A DNA stretch of 64,000 bases, taken from positions 782,175-846,174 of the forward strand of contig NC_087078.1 of the NCBI RefSeq assembly GCF_026151205.1. Direction: 5' to 3'. The DNA is from Bolinopsis microptera (Eukaryota > Ctenophora > Tentaculata > Lobata > Bolinopsidae). Made by a program: the position numbers and the translations under genes. The notes beneath the pieces were generated by a model that made no database searches, was not told the DNA's origin, and was given only the letters and a program-made list of their open reading frames with translations. Below are positions 1 through 64,000 of the stretch, piece after piece. Numbering within the stretch: the first letter of the stretch is position 1; every line of letters starts with the position of its first letter.

Positions 1-198
1 TTTCAGTAGAGATAAAACTTACTGTGGTTCAAGTTTTATCCTTATTTAATAGTCATAACATTATAACTTACTTACTATATTAATTGGGTTTTGGCTTTAA
101 TTCGACTGCGAGCTTTGTTTTTGGTTACAGCTACAGGTAACTGAGGATATTATATCGTGATGGGGTATTATCCAAGTGTTAAACTTGATCCCTTCTAG

Positions 199-3100
199 GT
201 TCGTAGTGGTAATGGTAGAAGCAGGACAAGCAAAACGTCTAGTAAACTACCCGTACCACGGCTTTAAGGCAGAGGTAGTCAGTGTTCTGGAGTTTAAAGC
301 GAGGAACTCAGACCTCAGACAGAATCAACTGAAGAGTTATTACAACCTGCTGTTTGCTTTCCATGTTCAGAACAAGGTTAGTCTCGTCTGAATAAATAAT
401 AAATGATTAATAAATTATAATTAATTAATTAATAATAAATTATTAATAATCGCAATTTTAGTGTATTTTTAACTGACCCTAAGTTGTTTTTTTGAATCAA
501 CGATATTGGTTTTGAATTGACGAAGTTTATATCGATTGTAACCATAAACCACAAAACTACACCTAAAATCACTACAACTACTACAATTAATCAAGCACAC
601 TATTCTCTACATACACTATACATTCTCTATACATACACTATACATTCTCTATATATACACTATACATTATCTATACATACACTATACATTCTCTATACAT
701 ACACTATTCTCTCAGATGTACCAGCACGCGGCAGCTACAGCCTACGAGCACGTGCTAAGGCTACAAAACGAGCTGCCTGGAGTCGCCTCCCTCCAGCAGC
801 AACTACACGGCTACCTCACAGCTATCAGCTGCTTGGAACTGCTCAGGGAAAATGATGTGAGTTTATTATTATTACTGGTAACTTAGTAACCTAGTAACCT
901 AGTAACCCAGTAACCCAGTAACCTAGTAACCTAGTAACCTAGATATCTCACAGTTATCAGCTGCTTAGAACTTCTCAGGAAAATGATGTGAGTTTATTAT
1001 TACTGGTTTTAAAAGGGTATTTTCGTTTATTTCTGGCTTCATGTTGTGACTTGAGTTAGATTTTTAATGATAACTTAATCGTGACTCGTATCCAGAAACA
1101 TAATATATGGTTAGTATATCAGTTTCTCTTTCACTTTGTAAAAACTGGCTCCATGTTGTGATACATGAGACGCACATTGTGTACATTCAAAACGACTCAA
1201 GTTGTAATTGCATTTATGTAAAATGACTGGCCTTGCGAAGTTTGTGACCTTATCTTTTGAAGATAAGTAAAGTGATTGATATATTATATTCTAGAATATC
1301 AACGGCAATATTTCTCAAGCTTATCTTCAAATTTGGTTTAAATGATACTCGATGATACTATACTAGTACTACAACAATACTTCTTGTCACATAACTTTGA
1401 TATGTTGCCCTAGTTTTACAATTATGTTACACTGTATCACCACATACCTGTTGGATAGCATTTTTCTGTGTATCGACCGTTTTGCCGGGGTAATTAAAAC
1501 ATCCTACACAAAAGTAAAGTACGTTGTGAAGCCGGGTCATGTAGACTTTGAGGACTTTGAGCAGAAGTTACTGGGATACCCGCTATTTCCTTTAGATGAT
1601 CTTAATTACATTGTCCACGTCGTATAGTGTAAGATAGTTTTTATAATTCAGTTTTAATGATTTGTTAGCCACGTGTCGCTATTTGACGATTAAAAACTTT
1701 CCTTTACGGCCACATTTTTCAAAAACTTGCATCTTCTGAGCTTATATTTCTTCATGGACATACGTCTCACCCAAAATTATATTGTACAAGTTCAAGAATG
1801 AAATAAAAAAGAAAATTATTGAATTTTAAAGTCATAGAACAAAACATCAATTTATAGAATATTAAAAAGTCAATTATTCTTCAATTGTCTCCACTTTCCA
1901 TACCACATGGTATTGTCTCCACATGATAAACAAATATTTCTCAATAAAAAACAGCTTTAAAAACTGTTTCCAGTACTCTCCATACCACTTATATGGGCAC
2001 CACGTGGTGTATTGCAATCTCCTTACTGCACGTTAAGATTCTAACATCCTTTTCCAGGCGTGGATACTAGAACCAACACAGTACTCTCCATACCACATGG
2101 TATTTAACATCCTTTTCCAGGCGTGGATACTAGAACCAACACAGTATGCCCTTATATGGGCACCACGTGGTGTATTGCAATCTCCTTACTGCACGTTAAG
2201 CTTCTAACATCCTTTTCCAGGCGTGGATACTAGAACCTACACAGTATGCTGATGTGAGGGTGGCAGTGAACGCCTCTCCTAAACGTGGCAGGAGCGCTAA
2301 TCAGCCAAAAGAGAAGAAATCTAACACCAAACTGACTCTCGTTACCGGTGAGTATTATTATACTGCACGTTTAGTGGAATATTTAATAATTTAGGTTAAG
2401 TAAGTTTAGTGTAATATAATATAACTTAAAGGCCAGATCCTCTGATATGTTAGACGTCCTAGTAAGATTTAGAAGATTTAGAGATTTAGAGGGCAGTAGA
2501 GTGATTCCTATCGTCCGGACCCAACAGCTCTGAAATCCCTGTACCTCGTCTTCCGTTCATACTGTAGGTATTTTCCTCCTTCTTCGCTGAGGACCACACC
2601 CATTTCCTGAATTCTTTTATTCTGAGATAATACAAGATAGGATTCAGAACAGCGTTTAAAACAGTCAGATAAATTTTACCGATAGGCCAGGAGAACCAAA
2701 ACATGAAGGTGTTCTGAAAGAAAGGTCCAGGGTAGGAGAGGTTCATAAAGTAGGTCACACTTTCCAGACTCTTAGTCATGAAAAACAGAGAGTTACACAT
2801 CAGGAATATGCCCGTAAAAAGTGTGATTGTTATTGAAGCTTGTTGTTTTCTGTTCCTCTGATTTGCTTTCATTTCCCGATGCATTAGGGTTTTTGGGGTA
2901 GTGACGAAGTAAAGTTTGGCAAGGCTCACTGCAAAACTGAAGGATATGATAACCGGTGGGATCCCAACTTGGAGGACAAATCTAAAGTTAACCATTTTGA
3001 GGACTGTTGCTATTTCGGTATTTTCACCATAGTAGCTGCCATTATACTCGTAGCAGTAGGCGCAGTCCTTGCTGTAGAAGAAGTTAATACCGTATTGAGT

Positions 3101-6100
3101 TACCGCTATATCTGATACTAACAAAAAGATGCCGTAAAGTATTAGCACAACAATTACCGCTCTTTTCTTCACCTCAGCAAATGGGTAGACTATTTTTATT
3201 GTCCTGGAAACTGTCAAAAGCATCACCAAGAACATCGAGAATTTCTGCAAAAGCGAGAAAAATATCGTCCAAAAAGTACAAAACGCTTTGACGTTGAAAA
3301 GCCCAGGTTGTCTGTGATTTAGAAGCACACCCACTATCGGGAAATGAGCCATCCCGGTTCCCATATCCACCACAGTTATACAAATGTAGAGGATGGTGGG
3401 CAAATTCTTTGGTCTAGAGACAAAGTAGCGGAATGCAAGACTGTTTCCGATAGTTGAAAGAAAGAAGAAAGGAATGAACTGGAGCCCGATAGTGATGTCC
3501 CAAATGTGGGCGTTGCTCACGTCCTCCTCGCTGAAGTTTCCGGTTATCTTCATCCTGAAAAGATAGTATGATCCAACAAATGATCCAAATCAGAGTATCA
3601 AATCAGAATATAAAAATGATAAATTGTAAAGTAAAGAGTGGTTTTTGCGTGTAAAACGCTGAGATAAAGGGCAGTGCAGACGTAACGAATACTGCACATT
3701 TTAACTGATCATCAGTCAAGAAGCCAGGAGAACTTCTTGATTTACTGCACATTAGAGTGGCGGCTTCCTTGCAAGATATCTTGCAGTATATATTCTGATT
3801 AGGGTATTCAACCTAATAATATCTCGATAAGATTATCGCCGATAATTGGGTCTAAATCTTTATTGATTTATCTCGATAATTTGGTACTGATAACCGATCA
3901 AATTAAGCAAAAAGTCTTCTGGCTAAACCACAGAAATTTTAGATTCAGTTCCTGATAAATTTACTATTTCTCATGATTTCTGATAGACTAAACCGCAACA
4001 TACAAAACATCCAAATTCCAAGCTGACTTCAGCAAAACTGTAAAAACGTTATGATATCGCAGCACGAGAGCGAATAGAGAGCGAACATAAACAAATGCCA
4101 CAAATTTTAACTAATTCTCAACAAGCCAGATCTTGATTACTGCACATTAATTTGGCGTCATACTTCCTTGCAGTAGATCCAAACTGATCTCAACAAAGCT
4201 GGGAAAATTCACACCTCAACGAAACTGAGATACTAAAGTGTCAAATTAGCCAAAAATAATCAGCGATGAAAGACAATGTTAACCAAGCTGTTACAATGTT
4301 AAATACTTCACGTGAAACCAGGCTCTTGTTGTTGTCTAGGAGAGGAGGTATTATAATTAACGCAGCGAAGAATGGAACGTTTAACTGCAGTTGGTGTCAG
4401 ACAAACTCTGATAATACCATATAACTAAACCTTCTTTCTAAGACTTCCTAGAGAAACATTTGGGTGCCGGGCGGGAATGGTATGCATCCTGTTCAAACTT
4501 ACTTTATGTAATTAATTATTAATGTCCTCAAATACGTTATATTCGACAAATCATAATTATAAATAACTGCCAGTAACCACAGTGTCATGTTTCAGTAAAG
4601 GAACTAAGAGCCGGATATTTAATGGTTGACAGTCTTGTTAAGATAAGCGCTATTAAACCTGACTCAGTTAAACTACACAACCTGTCTTCTTCCGAGGTGA
4701 GCGCTTTCAAATATTTCATTGGTAATTAATAATTATGTAATTAATATATGCAAGCTTTTGAGAATCATGAGGGGCCGCGAAACTATTTGTTTCGCAATGC
4801 AAATGTTGAAAGGAAATGGAAGTTATGGCTCCAATAATATAATTATATTTATAATTACTGGACGAGGTTTACAACTTTAAGTATCCAAATAAGGTCACTT
4901 TATAAACCTTTTTAACCATAGTTATTTAATTTGACGTCTTTGATCTGCGCTTAATTATTAAATTGGAACAGATTAAAAGTACATTTAAGGGAAACGCCTA
5001 TTGTTTTAACGAAAATTTTCAACTAATAAATAAAAGTAGTAAAAACAGAGCTTAAGTCTTATATTTCTCTAATAACAAATCTTTACCTAAACATCTTTTA
5101 ACTGATGCATTTGAATATTGTAGTCATTACTCGCCTAAAAAGTAAAGTCCTTGAAAAAAAGTAAAGTCCTGATAAGTTCCAGGACCGGAGATATCATGTG
5201 CATTGTGCAGTGCAGGGTAAAGTAAGGTAAAGTAAGGTAAAGTAAGGTAAAGGTAGAATTTAGTTTAATAAAATTCATTATAACTTTGTCGGGGAGTTGA
5301 GCGGCTAGTTAATAGACTTGAGAGATAGAAGACCTGTATCTCCCTTCAACACAACGCGAACGGTTGTTAAACAAATGCTTAAAGTTAATACTGTTACGGA
5401 GAGTCTAGCGAGTCACCCCCCCCCCCCCCCCCTCCTTAAAGTTAATACTGTTACGGAGAGTCTAGCGAGTCACCCCCCCCCCCTCCTTAAAGTTAATACT
5501 GTTACGGAGAGTCTAGCGAGTCACCCCCCCCCCCCCCTCCTTAAAGTTAATACTGTTACGGAGAGTCTAGCGAATGACCCCCCCCCCCCCCCCCCCCCCC
5601 GTAGTGAGTCTCTACTCTCTACACTCTAATATGAGATAACAAAACAACCACAGAGCCTGTACACCACAAATAAATGGCACTTTTCTTTAATATTATAACC
5701 GTTATTTAACCGCTATCGGGGCACATCACAGAACTAGTATTATATTGAACTATTATATAAAACTAGTTTTAAAACATGCCGCTAAACTTGACCTTGTAAC
5801 AGAGCGGACTTGAAGTAACCATGGTAACAGAGCGGAATTTGGCGAATTAACAAAATGAAGTACAATTTACCTAAACTATAGCTATGTGAACTATGTGCAG
5901 AATCTGGTGAGGTGCCCCACTATGCTATGTTACCTATAGCTCTGACGAATGATAGACTGGCATTATCCCTCTACTTCATATATATATAGCTGTACTCTCT
6001 ATGATGTCACCGTGGTAACACCACTGTACACCTCGTAACACCATAGTAACACCTAGTCAGTCCCCCTGTCATTACCCGCTTGTTTATCACCAGTCTAGTC

Positions 6101-7749
6101 TTTATGGAAACTGGTCGGGAGGTGAGCACACGTGAGAGCGATTAACCAATCAGCTTCCAGCACTGACCAACCAAAACCCAGAATATCTGTCACGTGTCAA
6201 AGCAAATTATGCTTCAGCTCCCCAGTCCCCATCCTTATTCGTTATCCAAATATTTATAGTGACAGACATGATAGCAACACCAATGACCAAATGTTACTGA
6301 TCCAGACGTTTCACCCCAAATTACAATGAACAAGTCTGTATATAACCACCTGATAACCACGTGACACCAGGTGCTTGGTCTGCTCTGCAGCTGTGGACTC
6401 TACGACCAAGCCTTCCTCCTGGCCTCCTACCACGACCTCCCTCCCCCGCTGGGCTCTCTCACGGCACGCTGCGTTAATGTAGCCCAACACTTTGCCGCCC
6501 ACAGCCATCTACCGTCAGGTTAGTTAATATAGTTACTAGTTAATAGTACTATGTTTACAGTATGCACTGAAGGGGTATCCTAGGAAGTTTTAAAAACTTT
6601 TAACAGGTACCCCTCCTCATTTAACCCTCAATTAAGTTTCTTATCATTCGGCTGAGTAACCAGGTGGTGTTCTTAACATTGTGGTGTTAAAGATCACAGC
6701 GGGAATTTCAGAAACGGAGCGAAAGTTTCAATTAAATTTGAAGGGGGTACTGAACATGATGTCATTTCTCGAAATAGTCGATGGACGTGATATTAATGCA
6801 CTAAGATTTAAGTCTTGAACAGTTTTGAATCATAAGATTTTGCAACATGAATGAATATTCAATAATACAAAATGGTGCTTTTAATATTGGTTAATATAAC
6901 CAACTTAATTATACTACTGATATTATTGATATAACTTTATCAGGATTTACGGATTGGTTAGCGCTGAACAATGTTCCCAACACAGATGAACTAAACCCGG
7001 CTGACCGGGCCTGGCTCTACCTTCAGACGAAGGTAGAAGCGCACGGAGACTGGGAGTCACTGCGCGCGGTTCTCGCGCAGATGCTCAGCGCTCCGTTCCC
7101 TCCTCCTTTCTGGTTGTTGAAACTGTGTAAACTAGTTAATACTGAGGGGACCATAAGATTGTGTGCTCAGTATGATAGCCTTCAGCTCGCTGTTAACCTC
7201 GCTATAGGTTAGTTTAGTGTACTTTAATTTACTCTCTTTTTCAGTCTGTAAACTTAGAATGACCGATTAAAACAATGATTTTGAGATCGCAATTAAATTT
7301 TAAATTGAGTAACAATTAGTTATAATGTTTAATTTCCACCAGGGTATATTGGTGCAGTGGCAGGAAGAGAGACACGTGACTTTGGTTTAGAAAACTCGCT
7401 CCAGAGCAACATGCCTCCCGTATACGTTCCTTACACAGTATTCGATCAGGTGCTTACTCTCTTCAATATGATTGTGAGGTTTTGTTATTCCTGGGGCATC
7501 AGTCACTTCGCTCATAATTATGAGTATACGAGTATATAATATACATATTATTATATATGCCTATAAAGCTAACTGTAATGAATATTAATTCAGGTTTTGC
7601 TGCAATTGAAGCAGAAAACGGACAAAAGTTCCGCAGAATTGTACAAAGATTTGGTGGAGCAGATAAACTCACATATAGACCTTTTAGAAAGAGTATGCGA
7701 GGATAACACTTATCTAAACAGAGATAAGCTGGTTTATTCCTTGACTTGA
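199..7749 (+). CDS. NUP160: Nuclear pore protein Nup160, C-terminal part (8 exons, 5' end outside window)
   Basis: Nup160 is a scaffold subunit of the Nup107-160 (Y) complex, which builds the nuclear pore and acts in mRNA export. Exons: 199-376, 716-856, 2221-2347, 4596-4696, 6371-6518, 6944-7207, 7343-7449 and 7594-7749 (TGA). All have AG/GT borders and phases that join without a break. The product follows the C-terminal helical region of animal Nup160 in order: a segment with LVNYPYHGFKAEVVSVLE and YYNLLFAFHVQNK, then YLTAISCLELLREND, AWILEP, LLCSCGLYDQAF, DWLALNNV, FWLLKLCKLVN, and a last exon like the conserved Nup160 tail (ELYKDLVEQINSHIDLLE). Identification is from remembered family similarity. 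Several exon ends have partial tandem copies beside them (948-1003, 2041-2150, 7734-7821). A minus-strand GPCR lies in the intron 2348-4595. The sequence before 199 looks intronic. Confidence 0.88.
600..713. repeat. Tandem CTATACATTCT/CTATACATACA repeat next to an acceptor
   Basis: Imperfect direct repeats built on TACACTATACATTCTCTA end exactly at the acceptor (CTCTCAG) of the NUP160 exon starting at 716. Similar TATACATTA-type units recur near RRM1 exons 12, 17 and 19. Confidence 0.8.
884..1003 (+). repeat. CTAGTAAC repeats followed by a copy of an exon 3' end and its donor
   Basis: Short CCTAGTAA repeats (884-938) are followed by about 55 bases that copy the 3' end of the NUP160 exon 716-856 with its donor (AGGAAAATGATGTGAGTTT). 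The copy differs at several bases and is a decoy donor in the intron. Confidence 0.75.
1397..1627 (+). other. Small ORF of unknown meaning in a NUP160 intron
   Basis: A 76-codon frame whose second half (VKYVVKPGHVDFEDFEQKLL...) has a protein-like composition. It has no family I recognise and no place in Nup160. It could be an alternative terminal exon or a decayed insertion. Support is weak. Confidence 0.15.
2041..2250 (+). repeat. Repeated acceptor plus exon start (NUP160)
   Basis: The block CATCCTTTTCCAG|GCGTGG with the next ~20 exon bases occurs three times, near 2045, 2107 and 2209. Only the last leads into the full exon (2221-2347). The first two are decoy acceptors. Each has the same exon start but then runs into intron sequence. 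Confidence 0.85.
2486..3553 (-). CDS. Class A (rhodopsin-like) G-protein-coupled receptor, orphan, intronless
   Basis: A 355-residue receptor in one exon, starting at an ATG. The short N-terminus has an NFS glycosylation site. Seven hydrophobic segments follow. TM1 has GNSLAF (the G-N of class A). TM3 ends in SRTIKIV in place of DRY, and a Cys sits at the start of TM3 (FCTFW). TM7 carries LNAVLNPILYYLRI, an NPxxY-type motif with I-L between P and Y, followed by a basic helix-8-like stretch. The degenerate DRY (SRT) is the main oddity. The ligand cannot be inferred. It lies wholly inside the NUP160 intron 2348-4595 on the opposite strand. Confidence 0.85.
   Translation of the reverse strand: MKITGNFSEEDVSNAHIWDITIGLQFIPFFFLSTIGNSLAFRYFVSRPKNLPTILYICITVVDMGTGMAHFPIVGVLLNHRQPGLFNVKAFCTFWTIFFSLLQKFSMFLVMLLTVSRTIKIVYPFAEVKKRAVIVVLILYGIFLLVSDIAVTQYGINFFYSKDCAYCYEYNGSYYGENTEIATVLKMVNFRFVLQVGIPPVIISFSFAVSLAKLYFVTTPKTLMHREMKANQRNRKQQASITITLFTGIFLMCNSLFFMTKSLESVTYFMNLSYPGPFFQNTFMFWFSWPIGKIYLTVLNAVLNPILYYLRIKEFRKWVWSSAKKEENTYSMNGRRGTGISELLGPDDRNHSTAL
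4200..6130. other. Mostly non-coding NUP160 introns
   Basis: Apart from the exon 4596-4696 I see no coding sequence here. The region is AT-rich and carries GTAAAGTAAG repeats (5214-5252) and the poly-C array at 5376-5603. Confidence 0.6.
5376..5603. repeat. Four ~45-bp units separated by poly-C runs
   Basis: The unit AAAGTTAATACTGTTACGGA plus GAGTCTAGCGAGTCA is repeated four times. Each copy is followed by a pure C tract of variable length (about 10 to 22), so most length variation lies in the homopolymer. Confidence 0.9.
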
Positions 7750-7821
7750 GAAGGAATCACGTGGTGTGACGTCATAACACGTGGTGTGACGTCACACCAC
7801 GTGTTATTCCTTGACTTGAGA
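7734..7821. repeat. Duplicated NUP160 stop-codon region around a CRE/E-box palindrome
   Basis: The last coding bases with the stop (TATTCCTTGACTTGAG) occur at 7734-7749 and again at about 7805-7821. Between them lies an inverted repeat made of CACGTGGTGTGACGTCA units. It combines E-box (CACGTG) and CRE (TGACGTCA) sites and could form a hairpin from AAGGAAT to ATTCCTT. Confidence 0.8.
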
Positions 7822-8680
7822 GTGGTGGAACTCTTGATTTATATTTTATGTTATCGCGTTTTATTGCATAGAGTATTTCTACTCTAGAGCGATATTCGAA
7901 CACTCATATCTACGGTTTAATTTATCAAAACCAGTTTTGAATATGACACCAGATTTTTATAAAATGGGATATTATGATGCACCCGAGCATACAATTTTAA
8001 ATGAATTGAAATCGTTCAGTACTTAGAAGCTAGATTCTAGAACTTAAATAACTTGACAAAGGGTGCAATGATATTTGGGAAATCATTAAAATCAATGTAA
8101 ATCGAACTTGTATATTTTTCTAATTACGGATTCAGTTGATCTTGTATTTTATTCGGAACTGGCCCCAAAATGGTAATCGAGGCTAATTTAGACTAATTTA
8201 GACTAATTTTCCCGGTAAATCGGAAATCGGTAGGGGCCGGGCACTGTTACTTGGAATGAATCGCTGATAAAGTCAGATTTAAAGAGGGGAGAGATTAAAC
8301 AAAATATTTGTAAGAACAGAGCTAAAATTATAAGAAGTGTTCGTTGAAACCTTCCACTGATCTGCTGAATCATTTTCTCGACACTCATATTGAGGCAGGG
8401 GGGGGGGGCTCTAGGCATAATCAGTTGTTATGTCATTGACCTTTCATTTACGTTTCAAGAAAAATACCAAAATCGTTTTTAAATCAGTTGGTGCTGGGGT
8501 AATTTTTCTAACTTTTGACTGAAACATGTAAGAGATGCGAATAATGATATTAGAACCGGTCATTTACTATCACGTACGACAAATTGTTCCTCTGTAAACG
8601 ATTATTGTGGTCGTTGGTTGCAGGACCCATCTATTTGTAAATAACCCAACTTTTATCATAGGTTCTAGCTCGACACCAAT
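7822..8680. other. Intergenic: NUP160 3' flank / RRM1 5' flank
   Basis: About 0.9 kb of AT-rich sequence without a convincing gene. It must hold the NUP160 3' UTR and probably the promoter of the upstream RRM1 first exon. I saw no canonical AATAAA close to the NUP160 stop. Confidence 0.5.
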
Positions 8681-8699
8681 ATGTTCGTCTTTAAAAGAG
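8681..8699 (+). CDS. RRM1: RRM1 first coding exon (MFVFKR|D)
   Basis: ATG TTC GTC TTT AAA AGA G followed by GTAAGA. Spliced to 10477 it reads [18 protein letters not shown], which parallels the canonical R1 start MHVIKRDGR in length and pattern. I therefore prefer it as the main start. A second first exon at 10265-10325 also ends in phase 1. Confidence 0.65.
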
Positions 8700-11600
8700 G
8701 TAAGATTTGTTTAACCTTTTAAATAAAGATATTAATATTAAATCACTGGTAAGACTTAATAACCTATTACAATATTAATTTTTGGTTCAATGTAGGATTT
8801 TTATTTACGGCACTAACGCCTATAAACTACCTACAGTCAACAATAGAATATACACGTGCACATTTCATAGGTTATATACAGTAAGTTACAAGTAATAACA
8901 ATGTTATCTCTGCAATCATGTAAAAAGAAGGATGTGAAAGTATGCGAATATTCTTATCAGCAGAAACTGGTCATGAAGTAACTAAAATGTATCTGAAAAT
9001 TGCGTGATAGCGCATTAAACAGTATCATACAGTGTAATACAGTGTAATAGAGTCCGAGAGGTCTTTCATTTCTTTGAGTGCTAGTTTGCCTGTCCAATAG
9101 TCCCGTACGATTATTTAAGAAAATCGGATCTAGGACAAAGTTTATCCATATTTATTTCCGGCCATACAGTTAAAGTTCTTGTGCTGATAGCAGATGTTTG
9201 AAAATTGTCAATCAGGCTGATCGTGACGTATTTGTCATTGTTCAGTGTTCACTGTATTGTATTACTACTTGGGAGGACTTGTTACCTCAAAATAACGATT
9301 AAATACATAAATAATATTTATGGATTGATTAAATATTCTCATAACTGGCAGGCTAATATTAATTGAAATTCACAAACACTTAAGTTGTCGTTTAGTTCGC
9401 TCACTACGCAGTATTCTCTCAATCAAGTTCTTTTCTTGATAGTTTTATAGATTGCGCTGATAAATTCTCGGTTTGACCAATTTTTGAGTTGCTACTTTCA
9501 CGTGAAATCATTCTGACCAAACATCTCCGTTTATGGTGCATATACGGTAGTAAAATAGAAATTACATAAATCGCCCCAAAGTAATAATTATACGACTACA
9601 TATCTACTATTTATTAATATCGAGTACTTATACTATGCAGTACAAGACAAGGTCCCAAACATAACGCAGAAATCTATCAATCAACATTATTTCCTCCTTT
9701 TTAAATAGTCCTATGCTTAATTCTGCTAGCGAACAATCGTTCAACTGTAGTTATCAGCTGGTGATATGTTACAATATTTGTAAAATTGACACATTTCATT
9801 CGTTTTTCTGATTATATCGTGTGAACTTTCAGGGACATCCTTCCATTCAATACTTTAAATCGCCTTGTGCCCACAACATAGTCTCTTACCTGCCCGGGCA
9901 AGTCTCCTAACCTGCCCGGGCAGGTTCGTGTGACGTCATCACTGAATAACCACGTGACGCCTCTAGACAATCATTAATTATATACTCCTGTTCCTGGAGG
10001 GCCCTGAGTCACGTGGTGTGTATATTGTGCTGTGATTGGTTGATTACCCCCTGCTAAAGCTACTATTAGTAGAGAGCCTGGGAGAGCTAGAGTGGCATGT
10101 GGTTGGACTAAGCAGTATAAACCTGCAAGCCCCTCAAAACATATGCACTGTCTTCCTTGAGCTGCAGAGTGTGCTCCACAAATATTTGCTTTTTCTTTTT
10201 TTAAAGTTTTTAGGCGAGCTTTGAAAAGACCTGATTTTGTTTTATATTAAGGACTTATAGGGCTATGACTAGTCTTGCTTCTCGTAAAAACACCAATCAT
10301 GGGCCTATGTTCTGCAATAAACGGGGTATGTTATCACTTCTACTATCTTCACCCTACTTAGAAGTTTAACCGACGGTATGAAACTGTGTAGGATTGGTGT
10401 AATCTGGTCTTGAAATTAAGTTGTAATTTCATTTATCGGTCAGTGCCCTTGATTTTAATAAGTTATCTCATTTCAGATGGTCGTAAAGAGATCGTACATT
10501 TCGACAAGATAACATCCCGTATCCAGAAGCTCATGTACAATCTCAACACTGAGTTTGTTGATCCAGTAAGTTAATTTTCAGTATGATTATCCTCATTATA
10601 TTGGTGACATGATGGTTTATAAACGGGTCCATTGCATCAGTAATAAGAATTTTACAACTTTTAGTTTTTTACCTTCTTTTTACCTTTTTTTTCAGCACAC
10701 AATAACTAAGAATGTTATAAATGGTGTTTACAAAGGAGTAACTACAGTGGAACTGGACATGTTAGCAGCGGAGACAGCAGCATCTCTTGCTACTGAACAT
10801 CCTGACTACGCAGTGCTCGCTGCGCGTATTGTTGTTAGTAACCTGCACAAGGAAACTAAGAAGGTAAGCTACTGAACATCCTGACTACGTCCTCGCTGCG
10901 CGTATTGTTGTTAGTAACCTGCACAAGGAAACTAAGAAGGTAAGCTACTGAACATCCTGACTACGCGGTGCTCGCTGCGCGTATTGTTGTTAGTAACCTG
11001 CACAAGGAAACTAAGAAGGTAAGCTACTGAACATCCTGACTACGTCCTCGCTGCGCGTATTGTTGTTAGTAACCTGCACAAGGAAACTAAGAAGGTAAGC
11101 TACTGAACATCCTGACTACGCGGTGCTCGCTGCACGTATTGTTGTTAGTAACCTGCACAAGGAAACTAAGAAGGTAAGCTACTGAACATCCTGACTACGC
11201 GGTGCTCGCTGCACGTATTGTTGTTAGTAACCTGCACAAGGAAACTAAGAAGGTAAGCTACTGAACATCCTGACTACGCGGTGCTCGCTGCGCGTATTGT
11301 TGTTAGTAACCTGCACAAGGAAACTAAGAAGGTAAGCTACTGAACATCCTGACTACGCAGTGCTCGCTGCGCGTATTGTTGTTAGTAACCTGCACAAGGA
11401 AACTAAGAAGGTCAGTTTGAGAGTCTACCATGATCAAAGTAGTGGTTTACATTTACCTTAATGCTCAAGCACCTAAAAAACAAAATAGTATGATGATTTG
11501 ATACCCATATAATGGACGTAATCAGGGTTTCAAAAATAAATATTCAAAATATTTACTAAAACAGATACATTTATCTGTCTTGTTTTGATAATGACTGTCC

Positions 11601-14600
11601 TAACAGTTGTTCAGTGACACAATGGAGGACCTCTACAATCACATCAACCCGGACACTAACAGACACGCTCCCCTTATCTCTACTGAACTGATTAACCTTA
11701 TCAGAGCTAATAAGGACACTCTAAACTCTGTTCTTATCTATGACAGGTGAGCATTTCAACTTATTTTTATTGACTTTAATCTTTATCTGTCGATCTTTTA
11801 CAGCTGTTTATTTCAAGAAAATTCAAAACCCTTTGGGAATAAATGTTTTGTTATAACGATTTTCTCATTTGGCTGACATAGCATAAAATAACAAACGAAT
11901 ATTTCCAGGGATTTCAGTTACAACTACTTCGGGATAAAAACTCTGGAGAAGACCTACCTGTTGAAAATAAACGGGAAAGTAGTGGAGCGACCCCAGCATA
12001 TGTTGATGAGAGTCTCCCTTGGTGAATTCTATTTTTGATTCATTTTTAATTTTAGGAGAAATCATTTCTTGTGCGACGAAGTAGATATAATAAGGTTATC
12101 TTATTACGAATCGAACAGTTTACAACATGTACAAGTGCACCTACAGGATTTGGTGTTCTATTTTAATTTTATATCTATATACTACTATGAAATGCAGGTA
12201 AATATCCATAACTGACCGGACTATTACCCTTATTACCCTGTTTAAGATTATTCTATCTGTTACTGGAGTGACAAATAAGGGAGTATTAATGTACCTGCCC
12301 CAAAATCAAACCTCTAAATCAAGAACGATATAAACAAAATAATACGCGATATTTTTACCTTTTAAGAATAAAATAATAGCGAACAACTCAGCGCGGGAAA
12401 CAAATATACATATAATACTAATAGTAATAGATTTGCATAGTTGATAAATAAACCTTGTACGTATTCTGTTTTCTGAACCATTCCTTGTTCATCTGCTGTT
12501 TCTTAGACCACTCATTGTTCATTTGCTGTTTCTTGGACAACTAATTGTTCATCTGCTGTTTCTTGGACAACTAATTGTTCATCTGCTGTTTCTTGGACAA
12601 CTATTTGTTCATCTGCTGTTTCTTGGACAACTATTTGTTCATCTGCTGTTTCTTGAACCACTCCTTGTTTGTCCACCACTAATATTTCTTCAGCTGTTTC
12701 TTGAACCATATCTTGTTCGTTTTGTATTTCTCGAACCACCCCGTGTCCACTTGGAAGATCTTGAACCAAGTCTTCTCTTTGAATTCTAACTTCCTCAAGT
12801 TCAATTGTTTCAACCCGATCAAACATGAAACGATCACGAATGCTTTGAACAATTGTTGAGTCCAACATTCGAGCTGTTAAACGCCTCATTGAATTGATGA
12901 AGAAGCTCGTTACGATATCATCATAAAGGAAGGGGTTTATCATAGAGTTTATTGGGAGAATTATCATCGAGAAAAGACTGTACCAAAGAGTGGCATCCAG
13001 GACTTCTAAGGAGTGGAGAACGCAGATTATGATGAAAGGCACCCAACAAGCGAAATCTGTGCCAATGATGATAGCAATTTTCTGGTTCATTCTACGGTTT
13101 CTGTTGGATATTTGTCTATTACCCTGCAAGTTTGTTAGACTTTTAGAGGATCTGAGGGAAACCAGTCCAATGAGGATGTAAGACAGTGTTATTATCATGA
13201 AGCATATAAAGTTGAGAATAAGAATACCCCAAACGAAGATTTTTTGAGGATCGTTGCTTTTAACGAAGTACTTGAAGAGGCACACACCATCACTACCGTA
13301 AAAGTCAACTTTTGTCTGTTTCAAAGTATAATCATGATAATCTAAATCGTGAGAGTACATTCCAGAAACCATTTGTCTTATTGTGTCCCAACTTAAAGTG
13401 GCTGTTTTCATCCGTCCATAATAGGCTTCAAGAACATCAAAGATCAATTTTTTATCAGGTGTTCCTATAAATAAACTTAAATCTTCGTTGAACTTCAATC
13501 CATTAACAAAAAAGTCCTCGAATTGGTCGATAACCGGTATGATAGCAATTGCTGCAGATGCCAGAGCTAAGCCGAAGATCCCAGTCGTTACTTGGACTGC
13601 TTTCAACCTGGTAACCTCCCCTGGAACTCTCATTGAGTTCCATATACCATAGATCCTGACAGTGCTGAGAACTGTCATGGAGAATAGTGAGATTTGCGAT
13701 CCAATCGTACTGAAAATACCGATAACAGAACATTCGATACTTGTGATCCAAGTTATTCGGCGGAGGCAGTAGTCCTTCTTGAAAATGATGCTATCGTAAA
13801 TGGCTATTACAATCAGGTAGCACCCAATCAAGAAGTCTCCTAAGGATATCAATATAACGAGCGATTTATTCATCAATGCTACTGAAGTCTGGCAACGAGT
13901 TAATGTCAGAAGATTCTTCGTCACGATGACTGAATTTGCGAGAATAGCCAGAGACCCTATTAGCCACGACAGTCCTTCAAGAGAGCCATTTTGTAAAATT
14001 TGCTTTGAACAGAGGTCATTACATTCATCCGAACCATCCATGCAATCGAAGGAACCATCACAAACCTTAACTTTGGGAATTAAACGAGATGTAGATAGAC
14101 ATGTGAAGTGGTTGTCACAACGCTTTTCGTCTGATCCATCTCCACAGTCTTTAGCCAAATCACAGACTTGAGAGTAGTCGACACACCTGATTTTGTCGTC
14201 ACACACAAAATATCGGTTTGTGAACACGTCTCCGTGCGCCTTAGTGAAGAATGCAAGGTATTCTTCGTTTGCTATGGTTCCCACTCGATCTGGATATTGG
14301 GCTGGACAGACCTCATATCTTGGAATCTCCCTAAGAGGACAAGGAGAGCTGGAGCATTTATCTACACAGCTAGTATAAACGTATTGCTCCCCGAATATGT
14401 TTGAACAATCTTGCTTGTTTGAGGGGAGATGCAGAGTAGTTTTGGTGTCAACCCCAAAAAATTCGTGATTCGGAAAAATAAACTGTTGTGATGTACAGCT
14501 TCCTCTTTGCATTTCTATCTGCATTAAACCTTTCAGACAATAAGAAATTCGTTTGGTCAGGCCCTTGTCTGATGTTGGTAACGGGCGAGTTGTTTCCATA

Positions 14601-17600
14601 GAGTTACGGGAATATAAACATATTTCATTCTCATTTCCGCAAGTTTCAATTCCATCACATAGATCCTTAACCTCAACATATCCAGGGTTTCCCCATCGAC
14701 AAACAAAAACATTTTCACATGCTTCTTCGCTAGAAACAAGTCGATATGATTGTCCAACTCCACAGGTAGGCCAGATGGCAGCCTCATCGCTTCCATCAAC
14801 ACAATCTTGGATACCATCCCCTAACCATACCAAGGGTATCGTGAGGTTTCCTAGACCTCCGACTCTTCTCTCACAGGTTCTTTGGGTGACAGATTGACAG
14901 TGGGGGTGTCTTTCATCAGCTTTATTTTCACAATAAAATTGGCCATCACACATAAAGTGCTTGTGTATAAAGCATGGTTCTGTTAACTGTTTACACATCT
15001 GTTCGATCCCATCGTCACAAATGATCCCGTGTTGATAACATATCATATATTTTGAGACTGTTGAAATATATCCGTTTATTCTACAAATTATGCCTATCTT
15101 GGAGTGGTCAGTGCAGTTTGATTGAGATTGAACTAAATCCTTGCATAAATTATTATGATAAATGTTTCCGAAGATCTGTATAAAAACATTACATCGTGTG
15201 AAATTAAGAACTGGCACCAGTTGCCCAGTGCGAGCATGTTGACATGTGTCCAATGTTTTATTTGTCACCTGACAGTTAGATTCATCATCACCATTGTCAC
15301 ATCTTTGGAGTCCATCACAAATCAACTCAGGGTTAATGTATTCATAGAAAGTGCTCCCTTTATTGTCAGTAGCATTGCAGTACATTCCATAGGTATACCC
15401 ATTGCATACGGCTTCATCTTCACAAGACAGAAAGTAGTCACATACGTCATCACAGATGTGAGGACTAAAGATTACTCCACCACTCGGCATTATGCTCGTT
15501 GTATTAGGACAGTTTGTTTCATCAATACCAGAGTCACAATCTACATTACCACTACAAACGAAGCCAAATCCTTCTAACATAGCTGAGAAAACGTATAGAT
15601 CACCGAGCCAATTTAATTTACACACGAAATACTCACAAAGGAACTTATCGTTGGTTACTCGTCCTCCAGATGCTTTATCACAAGCTTGGTAAAAGAACGA
15701 ATCATTTGTGCAGATTTCTCCGGAAACAAATCCATTTCTGATAATTGTATCATATGTTTCCTCAGAATTATGGCATTTGTTGTAGGAGGTCTCTTTCTTG
15801 CATACGTACTTTAGGAAGCCACGCTGTTCTTGAATCTGGCATGACGTCTCTGAAGCGTGATTGATCATTTCTTTCAAAACAGAAAGCATTTGTTTTACAT
15901 AAGTCAGAGCTAGTATCAAGATCAAATTTGAATTGACGCAGAATAATTTTCAATCGGAGGGCTGAGAGTATCATACTGTTCACTATAATATGTTATGCAC
16001 TTCAGCATTTAGACCATTGTAGTGCGAAGCACTACTAGTACTGGGCCGCGCCGCTTATCTGTTATCAAATAATTCTCCTCGTAACCACAGTGACAATTGA
16101 TTGGCAAGATGCACTACTGAGCCTCACCGAGCTGCGAAGGATTGACATCGTCAATCAATTCAGACCATTGATTTAATTGTAAATTATTCGAAGATATTGA
16201 CTTTAGAACTAAACTTACCCGATGTTGACTGCGAAAGAGTCGTCACAAAAAGAGCGATCAGAGTAACAGTAGTTTTCGGTATCATCAATGTACAGTAAAT
16301 ATAACAGTTACTTCAATATTAAGGAGAGCGTGTAATGGGGGAGGCAAGCTCTCGAGTCTCGAGGCTTGTGGAAAAATCATGCTAATTTTGTATTTCCCTC
16401 AAGAGGGCAGTATTGTTTGAGTACGGATTATGTGATTAACCTGCAGCCGAGAGTCTTAGCGAGTGGCTAGTTGATAACAAAGCCTGCACACTCCAAGTCC
16501 AAGACACTGTGCACAGTGTATTGGGCGAGGAGTTTGAGATCAGAGTGATCTGGAAATTAACTCTCTGTTGAACTCAGAGCTGGTTGGTGTTATAAACGAT
16601 GACTATTCAAAAGGTATCCCGCCAGGTTAGGAGGTAATGACACGGAGCGTCAGTTTGTTATGATAATATGGCGGTGATTATGTGGCCTTTCTCTTCAACA
16701 GTGGAGGTAGAATTTGGATGAGTTGTACATACAATCATACAGAATGTTAAGCAGCCCTTACCTTGATAGAGTGTGTGTAACAAGCAACTAAACGGTTCAC
16801 CAAATGTGGAAAAGACAAAGTTTAACTTTTTTCCACTTATAAATATTTTACCGGGGTAAGGACAGGGCTCCAATGCTCTATCTTATAGTGGTCACCCTGA
16901 CCACTGCCCCCTACGAAGAAGAAGAACATTGCCCGCTATGAATTTGGAAATTAATTCCTGCCGTGGAGTTCACTGTAATATAAATTCTCACAAAGTTTTC
17001 GTAAAATAATTTTTAGAAAATCCAAGAATACAAATCAACTAAATCAAGTATCCAACAATTTGCAATAATATAGATATAATACTCCGAACTAGTCGACGGC
17101 CCTCGTCCGTACTCCCTACATATGCGTAGAATCTAAATATGTGTGTAGCCGATTACTGTATTACTATTAGCTTATTACTATTACTATTAGTATAATACTA
17201 GGACAAAATATATAATCACTCCTCAGTCATATTCAATCTATATTCAATCTACATAACAGTAAGTTAAAGAACTTAAGTTATAAATATAACACCATGATCA
17301 CTATGACTTTGATTCTAGAGTTCAGAAAAAGAGTAAAACACTCATTTAAAAATCACTAAAAATGTTCACAATGTTTTGGAAAGTTTTTGGCGGTCATGAG
17401 CGTGAATAATTATGTCCGTGAAAAATTTGGGGGGAGAGAGAGCGAGAGTGGAAGAGAGGAGAGTACATGAAACACTCTAGTATAAAATTTGGGTCACAAA
17501 ACCATCCATTTAAACCATTACCACCGGCCGATTTAGAAAACATAAATTACTTGGCTTCGTCAGAGTTTTATTGAAAAATTTTATCATAATATCGATAGAA

Positions 17601-20600
17601 ATAGTTTAATATTTCAATATTTGAACTTGACCACTGAGTTTCTCTAACAAGTCAGTCATATGTTTCAAGTCTTGCAGTGTTTTACCTGCCCCGTGCTGAG
17701 GATCACGAAACAACACTACTGAACAGTAAACTCTAGCACGTGATATAAACGAATAAAGAGATTTGATATCTTCATCTCCGTTAGGGTTAAAAGCAGGATA
17801 CCCCCACAATCTGTGTAACACAATCACCACTGAAAACTCGGCTGAACTACTTAGATTACCATTAAAGAAACTGATTCTATTGCCCAAGTTATTATATCGT
17901 ACGATGATTTGTGAAAGTGAGGTTGCCAACTTTTTTATAACCGCGGCATTGATTGTTTCCATTATCACAGCTACGTGATAGTCAGAGTTATCTGTTGATC
18001 TCATGCTTTTATTATACGTTAGTTTATCCACTATCCAGCTCTTTGGATGCGATTGCACAAATTGTGTCCTCATGTGCAATTTCATCTGAATCATCTGAAA
18101 TATAAATCACTGTTCGAGGACCGTGTATGAAATGTCCGATCTCCTGTTTCCTCATCTGATATTTCTGGTTTTAAACCATAAACGTTGACAGTCTATAACT
18201 CTTAGGCCAATCGAATAATTATATTCCTATTTTGTCAGCAATAAGATTACATTGTTTTCTATTCGGTGTGAAAATATGAGCTAGAACAGACGTAATATCG
18301 AGTTATAGCTGTTTGAAATTTATGATGAACGCGCAGGTGTCCATTGATAACAACTAAATGCTCTTGTGCGTAGTATAGTATACAGTATAGCGCGTAGTAT
18401 AGTATTAGTGCGCGTCGAAAATTTGGCAAAAACGCTTTCGGAGTGACAATATTCAAACTTTGATAAAGTATATCAAGTGGGTACTTCTTGGAAAGGAAAA
18501 ATTTAGGCAAACACGATACAATTATTTTTGGGTTGATTTTCTACAACTGCAGATAATTAGATGCAGATAAGAAAATTATTCCAAATTTCAGCAAAAAAAG
18601 GGCACATTTTGACCACCTTTTTGGATTTTTACTCGGCTGTGTATCAGCTATCTTCATGCAAATTTTACCTACATGCCAACAAAGTTAACTTGCTCAAAAT
18701 ATCAAAAATATGAGTTTGTGTTAAAATTATGAATACCAAATTTAATTCTCATTCTACAGGAATTCACTGGGAAGATATCGACACTGCAATCGAAACTTAC
18801 AACTTAATGTCGGAGAAGTTCTTTACTCACGCCTCCCCTACTCTATTCAACTCGGGAACTGTGAGACCTCAACTCGCTAGGTATTTAGATTGGACGACAT
18901 TTCAGTGACCCTGACCGAACGTTCGACTGAATTAGTATCTTCAGCTCCTATCCTGAATTGATGTTAAATTTCCTTTGTCCAAACTCCAAAGTGACAACTT
19001 CTGTCTTCACCTTAGGGTTCTAACATTTGCGTTCCCGCCAAACGGAACGTAACGCGCGAAAACTTTTACGTCTGTAATATAAAAAAGACATTTTGTGAGT
19101 TCCTCGAAACGCGCATTTGATGCGCGTTTTGCATGCAACGACAGTTCGCGGCAAATTTGGGTTTTGTACATGGAGATGTAAGTTTCTTACCCGGATGTGC
19201 GCGGTCAATAGTTTGCTCGAAACTTTAGAACAAAATTAGTTATGAATCCAAATAGATTGTGCAGTCTAGGTGTAGTTTTAGACCTTAACAAAAAGCTGAG
19301 CACATCCGGAATAACAAGTCGCTAACAATGCTGTTCACATCCAGATGTTCGTTAAATTTTCCTAAAAAGGCCTTTTCAGCTGCTTCTTGTTAGAATGCTC
19401 GGATAGCATGGACGCTATTTACGACACTCTCAAGAACTGTGCCATCTTGGCTGCTCATGCTGGCGGCTGTGGCCTTTCCATTCAAAGTATCCGAGCTCAA
19501 GGGAGTTTCATACAAGGCAGCAACGGAACAAGCTCTGGAATTGTTCCCTTGCTACAAGTGTATAATAACACTACGAGATATGTTGACCAGGGCGGCAAGG
19601 TTTGAGACTTGTTACTTTTAGTAGTGTGTACTGAGTCATACTCACTCCCTTCACTTTCATTTCAGTTGTTTCCTATTGACTATGACTGATGACAGTATCG
19701 ACGGTATCTACGACACCTTAAAGCAGTGCGCCATGATAAGCAAATCAGCAGGAGGTAAGCTTCTTACCTTACCTACCTTCTAGCTACTACTAGTACTAGC
19801 TATACTTCTAGCTACTCATAATAATTGTTCTTCTTTATATGTTCGATTAGAAAAGCACTTGCACCTTCTTTTACTGGCTTTATTGAGTTATCTGCCCCGG
19901 CATAAGTTATATGTCTTGCTACTCTATCTTGGCACGCGCTGCTGCACAACATTCTGATCATTACATTTTGACCCACCATTTCCTCAGGGATTGGTGTGAA
20001 CGTGCACAATATTCGAGCTAAATTACAAACTAACCAATCAGAGAGCTGTATTCTAGTCACGTGACCCACCATCTCCCCAGGGATTGGTGTGAACGTGCAC
20101 AATATTCGAGCTAAAGGTAGCTACATCTGGGGAACTGGGGGAAGCAGCAACGGCCTCGTGCCCATGCTTAGAGTGTTCAATAACACTGCTAGATATGTCG
20201 ATCAGGGTGGCAATAAGGTATGACTGACGCACAACAACAACATTTTCATCTGTTTCACGAGTGCTGTGTTGATTCAGTATACACTTACTTAAATTAAATT
20301 AAGTTATTTGTTTTTGGTAGAACTTTTGTATTTTATGGTTCAAATTTCTGTCAACTTCTTAACCACCATTCTTGATTTGAACCATTTTGCAGAGACCAGG
20401 TTCATTTGCAATCTACCTGGAACCATGGCATGCAGATGTGTTTGATTTCTTGGATTTGAGGAAGAACACTGGTAAGGAAGAGGCTCGAGCAAGGGATTTG
20501 TTCTATGCTTTATGGATTCCTGATCTGTTTATGAAAAGGGTAAGCGAAACTAATAGTCTAACAATCAACATTCGTATATTAGATTTCCGGACTGCACCGC

Positions 20601-23600
20601 CTTTACTGAGATCTATCTATAAAACATTTCACACTTAAAACTTGACGAAGTAACTGGAACCAGGTTGAAGCCAACGAAGACTGGTCCCTGTTCTGTCCCA
20701 ACGAGTCACCTGGTCTCCAAGACACGTGGGGTGACGACTTTGAGAAACTGTACGTGCAGTATGAACGTGAGGGCCGAGCCCGCAAAACTATAAAGGCGCA
20801 GAAACTTTGGTTTGCTATTATTGATAGTCAAATTGAGACTGGGACTCCGTATATGGTTTACAAGGATGCGTGTAATAAGAAGAGTAATCAGCAGAACCTA
20901 GGGACGATCAAATGTAGCAACCTCTGCACAGGTTGGTATTTATTAGCACTTTCAAATGTAGCAACCTCTGCACAGGTTGGTATTTATTAGCACTTTCAAA
21001 TGTAGCAACCTCTGCACAGGTTGGTATTTATTAGCACTTTCAAATGTAGCAACCTCTGCACAGGTTGGTATTTATTAGCACTTTCAAATGTAGCAACCTC
21101 TGCACAGGTTGGTATTTATTAGCACTTTCAAATGTAGCAACCTCTGCACAGGTTGGTATTTATTAGCACTTTCAAATGTAGCAACCTCTGCACAGGTTGG
21201 TATTTATTAGCACTTTCAAATGTAGCAACCTCTGCACAGGTTGGTATTTATTAGCACTTTCAAATGTAGCAACCTCTGCACAGGTTGGTATTTATTAGCA
21301 CTTTTGTGTCTTGGTTGATATAATCTATTTTTCAATCTCCCCATCGTTTTATCACTGGCCACATTGTTGTAAGTCAACAATTATTTCAGAAAAGAAACAA
21401 AAAAAACAATTATTTCAGAGATTGTCGAGTACTCCTCGCCTGACGAGATTGCCGTGTGCAACTTGGCCAGTATAGCTGTCAATATGTACGTTAATAACGA
21501 CAAGACGTACGACTTTGAGGGACTCAAGGAGGTTGCTAAGGTAAGAATATTAAGATTTTAGTAATAATTACTTTCTTGGATAAGAATCTAGAGTGTCACG
21601 TCCCTTTATACTTTTGAAAATAATAAATTCAGTAAAGAATCATTTTTGTATAGGTAATAACAAGATGTATACAGTATATTAAGTAATGAAATATTAAATC
21701 GTCCAAAAATATTGAAGCAATTTATGAATAACCTCTCAGAACGCTTATCATGTACAGCATTTTGACATCAAATATGTTCAAATAAATCGGTTTTTATATT
21801 AAAAGGACTAAAAGCTCAATGTTCTGATACACAGAAAAACAGGGATAAGTCATATTTTTCATCTTTTAAAAAACAAATTACTACAGTTAACTCCTGATCA
21901 GGTTCTTGCTAGTAGAGTCCGTGAAGCCAACTTCCGATAGGGTATCCACTTCTTCTTCTTCTTCGCTCTCTTGTGCGCAATAACTTTGTGATTAGTGCAG
22001 TTGATTTCATCTGAAAAGTCACCACAATCATCAACAAGATCACACACCTGATGGTACTCCACACATTTACTGTTTTTGCACTGGAAGAAGTTTTGTTCGT
22101 ACAGACCCTCAGGGTTGGTATCTGTCACGAAAGTAAGGTATGACTTGTTAGCTAGCGTGTATATTCTGTCAGGGTACTGGCCTGGACACGAGTTGTGGAT
22201 CAGGGGGGTGGTTTCTAGAGGGCACACGGAGTCTAGGCAGAGATCTAAACAACTTAGGTACACATACGACTCTCCAAAAATATTACTGCAATCTATTTTG
22301 GAGGAAGGAACGTTTACACGGATCCTTGCTGCTCCGAAAACATCAACTAAAGGTCGTGAGAATTCTTTAACGGAACAAACCTCCCTCTCTGGAACCCCCA
22401 TATAACGACATATATCTTTAACTGAGCCCTGATACGGAACAGTATTGTCAATGCGAGGGAGGTCTCCAGCAGTCTCACAAGTAGACATTCCGCAAGTCTC
22501 ATTCTCACCACACAGAAGATCAACATCTACAAACGGGATGGCTCCTCGTGGACACCTATATATGTCCTGACATGATGCGTTATCATAGTCTAACTTAACT
22601 CGGAATGTCCCACTTTCCTTGTCCCCACAAAACATCCAACGTTCAAGATTGGAATAATGACTAACAGTTGAATCTTCATCGACTCCGTTCAAACAGTCTA
22701 TCTCGTTATCCAATATCCAGGCGACAGGGAAGGGTAAACTTTGGGTGTCCCGACCAAACGATCGTTTACATTCGTGAGCAGAAGTCATTAAATTGCACAA
22801 ATTATTGGTCTCATCACTACCATCTGAGCAGTCCATCACTCCATCGCACATCCTGTGTTTGTGTACTCTACAAGAAGTGGAGGGTGAGATGCAAGCGTTT
22901 TCCATTCCATCATCACACAGTTTCACTGGCATGGGGACTCCAAGTGTGTCAGAATAATCAAGACAAATCATAGTTTTAGAAATACTAGACATAAACCCGT
23001 TCACATTGCAATAACCCCCCACCCGTGCAATATCCGTACAGTTAGTCTGATCTAAGTAGTTGTGACAGTAGGGACGGTTATATCCCACTATATCAAACAC
23101 AGAGCATCTCGTGTAGTTGAGAATAGGAACAGCTACATATTCCCCCATTTCGAGGAGATTGGAATGAGGACAGGGGTGGGGGGTGTCACGTGACGTGACG
23201 TCATTCATCAGACAGTCCTGCTCATCCTCATAGTTATCACAAGCTGCATACCCGTCACACACTCTGTAGGGGGGCACGTAGATGTAAGTACCATACCTGG
23301 AACAGATAGCCAATCAGAGAGCTGTATTCTAGTCACTTGATACAAACTAGCCAATCAGAGAGCTGTATTCTAGTCACGTGATACAAACTAGCCAATCAGA
23401 GAGCTGTATTCTAGTCACGTGATACAAACTAGCCAATCAGAGAGCTGTATTCTAGTCACTTGATACAAACTAGCCAATCAGAGAGCTGTATTCTAGTCAC
23501 TTGATACAAACTAGCCAATCAGAGAGCTGTATTCTAGTCACGTGATACAAATACAGATTAAGTTAGTTTAAACAGTTTACCATACCTGGAGCAGAACACC

Positions 23601-26600
23601 CCGTAGGTGTACCCGTTACAATCCCCTTCATCTTCACATAACCAGAGGTCACACTTCCCGTCACATACTGTGGAGGACTCCAGTTTAACGGAGGTACCCT
23701 CTGTTGGAGGTTTGGTACACTCTGTCTGAGACCCACAGTTCTCTTCACATCTGCTAAAACTGTAGGTTGTTGCTGCCTCCTTACAGAAGTAGCCTCCACA
23801 CAGAACATCTGTGTTGGTTATCTCCGTGTTAAATCCACATACCTGGTACGAATACGGGTCGTTCTTACAGATATCAGTAACACTGTTTATAGCATAAGTA
23901 AAGGAGACCCTGTCAAACTCGAAGTTACCCTCGTAACTCGCATCTGAATAGGCACAAGTGAACTGGTACTGAGACTTCACCCCATCACTCGCGCACACTT
24001 TCTTAAGAAACCCTCCTACAGCAGCTACAACACACTCCTCTTCAGATTGTCTCATCTTTCTGACTATCCTGTAGTCAGTACACCCCGGACAGTAGCACTG
24101 GTCAGGTTTGTTCCCACACCAGCCGTAATAGTACTCACAACAGGGTCGCTCACTGTCCGGGTCACATTCAGCACTCCGGCCGTCCTGGAGAGGATGCCAC
24201 TTCCCACACCTCCCGTCATCTCGCCATGTCTTGTACTCATCTGGGGGAATAAATAAAAACATGAGCTACCAGCTGCTAGATGGAGCCCCAATCAATGTAA
24301 TCTCTAACAAATCTGCATATAATAATTAATATAAGGGGTGTTTTTAAAAAGTGGCATTACTTCAGGCCCCCCTCCCCCGCTCCTTACCAGGTAATATGGT
24401 AGCCGAAGTAAGGTGTTCCTGAGGTACGCTTGTTGTTTGCCATGTATTCGTCGATGAACTACCTGCCAAAATGACATGACTTGACGGCAGTTCGTATAGG
24501 ACAAGCTTATATTCAATGTTATTAAATGGGTATATACATCGAAAGTAATCGATAAAAGAAGCAACAAATATAACCTTACCCCCCCCCCCCCCCCACGTGT
24601 ATAGCTTCGAATAAAAGAAGCAACAAATATAACGCCCCTCCCCCCTACGTGTCTAGCTTCAAATAAAAGAAGCATAAAATATAACGCCCCCTCCTCTCCC
24701 CCCCTCCCCTACGTGTCTAGCTTCAAATAAAAGAAGCAACAAATATTACGCCCCCCCCCCCCCGGCCACTATGTGTCTAGCTTCAAATCACCTCTTGTTG
24801 TATCATCTGTTTGTAATCTCCTGAATTTCCCTGACTCTGTAGGATATGTAGGGTATGTAGGATATGTAGGGTCGTGATGCGCAACACCTGAAAATGTATT
24901 ACTGTAGAAGTTATTAACACTAAGGAAGTTATTTCTTCAAGCACTTATCGGAAAAATTCAAACAATAAAACAATTCAAACCTATTTTCAAGAGAATCAGT
25001 TGCACCACCAGAAGAATCCGAACTCTAGTCAAGAATACCCGTTTCATATCAGAGTTATGAAATACTGGCTGCTGTTCCCTCTATTGAAACATGAACATTT
25101 TATGAACAACGCAGGGGTGTAGGAATGATTTCATCATGGGGGGCCAAATTTTAAATATTTTTTAGCCATAGCCTGAATTTCAAAAAATGTTCGGGCAAGG
25201 ACAAAAGGAAATTGCGGCATGTGCAGAATCTCGATTTTTTCCCATTCTCCGCGAAAAATCGCGATTTTTCACGTTTGCCGCGACAAATCGCACATTTTCC
25301 TTTAAGTCTGAGGACCAAATTCGCGTATTTTCCTTCAAATCTGCGGGCCAAATATCACGTTTTCTATAAGTATATGAAACCAATCACAGCCTTCAGTAGT
25401 TTCCAGAAAAACTTTGAAAAATGTTGACTCGAAGTCATTCTCGATACGTAGCTCTGAAGGCAGAGCTCCCGCTTCCGAGCTCGTATTGGCAATTGCGAAG
25501 GGGAGGCCTGCCTTCCGAGATTGCATTACAAAGGGGAACCCTCGAGTCCAAAATCTTATATCGAAGGGTAGGTGCGGACTTCGAAAACCGAAAAAAAATA
25601 TTTTCTGCTCATAATGATCAGGGAAGCATGAAACATGAATAAAAGTAGTTTCCAGAAAAATTGGGGGGGGGGGGGGCCTCCCCCGCTTCTTATTCCTTCT
25701 CACAATTTGAGAAGTAATGAGCATTTATTATGATAAGTGCGGGTAAGATATAATTATATCGATTTGAATTTTTTGACAAGACAAGATATTTTACTAAAGC
25801 AGACAATATTGAAGAAGGTCATGGAACTAGTTGGATAATGACCATTTTTTCTGAACGTGCCCGTGAGTATAATGACAAGCTATCATAAACTGAGTTATTA
25901 TCTAATTTATTAAGGGTAACCGGAAGTATTTCGAACATAAATATGTCTTGTAAGGTATATAATAGCGATGCGTAAAGTTGCTGACGCAAGGGATCTAAAA
26001 ATAAATTTGATTATTAATCTTACTATTATATGAAGCGAGACGATATATATGGGGGGTTCCGTACCATTTTACTGACACCACGGCATCAACTTTAACGCGA
26101 CTTTCCACAAAAACCGTAAAAGATATACAACTGAAACTTTTTTGACTGGGTCAAATGTTTTAATGGCCTCAAAATCAGCATGAAAAAATAAAAAATTGGC
26201 CAAGAAATAGGAGTTTTAGAGCCCAAATTTTGGACCCCCAAGTGGTGTCAAAAACGCGAATTAAATAGGTAATAATTATTTTAGTCTCTTGAGTCTTGAC
26301 ACCATTTTTGGGTTATACGGGTTCCTACTAGTTGATATAATATGTTGCACAGTAAAAGTTTTGCACGGTTGACGTGCTTTATTTAAGATGGCTGAGGACG
26401 TGGTAAGCATAAAACTTGCTCAACTCAAAATCTTTAGCGCCGTGGAATGTCAAAGGATAACGAATCGCTGCAAAACATAACGTATAAACACAGTGTAGAA
26501 TGTAGATGTTAGTCGACAACAGAAAGAAATGATCTGTCCATTACATTCTAATGATCACAGACTTAATTATACGCCGGCAGACATTTTTGAGTTCCTTAAT

Positions 26601-29600
26601 TAATAGAATTATATTTTAATATAATTTAATTGATAATATAAAACCGATTGAATTGCTATGTCGGTTATATTCAAAATGTTGATAGAATAAAGGGTGGTCG
26701 ACCCTGAACAGAAATTGAACAATTACGAATTTGTCTGCAAAATAGTTACGAACTGAATTATGAATATTCGATTCAAATGATAAGAACAGATTAAAAATGG
26801 AGTGGTTTTGTTTTACTGTCCTTAGTTCGGCGTTGTTACTGCCGACTTCGGGTCTGGTCCGATTCCTAGAATTAGTAAGATCTCATTCATTGTTCGGTTA
26901 CTTAGATCAACTATTAGCTTATTAGGTACCTAAAGAACATTATTATTCATCCTACATCTTCAATAAATCACTCTAAAAGAAAGTGTTGCCAAACATAGGT
27001 GGAAAAGTAGCCAAACGTTTCAATATCTATCAATTTTTACATGAAATATCCTGTAGGTTGTGTATAATGTATAATGTATAATGTATTATGTAGGTGGTGT
27101 ATAATGTATAATGTATATGTAGGTGGTGTATAACGTATAATGTATATATAATGTATAATATATCCTTTAGGTGGTGACGAGGAACCTGAACAAAGTAATC
27201 GAAGTGTCCTACTACCCGCTGGAGCAAGCCAGGAAGTCCAACATGAGACACAGACCTATTGGAATTGGAGTTCAGGTCAGTTGCAACTTGAAGTTAGTAG
27301 TCTTTGACGGCAGACGTATTAAACGGATTAAACGTTAATTAAACGTATTATCGAGAATAATATCAACATTTTAGTAAGATGTATCAGAAATCAGTTTACA
27401 AAGTTAATGCGATAAGTGTGATAAGTGTGAACATTTTCTATATCCCAATCGAAGTCTGCTCCCGTTTTTTAATTCACATTATTTTTATTTTCTCGTTTTA
27501 ATAAATGTTCTCGGTGATACTCCTGCCGTCAAAAGGGACTATTTAGGGACTTTGTTTCAGGAGTGCATGATTTAACCACCCACATTCTCGATCTCCGTAT
27601 TCATTCTTCTATTTTGACTATACAACTTATTGTATTGTTAAACTGTCTCAGGGTCTAGCTGATGCCTTCATTCTGATGAGGTATCCATTTGACAGTGACT
27701 CAGCTAAAAAACTGAACATTAAGATATTCGAGACTATCTACTACGGTGCCTTAGAGGCTAGTTCAGAACTAGCTGAAAAACTTGGACCTTACGAGACATA
27801 CGAAGGTTAGTTTTATACAAAATAATTCATCCGTTATTATTAGTAATAGTAGTTATTTTTATAGAAATTAGAGCTAATTACATAATTGAGAGCTAATTAC
27901 CATAATTACATAATTAATTCCAGGCAGTCCAGTTAGTAAAGGAGATCTTCAGTTCGACATGTGGGGAGTTACACCAACTGATCTCTGGGACTGGGCAGCT
28001 CTTAAGAAACAGATCAAGAGGTCAGTCAACTTATATAACTTATATAACTTATATAACTTATATAACTTATATAACTTATATAACTTATATAACTTTTATA
28101 ACTTATATAACTTATATAACTTATATAACTTATATAACTTATACAACTTATATAACTTAGATAATTTGTATAACTTTCAATATAACTAATATCACTTTGT
28201 TTTGCACACTATAGTTTTTGATTAACAGCCCTTATAACTTGACCCCCCCCCCCCCCCCCCCTACATTAAATGTAATCTTTTTCTCAGAACTGGTATAAGG
28301 AACTCATTGTTGCTGGCTCCCATGCCAACCGCCAGCACAGCACAGATTCTGGGAAACAACGAGGCTATAGAACCTTACACCAGCAACATCTACCTCCGGA
28401 GAGTCCTGAGTGGAGAATTCCAGGTTTACTAGTTACCATAGTTACACTACTAGTTCCTAGTTCCAGGTTTACTAGTTACCATAGTTACACTACTAGTTCC
28501 TAGTTTAAGGTTACTTTGCTGGTTACGCTTCACAGTCTTTCTCCTAATTAGATGATTCATCTTAGACGAAGAACGTTCCTGATTTTTTGGCGGTTTGCCA
28601 AGATTTGCACGTACATTACTCAGCACATGTTTCAGGTGATAAACCAGCATTTGTTACGTGATCTGACTGATCTAGGAGTGTGGGATAGTGACATCAAACA
28701 ACAGATGATAGCTGATAATGGGTCTATTCAGAGGTAACATATACTATTGTTTAGTAACTACCAAAGTCTTGTAATTACCAAGTAATTAAGTAATTAATTG
28801 TAATTATTGGATTTCTTAAAGGTTCTGATTCCTTGAAGTGTAGATGAAAGTATGATATATAATGTTTAAATCACTAATATGTATTAAGTTAAATGGTAGT
28901 TAATATGCAATGATTCAGGATAGAAGGTAATTAATATGCAATGTTTCAGGATAGCAGGTAGTTAATATGCAATGTTTCAGGATAGAAGGTAGTTAATATG
29001 CAATGTTTCAGGATATAAGGTAGTTAATATGCAATGTTTCAGGATAGAAGGTAGTTAATATGCAATGTTTCAGGATAGAAGGTAGTTAATATGCAATGTT
29101 TCAGGATATAAGGTAGTTAATATGCAATGTTTCAGGATAGAAGGTAGTTAATATGCAATGTTTCAGGATAGAAGGTAGTTAATATGCAATGTTTCAGGAT
29201 AGAAGGTAGTTAATATGCAATGTTTCAGGATATAAGGTAGTTAATATGCAATGTTTCAGGATAGAAGGTAATTAATATGCAATGTTTCAGGATAGAAGGT
29301 AGTTAATATGCAATGTTTCAGGATAGAAGGTAGTTAATATGCAATGTTTCAGGATAGAAGGTAATTAATATGCAATGTTTCAGGATAGAAGGTAGTTAAT
29401 ATGCAATGTTTCAGGATAGAAGGTAGTTAATATGCAATGATTCAGGATAGAAGGTAGTTAATATGCAATGTTTCAGGATAGAAGGTAGTTAATATGCAAT
29501 GATTCAGGATAGAAGGTAATTAATATGCAATGATTCAGGATAGAAGGTAATTAATATGCAATGTTTCAGGATAGAAGGTAATTAATATGCAATGTTTCAG

Positions 29601-32600
29601 GATAGAAGGTAGTTAATATGCAATGTTTCAGGATAGAAGGTAGTTAATATGCAATGTTTCAGGATAGAAGGTAGTTAATATGCAATGTTTCAGGATATAA
29701 GGTAGTTAATATGCAATGTTTCAGGATAGAAGGTAATTAATATGCAATGTTTCAGGATAGAAGGTAGTTAATATGCAATGATTCAGGATAGAAGGTAATT
29801 AATATGCAATGTTTCAGGATAGAAGGTAGTTAATATGCAATGATTCAGGATAGAAGGTAATTAATATGCAATGTTTCAGGATAGAAGGTAATTAATATGC
29901 AATGTTTCAGGATAGAAGGTAGTTAATATGCAATGTTTCAGGATAGAAGGTAGTTAATATGCAATGTTTCAGGATAGAAGGTAATTAATATGCAATGTTT
30001 CAGGATAGAAGGTAGTTAATATGCAATGTTTCAGGATAGAAGGTAATTAATATGCAATGTTTCAGGATAGAAGGTAATTAATATGCAATGTTTCAGGATA
30101 GAAGGTAATTAATATGCAATGTTTCAGGATAGAAGGTAATTAATATGCAATGTTTCAGGATAGAAGGTAATTAATATGCAATGTTTCAGGATAGAAGGTA
30201 ATTAATATGCAATGTTTCAGGATAGAAGGTAATTAATATGCAATGTTTCAGGATAGAAGGTAATTAATATGCAATGTTTCAGGATAGAAGGTAATTAATA
30301 TGCAATGTTTCAGGATAGAAGGTAGTTAATATGCAATGTTTCAGGATAGAAGGTAGTTAATATGCAATGATTCAGGATAGAAGGTAATTAATATGCAATG
30401 TTTCAGGATAGAAGGTAATTAATATGCAATGTTTCAGGATAGAAGGTAGTTAATATGCAATGTTTCAGGATAGAAGGTAGTTAATATGCAATGTTTCAGG
30501 ATAGAAGGTAATTAATATGCAATGTTTCAGGATAGAAGGTAGTTAATATGCAATGTTTCAGGATAGAAGGTAGTTAATATGCAATGTTTCAGGATAGAAG
30601 GTAGTTAATATGCAATGTTTCAGGATAGAAGGTAATTAATATGCAATGTTTCAGGATAGAAGGTAGTTAATATGCAATGTTTCAGGATAGAAGGTAATTA
30701 ATATGCAATGTTTCAGGATAGAAGGTAATTAATATGCAATGTTTCAGGATAGAAGGTAGTTAATATGCAATGTTTCAGGATAGAAGGTAATTAATATGCA
30801 ATGTTTCAGGATAGAAGGTAGTTAATATGCAATGTTTCAGGATAGAAGGTAGTTAATATGCAATGATTCAGGATAGAAGGTAATTAATATGCAATGTTTC
30901 AGGATAGAAGGTAGTTAATATGCAATGTTTCAGGATAGAAGGTAGTTAATATGCAATGTTTCAGGATAGAAGGTAATTAATATGCAATGTTTCAGGATAG
31001 AAGGTAGTTAATATGCAATGTTTCAGGATAGAAGGTAGTTAATATGCAATGTTTCAGGATAGAAGGTAATTAATATGCAATGTTTCAGGATAGAAGGTAG
31101 TTAATATGCAATGTTTCAGGATAGAAGGTAGTTAATATGCAATGTTTCAGGATAGAAGGTAGTTAATATGCAATGTTTCAGGATAGAAGGTAGTTAATAT
31201 GCAATGTTTCAGGATAGAAGGTAATTAATATGCAATGTTTCAGGATAGAAGGTAGTTAATATGCAATGTTTCAGGATAGAAGGTAATTAATATGCAATGT
31301 TTCAGGATAGAAGGTAGTTAATATGCAATGTTTCAGGATAGAAGGTAGTTAATATGCAATGTTTCAGGATAGAAGGTAGTTAATATGCAATGTTTCAGGA
31401 TAGAAGGTAGTTAATATGCAATGTTTCAGGATAGAAGGTAGTTAATATGCAATGTTTCAGGATAGAAGGTAGTTAATATGCAATGTTTCAGGATAGAAGG
31501 TAGTTAATATGCAATGTTTCAGGATAGAAGGTAGTTAATATGCAATGTTTCAGGATAGAAGGTAGTTAATATGCAATGTTTCAGGATAGAAGGTAGTTAA
31601 TATGCAATGTTTCAGGATAGAAGGTAGTTAATATGCAATGTTTCAGGATAGAAGGTAGTTAATATGCAATGTTTCAGGATAGAAGGTAGTTAATATGCAA
31701 TGTTTCAGGATAGAAGGTAATTAATATGCAATGTTTCAGGATAGAAGGTAGTTAATATGCAATGTTTCAGGATAGAAGGTAGTTAATATGCAATGTTTCA
31801 GGATAGAAGGTAGTTAATATGCAATGTTTCAGGATAGAAGGTAGTTAATATGCAATGTTTCAGGATAGAAGGTAGTTAATATGCAATGTTTCAGGATAGA
31901 AGGTAGTTAATATGCAATGTTTCAGGATAGAAGGTAGTTAATATGCAATGTTTCAGGATAGAAGGTAGTTAATATGCAATGTTTCAGGATAGAAGGTAGT
32001 TAATATGCAATGTTTCAGGATAGAAGGTAGTTAATATGCAATGTTTCAGGATAGAAGGTAGTTAATATGCAATGTTTCAGGATAGAAGGTAGTTAATATG
32101 CAATGTTTCAGGATAGAAGGTAATTAATATGCAATGTTTCAGGATATAAGGTAGTTAATATGCAATGTTTCAGGATATAAGGTAGTTAATATGCAATGTT
32201 TCAGGATATAAGGTAGTTAATATGCAATGTTTCAGGATATAGAAGGTAGTTAATATGCAATGTTTCAGGATAGAAGGTAGTTAATATGCAATGTTTCAGG
32301 ATAGAAGGTAGTTAATATGCAATGTTTCAGGATAGAAGGTAGTTAATATGCAATGTTTCAGGATAGAAGGTAGTTAATATGCAATGTTTCAGGATAGAAG
32401 GTAGTTAATATGCAATGTTTCAGGATAGAAGGTAATTAATATGCAATGTTTCAGGATATAAGGTAGTTAATATGCAATGTTTCAGGATAGAAGGTAGTTA
32501 ATATGCAATGTTTCAGGATAGAAGGTAGTTAATATGCAATGTTTCAGGATAGAAGGTAGTTAATATGCAATGTTTCAGGATAGAAGGTAATTAATATGCA

Positions 32601-35600
32601 ATGTTTCAGGATATAAGGTAGTTAATATGCAATGTTTCAGGATATAAGGTAGTTAATATGCAATGTTTCAGGATAGAAGGTAGTTAATATGCAATGTTTC
32701 AGGATATAGAAGGTAGTTAATATGCAATGTTTCAGGATAGAAGGTAGTTAATATGCAATGTTTCAGGATAGAAGGTAGTTAATATGCAATGTTTCAGGAT
32801 AGAAGGTAATTAATATGCAATGTTTCAGGATATAAGGTAGTTAATATGCAATGTTTCAGGATATAAGGTAGTTAATATGCAATGTTTCAGGATAGAAGGT
32901 AGTTAATATGCAATGTTTCAGGATATAGAAGGTAGTTAATATGCAATGTTTCAGGATAGAAGGTAGTTAATATGCAATGTTTCAGGATAGAAGGTAATTA
33001 ATATGCAATGTTTCAGGATATAAGGTAGTTAATATGCAATGTTTCAGGATATAAGGTAGTTAATATGCAATGTTTCAGGATAGAAGGTAGTTAATATGCA
33101 ATGTTTCAGGATATAGAAGGTAGTTAATATGCAATGTTTCAGGATAGAAGGTATCCCTGATGAAATAAAAGCCCTGTACAAAACCAGCTGGGAACTATCT
33201 CAGAAGTGCATTATCGACATGGCTGCTGATAGAGGTACATTATACAGTATACATTATACATTATACATTATACATTATACATTATATAGTATACATTATA
33301 CATTATACATTATACATCATTATACATTATACATTATACATTATACATCATTATACATTATACATTATATCGACATGGCTGCTGATAGAGGTAACTTCAT
33401 AACATGGCCCATCGGGTTTTATTTACTATAATTACTACCATTGGTGTGGGTTTTTGTTTCTGTTCGATTCGTCTTATTTATAATAATATTCTTACCCCCT
33501 CCCAGGTCCCTATATCTGTCAGAGCCAGTCCCTCAACCTGTTCATGGCAGACCCTCAGCCTCGTAAGATTACCAGTATGCACTTCCACGCTTGGAAGAGA
33601 GGTGCGTGATTATCCTACTTTAATATCGCAGTAGTGAACATTATACAGTATACATTACTATCACCAAGATGTAAATCAGATCGAATTGAGACGCCGTTCG
33701 ATCTAATTTCTCGTTCGATCTAATTTCTCGTTCGATCTAATTTCTCGTTAGATCTAATTTCTCGTTCGATCTAATTTACATCTTGGTGACAGTTATACAT
33801 TATACATAATAGAGCTGATATTATTATTAAATAGCGGGAAAGTATGCTCATATTATCAAGGTAATGTGTCTAATTGAGGGGTAATTTCCACAGGATTGAA
33901 GACTGGAATGTACTACTTGAGGATTATACACTATACATTATACATTATACATTATACATACACAGGATTGAAGACTGGAATGTACTACTTGAGGATTATA
34001 CACTATACATTATACATTATACATACTTAGGATTGAAGACTGGAATGTACTACTTGAGGATTATACACTATACATTATACATTATTCATTATACATACTC
34101 AGGATTGAAGACTGGAATGTACTACTTGAGGATTATACACTATACATTATACATTATACATTATACATACTCAGGATTGAAGACTGGAATGTACTACTTG
34201 AGGATTATACACTATACATTATACATTATACATACACAGGATTGAAGACTGGAATGTACTACTTGAGGATTATACACTATACATTATACATTATACATAC
34301 ACAGGATTGAAGACTGGAATGTACTACTTGAGGATTATACACTATACACTATACATTATACATTATACATACACAGGATTGAAGACTGGAATGTACTACT
34401 TGAGGATTATACACTATACATTATACATTATACATTATACATACACAGGATTGAAGACTGGAATGTACTACTTGAGGATTATACACTATACATTATACAT
34501 TATACATTATACATACACAGGATTGAAGACTGGAATGTACTACTTGAGGATTATACACTATATATTATACATTATACATTATACATACACAGGATTGAAG
34601 ACTGGAATGTACTACTTGAGGATTATACACTATATATTATACATTATACATTATACATACACAGGATTGAAGACTGGAATGTACTACTTGAGGATTATAC
34701 ACTATACATTATACATTATACATTATACATACACAGGATTGAAGACTGGAATGTACTACTTGAGGATTATGCACTATACATTATACATTATACATTATAC
34801 ATACACAGGATTGAAGACTGGAATGTACTACTTGAGGATTATACACTATACATTATACATTATACATACTCAGGATTGAAGACTGGAATGTACTACTTGA
34901 GGATTATACACTATACATTATACATTATACATTATACATACACAGGATTGAAGACTGGAATGTACTACTTGAGGATTATACATTATACATTATACATTAT
35001 ACATTATACATACACAGGATTGAAGACTGGAATGTACTACTTGAGGATTATACACTATACATTATACATTATACATACACAGGATTGAAGACTGGAATGT
35101 ACTACTTGAGGATTATACACTATACATTATACATTATACATACACAGGATTGAAGACTGGAATGTACTACTTGAGGATTATACACTATACATTATACATT
35201 ATACATACACAGGATTGAAGACTGGAATGTACTACTTGAGGACCAGAGCGGCAGTTAATGCTATCCAGTTTACTGTGGATCAGACTAAGCTTAAGGAACT
35301 CAAGGGACTGAGAAAGGAAAACGCAGTTCCGAAAACTGAGGAAAAGGAGAAGGTTTGTTTAAACGTGGAGAATAATATTTTTATGGTTGTGTTTATTAAC
35401 GAGGTCTGATCGTCATTTTCTTACAGCTTTCGATGTCTGTGTGAAGGTAAAATGGTGACATTCTCTGGATCAGGCAGAGGTCGAGTGTTATCGGGATTAC
35501 TTCTGTAGTAGTTGTACAATAATACTAAGGTAATGGGACTACTCAAGATGCCCACTACATGATGTTGCTATACCACTTTGACTTATGTCCCTTAAGCGCT

Positions 35601-36386
35601 TTTAACTACCGTTCACCGAACCTTGACTGCGGCTTTGTTAACTAGGTTTGGCCGGTAGAGGGTCCGTAGTAGTCCCATTACCTTGGTATTACTGTACAAC
35701 TACTACAGAATGTGTTGATTGTTCAAACTGAGCTAGAGTTGATATGTCTTACCCTATCAGGACAGTGATAAGGTATCACGTGACAAATCAACAGACAAAC
35801 ATACAGACACACAGTATGCAGACAATAATGACAGCAATAAGTTATCCTTGCCGGAGAACTACGTTATGTCTCAACATGCCGCCAATCAACATGTTTTCAA
35901 CAGTCAACAAGTTGAACATTATCAGCCTAGTTTGAACGAGCCGATCATACACCCTCAGCCGTTTCCTCAGAATTATCTAAACTCCCAAAGTTCTGTCCCA
36001 GATTATCAACATCCTGGCACATATGATCAACAGGCTATGTTCCCACTTCCAGCCAACCAGAACAACATGAATAACATCGGCCCTCAAAATCACAATTTCC
36101 AACTTGGTTAAACTCAGACAGAGACAATACAGATTACAGATACTGATTTTACGCAGTTTAACTTGAAGATGGTAGTGATGTAATGACGAAGTTGACTGAC
36201 TGACTGACTGACTGACTGACTGACTGACAAACATTTTCACGTGTCATGTCTGCTTGGTTCGGTTTGCTTTACAAACTTTTCCTCCAGAAAGTCCTGCAGC
36301 AAAAGAGTAGAGCAGAGTTAGAGAAAGAAGCGATTGAAGCATGCTCCCTAGCAAACAAAGAGAACTGCCTCATGTGCAGTGGATAA
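8681..36386 (+). CDS. RRM1: Ribonucleoside-diphosphate reductase large subunit (class I RNR, R1)
   Basis: The catalytic subunit that reduces NDPs to dNDPs in the cytosol together with the radical-generating small subunit. Exons: 8681-8699, 10477-10565, 10696-10863, 11607-11746, 11909-12021, 18760-18880, then either 19380-19599 or 19666-19754 + 20081-20217, then 20393-20539, 20664-20931, 21419-21540, 27171-27275, 27652-27805, 27924-28020, 28288-28423, 28636-28733, 33143-33234, 33506-33601, 35213-35352, 36288-36386. The second option gives 810 codons with stop, close to the 792 residues of human R1. The ATP-cone begins MFVFKRDGR. Catalytic residues are present: QLASCFLL (C218), KCSNLCTEIVEY (N427, C429, E431) and EIAVCNLAS (C444). 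The tail ends CLMCSG with the redox CxxC. Introns hold two antisense LDLa genes and several minisatellites that copy exon borders. Confidence 0.95.
8702..10264. other. RRM1 intron 1 / alternative promoter region
   Basis: About 1.5 kb without a convincing coding sequence. Its last 400 bases contain palindromic CCTGCCCGGGCAGG, a CRE, an E-box and an inverted CCAAT box, described separately. Confidence 0.5.
9885..10045 (+). promoter_or_regulatory. Candidate promoter for the second RRM1 first exon
   Basis: Two CTGCCCGGGCA palindromes (about 9890 and 9911), a perfect CRE TGACGTCA (9931-9938), E-boxes CACGTG (9951-9956 and about 10010) and an inverted CCAAT box (GATTGG, about 10034) lie 200-380 bases upstream of the ATG at 10265. 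The site cluster is seen directly. Promoter function is inferred. Confidence 0.4.
10265..10325 (+). CDS. RRM1: Possible alternative first exon of RRM1
   Basis: An open frame from ATG 10265 reads [20 protein letters not shown] and ends in phase 1 before GTATGT. Spliced to 10477 it gives ...MFCNKRDGRKEI, so it could supply an alternative R1 N-terminus 14 residues longer (or start at the inner ATG 10307). The MF..KR|D match to the exon at 8681-8699 suggests duplication or a real alternative start. Confidence 0.45.
10789..11412 (+). repeat. 79-bp tandem array copying the 3' end of RRM1 exon 3 with its donor
   Basis: About eight copies of a 76-79-bp unit. The first copy is the real exon end (GCTACTGAACATCC ... 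GAAACTAAGAAG) with its donor GTAAGC. The later copies repeat the last ~75 exon bases and the donor inside the intron. Two copies have TACGTCCTCGC in place of TACGCGGTGCTCGC. The last copy carries a different donor (GTCAGT). Use of any but the first donor brings the stop codon in GTAAGCTACTGA into frame. Confidence 0.95.
12480..12663 (-). repeat. 27-bp coding minisatellite at the C-terminus of the LDLa receptor
   Basis: Tandem units encode VVQETADEQ at the extreme cytoplasmic tail of the gene at 12512-16285. The stop codon (TGA, 12512) lies inside a repeat copy. Degenerate copies of the same unit continue past it for about 30 bases, so the end of the protein is set by mutations within the array. 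Confidence 0.92.
12512..16285 (-). CDS. LDLa-repeat 7TM receptor (GRL101/relaxin-receptor-like class), large Cys-rich ectodomain
   Basis: Two exons, 16219-16285 and 12512-15909, give 1154 residues. The first exon is a signal peptide ([20 protein letters not shown]) of 67 nt ending in phase 1. The CTAG acceptor before 15909 restores frame. The ectodomain (to about residue 660) holds several LDLa modules with the Ca-binding CDxxxDCxDGSDE pattern ([34 protein letters not shown]) among other Cys-rich segments. I see no leucine-rich repeats. The 7TM region (about 665-1025) has [11 protein letters not shown] in TM2, TDFACWVPF in TM6 and [11 protein letters not shown] in TM7, as in leucine-rich-repeat GPCRs. 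An unusually long acidic extracellular loop precedes TM5. The tail ends in VVQETADEQ repeats. The gene lies antisense in RRM1 intron 12022-18759. A paralog is at 21898-25047. The ligand is unknown. Confidence 0.85.
16018..16165. repeat. Dispersed repeat, family also at 37165-37270 and 37940-38160
   Basis: Shares GCACTACT...GGGCCGCGCCGC, CAAATAATTCTCCTCG and GCGAAGGATTGACATCG with copies near 37940-38160. An inverted relative (GACGATGTCAATTCTTCGCAG) is near 37170. It looks like a non-autonomous interspersed element. No coding capacity is seen. Confidence 0.6.
17606..18094 (-). CDS. Hypothetical terminal exon, unrecognised protein (162 codons)
   Basis: An open frame directly after an acceptor-like TATATTTCAG (on the minus strand), closing at TAA 17606. 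The product contains [18 protein letters not shown] and a C-terminal helix-like [20 protein letters not shown] do not recognise the family. It lies in the large RRM1 intron upstream (in its own direction) of the LDLa receptor gene. No upstream exon could be assigned, so it may be the last exon of an unseen antisense gene or a decayed copy. Confidence 0.35.
   Translation of the reverse strand: MIQMKLHMRTQFVQSHPKSWIVDKLTYNKSMRSTDNSDYHVAVIMETINAAVIKKLATSLSQIIVRYNNLGNRISFFNGNLSSSAEFSVVIVLHRLWGYPAFNPNGDEDIKSLYSFISRARVYCSVVLFRDPQHGAGKTLQDLKHMTDLLEKLSGQVQILKY
19380..19599 (+). CDS. RRM1: RRM1 alternative exon 7A (C218 and allosteric specificity loops, variant form)
   Basis: A 220-nt exon after CCTTTTCAG, ending GGCAAG|GTTTGA. 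It encodes (S)[17 protein letters not shown] ... VDQGGK. It is an alternative to 19666-20217: same entry phase (after AG) and same exit phase (0). By eye about 60% of residues match the other version. It keeps C218, the D-S at the specificity site, IRA and [10 protein letters not shown]. It lacks the N of GGNK, shortening loop 2 by one residue, and is one residue shorter before the D-S. It changes SKSAGG to AAHAGG and SSNG to TSSG. No stop or frameshift is present. Confidence 0.8.
19666..20217 (+). CDS. RRM1: RRM1 standard version of the same segment (exons 7B and 8B)
   Basis: Exon 19666-19754 ([19 protein letters not shown]...SAGG) and exon 20081-20217 ([17 protein letters not shown] ... VDQGGNK), 226 nt together. 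The sequence is close to other animal R1 proteins and is probably the default form. The entry is at phase 2 and the exit at phase 0, as for exon 7A. Only 66 bases separate the 7A donor from the 7B acceptor. Confidence 0.92.
19965..20130 (+). repeat. Duplicated acceptor and exon start of RRM1 exon 8B
   Basis: The block ...CTCAG|GGATTGGTGTGAACG through GAGCTAA occurs at about 19968-20025 and again at 20062-20117, where it begins the real exon. The spacer holds one copy of the CAATCAGAGAGCTGTATTCT element found six times in the LDLa gene intron at 23306-23556. Confidence 0.85.
20907..21304 (+). repeat. 44-bp tandem array copying the 3' end of RRM1 exon 10 with its donor
   Basis: Nine near-identical copies of AAATGTAGCAACCTCTGCAC|AG|GTTGGTATTTATTAGCAC. 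The first copy is the real exon end, which encodes KCSNLCT with catalytic C429. Every other copy repeats this active-site codon block and the GTTGGT donor inside the intron. Confidence 0.96.
21898..25047 (-). CDS. Secreted LDLa-rich paralog of the 7TM receptor, without a 7TM domain
   Basis: Three exons: 24981-25047 (signal peptide, [20 protein letters not shown]), 23586-24240 and 21898-23296, in total 706 residues in a closed frame. The first exon is 67 nt and ends in phase 1, as in the paralog at 12512-16285. It first has a Cys-rich segment (GRCGKWHPL...[15 protein letters not shown]) not seen in the paralog. Then come the shared [20 protein letters not shown] segment and LDLa modules ([33 protein letters not shown]). 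After the last module a basic tail ([16 protein letters not shown]) leads to a stop where the paralog enters TM1. No 7TM exon is visible before RRM1 exon 11. It could be a soluble decoy receptor or a truncated relic. It lies antisense in RRM1 intron 21541-27170. Confidence 0.75.
23306..23556 (-). repeat. Six 41-bp repeats filling an intron of the LDLa paralog
   Basis: Six copies of AGCCAATCAGAGAGCTGTAT plus TCTAGTCACGTGATACAAAC, at a 41-bp period, make up most of the 289-bp intron 23297-23585. Copies differ at CACGTG/CACTTG. One more copy is near 20034 in RRM1. Confidence 0.95.
24565..24790. repeat. C-tract repeat array in intron 1 of the LDLa paralog
   Basis: Four copies of ACGTGTCTAGCTTCAAATAA plus AAGAAGCAACAAATATAACG, separated by runs of C of variable length. 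Confidence 0.88.
25100..26900. other. Intron sequence with an 18-bp palindrome, no gene seen
   Basis: Part of RRM1 intron 21541-27170. GAAAAATCGCGATTTTTC (25253-25270) is a perfect palindrome. A GC-richer block (25430-25580) next to a G tract (about 25663-25677) may be an old insertion. The remainder is AT-rich with nothing I can name. Confidence 0.45.
27050..27178 (+). repeat. TATAATG repeats with copied acceptor at RRM1 exon 12
   Basis: GTATAATGTATAATG repeats carry three upstream copies of TAGGTTGTG/TAGGTGGTG, the acceptor TAG plus the first bases (GTGGTG) of the exon starting at 27171. Only the last continues into coding sequence. Confidence 0.75.
28021..28192 (+). repeat. TTATATAAC 9-bp array directly after the exon 14 donor
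   Basis: About 17 copies of TTATATAAC begin 7-8 bases after the donor GTCAGT of RRM1 exon 14. They are followed by a C tract at about 28243-28260. Confidence 0.92.
28411..28510 (+). repeat. Duplicated donor region of RRM1 exon 15
   Basis: TTCCAGGTTTACTAGTTACC and the following ~25 bases occur at about 28418 and again at about 28460. The first holds the real donor (CAG|GTTTAC). The second repeats the last exon bases and the donor. Confidence 0.8.
28905..33142 (+). repeat. ~4.2-kb, 31-bp satellite ending at the RRM1 exon 17 acceptor
   Basis: About 137 head-to-tail units built from GAAGGTAGTTAATATGCAAT and GTTTCAGGATA. The final unit is the real acceptor and exon start: GTTTCAG|GATAGAAGGTATCC. 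Every unit therefore carries an acceptor (TTTCAG) followed by the first eight bases of exon 17 and a GT donor-like site (GAAG|GTAGTT or GAAG|GTAATT). Variants: GTAGTT/GTAATT, TTTCAG/ATTCAG, GATAGAAG/GATATAAG, and a late GATATAGAAG set near 32230-33115. Confidence 0.97.
33235..33400 (+). repeat. TATACATTA array and a copy of the exon 17 donor end
   Basis: A run of TATACATTA-type units follows the donor of RRM1 exon 17. At 33368-33395 the exon end TATCGACATGGCTGCTGATA|GAG|GT is repeated with a new donor (GTAACT). Confidence 0.88.
33661..33790. mobile_element. Short TIR (MITE-like) element with internal GATCTAATTTCTCGTTC repeats
   Basis: Ends are inverted: TCACCAAGATGTAAAT at 33661 and ATTTACATCTTGGTGA at the right end. 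The middle is four copies of TTCGATCTAATTTCTCG. It lies in the RRM1 intron 33602-35212. No coding capacity. Confidence 0.75.
33890..35240 (+). repeat. Twenty-copy array of the RRM1 exon 19 acceptor and exon start
   Basis: Each ~65-75-bp unit holds CAG|GATTGAAGACTGGAATGT plus ACTACTTGAGG, the acceptor and first 29 bases of exon 19 ([10 protein letters not shown]), then TATACACTATACATTA-type spacer of variable length. Twenty copies occur, and only the last (35213) continues into the full exon. Copy 1 has a different upstream context (AATTTCCACAG) and may be the ancestral acceptor. The block stays open over several units, giving artificial-looking reading frames. Confidence 0.96.
35502..35709. 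mobile_element. 208-bp element with ~42-bp terminal inverted repeats
   Basis: The left end TCTGTAGTAGTTGTACAATA (35502 on) matches the reverse complement of the right end (to 35709) over about 42 bases with few mismatches. It is a typical non-autonomous DNA-transposon layout. No clear target duplication was found. Confidence 0.75.
35761..36111 (+). CDS. RRM1: Possible alternative last exon of RRM1 (Q/N/P-rich tail)
   Basis: After the acceptor CCCTATCAG an open frame of 116 codons plus TAA starts in phase 0, the phase in which exon 19 ends. It encodes a polar, Gln/Asn/Pro/His-rich tail ([16 protein letters not shown]..., [19 protein letters not shown]). If used it would replace the normal last exon (36288-36386), so the product would lack the CxxC tail that re-reduces the active site. 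It could instead be a fragment of another gene or chance. Confidence 0.35.
   Translation, partial: DSDKVSRDKSTDKHTDTQYADNNDSNKLSLPENYVMSQHAANQHVFNSQQVEHYQPSLNEPIIHPQPFPQNYLNSQSSVPDYQHPGTYDQQAMFPLPANQNNMNNIGPQNHNFQLG
36190..36228. repeat. (GACT)n microsatellite
   Basis: About eight uninterrupted GACT units upstream of the last RRM1 exon. Confidence 0.9.
36288..36386 (+). CDS. RRM1: RRM1 standard last exon with redox-active CxxC tail
   Basis: After CCTCCAG the frame reads [20 protein letters not shown]...NCLMCSG and stops (TAA). The C-terminal CxxC is the swinging thiol pair that passes electrons from thioredoxin or glutaredoxin to the active-site disulfide in class I R1. Confidence 0.92.
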   Translation, partial: KVLQQKSRAELEKEAIEACSLANKENCLMCSG

Positions 36387-36616
36387 TGATTATGTAATTA
36401 ATCAATTAGCTAATTGAGCAGTGACCAAGAGAGACTGATTTTTAACATTTTTACGTACAACGTAGTGTTACAGCCAATATTTATAGATCTTTTTATGTTT
36501 ATTTAGAATTTTGCTTGCATGGATCTTTTTAAATTGTTTTCAAATTTCAATATTTATTTGATATTTCTACATTCGATTTGTATTTCCCTCTATTACATCT
36601 CCAATATACTAATTTC

Positions 36617-36622
36617 AATAAA
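36617..36622 (+). terminator. RRM1 polyadenylation signal AATAAA
   Basis: Canonical AATAAA about 230 bases after the RRM1 stop codon, at a usual distance for an animal 3' UTR. Confidence 0.6.
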
Positions 36623-36699
36623 AATGTGTTACATGTTAATCGACATTCAATCCAACCACAATCATGGTGCAGTGGCACATTTAAAATGATTGAATTTTT

Positions 36700-39120
36700 T
36701 ATGCTGTCAATCGTATTATGTTATTTGAATATCTTTGCTACGGCTTAACTGGTTATCAATTATTATAATTCCTGTTTCAATTAGTCTGGGCACAAATAGA
36801 CGGTGTAAGACAAGGTAAACCAGGGTATTGATTCTTGAAACGCTCCCGGTGGATTTTGAAAGAGATTTGAGGTTGTTTAACGGGTGATACTCGTAAAATA
36901 TCTGTTCCATATATTGGACCGTCGACGAGTCCAACTCGGCGCGCGTCCTGGTAGGTTGTAAACCTACAAGAGGTTGTCACTTCAGACAAGACCGGCTTCA
37001 GATTTGCCATTGATATTGTGGACTTATCCCAAATCCGGCGCGCAGAGTTCAGCCCGGGGTTAATAAAATAATATTTGAATTTCTACAAGGCGCGCGCTTC
37101 GATACATATTATGTTGCATTTCGCGCTTGAAAAATGAAATGTTACCTAACTTGTTAATTGAATTTGACGATGTCAATTCTTCGCAGCTCGGCGAGGCCCA
37201 GTAGCCGATCTAGCGAGAAGCATTATCAATTATTGGATGCGCGGCCCAGTAACGCATCGCGCTAATATTCAACCTAACTTGCTAGTCTATTGCTCGCTAC
37301 CGGCTACTGTCACGTACATTGTATATGCTCGAAAAGAGCACTGAGATTGGCGTGCCGGGTAAAATAAAGTGAAATGAAACGCGCTACTTCAAAAATATTT
37401 AAACGTGCATCATTTGTCATATCAGGTAAAACAATGAACAAGTATGTTTAATGTTGCACGAGGGGACTTTGGTTAGAGCAAGATCCGAAGGACTCCGACT
37501 CTTAACGGGTGATACTCGTAAATGGTAAAATATTTGTTCAAAATATTAGGACCGTCGACGAGTCCAACTCGGTGCGCATCCTGATAGGTTATAAACCTAC
37601 AACTCCGACTCGCGCATTATCAATTATCTTGTCCATTGTTAATGGACTAATATTAACCCGGCGCGCACTTCTTCGTAGCACTTGCCTTCGAAAGAAAGCG
37701 GCTTACTATTATACTGGGCGGCGCTCAGCTTGTCATTCCACCGAATCTTTATGTTTATATAAACATAATAATTAATAATCTGGGGTAACCCCCAGGTAAA
37801 ATAAAGCGGTGCGCGCTGCTTCGAAGAAATTCAGAAGAGTTTCAGTTATATCATCCGTCAAGCATTATTAAGCTTTCTTCGATAGCTATGCGCCAGCCGA
37901 GATAGAGCCATGCACAATAAAAGGGTGGCAAATCCTTTACTTGTAGCGCGATGCACTACTGGGTCGCGCCGCGCATCAAATAATTCTTCTCGCAACCACC
38001 GTATGCAGATCGGCGAGATGTTGTAGCGCAATGCACTACTGGGTCGCGCGCGCGCATCCAATAATGCCTCTCGCAACCAATGCAGATCGGCGAGATGCGA
38101 AGGATTGACATCGTGAATCAAGGCGAGATGCGAAGGATTGACATCGTGAATCAAGGCAAATCCAAAATCCCAAGTCAAGTGTCAAGCGCTCCCACTAAAT
38201 CGCTCGCCCAAATTTTACGAAAATTCTCGTGGAAAGGCCCTGAAGGCATAAAAGTAATCATGAATCACGTTCGGTGTATTTTAGACGCTAATTTCGAATC
38301 ACCCTCACTATGACGTTTTCGGGTGATACTCGTAAAATATTTGTTCCATACATTATATATATTATATTATATATATTCCATATTTGTCATACGTTGTATG
38401 ACCCGCCGCGCGGCTCCCCCTGTATCGTCGAAACTCTATATGCACTATAGTGGAGCGACAGTGGGGGTCACCACGTGATACAAGTGACAGGCTAGTAAAA
38501 CACGAATGTGATTGTATAGGGCTTGGGTTAGGGTTGTGGATAGCTTTGCGGTTGTGGTTGGGATTAAGGTTTATGTAAAACAGTTTTGTTCGGCTGCAAA
38601 ACCATACAAAACAAAGTCAAGGGATAATTTTTGGGCAAGCGAATTATTACTGGGCCGCGCTCAGCCTGTCATTCCGCCTAATCTCTATTCGGATGTGTTT
38701 ACGAACATGTTTATGAACATGATAGCCTGAGGTCCCCAGGTAACAATTACACTGAACCTGACCAGGACCATTGATGATGGGGTATATCATTGACAATTGA
38801 GAACACAGGAAAACGCTGGTCTATTGCTCAACAAACAGTAAAAATTTAAGAAACTAGTTGAAAATAAGAGTAATAATTTATCGGGGAAAATGTCTGAAAA
38901 TGGTGCTTTGAGAGTACGCAATGGGAGTTAATTCCCAATTCCACTGCTGAGGTGTGACCACATATTTTGACATGTGCGCGGCCCAGAAGCGTGCAAGGGC
39001 TGATGAGTCGCGCATCACCACATACTACGAGTCCCTTTTGACGCCGTTCTTTCGTCAAAATATCCGGTCACACCGAGGTGACGAGAAGTTAATCAAAGTA
39101 GCATTTTCAGAGTACACACC
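36700..39120. other. Intergenic region rich in dispersed repeats
   Basis: Lies between the convergent RRM1 and HMGB genes. CGGGTGATACTCGTAAAAT recurs at about 36881, 37506 and 38320. The first two continue into ACCGTCGACGAGTCCAACTC. Two copies of the TAGCGC(A/G)ATGCACTACTGG family lie at 37940-38110, and AAGGATTGACATCGTGAATC is duplicated at 38098-38155. CGCGC-rich blocks stand out from the AT-rich background. No gene is supported. Confidence 0.6.
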
Positions 39121-39180
39121 AGGAGGGTAAGTGGTTGTTTCACTTGACTGCATAATTCAACAATTAAAGGTAAACATAAT

Positions 39181-39318
39181 GGGGTCGTTCACATATTTCA
39201 TAATCCCCCTCCCCCCTTCTTAATCAGTATTACACATAGTTAAAATTACACTAGCGTAATCATTTGGAAACCCCCCCCCCCCCCCCCTCGGCTGATTACG
39301 TAATATGTGAACGTCCCC
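39181..39318. mobile_element. 138-bp MITE-like element with an internal C tract
   Basis: Left end GGGGTCGTTCACATATT and right end AATATGTGAACGTCCCC are inverted repeats. ATAAT flanks both sides within a few bases. The interior carries two C-rich runs, one of 16 or more Cs (about 39271). Confidence 0.75.
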
Positions 39319-39440
39319 TTATAATGGAAAATAATATACATATTTAGTTTTACAAATTGTAAGGTTTTCTGTATACAGTATACCTATCTCCCAAGATTCT
39401 TTTAATTACACTGACTGTCCCACGTAACCCTAACTAGAAA

Positions 39441-39515
39441 AGGAGGTGACGTCACGTGAGGAGGTGACGTCACGTGAGGAGGTGACGTCACGTGGGGATG
39501 TGACGTCACGTGACG
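39441..39515. repeat. Tandem CRE + E-box units (GGTGACGTCACGTGA)
   Basis: Four tandem copies of (G)GTGACGTCACGTG, each an overlapping CRE (TGACGTCA) and E-box (CACGTG). These are perfect sites for bZIP and bHLH-Zip factors. Function is not shown. Confidence 0.85.
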
Positions 39516-39999
39516 GGTGGCACTGACACGTAGTACAAGAAAAATAAATATTTAAAAAATTATATGCAGTATCACTTAGAACATTATGTAATCTGTTGAC
39601 TGTCCAGGAGCTTTCTGCTCACACTCACTGGTTTCAAGATAAACAGCGATTGCGGGCTTGTTTAATGGCTGTTTACTTGAAAACTCAGCTCAAGTCCCTG
39701 GCGAGGAAAATAGCCCGTAACTATGGTAACATGAATATCTTGATACATAAAAACACTGATCAATCAACGCAAGACACCTTGTGATAAACACCCGGAAGCC
39801 CGGCAAGTATTGTTAGTTTTAAATCAAATGTTCTACAACCTTACAAGTCACCTAACAAAAATCAATTTAATTTAGATCCACTCCGCAAGCATTCTCCACT
39901 CCATACAATATATCCATTGTCCAATCAGCATGAGGAATTGCTCATCTGTGAAGATTAGTTCAGCTAGACAAAATCACAAAAACCACGATAAGTAGCAGT

Positions 40000-40085
40000 G
40001 GACACGTGATTAAAAAGTGGACACGTGATTAAAATAGTGGACACGTGATTAAATAGTGGACACGTGATTAAAAAGTGGACATGTA
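40000..40085. repeat. Five copies of GTGGACACGTGATTAAA
   Basis: A 17-19-bp repeat that again contains CACGTG, downstream of the HMGB gene. Confidence 0.85.
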
Positions 40086-40333
40086 ACTCCGGGTCTCAGC
40101 CCCTTCTGGTCACCCTGCTTTAAATCAACATGTGCGATCGAAATTATAGTTATATAATTATGAATATATATGAATATTTATATAGCGACAGTCCGCTTAA
40201 TTGGGTGTTAATTTATGTATTAAACATAATTTATGTAATAAACATATCATTGTTATTATCATTTGGTTAAAAATGTTTTTGTCTCTGAGTATGTATTAAG
40301 TGTGTTAGGAGGAAGGTTTTGTCGGGGGACGTA

Positions 40334-43300
40334 TTATTTTCCGTTCATCATCATCATTTTATTCATTCTGAAGGCTTCCAGTTCCTGCGTGTATCGGACT
40401 TTGTCGTCGTCAGCCATCTTTTGGTAGGGCGCTCTCTCGGCTTCCCCCATCTTCTGCCATCTTTCCCCTGAGATTATACATACTGATTAGTTATTAAGAA
40501 TACTGGTTAGTTTATAATAATGGGAACAATTCAGGTTTTTAAAAGTTAGTAAGCTCGATCCGGAGAAATTTATGGAGAAATGTTCGACATATGGGTGATA
40601 ACATGGAAAATGTCGCCCTCATGGAAACTGGAAAGTGGTAATTAGATAATTAGATAATATCATAATGAATTAAATACAAATAATAATAATTTAACAAACC
40701 GAGTATTTTAGCAACAGCTCCTACTCTCAGCTCGGGGTGATCCTTGGTGATTTCGTGTCTTGTCAGGTTCGAAAAGAACATGAATCCAGTTCTGAAGTGA
40801 TAGCTCAGATCAGATCAGACGCTATTCTCATTTCACACTTATTTCATTCAGACTTTTTAACAAATTTTGGACAGTCATTACTTAATATTGTAATTTTGAT
40901 TTTCATTATCTTAAGAATTTATGGGGCTAAAGTCATAAATCAGCTATCAAATTTAATCATTCAGTAAGGTAATAATATAAATGACAAACCAACATAAAAT
41001 TAAATAATAAACATATTACGACTTTTCCATAGTATGAGCTTAAGTTCATCTGTGCCGTCAGTGTATAAGATATTATGTAGGGGGGGGTGTCATGTCCGTC
41101 TATGTCCGCCTATGTCCTGTCCTTTTTGGATTCTATGAGACAACGGACGTGTTTTTTGGGACATTGGCGGACACGGACGGACATTGGCGGACTCGGACGG
41201 ACATTGGCGGACTCGGACGGACATTGGCGGACCCGGACGGACATTGGCGGACTTGGACGGACATTGGTGGACATTAGCGGACATTGGTGGACATTAGCGG
41301 ACAAACATTTTGAGGACTGAAGAGTACTGAAGAGTACTGAAGAGTACTGAGGAGGATGGCTGAGGAGGATGGCTGAGGAGGATGGCTGAGGAGGATGACT
41401 GAGAGGGAGGAGAAGGATCAGGAAGACCCAGGAGGAGGAGGAGGAGGAGGACCCAGAAGGAGGACCTAGGAGGAGGAGGAGGATAACTGAGGAGGATGAC
41501 TCTTTAAATTATATGATTAAATTATATGATCTTCTCTCGACAAAGAAATCTTAATTATCGTGATGTGGCAATTTCTGGTGTCACAATTGAGAGAAAAACA
41601 GAAGCCCGTTTTTTAGGAGTTATAATAGATGATAAACTAAACTGGTCCCATCATATCTCTGCCATGAAAATGAAAATGTCCAGATACATAGGAGTCATGT
41701 ACAAACTTAAAAAATATCTGCCTCTCGAAGCACGTCTTCAAATTTATCAAAGTTTTTTGCAGTCACACCTTAATTATTGCAGCCTTGTATGGGGTTTTGC
41801 TGCCAAGTCTCATATTGAATCACTTTTTGTAAAACAGAAAATGGGCCTTCGAGCAGTATTAACTGGTTTCGTCAATTACTGGTACAAGGACGGTATCCCC
41901 CCAGCAAGTACCAAGTCTGGCTTTTATTCACATAAAATATTGACAGTACACAGTATCATTGTAAAGAACGCACTCATTTTAATGCATAAATTGAAAAACT
42001 TTCCTAATCTAGTACCATTGTCTCTCAAGAAAACAATTCCCAAAAGCGCACCATTATTTAATACTAACCCGGATTCTATTCTCACTACACAATGGTCAGA
42101 AAAGTATGGTCAACACCCTTACAACAACTTGCAGTATTTTTTAAAGGTCCATTATTAACAATAAACCGATATAATGTTGCAGCAACTTCCCCGCCTAGTC
42201 TATTTAACCTGAACATTTACAAAACTTGTATAAAAACTATGCTCATCGATCAGCAAAATGAAAACATCGAAGACGAATGGCCTAACAACACACAATTTCA
42301 TGTTATTTTGTATAACAGGACTAAGAAAATCAAAGCGTAACATAAACTAAAATGCCGATAATAACCTTGTCTCTACATCTTAGATTATATGCACACACTT
42401 ATGCATCACTCAATAAACGTCGCATATCTCATAAATTACACTGCCAACATTGGACATTTTTTATTATCGCCGCGTATTTCAAATCAAGTTACAAATTCTA
42501 CAAATTTTGAAGTGCTCAGTCTTGCTTTACTTTTTTAATCTTTACCTACTAACCATTGGAAAATAAAACTTTCAGTTATAAACCTTCCTTGCATACTTTA
42601 CCGGTAGAGTCTAAATTGAATAGTTTAAGATTTCCTTTACATTTGATATTTATGCATGTGCCCCACGGGGATGAATTTCTTATTACCATTGATGTTATAT
42701 ATATTTTTTGAGTAAACATTGGCTGGTACCACGGGCCAGTCCCCAACAAAAAAAACTCAGGAGGAGGAGGACTCAGGAGGAGGACTGAGGAGGACTGAGA
42801 AGGAGGAGGACTGAGGAGGATGGCTGAGGAGGATGGCTGAGGAGAATGACTGAGAGGGAGGAGGAGGAGGAAGAGGAGGAAGAGGACTGAGGAGGAGGAG
42901 GAGAAGGACTGAGGAGGAGAAGGAGGACCCAGGAGGAGGAGGACCCAGGAGGAGGAAGACCCAGGAGGAGGACCCAGGAAAAGGCCCCAGGAGGAGGAGG
43001 AGGACTGGGGAGGAGGAGAACTGTTGAGGACTGATGAGGAGGACTGAGGACGAGGAGGAGGAGTAGGAGGACTGAGGAGGGGAGGAGGAAGAGGACTGGG
43101 GAGGATCAGGAAGACCCAGGAGGACCCAGGAGGAGGACCCAGGAGGAGGAGGAGGACTGAGGAGGATGGATGAGGAGGATGGCTGGGGAGGATGGCTGAG
43201 GAGGATGACTGAGGAGGATGACTGAGAGGGAGGAGGAGGAGGACTCAGGAGGAGGACTCAGGAGGAAGAGGAGGAGGAGGACTCAGGAGGAGGACTTAGG

Positions 43301-46300
43301 AGAAATGAGAAGGTGGACTGAGGAGAACTGAGGAGGAGGAGGAGGAGGAGGAGGAGGAGGACTGAATAGGAGGAGGAGAAGGAGGGGGACTGGGAGAGGA
43401 CTGGGGAGGAGGAGGACTGATGAGAAGGATGAAGAGGAGGACCCAAGAGGAGGAGGACTGAGGACCGAGGAGGAAGAGGAGGAGGAGGACCCAGGAGGAG
43501 GAGGACTTAGGAGGATGGCTGAGGAGGATGACTGAGAGGGAAGAGGACGAGGAGGAGGAGGACTCAGGAGGAGGAGGAGGAGGAGGACTGAGGAGGACTC
43601 AGGAGGAAGAGGAGGAGGAGGACTCAGGAGGAGGACTTAGGAGAAATGAGAAGGAGGACTGAGGAGAACTGAGGAGGAGGATGAGGAGGAGGAGGAGGAG
43701 GACTGAATAGGAGGAGGAGAAGGAGGGGGACTGGGAGAGGACTGGGGAGGAGGAGGACTGATGAGAAGGATGAAGAGGAGGACCCAGGAGGAGGAGGACT
43801 GAGGACCGAGGAGGAAGAGGAGGAGGATGAAGAGGAGGAGGAGGACCCAGGAGGAGGAGGACTGAGGAGGAGGACTGAGGAGGATGGCTGAGGAGGATGA
43901 CTGAGAGGGAAGAGGAGGAGGAGGAGGAGGAGGACTCAGGAGGAGGAGGAGGAGGAGGACTGAGGAGGACTGAGGAGGACTGAGAAGAAGGAGGACTGAG
44001 GAGGAGGAGGAGGAGGACTGAATAGGAGGAGGAGGATGGGGACTGGGAGAGGACTGAGGAGGAGGATGGAGGACTGAGGAGAAGGATGAGGAGGAGGACT
44101 GGGGACTGAGGAGGAAGAGGAGGAGGAGGACCCAGGAGGAGGACTTAGGAGAAATGAGAAGGAGGACTGAGGAGAACTGAGGAGGAGGAGGAGGAGGAGG
44201 AGGAGGAGGACTGAATAGGAGGAGGAGAAGGAGGGGGACTGGGAGAGGACTGGGGAGGAGGAGGACTGATGAGAAGGATGAAGAGGAGGACCCAGGAGGA
44301 GGAGGACTGAGGAGGAGGACTGAGGAGGATGGCTGAGGAGGATGACTGAGAGGGAAGAGGAGGAGGAGGAGGACTCAGGAGGAGGAGGAGGAGGAGGACA
44401 GAGGAAGACTGAGAAGAAGGAGGACTGAGGAGGAGGAGGAGGACTGAATAGGAGGAGGATGGGGACTGGGAGAGGACTGAGGAGGAGGATGGAGGACTGA
44501 GGAGAAGGATGAGGAGGAGGACTGAGGAGGACTGAGGACTGAGGAGGAAGAGGAGGAGGAGGACCCAGGAGGAGGACCCAGGAGGAGGACTCAGGAGGAG
44601 GAGGAGGACTGGGGAGGAGGAGGACTGTTGAGGACTGATGAGGAGGACTGAGGAGGAGGAGGAGGAGTAGGAGGAGGACTGAGGAGGGGAGGAGGAAGAG
44701 GACTGAGGAAGATCAGGAAGACCCAGGAGGAGGAGGAAGAGTAGGAGGAGGAAGCATCTAAATGTTATTTCCATTTTTGTCCGTTTTTGTCCATTTTTGT
44801 CCGCTCTATTTTTTGTCCGTTTTGAAAATATAGGGTACCGAACGGACAAAAAACATGATCCCCTATAACAGCAAAAATTGAACATTTTATTTAGCAATTT
44901 AGGTGTCCATTAATGTCCGCCTATGTCCGCATATGTCCGTCTATGTCCGCCTATGTCCGTCTATGTCCGCCTATGTCCGCCTATGTCCGCCTATGTCCTG
45001 TCCTTTTTGGATTCTATGAGACAAGCGGACATAGACGGACGTGACACCCCCCCCTATGTAGCATTTTAAAATTTTCGAAACTTCAAGTTAATAACAAATG
45101 TCTTAAAAAAAGTTTTCCTTTCTCAATAGTCCTTGGTTTCAGTCTGCGGTGAAGTTTCCAAGTTAAGTTTTCAAGTTAAGTTTCCAAGTTAAGTTTCCAA
45201 GTTAAGTTTCCGCGCAGTCCGTTGCTGAGCTGACTTGCTCAATGCAAGTGCAGCAGCCACTGTAGCTGCTGCTCCCTTAAAACGTGTCCTAGCTGACATT
45301 GGTAAGGAGGGAGGCGGCACTTTCTTACACTTAGTAGCCGCTACAACCATCCTCCAGACGAACTCCCGCAGTTTCTTGTCCAGGAAAAGGTAAACAGGGA
45401 GGTTATACCAGCAGCCTACAGAGACGAATCTAGCAGCAAGATGTCGTACAACCCTACCAGGAACTATTGTAGAGGTGGAGGAGACCAATATTACCGCACC
45501 GTACGGAAAGTAACAGAAAATGAAACCGCTGGTCACGAATATGGTGGTCTTGAGACGAATAGTTGGTTTGACTGAGTTGACAATAACATGGGCCAGTAGA
45601 GCGGTGTTAGTGCACATTGTAATTATACAAGGTATTATAATAATGGTCAGAGCCAGGAGGGCTTTTGGGCGGGCTGATAATTGGGCCGGGTGAAGAACGT
45701 CAACAAAATCACAGACCCCGTATTGAGCATCACCGTCCACAAACTGTATATTCAGGTGCCCAGTGACATGGAACACCATCATATAGACAGGAACCAGGAT
45801 AGTAAGACTCCAGACTAACCCGGTCACAACCCCTGCTATAACTCTCTCGTTAACGTCACGTGATCTAAGAGGCATGCTGCATCTAAACAGTCTGTAGATG
45901 GAGAAACTCATGATGAGGAGGATGCTGGCAACCGCGGGGCCGTGTTTTATGTAGGAGTATAGGACACACCATGTGTGGGACATGGGCCAGTGTGCTCCAT
46001 GTCCACCAATGTAGGATACAGATAGAGTCGAGGGGATAAAGAGGGCGGAGATCAGATCAACTACTGCTAAGTTCTTCATTATCGTTACACTGACCAGGTC
46101 AAGTTGAATGGCTCGTGGGTAGGTAAACATAGTGTAGAGAAGGAGAATGTTGCCCGTAATACCAAGAAGAGAGCTTGTTCCTTCCCATATCCCGTACAGA
46201 GCGAACTCAGTTATTCGTGAAGTTGAAACGTTCATTTCCTTGGCACGATCGATCAGGGTTATATTGATAACGAGTCCGAAGTATTTATGCAAATTATTAA

Positions 46301-49300
46301 CATCACGACTTAATATAACCACACAGACAAACTGCCCGGAAAGACATAAATCAAACTGTTTAATTATTGAACGGAGTTTTAGGGCAGGTTCAAATAAATA
46401 AAACCGGAGCCGTTGGTGCCCTCTAATTCTCATTGGTCGCCGTTTATTAGACTGTCGTCCATTTATTACGGTTAATTAAACTTGCACCTGATTATAATAA
46501 TGTGTAGCAGACAGTAGTGGAGGCAGTGCAGTGGAGAGGTAGCCTCCAAATAGGGGATGGAGGCACTACTATACTAGCAGTGCAGTGGAGAGGTAGCCTC
46601 CAAATAGGGGATGGAGGCACTACTAGCAGTGCAGTGAAGAGGCTGCCTCCAAATAGGGGATGGAGGCACTACTAGCAGTGCAGTGGAGAGGCTGCCTCCA
46701 AATAGGGGATGGAGGCACTACTATACTAGCAGTGCAGTGGAGAGGTAGCCTCCAAATAGGGAATGGAGGCACTACTAGCAGTGCAGTGGAGAGGCTGCCT
46801 CCAAATAGGGGATGGAGGCACTACTAGCAGTGCAGTGGAGAGGTAGCCTCCAAATAGGGGATGGAGGCACTACTAGCAGTGCAGTGGAGAGGCTGCCTCC
46901 AAATAGGGAATGGAGGCACTACTAGCAGTGCAGTGGAGAGGTAGCCTCCAAATAGGGGATGGAGGCACTACTAGCAGTGCAGTGGAGAGGCTGCCTCCAA
47001 ATAGGGGATGGAGGCACTACTAGCAGTGCAGTGGAGAGGTAGCCTCCAAATAGGGGATGGAGGCACTACTAGCAGTGCAGTGGAGAGGCTGCCTCCAAAT
47101 AGGGGATGGAGGCACTACTAGCAGTGCAGTGGAGAGGTAGCCTCCAAATAGGGGATGGAGGCACTACTAGCAGTGCAGTGGAGAGGTAGCCTCCAAATAG
47201 GGGATGGAGGCACTACTAGCAGTGCAGTGGAGAGGCTGCCTCCAAATAGGGGATGGAGGCACTACTAGCAGTGCAGTGGAGAGGTAGCCTCCAAATAGGG
47301 GATGGAGGCACTACTAGCAGTGCAGTGGAGAGGCAGCCTCCAAATAGGGGATGGAGGCACTACTAGCAGTGCAGTGGAGAGGTAGCCTCCAAATAGGGGA
47401 TGGAGGCACTACTAGCAGTGCAGTGGAGAGGCAGCCTCCAAATAGGGGATGGAGGCACTACTAGCAGTGCAGTGGAGAGGTAGCCTCCAAATAGTGGGTG
47501 GAGGCACTACTAGCAGTGCAGTGGAGAGGCAGCCTCCAAATAGTGGATGGAGGCACTACTAGCAGTGCAGTGGAGAGGCAGCCTCCAAATAGGGGATGGA
47601 GGCACTACTAGCAGTGCAGTGGAGAGGTAGCCTCCAAATAGTGGGTGGAGGCACTACTAGCAGTGCAGTGGAGAGGCAGCCTCCAAATAGTGGATGGAGG
47701 CACTACTAGCAGTGCAGTGGAGAGGCAGCCTCCAAATAGGGGATGGAGGCACTACTAGCAGTGCAGTGGAGAGGTAGCCTCCAAATAGGGGATGGAGGCA
47801 CTACTAGCAGTGCAGTGGAGAGGCAGCCTCCAAATAGGGGATGGAGGCACTACTAGCAGTGCAGTGGAGAGGTAGCCTCCAAATAGTGGGTGGAGGCACT
47901 ACTAGCAGTGCAGTGGAGAGGCAGCCTCCAAATAGTGGATGGAGGCACTACTAGCAGTGCAGTGGAGAGGCAGCCTCCAAATAGTGGATGGAGGCACTAC
48001 TAGCAGTGCAGTGGAGAGGCAGCCTCCAAATAGGGGATGGAGGCACTACTAGCAGTGCAGTGGAGAGGTAGCCTCCAAATAGGGGATGGAGGCACTACTA
48101 GCAGTGCAGTGGAGAGGCAGCCTCCAAATAGGGGATGGAGGCACTACTAGCAGTGCAGTGGAGAGGTAGCCTCCAAATAGTGGGTGGAGGCACTACTAGC
48201 AGTGCAGTGGAGAGGCAGCCTCCAAATAGTGGATGGAGGCACTACTAGCAGTGCAGTGGAGAGGCAGCCTCCAAATAGGGGATGGAGGCACTACTAGCAG
48301 TGCAGTGGAGAGGTAGCCTCCAAATAGGGGATGGAGGCACTACTAGCAGTGCAGTGGAGAGGTAGCCTCCAAATAGTGGATGGAGGCACTACTAGCAGTG
48401 CAGTGGAGAGGTAGCCTCCAAATAGGGGATGGAGGCACTATTAGCAGTGCAGTGGAGAGGTAGCCTCCAAATAGGGGATGGAGGCACTACTAGCAGTGCA
48501 GTGGAGAGGTAGCCTCCAAATAGGGGATGGAGGCACTACTAGCAGTGCAGTGGAGAGGCTGCCTCCAAATAGGGGATGGAGGCACTACTATACTAGCAGT
48601 GCAGTGGAGAGGCTGCCTCCAAATAGGGAATGGAGGCACTACTAGCAGTGCAGTGGAGAGGCTGCCTCCAAATAGGGGATGGAGGCACTACTAGCAGTGC
48701 AGTGGAGAGGTAGCCTCCAAATAGTGGATGGAGGCACTATTAGCAGTGCAGTGGAGAGGTAGCCTCCAAATAGGGGATGGAGGCACTACTAGCAGTGCAG
48801 TGGAGAGGCTGCCTCCAAATAGGGGATGGAGGCACTACTAGCAGTGCAGTGGAGAGGCTGCCTCCAAATAGGGAATGGAGGCACTACTAGCAGTGCAGTG
48901 GAGAGGCTGCCTCCAAATAGGGGATGGAGGCACTACTAGCAGTGCAGTGGAGAGGCTGCCTCCAAATAGGGGATGGAGGCACTATTAGCAGTGCAGTGGA
49001 GAGGTAGCCTCCAAATAGGGGATGGAGGCACTATTAGCAGTGCAGTGGAGAGGCTGCCTCCAAATAGGGGATGGAGGCACTACTAGCAGTGCAGTGGAGA
49101 GGCTGCCTCCAAATAGGGGATGGAGGCACTACTATACTAGCAGTGCAGTGGAGAGGCTGCCTCCAAATAGGGGATGGAGGCACTATTAGCAGTGCAGTGG
49201 AGAGGCTGCCTCCAAATAGGGGATGGAGGCACTACTAGCAGTGCAGTGGAGAGGTAGCCTCCAAATAGTGGATGGAGGCACTACTAGCAGTACAGTGGAG

Positions 49301-52300
49301 AGGTAGCCTCCAAATAGGGAATGGAGGCACTACTAGCAGTGCAGTGGAGAGGTAGCCTCCAAATAGGGGATGGAGGCACTACTAGCAGTGCAGTGGAGAG
49401 GTAGCCTCCAAATAGGGAATGGAGGCACTACTAGCAGTGCAGTGGAGAGGTAGCCTCCAAATAGGGAATGGAGGCACTACTAGCAGTGCAGTGGAGAGGC
49501 TGCCTCCAAATAGGGGATGGAGGCACTACTAGCAGTGCAGTGGAGAGGTAGCCTCCAAATAGGGGATGGAGGCACTACTAGCAGTGCAGTGGAGAGGCTG
49601 CCTCCAAATAGGGGATGGAGGCACTATTAGCAGTGCAGTGGAGAGGCTGCCTCCAAATAGGGGATGGAGGCACTACTAGCAGTGCAGTGGAGAGGCTGCC
49701 TCCAAATAGGGGATGGAGGCACTACTAGCAGTGCAGTGGAGAGGCTGCCTCCAAATAGGGGATGGAGGCACTACTAGCAGTGCAGTGGAGAGGCTGCCTC
49801 CAAATAGGGGATGGAGGCACTACTAGCAGTGCAGTGGAGAGGTAGCCTCCAAATAGGAGGTCACGAAATCCTCTCCGAACCTCCACGTGGTGTGGCCTGG
49901 TTGGCACTAACGGGTGGTGTGCTCTCTTGTTGAGTACAAAGGTTGGGCCTTGCCAACTCAAAGTTCCCATAGGAATCAGGAAGTCAACACTAACAGCTAC
50001 CAAGCACCAGGAAATTTCTCTTTCAGATATCAGGTTACAAGATAGTACACACACAATTGACGATACATTAGACACAGATACCTAGCTCTAAGAGCTACTA
50101 AATCACCAGGAAATTCTCTTTCAGCTTTCAGGTCCCATCGAAGTCACCCACCACAGAGCTAGGGATTCCAATTCGCTCATCCTGACTACAAGGACACACT
50201 GATAATGAGTAGTCCTGGCACTTCTCCCTCCAGTAACCACTTTTCAGGTCTTTTCAGTTAAGACAGCTAATGCGTAAGGGCTGACACACGCTAGACACAG
50301 GCTCGTGATAAGACAGAATTAGGGATTTAAACTCTGACTACGAGGACACACTGATAGCGAGAATTCCTGGCACTTCTTCCTCCAGTAACCACTTTTCAGG
50401 GGACCGGGTTAGCTTTGCCACACTCTTCATTGAAGTGTGACTGGACGCTCTACAATCATCTAGTAGCAGCAGAGTTTGACTGACACCCTTACTGGTTCTA
50501 TTCAGTTTCTACAGCAGAAGATCTCAACACTCGAAAACAGTTCATCTCGGACATCCTGCAGAGCTGCTTTTTCACAGCCTGCCCCATTACACGGGGAACC
50601 CTTAGATCTACAGTACCCTGGTGGCGAGCATAGCTCACTAAAGCATAGTGGACCTCTTTAGTTCTGAGACGCAAAGCTAACCGGATCAGGAATAAACATC
50701 AATGCAATGCTTAGGGGATGCAAATAGAACATACAATGTTTATCGAATGCATTACTCAATCTTTTGATTCATTTTTTTAGCTCGACGTTACATGGTAACA
50801 TTTCAGGACTGACATTCCTCCTTCAGGTTAATTGAGGAAATCATACCCGCTATTTGCGTTATACATGGCAAGTATCTGGACTTATGATAACTTAGGATCT
50901 CCATCAATCATAAATTCCTCTCAGATTCCCAGGCTGCATTTATAGCGCTTAACAGCACCAGTTTTAACTCCAGGTTCGTTCTGAACATCTCAGACCAACT
51001 CACTAGGTATTCACATCGAGTAGGACTTGGTTCCAGGACATTAAGGAGTATACGGTAAAGAACTAGCGGAAGAATTCGCAAGGGACGATCAATCCAACAA
51101 CATCCCCATAGGACCAGAACCCTTCCTCCCAAATAGGCCACACTCAGTGACAAAGGAACATTCCACTTATGATGTTCCTCCACAAATTAAATACAGGAAC
51201 TTTTATTTTTCTGGAACTCACATCAGATGGCTAACATGGTCGCTTTCAGAATAGGTCACAGCCCACTAGTTTATTTTCAGAACGTGGCAAACAACGTCAA
51301 CTTCAAGACGCAAGATTGCGAACACTTTTCAGGAGAAGCAGCAACATCCCAGCACCTCCTCTACAAGTGCATCCAGATCATGACGTTCAGAATGAGGATA
51401 ATTGGTAAACTCTACCTTAACAACAGTAAACTACATCATATCTTCAAATTTGTGGAACAGTCGACAAGACTGGATAGGGAAAACCCTTTTGGGTAACCTC
51501 CTTGGATTCTTCACCAGGAACTTTCGCTAAATCCCATACTAGGAACTCAACCTAGGCCCATCTCCGCATAGAGACATATCTCCCAGGCTTTGACCTTGCT
51601 CGGAAGTCCCTTGTCTACCCGCAGAAGTACTACAACGGAAGTGGGTTTGCTCTGAGACAGGTAGTGACAGCTTCAAGACTCCAGGGGTCTGTTGCATTGA
51701 TATTTATTATTTTATGATTTCGTATATACTTTGGGAGTCCTGGCGTGCAGCTAGCAGGAGTTGCATTCTGTGGGCACGGTGAGAAGGCCTCCATCTTAAC
51801 GTAAGAGGCCAGAAACCGTTGACCAGAACAGAGAGAGAGAGAGCCTCCAAATAGGGGATGGAGGCACTATAAGCAGTGCAGTGGAGAGGCAGCCTCCAAA
51901 TAGGAGATGGATGTAACTCTGCATTTCCTAATTAGATGACACAGATTTGTGCATGTTAAACCGGAGAAAGGCTTCATAAGTTGGAGACTTGATTTTAACA
52001 GCAGGCTAGAGATGTGCCAAATTCTTGCATGTTATTTTATTCAACATAAGCTTCCTACTCTGCTATGTGCGCACCAAATGAAATTAGTGACTATTGACTA
52101 AAGCTTTATAAATGCTATTAGAAATTGAGAACAGCAAGTAATGTTGACTAGACAAATCGGCAATTGTTTTATCTTCCATCCTCAGACAACTCAAATAATT
52201 TTACCGTATATTCGTAGTTAAAATAAGTATTTGCATGTCCCTGACCATATCCAAAGGCCGAGAAAGTATAATGTTCGGTAAAATGAGGGCTCGGAAAAGG

Positions 52301-53706
52301 TAGCACTAAGGGCGTTGAAACATATCAGTTTTTAAAGAGTAAAGACCACATTGAAAATTGGACAGTAATTATATTCTCAAAGTAAATTTGTTTACGGTGT
52401 GAAGACACATTAAATCCCCATTACAATGGCGTATCTGTGCAGTAACTCTTTTAATTGAAAATTGTAACAGTAACTGTCGATGGAATTACAACTGCACTGA
52501 CACAATGCCTGCTGGCTGTTGAGGGAAATGTTTGGATTTATATCCGGGAAGCTATTTAGATTTTAGAAGGGATGATATTCTTAAGTTAGTTCTTAGGGCC
52601 AACATTTTTGAAGCAGCAGTCGAGGATAAAGGAATGTTCTGGTATAAAGCAATTAAATTAGTGATAAGATGATGAAAGATTTCAGTTTGTTTTCTAATAA
52701 TAACCTCATACCTTTCTGTGTATTTGAATAGTAATTGACTAATATTACCAGCTTTATCTCCACACCTTGGTTACAATATATCATATGGTATTTTACTACT
52801 AGACTGGAACATCCAATAAAGTACAAAGGACTAAATGATCTTTACCTAAACCTCCTCAGTTTCTGAATAAGTATTATATCGCGAGATACGGAATATTGAA
52901 AAACTTACGTAGCACGTTTTGGTTCACCGGGCTCCTTGACTCTTTTCCTCTTCTTCTTTTTACCGTTAGCAAATTCAGGAGCAGGCACATATCTGGACAT
53001 TTCATCTTCAAATCTTACACCGTCTTTTTCAGCCTCCAATACGTAAGGAATCTTCTTGTCGTCTGTCAAGGCTCCCCATGTTGCGCTTAGGTTCGTCATA
53101 AATACTGAAACGGAAAGTCACGTTATAAATTATCTGATTATGATATCAACCAGTCAGTTTAAGCAGTGATCAAAGGGGCTAAAAGCTTTTAGAGTTATTA
53201 CACAAAGATCATAGAGTATGCTAGACCAATGCGCGCCGCGCACTTTACATCACGGTAACTGCTTTAATGATGTGCTTTCATTAACAAAATTTCCAAATTT
53301 CTACAAAGTACACAGTTACTACAACTTTAAAATGCTGTTTTTTACGACGCGCGGCATGGGACACACATTGTAAATGGCGGGCGAAACAACGCAGGTCAAG
53401 CAAAGAACAAACAAGCTGGGATTTATTATGTTGCAGTTATGGTATACTTATCGAATACCTATCTTAACTGGGAATAAAAGATTTTACTGCCTTAAAAAAC
53501 AAAAGAAGATTTCTGGAATTTTCCTAGGACAAACCTCCGAGGTCAACTTTAGTCTCTGGATTCAGTCTCTTGAATTCCATCATTTGTTCGCTCCTGAAAA
53601 CATCGAAGGCAGACTTTTTCTTCTTAGGCTTGTTAGGATCCTTCATAGGTTTGGCGGTTCGTTGAGGGGGAACATACGGGTAATAGCCTGAGGCGACGGA
53701 AGCCAT
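40334..53706 (-). CDS. Two-HMG-box HMGB-like chromatin protein (4 exons, 197 residues)
   Basis: Exons: 53535-53706, 52909-53104, 40700-40791 and 40334-40467. All have AG/GT borders, and the joined frame closes at 198 codons. HMGB proteins bend DNA non-specifically in chromatin. Box A spans PNKPKKKKSAFDVFRSEQMM through LSATWGALTDDKKIPYV and ...VRFEDEMSRY. A basic linker GKKKKRKRVKEPGEPKRAT follows. Box B starts at TGFMFFSNLTRHEITKDHPE and continues GERWQKMGEAERAPYQKMAD. The tail ends in MNKMMMMNGK with no acidic tail, unlike vertebrate HMGB1-3. Intron 40792-52908 (about 12.1 kb) contains a GPCR gene, a TIR element with an RT fragment, and a 3.3-kb satellite. TFAM or another two-box protein is a less likely alternative, since no mitochondrial presequence is apparent. 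Confidence 0.87.
41157..41310. repeat. GGACATTGGCGGACTCGGAC repeats
   Basis: Tandem GGACATTGGCGGAC(T/C)CGGAC units, open in several frames on both strands. This array creates the spurious small ORFs there. Confidence 0.9.
41526..42345 (+). pseudogene. Non-LTR retrotransposon fragment (C-terminal part of the RT ORF), frameshifted
   Basis: The frame 41526-42158 carries TEARFLGVIIDDKLNWSHHI and LNYCSLVWGFAAKSHIESL, the conserved end of jockey/CR1/RTE-type reverse transcriptase ORFs. The catalytic fingers and palm with YADD are missing (5' truncation). Near 42130-42158 the reading passes to another frame (QLAVFFKGPLLTINRYN ... to TAA 42340), showing one indel. A 3' tail to about 42750 ends near an A run. 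It is inserted in the GAGGA array of the TIR element. Confidence 0.8.
42755..44755. repeat. ~2-kb purine-only (GAGGA/GAGGACT) array
   Basis: Long, imperfect array of GAGGAGGAGGACTGAGGAGG-type units with higher-order repeats (for example AGGATGGCTGAGGAGGATGA). The plus strand is almost entirely purine. Open frames on the minus strand (Ser/Leu/Pro-rich) are by-products. Confidence 0.95.
44890..45000. repeat. CTATGTCCGC/CTATGTCCGT array at the right end of the TIR element
   Basis: Tandem 10-bp units TATGTCCG(C/T)C that also make up part of the terminal inverted repeats. Confidence 0.85.
45152..45210 (-). repeat. 13-bp repeat spanning the stop codon of the GPCR at 45189
   Basis: Four copies of CTTAACTTGGAAA (minus strand) encode ...RKLNLET-stop, with the TAA inside the second copy. 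The remaining copies continue into the 3' UTR. Confidence 0.85.
45189..46235 (-). CDS. Class A-like orphan GPCR, intronless
   Basis: 348 residues from the ATG at 46235 (MNVSTSRITEF, with an N-glycosylation site before TM1). The frame is open back to an ATG at 46433, but the extra 66 residues do not look like a receptor N-terminus. TM1 has GITGNILLLYT (GN motif) and TM2 KNLAVVDLISALF (the LAxxD motif as LAVVD). TM3 is followed by SIYRLFRCSMPL in place of DRY. TM6 has FVTSGFIFCYFPYGAV, and TM7 has NLPVYLFLDKKLREFVW, an NPxxY derivative (NLPVY). Cys residues before TM3 (HTWCVLY) and in ECL2 (YGVCDF) fit the usual disulfide. It lies in the long HMGB intron on the same strand. The ligand is unknown. 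Confidence 0.82.
   Translation of the reverse strand: MNVSTSRITEFALYGIWEGTSSLLGITGNILLLYTMFTYPRAIQLDLVSVTIMKNLAVVDLISALFIPSTLSVSYIGGHGAHWPMSHTWCVLYSYIKHGPAVASILLIMSFSIYRLFRCSMPLRSRDVNERVIAGVVTGLVWSLTILVPVYMMVFHVTGHLNIQFVDGDAQYGVCDFVDVLHPAQLSARPKALLALTIIIIPCIITMCTNTALLAHVIVNSVKPTIRLKTTIFVTSGFIFCYFPYGAVILVSSTSTIVPGRVVRHLAARFVSVGCWYNLPVYLFLDKKLREFVWRMVVAATKCKKVPPPSLPMSARTRFKGAAATVAAALALSKSAQQRTARKLNLET
46508..49857. repeat. 3.3-kb, 49-bp satellite (about 68 copies)
   Basis: The unit consists of GCAGTGCAGTGGAGAGG(CT/TA/CA)GCCTCC, AAATAGGGGAT and GGAGGCACTACTA. TGCCTCC...GGAGGCA in each unit forms a 7-bp stem with an 11-base loop. Variants (CTGCC/TAGCC/CAGCC; AGGGGATGG/AGTGGATGG/AGTGGGTGG; ACTACTATACTA) cluster into higher-order blocks. 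Confidence 0.97.
49858..51840 (+). mobile_element. Probable degraded retroelement interrupting the 49-bp satellite
   Basis: Non-repetitive ~2 kb between the main satellite and a two-copy remnant at 51841. A frame at 51227-51496 has CEHFSGEAATSQHLLYKC followed by RMRIIG. This resembles the C..C..H..C knuckle at the C-terminus of non-LTR retrotransposon ORF2 proteins. No intact domain remains. Identification is tentative. Confidence 0.4.
51841..51913. repeat. Detached copies of the 49-bp satellite
   Basis: About 1.5 units (GCCTCCAAATAGGGGATGGA...) after a short GA run, separated from the main array by the ~2-kb insertion. Confidence 0.9.
51914..52895. other. HMGB intron sequence, no feature seen
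   Basis: About 1 kb of unique, AT-rich sequence before HMGB exon 2. No gene or repeat was recognised. Confidence 0.5.
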
Positions 53707-53887
53707 CGCTAAAAAGAAACTTGGTTATTGAAATCTTACTTTATTAAACCAAACTTAGGATACAGCAGAGAGGACAATTATAAAGAAAAACATCGCAATA
53801 ATATCAACCGTAAATTATTGATTATGAAAATACACAAAAACTGAAGAAATGATTAATTTCTCAATAAGAGGTTCATTATAGCTTGAG

Positions 53888-53993
53888 GGAGGGGGGGGGG
53901 GGGGGCCAACGCCCTAAAAGGCCCTAAAAAGCCCTGATTTCTAGGGCCCTTTTTAGATTTTCGATGCGCCTAAGGCCTTTTAGGGCCCTAGAA
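53888..53993. mobile_element. Short TIR element beginning with a G tract (copy 1)
   Basis: The G tract runs into GGCCAACGCCCTAAAAGGCCC, with the interior GATTTCTAGGGCCC and a right half GGCCTTTTAGGGCCCT. The same family as 54109-54302, but the right C-rich end is lost. Confidence 0.65.
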
Positions 53994-54108
53994 TTAACTT
54001 CAGTTTTATCAAGTCTAATATATGCCAGATACTTTAATGATATTAACGAAACTAATTTCACTGTAAATATCAAATATTGCTATGTTTTATATTGTATATC
54101 ACTAGATA

Positions 54109-54302
<194 letters not shown>

Positions 54303-54495
54303 CAGCTTACATAATTTAACATTTATAATACACTTTGTACAGTACCTAATATTATATACATCTTAAAAACTTGTGACCAACACTATCATTCGACCGGAAA
54401 CGCCGATTTTAACAGATATCTGAAATATAAACATTGAACTTAAGTGTTTTACCATAAAATAACTGAATAAACTTAAATACTTAGATAACATATTT

Positions 54496-56757
54496 TCATG
54501 GTTGTCGGGCTGCCTGTTCCTCCATTGCTGCCATAACTCGCTGATCTATAATTGTAAAACCTCCCAGTTTCACGGAAAGTTCCTCCAATGGCAGATTTTT
54601 AGCCCACGCCACGAAATCTTCTTCGTCAATTACTGAAGTTCCTGAGGTAAATTTAAACATTTCATTGTCACATTTAGTAATGTCAAGCAAGGAATGTTTA
54701 TGTTATGAATATAATCTAATAATGTCTTCTTACTGTCTTGCATATAAAAACATGCAAATTTTTAGATTCTTAAATTCATTAGTATTTGATGATTACTTGC
54801 GCAAGCATATAGTTTAACAGCGACAGCAAGTGGTCTAAAGTTTATGAATGATTGACTCATACGGAGAGAAATATGATTGGAAAAGTGCCAATATTATCAC
54901 AAAAGAATAATGTGGATCAAAGAAAAGGCTAGTAATCTCCATAACAATTAAACAACCAAGCCAACTATGTTAGATCGGATTAGGAACATTTCTGTGTGTG
55001 CGAATATAAACAAGAGGCCTATTTACATACAACATGAGAAAATGGAGAGTTGAGCGTGAACAATCACTTTCAGTTCTAGTTCCTTGTTAAAACGTATTGC
55101 AACACAGTTCACTGAACAAACAAACAAACAAACAAAAAAGTTAGAACAATCAACTACTCTTAACAAGTTATTGGCAGACATTTGATTTCTAACCTAAACA
55201 AGCGAGGGAAGCAGGCATTTGATTTCTCACCTAAACAAGCGAGGGAGGCAGGCATTTGATTTCTCACCTAAACAAGCGAGGGAAGCAGGCATTTGATTTC
55301 TCACCTAAACAAGCGAGGGAAGCAGGCATTTGATTTCTCACCTAAACAAGCGAGGGAGGCAGGCATTTGATTTCTCACCTAAACAAGCGAGGGAAGCAGG
55401 CATTTGATTTCTCACCTAAACAAGCGAGGGAGGCAGGCATTTGATTTCTAACCTAAACAATCGAGGGAAGCAGGCATTTGATTTCTCACCTAAACAGTAA
55501 ACAAGCGAGGGAAGCAGGCATTTGATTTCTCACCTAAACAAGCGAGGGAGGCAGGCATTTGATTTCTTACCTAAACAAGCGGTTATTGGCAGGCATTTGA
55601 TTTCTAACCTAAACAAGCGGTTATTGGCAGGCATTTGATTTCTAACCTAAACAAGCGAGGGAAGCAGGCATTTGATTTCTTACCTAAACAAGCGAGGGAA
55701 GCAGGCATTTGATTTCTCACCTAAACAAGCGAGGGAAGCAGGCATTTGATTTCTTACCTAAACAAGCGAGGGAAGCAGGCATTTGATTTCTTACCTAAAC
55801 AAGCGAGGGAAGCAGGCATTTGATTTCTTACCTAAACAAGCAGTTATTGGCAGGCATTTGATTTCTTACCTAAACAAGCGAGGGAGGCAGGCATTTGAGC
55901 GGCTATCATTCTGATCTGATCTAAATCCTCAGTGTCAGGTCGGACGGCTCTTATAACCTCGGTTACTGTCTCAGCGGTCAGTGGATCTCCATTATTCAGT
56001 ATCTGGAATAGAGTCTGCAGTCTCTCTTCCATAGTCATAGTTTGCCAAATGTACAGGATTCGACAGAAATCTGTGAAACTGAAATTTTAAACCATTACAT
56101 TGTTGAATATTTTAAATACCGCAAGGTTGAGTATTTCATTAGCCACGGGTTACACTAGTATATTATATAATATGCATATGACTCAAGTCTAGTGTGGGAG
56201 GGAAAGAGCTGTGACATTTCCCGTTTCCAAATTATAATACCCAAACAGTCCAAAATAAACATGACAGCAGATAAGGCGGTGTACCTGATTTCACCGTCTG
56301 CCGTGGTCGGAATGCTATCAATAACTCGATACATGATAACATCACCTTCATACTCCGCACGCAACCGATCTACTGACAAAATACCGTCCTCGTCACAGCC
56401 CATCTCGCTCCATCTCTGCCACTGTCAGGTGGTTGATAAGGTGGTTATAATGTGGTTACTTCACACTGATTTAAGGAACTGTAACATCATTATGGGTCAC
56501 AGCAAACAATCATAATTTTCTAAGAAACTTACAAACAAACACAATAGCGAACTGCAAAGATCACCACTGATCGACTAGACAACATAATCTCCAATAACAT
56601 CACCTTCATACTCCGCACGCAATTCAACAACACTTACCTCTCTCAGCACAGCTACAAAAGACAGTTTGCTCTGGCGACTTATTTCAGCGATGCTCTCCTT
56701 GGGGTAGTGTATCTTAATTAGGGCCTCACCTTTCTGCGAGGATGCACCCGCTCCCAT
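54496..56757 (-). CDS. Calcineurin-B-like EF-hand protein with N-myristoylation motif (4 exons, 203 residues)
   Basis: Exons: 56638-56757, 56285-56421, 55870-56078 and 54496-54641. The joined frame closes at 204 codons. The N-terminus MGAGASSQ fits N-myristoylation (Gly2, Ser6). An EF-hand-like DEDGILSVDRLRAEY and a second, ADGEI|SFTDFCRIL (formed across the exon 2/3 junction), are followed by NNGDPLTAETVTEVIRAV and a last module VIDEEDFVAWAKNLPLEEL. Length and layout resemble calcineurin B, CIB or related proteins of ~170-200 residues. Several loops lack canonical Ca ligands, so binding may be reduced. It is probably a membrane-associated Ca-sensor or regulatory subunit. The exact family is not certain. 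The donor of exon 3 is followed by about 20 tandem copies of itself. Confidence 0.8.
55166..55895 (-). repeat. ~37-bp array (about 20 copies) of the EF-hand exon 3 end and donor
   Basis: On the minus strand each unit is ATGCCTGCCTCCCTCGCTTG plus TTTAG|GT(A/G/T)AGAAATCAA. The first is the real exon end (MPASLACL|G) with donor GTAAGA. Most copies keep a good donor, GTAAGA or GTGAGA, and some have GTTAGA. A minority replace CCCTCG with a CCAATAAC variant. Confidence 0.95.
56590..56632 (-). repeat. Copy of EF-hand exon 2 coding block in intron 1
   Basis: About 30 bases encoding LRAEYEGDVI of exon 2 (56335-56364) are repeated just downstream of the exon 1 donor (GAG|GTAAGT). It is a partial exon duplication with no acceptor attached. 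Confidence 0.8.
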
Positions 56758-56759
56758 CT

Positions 56760-57165
56760 ACTTTCTCGTCTACTTTATCATCTACATTATCTAGCTAGAA
56801 CATGGGATACGGTTACTAAATGCTGGTATTCTATCATTACTTAATCATAAAGACATCACCGACAAACATTTAACAATAAAATCATGATTTGAGATGTCGG
56901 GAAAACACCTCCAAAGCAATAAAAACCTCGCTAGTACTTCCTTTACAACTCTACTATAATGTAATGAAATAACACGTCCGTATAACACACACTAACAACA
57001 ACCCAGCTGTAAATGTGACAGTATTAGCCGGGGTTGAAGTCGTGTGGAAGTTAAGTCACTGAGAGAGCCCAGCTGTAAGTAAACGTGCGGTGTTAGATGT
57101 GATGTCACGTGACATGAAATTACACGTGACATGTAGTAAACGTGTACTCTAGTCTTGTTGCAGGG
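56760..57165 (-). promoter_or_regulatory. Upstream region of the EF-hand gene with E-box cluster
   Basis: ATGTCACGTGACATG and ACACGTGACATG (about 57100-57140) lie ~350 bases upstream of the start. They are perfect E-boxes in a palindromic context. Promoter function is inferred from position only. Confidence 0.3.
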
Positions 57166-58900
57166 AGTTGTGGTAACTTGTGTGGTATCTTCTGATATCT
57201 GTGTTATATGCGGGAGTAATATGGGGGGGGGGGGGGGGGGGTAACCCGTAACAGGCAGAGGTATTATAACGTCTGTAGTACAGTTTGTAAGCTCAGAGCT
57301 ACCTCCTTATCGGTCCTTATGCCGGTCCATAATTTTAACATTTTCTAATTCTGATATTGGAATTCATCTCCATTAACCTCGGATAAATAAAGCCATACTT
57401 TACCAAGTTTAGAAATTAGTTTAAAGTAATCTGTATACACGGTATAGAACGTGTGCTATAAATTTACCTGACTTACTTTAAGTAACACGTTACAATGAGA
57501 ATTAAGGGACTAATCGAGCTACTGTATCCAACAAGTACAAAACGTTTGCGGAGGGAAACGTGTGCGGAGGGTACACCGCTCATTAACCGCAGCACAGATA
57601 AAGTAGGGAAAATTACCGTCCATCGTTCTCAGATGAAAGGATTTACAAAGCTGGCGACAAAAGAGAGAGCCAGAGAGAGAGAGAGAGTGCTAGATGTAGG
57701 GGGAGAAGTAAGCTGCCGAAGTTTACACACATGCTACTGTGCTACATAATACATTACCACTGCAGAGGGGGGGGGGGGGGGGGGGGGGGTGATACTACAT
57801 TACAGTGGCTGTGGTAGGTTCAAATTTCAAGCCACCAGGTTCCACCTCTCACTTATTATTTCCCTCTCTCCAGCTCCCTCTAGCTCTCTCCAGCTCTATT
57901 TGTCTGGGGAGGAATGGAATGGTCTAGAAGTAAATACTAGCACATCACGTGTGCTCCATGTGAAGGGTGCAGGCGTGTTAGAGAGGAAATGGGTTGAACA
58001 ATATAACAAATATCACCTTTAACTTAGTTTGTTAAAATTTATACCACTTTAAAAGGTTAAAAAGTCTCGTTCACACTTTCTCATACATAATAATTGGTAA
58101 ATCAAGTAAGGTCTCAACTCTCACAACAGTTATCAATAATCCTATGCTATGCGGAATCAACCTCAACATTGTCAGTATAACAGACACTCTCAATAAATAC
58201 TACCAGTCTACGAAGATAATATAAACGGTAAAATTACTCACTTTTTGTGTTAAATGCTTACATTATCTCTGAAGCCAAATTGACTGTAAGTATATTATAT
58301 AGTATGAATTGAATTAGAAGCCTGCCATATTGACCTAGCTATAATGGCCTGGTAGATATAATCGTTAGTAATACAATCAGTGAGACAATAGTAGTTGAGG
58401 GTATTAGACTAACTGAGGGTATCAGAGAGAGACTGAGAGAGAGAGAAGGTATCAGATTGTATTACAGGAGAGGAAGAATTAACATAATTAACTGTAGATT
58501 TACTAAAAGAAGGAAATACAAAGGAATACAAAAACTTAAAATCTAACGCAATGCTTATGAAAGAATAACATGTATAATATGAGGTGATTAAAGAATGTAT
58601 AATAATGTAATAATATATAATAATAATAATAAAGAATTACATAAATCACGAGACTGTAGTGTTTAATGCGAGCTGAAATGGGCGCTACTCTTCCGACAAA
58701 TTACTTTACAACACTACTGAGACTCCAATACTATAACATTACACCACAATTATTATATTTAATGTATCAAGGTAGCAGTTAAAGATGAAATCAGGCTACT
58801 ATAAATGTTAAATCATCTCTCAAAGTACGGAGGAGACAAATGTAACGTTAAATTTAAAACACGTTATTTAGCAGCAGTTACAACAAAATATTACACTCTA
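57166..58900. other. Intergenic, homopolymer tracts, no gene seen
   Basis: Contains G tracts at about 57223-57241 and 57766-57789. The rest is AT-rich, with no supported coding sequence. Short frames there do not resemble proteins. Confidence 0.55.
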
Positions 58901-58911
58901 ACAAAGCAGCC

Positions 58912-59029
<118 letters not shown>

Positions 59030-59098
59030 ATCGAATATCACTAAAAGATTACATCACGCCTCACGTCCCCAGCTTTAAACACACCACTCACCAGATAC

Positions 59099-59236
59099 AG
59101 TGTTACAGTGTTACTGTTACAGTGTTACTGTTCCAGTGTTACTGTTACAGTGTTACTGTTACAGTGTTACTGTTACAGTGTTACTGTACAGTGTTACTGT
59201 TACAATGTTACTGTTACAGTGTTACTGTTACAGTGT
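59099..59236. repeat. TGTTACAGTGTTACTGTTAC array
   Basis: Tandem units of about 12-14 bases containing the mirror-like GTTACTGTTACAGTGTTAC. Confidence 0.9.
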
Positions 59237-59654
59237 AGGTGGAGATTACTAGGGTATCAGGGATTAAACCTCGTTATGTACCCACATGTATAGAACACTA
59301 CAGAGACAACTGATAAAAAGTGTACACAAAGGTAAGGGACTATTGCGGACAGCTACCAGTTACAAAGTGTACAAAAACTGATGAGATATATCCTGCACAG
59401 CCATATACACGCACACTGCGAACAGAGAGGGCAGTAAACGCATGACACTCAGAGCTACAGAGAGAGAATATTATATGTGTATATTACAAGGCACATCAGC
59501 TCACTGAGTGAGCCAGAGAGAGAGCCAGAGAGAGAGAGCTTTTAAATGCTAGCTGTGCTCGAGCATAATATTATGTAACATTATAATATAGAGTCAAAGT
59601 AATTTGTCGGATATTTTATATGGCCACAAGTCGTATATATATATATATTAATAA

Positions 59655-60500
<846 letters not shown>

Positions 60501-60847
60501 TGTGACAATGTGGTGTATTGCAGAACTATTTGTGATTAGATTACCATGTCCATTATTCCCCGCTGATTTTATATGTGAATATATTTTAGATCGTGTGCAT
60601 GTGTGTGTTTTATATAAGCTTGTTTGAGTTTCAGGACGTTATTGTACCTGTCTGATTGGTTCTAAATGTGGGGTCAGGACGGCGGTAATGAAGTTAATAT
60701 CTTGGAACGGTAAAGTTCTGCCACCCTATAATAAACCTATATAATATACTGTAACCTTAATTAGTTTTACACTCTGGGCGACTCAAAGGGACGAGTAATT
60801 TCCAACTGAGAGGGGCCAGTGTGGGGCCCACTTTGTGTGTGTTGTGT

Positions 60848-61073
60848 CTGAGAGGGGGTCTGAGAGGGGGTCTGAGAGGGGGTCTGAGAGGGAGTCTGAG
60901 AGGGGGTCTGAGAGGGAGTCTGAGAGGGGGTCTGAGAGAGGGTCTGAGAGAGGGTCTGAGAGGGGGTCTGAGAGAGGGTCTGAGAGATGGTCTGATAGAG
61001 GGTCTGAGAGGGGGTCTGAGAGGGGGTCTGAGAGGGGGTCTGAGAGGGGGTCTGAGAGGGGGTCTGAGAGAGG
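60848..61073. repeat. 12-bp TCTGAGAGGGGG array
   Basis: About 19 copies of TCTGAGAGGGGG (some GGGAG or GAGG variants), open in four frames (which yields spurious ORFs). Confidence 0.93.
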
Positions 61074-61099
61074 GCTGGTGTTATTACATTTTCTTAGCT

Positions 61100-61693
61100 T
61101 AACCGTCATGTTTAAATCATTACTCGTGAGTCATTAGGATATAGTTATAAAGAGTTCTTACGAATGTGCTTAGTAAACGTGCTGCAGAAAGTTTTCTAAT
61201 CTGTGGACACCTTGAGTGTGGTGTTACTTTTTAAGTTTAATCCTGCATTCGAAGTAACGAGTAATAAGTATTCGTGCCAGCTGATAAGTCATGATACAGG
61301 AAATGAAATTATGAAATCTAACAGCTACATCAAATAATGCAATAAAACGAGTCTGATAGTTATTTACAGTTGAAATTCAAATAAAAGATAGCAAAATAAT
61401 GATAACAATACAATCATTGTGTAACTAATCTGAGAAAACATAGATTTTACAACAATAAATACAAAAATTAGTAAATCATTTCATTTAACAAATATAATAA
61501 CAATCTTATAAAATAAAAACAGAGACTGGCACACATTACTCTACCCATATAATTGTCACTGTGATTTGAACCTGTCTGGTTCCATATTCCGTGTACATCT
61601 TCTAAAAATACTGTTTCTGAACAAATAACTCGATAAAAATATGGTAGTTAGGCACACAGGTAGTATAAAAGTTTTTTGATAGATTTTCGTGAT
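61100..61693. other. 3' flank of the coiled-coil gene, no feature seen
   Basis: AT-rich sequence, probably the 3' UTR and intergenic spacer of the minus-strand gene. No clear AATAAA was identified. Confidence 0.45.
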
Positions 61694-64000
61694 TTACATT
61701 TCATCAAACCCAAATGCAGAGTCTGAATCAAACCATGAACTTGCTTCGACCTTAATTTTTTGTTTCTTCTTTTCATTAGCTTCTTTTCTCTTAAGATAAG
61801 CATCTGGAAGTTTGACTCCCCGTTTTTGTGCACTAGATGGGGTGGGGTATTTAGCAAGTAAATCAGTAACTGGGCCAGGAGATTTTGATAGTTTCAATCT
61901 GCAAGGGGACTTTGCGGAGGCATATGTTGTTGTTTTTGGTGATTTGCTCATTGACAGGTACTTTACTTTGTTTGGTTTAGAATTAGTGGAACTTGAAACA
62001 GTCATATCAGCCTCTTCTTCATCTGATGGTTCATGCCACGAGGGAGACTTCCCAAATGCAACACGTCGCTTCTTGGACCTACTAACAGTGGGAGTTTTAG
62101 GAGAATCAGGGTTGGCTATCTTGGGTCGTTTAATTGGGCTGGTGAAGGAAGATATGTCACCAACTGCTGGGGATTTAGAGGACACATTGGATAAAACAGC
62201 TTCAACTTTGCTCTTGTTGAGCTTCTTAATCTCCTTCTTCAGTTTATCAATAGTCGACTGATATCCCTTCTCGGCAGTAGAGTATTGTTCTAAATTCGCA
62301 TTTGCAATTTTTAACTGACCTTCTTTCTCTTTCAACTTTTGACTAGTGACCTTGAAATTCTTTTGTTTGTCCTTCAATACACCCATTTCGGTTTTAAGAT
62401 CCTCATATTGAAAACGATATTTAGAATTGTCTGATTCTAACTGCTCCATTTTCAAATGTAGGTCAGCAACTTCATTTTGCTTTTCAGTCAAAAATCCTTC
62501 AAACTTTAACTTTTCAGAATCACTCAATTTCTGTTCAGCTTGATGAAGAGACAATTTTTCCAAGAGTTCCTTTTTGGCTTGTTCCAAAAGTCCGATTTTC
62601 AAGTTTAACGATTTCAGTTCGTCAGTGGTTGCAGAGGTTGATGTTATTTTGGCATCATCAAGCTTCAGTATTTTGTTTTGGAGTTTGCTGATTTCTTCTG
62701 CCAATGCTGATATATCCCCAGCCTTATTGGAAATGGAGCTCTTTAATTGCACATTCTCCTTTTCACAAGCTTCTTTTTGGAATGCGACGTTTTTCAACTC
62801 TTTAGACAAATCAATCTTCACTTTAGCTAAATCACCGTTTAAGTTTTTTATCAACATATCTTTCTCACGAAGACTTGCAGTGGCTTCACTCAGTTGATCG
62901 TATAATTTCTGTTGACGATCTGAGGAATCAATTACAGCTGAATTTATTGACGATTTAGATTTGTCAACTTCTATCAAAAGCTGATCGACTCTAGCTTGTA
63001 ATTGGAAATTCTTCTGCTCTAGGTCACAGCAGATCTTCATCTTTTCTTCAACTAATTTTTCTGCTTTATCTTTTCTTGAAGAAATGTCCGACAAATTTTG
63101 CTCTAACTTCATAGCAGATTTCAAGAGATCTGTTATCTTCTGAGCTGAGGATTGAATTTGGTCTTTCAGCTTTAAAGCTGCTGCATCTTTTTTGGCAAGT
63201 ATGTTGTCCTGATGTCGTACACTTCCTCTCAATGATTTCATTTCACTGCTGCAGCAGTCAAATGTTTCTTGCATGACTGACACTGTTCTGGTGAGGTTAT
63301 CGTGTTCATCTTTTAAATGTTGCATACTCAGCAACAATTCATTGACTAGCTGTTTTAATGACTCATTTTTAGAAACCAGCTCCCCTAGCTCACAATCTTT
63401 TCCCGACAATGACAAGGCCATAGATTGGTAATCCTGCTCAAGTTGTTCACATTTGCTTTTCAATTCACGATATTCCAACACCATTTTGTCTAAATCAGAT
63501 GCAATTGTTTTTGAGTGATTGTCATGGTCAGATGATTTATTTTCTAACTCTACTAGCTTGTTATCCTTTGTTCTATTGGACAACGTGAGGCCTTCGATTT
63601 CTTGCAAGTATTCAACCTCTTTTAACTGAACACTATTAAGACTTTCAGATATAGAGTTAAGCTGAGTTTCAATCTCTTCTCTGGTACGAGACAGTTCTTG
63701 CATTTTGGCTTCTTTATCTTCAACTAAAGCCTTCAGCTCAAGCTCATTCTTCATTGCTGTGCTACATGTATCAGTTAGATTCTTCACTTCAGCTTCACTA
63801 CATTCTTGCTTTTCCTGTAGATCTTCCACGCATTTGACCAGTTGGGAAACACTATCTTTCAGCGACCTATTTTCACTCTCAATGCGATCATTCTTTGATG
63901 CCATCTCATTATATTGAGTCGACAACTGAGTTAGTGAATCAGTTAGCTCAGTCAGCTCAGTTTGAAGTTCCTCAATTTGCTGCTCAGCATCATCTTTGTA
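61694..64000 (-). CDS. Long coiled-coil protein with basic, SP/TP-rich tail (C-terminal 768 residues, cut by window edge)
   Basis: One uninterrupted frame from the window edge (codon at 64000) to TAA at 61694. It has no start in view: YKDDAEQQIEELQTELTELT... already lies within the coiled coil. The first ~570 residues are heptad-rich and charged (E, K, L, S). The rest is basic and disordered with repeated SP/TP sites (SFTSPIKRPKIANPDSPKTP, KKRRVAFGKSPSWHEP, MSKSPKTTTYASAKSP) typical of Cdk-regulated nuclear or mitotic proteins. It ends in KRKEANEKKKQKIKVEASSW and DSDSAFGFDEM. Candidates include a centromere/kinesin-like or nuclear-matrix protein. I cannot name the family without the N-terminus. 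The absence of introns over 2.3 kb contrasts with RRM1. Confidence 0.8.
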   Translation of the reverse strand, partial: YKDDAEQQIEELQTELTELTDSLTQLSTQYNEMASKNDRIESENRSLKDSVSQLVKCVEDLQEKQECSEAEVKNLTDTCSTAMKNELELKALVEDKEAKMQELSRTREEIETQLNSISESLNSVQLKEVEYLQEIEGLTLSNRTKDNKLVELENKSSDHDNHSKTIASDLDKMVLEYRELKSKCEQLEQDYQSMALSLSGKDCELGELVSKNESLKQLVNELLLSMQHLKDEHDNLTRTVSVMQETFDCCSSEMKSLRGSVRHQDNILAKKDAAALKLKDQIQSSAQKITDLLKSAMKLEQNLSDISSRKDKAEKLVEEKMKICCDLEQKNFQLQARVDQLLIEVDKSKSSINSAVIDSSDRQQKLYDQLSEATASLREKDMLIKNLNGDLAKVKIDLSKELKNVAFQKEACEKENVQLKSSISNKAGDISALAEEISKLQNKILKLDDAKITSTSATTDELKSLNLKIGLLEQAKKELLEKLSLHQAEQKLSDSEKLKFEGFLTEKQNEVADLHLKMEQLESDNSKYRFQYEDLKTEMGVLKDKQKNFKVTSQKLKEKEGQLKIANANLEQYSTAEKGYQSTIDKLKKEIKKLNKSKVEAVLSNVSSKSPAVGDISSFTSPIKRPKIANPDSPKTPTVSRSKKRRVAFGKSPSWHEPSDEEEADMTVSSSTNSKPNKVKYLSMSKSPKTTTYASAKSPCRLKLSKSPGPVTDLLAKYPTPSSAQKRGVKLPDAYLKRKEANEKKKQKIKVEASSWFDSDSAFGFDEM

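What the first reader, a model, noticed from the sequence alone, without database searches (positions are those of the whole stretch)
19380..20217. RRM1 has mutually exclusive exons for the redox Cys and allosteric specificity loops
Exon 19380-19599 and exon pair 19666-19754/20081-20217 encode the same R1 segment (human ~C218-K292), about 60% identical by eye. Both enter after AG (phase 2) and exit at phase 0. Including both brings a TGA into frame eight codons into 7B. Skipping both also shifts frame, so only one or the other is viable. The variant keeps C218 and the D-S pair but shortens loop 2 by one residue (GGK for GGNK) and changes residues near the effector site. In class I RNR these loops pass the allosteric signal that selects the substrate. 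Splicing could therefore switch dNTP selectivity or effector response, which I do not know from any described R1.
Basis: partly seen in the sequence, partly recalled or inferred. Interest (0 to 1): 0.92.

Follow-up and report, generated by a model that had tools for sequence, protein, structure and literature searches.

The report
Alternative allosteric exon in ribonucleotide reductase
An animal's gene for the enzyme that makes DNA building blocks carries two alternative versions of the stretch that decides which building block is made, and the pattern of mutations says both versions were kept by selection, though no RNA evidence was available to prove that both are used.

Summary
The window carries a complete R1 gene (exons 10265-36386), the only one found in its genome. 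Exon 7A (19380-19599) and the pair 7B1+7B2 (19666-19754, 20081-20217) encode the same segment (45 of 74 aligned residues identical), share phases, and can only be used one at a time. Synonymous sites are saturated, yet 7A has no stop and only codon-sized gaps; a neutral 7A fits much worse (2 delta-lnL about 23), so 7A was constrained for most of its history. The 66-nt intron between them is the shortest in the gene, short enough for steric exclusion. New here: 7A has two one-residue deletions; its loop 2 has E. coli-like Gln-Arg spacing, shared by 13 of 160 relatives; it lacks Lys243, an effector-phosphate contact in human R1; 7B has a decoy acceptor at 19988 leading to a stop. Best reading: a splice switch of the specificity site, in logic like PKM exons 9/10. 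Splicing and biochemistry are inferred; 7A's origin is unresolved. Six searches of the held papers listed no RNR with such a switch.

The parts
10265..12021 (+). R1 exons 1-5 (10265-10325, 10477-10565, 10696-10863, 11607-11746, 11909-12021): N-terminal part (the ATP cone is expected here by position; its Pfam search did not complete)
   Evidence: in-frame GT-AG model and tblastn with viral R1; PF00317 match in exon 5
18760..18880 (+). R1 exon 6, ends ...LA|AG (phase 2); shared upstream partner of 7A and 7B
19380..19599 (+). Exon 7A: alternative segment equal to human C218-K292, no internal intron, two one-residue deletions, K243A
19600..19665 (+). 66-nt intron between 7A and 7B1; of three yTnAy sites the one at a usual distance from the acceptor (22 nt) has its A 45 nt from the 7A donor
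19666..19754 (+). Exon 7B1: first part of the family-typical segment
19988..20022 (+). 35-nt identical copy of the start of 7B2 with its own AG (93-bp tandem unit): decoy acceptor, in-frame TGA if used
20081..20217 (+). Exon 7B2: second part, loops 1 and 2 (W263, G266, GGNK)
20393..20539 (+). R1 exon 8 (phase 0 start), begins with R293 of loop 2; shared downstream partner
20664..35352 (+). R1 exons 9-18, carry SNLCTE (C429), AVCNLA (C444), GMYYLR (Y737-Y738)
36300..36386 (+). R1 exon 19, C-terminal CLMC cysteines and stop
   Evidence: sequence, translation

Best explanation
Exon 7 of the R1 gene exists in two alternative forms that are spliced in one or the other. Shown: both forms are open, same-phase, GT-AG flanked and individually compatible with a complete R1, while both together or neither are not; 7A was under purifying selection for most of its history. 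Inferred: the 66-nt intron between them is too short for 7A to be joined to 7B (donor-to-branch-point distance under about 50 nt), so the spliceosome picks one, and any residual double inclusion or double skipping meets a stop. Inferred: the 7A protein is a working R1 that keeps the redox Cys218, the effector-sugar contact Asp226, Arg256, Gln288 and Arg293, but has a loop 2 with E. coli-type Gln-Arg spacing (it lacks one residue of the longer human loop, whose Gly289 carbonyl touches the effector adenine) and no Lys243. It should therefore read effectors more weakly or differently, most plausibly with a looser dATP/ATP-to-pyrimidine preference. Because the specificity site is built from both subunits of the dimer, mixtures of the two isoforms would create mixed sites.
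For: Anatomy and frames. Selection: pS 0.81 (saturated), pN 0.27, no stop; at equal nucleotide identity neutral simulation keeps 24.7 residues on average (maximum 36 of 74) and observed is 45; pairwise codon model, omega=1 worse by 2 delta-lnL 44.7; neutral 7A with constrained 7B lnL -533.83 against -522.21 for omega 0.1/0.03 on a grid of ten pairs. Short intron: 66 nt against 118-6738 in the 16 other introns listed for the gene, and against at least 106 nt for 21 gaps under 600 nt between neighbouring chaperonin exon matches (computed; match edges, so rough; one may be between genes). Length tolerance: 13 of 160 relatives have the same loop 2 length and 3 of 160 the shorter 218-226 stretch, one of them both; E. 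coli NrdA has both. Contacts: PMC5819950, passages. Steric threshold of about 50 nt: PMC7969005 and PMC5740500, passages. The only two PF00317 matches in the genome are exons of this gene.
Against: No transcript evidence of any kind. The 7A acceptor is weak (rank 16 of 21 in this gene including the decoy; 63 of 736 AG sites in two large introns score as high). 7A departs at positions invariant in 140 of 140 distinct relatives (S242A, M275L, A283T) and sits on an end branch of 1.15 against 0.088 for 7B, which also fits loosened constraint. The selection test covers the whole history, so recent loss of function is not excluded. No related eukaryotic genome could be examined. The lower limit of intron length in this species is unknown.
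Confidence: 0.6

Rival explanations
1. 7A is a relic: an old duplicated exon that worked once but is now skipped or rarely spliced, with 7B the only working exon.
For: Weak acceptor; long branch 1.15 against 0.088; changes at invariant positions.
Against: No stop and no frameshift at saturated synonymous divergence; the neutral model is clearly worse; both splice sites are intact and the phases still match 7B exactly.
Confidence: 0.22
2. 7A is a regulatory (poison) exon: joining 7A to 7B, or use of the decoy acceptor, gives a stop and destroys the mRNA, so splicing sets the R1 level and the 7A protein does not matter.
For: Double inclusion gives TGA as the eighth codon; the decoy acceptor 19988 leads to TGA and scores slightly above the true 7B2 acceptor when both are kept out of the training set (10.0 against 8.91).
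Against: It gives no reason for amino-acid conservation in 7A nor for phases that let 7A join exon 8 in frame; the 66-nt intron makes 7A-7B joining unlikely.
Confidence: 0.1
3. 7A did not arise by duplication of 7B but came from another R1 (an ancient paralogue or a horizontally acquired gene) whose exon was captured here.
For: 7A has no intron where 7B has one; 7A is closer in identity to Bacteroidota NrdA (68.9%) than to 7B (59.5%) or human (60.8%); it shares EC-xDS and both gap positions with E. coli NrdA.
Against: 7A+7B as one clade is not rejected (p-AU 0.61, with a higher likelihood than the free tree); nothing nearer than the Bacteroidota sequences was found: viral contigs at most 66.2%, phages at most 59.5% and plasmids at most 60.8%; overall identity to E. 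coli NrdA is 26 of 79; with a long branch, slowly changing bacterial sequences look near by default.
Confidence: 0.18
4. 7A is now the main exon and 7B is being lost, because the recent decoy acceptor in front of 7B2 spoils 7B splicing.
For: The 35-nt copy is identical to the 7B2 start and yields a stop; as an acceptor it scores 10.0 against 8.91 with both left out of training (the wider gap was inflated because 7B2 was in the training set). 7B carries W263, seen in 0 of 140 distinct relatives.
Against: The 7B protein is strongly conserved (84% to human); other tandem copies of exon ends occur in this gene; one assembled haplotype only.
Confidence: 0.06

Closest known systems
PKM exons 9/10 (PKM1/PKM2)
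   Same: A metabolic enzyme with mutually exclusive exons that swap a segment giving distinct allosteric behaviour (PMC3498831, passages).
   Different: Different enzyme and site. PKM swaps two single exons for a 56-residue segment; here one form is a single exon and the other a pair with an intron, and the swap includes a redox-active cysteine.
OGDH exons 4a/4b
   Same: An ancient exon duplication in a metabolic enzyme; exclusion enforced by branch points within about 50 nt of the upstream donor (PMC7969005, passages).
   Different: Controls calcium response; the branch points there were mapped by experiment, here only inferred.
E. coli class Ia NrdA
   Same: Loop 2 Gln-Arg spacing and the one-residue gap near the redox cysteine match 7A (Q294/R298 from PMC5819950, passages).
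   Different: Low overall identity to the 7A stretch (26 of 79); an intron-free bacterial gene, so no exon choice.
R1 genes in viral contigs with short loop 2 (such as L061, L079, L082, L085)
   Same: Same shortened loop 2 (13 of 160 relatives, all among the 80 viral ones); L079 has both shortenings.
   Different: There the short loop is read from one open frame; no splice choice was seen.

Membership tests
Eukaryotic-type class I R1 (large subunit) | Catalytic and shuttle residues: C218, N427-C429-E431, C444, Y737-Y738, C-terminal CxxC | tested here: met
   Present in the spliced model. C218, C429, C444, Y737, Y738 named in PMC5819950 (passages); N427, E431 and the C-terminal pair are recalled
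Eukaryotic-type class I R1 (large subunit) | Sequence homology to solved R1 | tested here: met
   E 2.6e-79 (7A) and 2.2e-91 (7B) to human R1 chains for the 162- and 164-residue stretches
Mutually exclusive duplicated exons | Neighbouring internal exons, homologous, similar length, same reading frame, GT-AG | tested here: met
   220 against 226 nt, phase 2 to 0, 45 of 74 identical. Criteria as in PMC5740500, passages
Mutually exclusive duplicated exons | Joint inclusion or joint skipping not viable | tested here: met
   Stops in both cases
Mutually exclusive duplicated exons | Donor-to-branch-point distance under 50 nt (steric case) | tested here: inconclusive
   66-nt intron, yTnAy A at +45 (also at +54 and +60, which lie 13 and 7 nt from the acceptor); branch point not mapped
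Mutually exclusive duplicated exons | Junction reads for each exon, none joining them in frame | not testable with these tools
   No RNA data held
Mutually exclusive duplicated exons | Each alternative is one exon (the usual form; my wording, not a published rule) | tested here: not met
   7B is two exons with a 326-nt intron; hence filed as a variant of the kind
Allosteric splice switch (PKM-like) | The isoforms differ in effector response | not testable with these tools
   Needs purified proteins; sequence predicts it

The most novel reading that the evidence does not exclude
In this animal lineage alternative splicing sets the allosteric specificity site of its only R1, and mixed 7A/7B dimers, with loop 2 of one subunit facing loop 1 of the other, form composite specificity sites, so that the splice ratio tunes the balance of the four dNTPs by tissue or cell-cycle stage.
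Probability: 0.3. Interest if true: 0.9.

Novelty: new variant of a known kind. Interest (0 to 1): 0.68.

Why it matters
dNTP balance governs replication fidelity, and the allosteric rules of RNR are treated as fixed for each enzyme. A natural isoform pair that differs only in the specificity site would be a ready-made experiment on how loop 2 length and effector-phosphate contacts set substrate choice, and would be the first R1 known to me whose allosteric rules are chosen by splicing. It can be tested with RNA-seq and two recombinant proteins.

Tried and rejected
Assembly or pseudogene artefact: judged unlikely; the gene lies in a 20.1-Mb contig with a complete set of in-frame exons. A second R1 gene as source: the only PF00317 matches found are in this gene. 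The partial 3' copy at C7:13658-19153 (92% to window 25751-36875) lacks exon 7 and cannot test it. Foreign source for 7A: nothing nearer than Bacteroidota NrdA at 68.9% in what was searched; the 160 relatives are the best 80 of 134 viral and the best 80 of at least 583 bacterial stretches, both fetched partly through shared flanks, and L092 (41%) was not added. The tree of 130 distinct segments of 74-76 columns did not place 7A; two of four clade tests did not finish in that call and were not rerun. A candidate alternative C-terminal exon 35761-36111 was dropped: in the 3' copy it diverges like the stretch as a whole (92.6% with gaps, against 95.5-100% for exons 11-19).

Literature: six searches bore on alternative R1 exons or comb-jelly RNR. 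I saw listings, and passages of PMC5819950, PMC3267527, PMC3483043, PMC7969005, PMC10232365, PMC12853894 (also its outline), PMC9741552, PMC5740500 and PMC3498831; none was read whole. RRM1 does not occur in the main text of the two catalogues of human duplicated exons that I searched. Supplements were not available.

The host is a guess, not a result: 264.65 Mb and a 20.1-Mb contig fit a comb jelly such as Bolinopsis (13 chromosome-scale scaffolds, about 254 Mb by k-mers; PMC10232365, passages). No call identified it.

Full report
What is there. The + strand of the window holds a complete class I R1 gene: exons 1-18 between 10265 and 35352 and a last exon 36300-36386 that ends in CLMCSG. The junctions of exons 1-18 are GT-AG and in frame, giving 791 (7B) or 789 (7A) residues before the last exon. 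The catalytic elements SNLCTE, AVCNLA and GMYYLR are in the shared exons. Pfam PF00317 finds the N-terminal R1 domain only in exons of this gene in the 264.65-Mb assembly. A partial copy of the 3' half lies near the start of the same contig (C7:13658-19153, 92% identical) and has no exon 7.

The duplicated segment. Exon 7A (19380-19599) and 7B1+7B2 (19666-19754, 20081-20217) align over the whole stretch equal to human S217-K292, with 45 of 74 aligned residues identical. A search of the genome with 7A finds only itself and the two 7B pieces (three matches at E up to 1). 7A alone or 7B alone keeps the frame; both together give KLFPIDYD then a stop; neither gives a shift and a stop in exon 8.

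Is 7A constrained? Between 7A and 7B the synonymous differences are saturated (38.8 of 48.0 sites) while 47.2 of 174.0 nonsynonymous sites differ. In 2000 neutral simulations started from 7B and run to the same nucleotide identity, 197 had no stop, and the mean number of conserved residues was 24.7 (maximum 36) against 45 observed. In a pairwise codon model omega=1 is worse by 2 delta-lnL 44.7; the free fit runs to unbounded time because of the saturation, so no age can be given. In a two-branch model with equal branch times, evaluated on ten pairs of omega values, a neutral 7A beside a constrained 7B (1 and 0.02) gives lnL -533.83, against -522.21 for 0.1 and 0.03 and -522.14 for 0.05 and 0.05. 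7A was therefore held by selection for most of its existence. Loss of function in the recent past cannot be excluded.

How the choice could be enforced. The intron between 7A and 7B1 is 66 nt. The 16 other introns listed for this gene run from 118 to 6738 nt. The 21 gaps under 600 nt between neighbouring exon matches of chaperonin genes are at least 106 nt (computed; these are match edges, and one gap may lie between genes). Of three yTnAy-like sites in the 66-nt intron, the one at a usual distance from the acceptor (22 nt) has its A at +45 from the 7A donor. Published vertebrate cases use a limit of about 50 nt between donor and branch point (PMC7969005 and PMC5740500, passages). Steric exclusion is thus plausible but rests on sequence only. 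In a leave-one-out score built from this gene's own sites, the 7A donor ranks 11 of 20 and its acceptor 16 of 21 (the 21 include the decoy); 9 of 720 GT and 63 of 736 AG sites in two large introns score as high. The acceptor is therefore weak, as might be expected of a regulated exon, but equally of a decaying one.

What 7A would change. The relatives used here are 160 R1 stretches: the best 80 of 134 from viral contigs and the best 80 of at least 583 from prokaryote genomes; column counts are on the 140 distinct ones. Of residues that touch the effector or substrate in human R1 (PMC5819950, passages), 7A keeps D226, R256, G264, Q288 and (from exon 8) R293, as well as the redox C218. It has Ala for Lys243, which contacts the effector's phosphates; Lys or Gln stands there in 140 of 140, although E. 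coli NrdA has Ser at the aligned column. Loop 2 reads DQGGKR instead of DQGGNKR. The same paper states that human loop 2 has one residue more than E. coli's and that this brings an extra contact of the Gly289 carbonyl to the dATP adenine. 7A therefore has E. coli spacing, also present in 13 of 160 relatives, all viral. The second deletion, in the 218-226 stretch, is matched in length by 3 of 160 relatives and by E. coli. So neither deletion argues for a dead enzyme. On the other side, 7A changes S242, M275 and A283, each invariant in 140 of 140, to A, L and T. 7B also has an unusual loop 1, with W263 (0 of 140) and G266 (7 of 140).

Origin. By identity 7A is nearer to Bacteroidota NrdA (up to 68.9%) than to 7B (59.5%) or human R1 (60.8%), while 7B is nearest to human (84%). 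It also lacks the intron that splits 7B. In a tree of 130 distinct segments 7A has an end branch of 1.15 and no supported place; holding 7A and 7B together is not rejected (p-AU 0.61, and the held tree had the higher likelihood), nor is 7A+7B+human (p-AU 0.379). Viral contigs reach 66.2%, phages 59.5% and plasmids 60.8%; a viral-contig scan by short patterns of 7A alone confirmed one relative at 41%. E. coli NrdA shares the EC-xDS motif and both gap positions but only 26 of 79 residues. Tandem duplication followed by fast change and one intron gain or loss is the simplest account; an ancient or foreign source is open.

A complication on the 7B side. 93 bp upstream of the 7B2 acceptor lies an exact 35-nt copy of the start of 7B2 with its own pyrimidine tract and AG; use of that acceptor (exon from 19988) leads to an in-frame TGA. 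Scored with both sites left out of training, it is slightly stronger than the true site (10.0 against 8.91; one search gave 12.26, inflated by training on 7B2). If it is used in life, part of the 7B message is unproductive.

Comparison with known systems. [quoted passage not shown] OGDH 4a/4b is the closest parallel for enforcement by a short intron. Searches of the held papers for RNR with mutually exclusive or alternatively spliced exons, and for comb-jelly RNR, listed nothing that describes it by title or abstract start; most subscription papers are not held. One lead from those listings: whether an RNA label ends up in DNA, which the authors tie to RNR, differs between animals, with the comb jelly Mnemiopsis behaving like human cells in epidermis (PMC12853894, passages). 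It neither supports nor contradicts the model.

Verdict. The duplicated, frame-locked exon that selection kept is real (high confidence). Its use as a mutually exclusive exon is likely. The change of allosteric behaviour is a well-founded but untested prediction.

Noticed in passing
window 10789-11412, 20908-21304, 28895-33153, 33889-35242: Minisatellites in four R1 introns whose unit contains an exon end with its splice site: 79 bp x 8 (end of exon 3), 44 bp x 9 (end of exon 9), 31 bp x 137 (start of exon 16; the unit reads ttcag|GATAGAA... followed by ggtagtt) and 72 bp x 19.5 (start of exon 18). Tandem growth of splice-site-bearing units seems to be a habit of this gene.
   Followed up: partly
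window 19988-20080: 93-bp duplication giving a decoy 7B2 acceptor followed by a stop; its filler resembles, by eye, the 41-bp repeat at 23307-23551.
   Followed up: partly
C7:13658-19153 (L090, own genome): Copy of the 3' half of R1 near a contig end, 92% overall but 95.5-100% in exons 11-19; a segmental duplication or a misplaced second haplotype.
   Followed up: partly
window 12515-15949 (-) and 21901-23313 (-): Open frames with LDL-receptor class A domains, the first also with a 7tm_1 match, lie on the opposite strand inside R1 introns.
   Followed up: partly
window 2489-3589 (-) and 45192-46475 (-): Two further rhodopsin-family receptor matches (PF00001) near the R1 gene.
   Followed up: no
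window 35761-36111: 116-codon Q/N-rich open frame after an in-phase acceptor, a possible alternative C-terminus without CxxC; it diverges like non-coding sequence in the 3' copy, so probably not coding.
   Followed up: yes
C9:9699067-9700571 and C9:9718312-9718428: R2 (small subunit) exon matches at one locus, and a match below the family's cut-off about 18 kb away.
   Followed up: no
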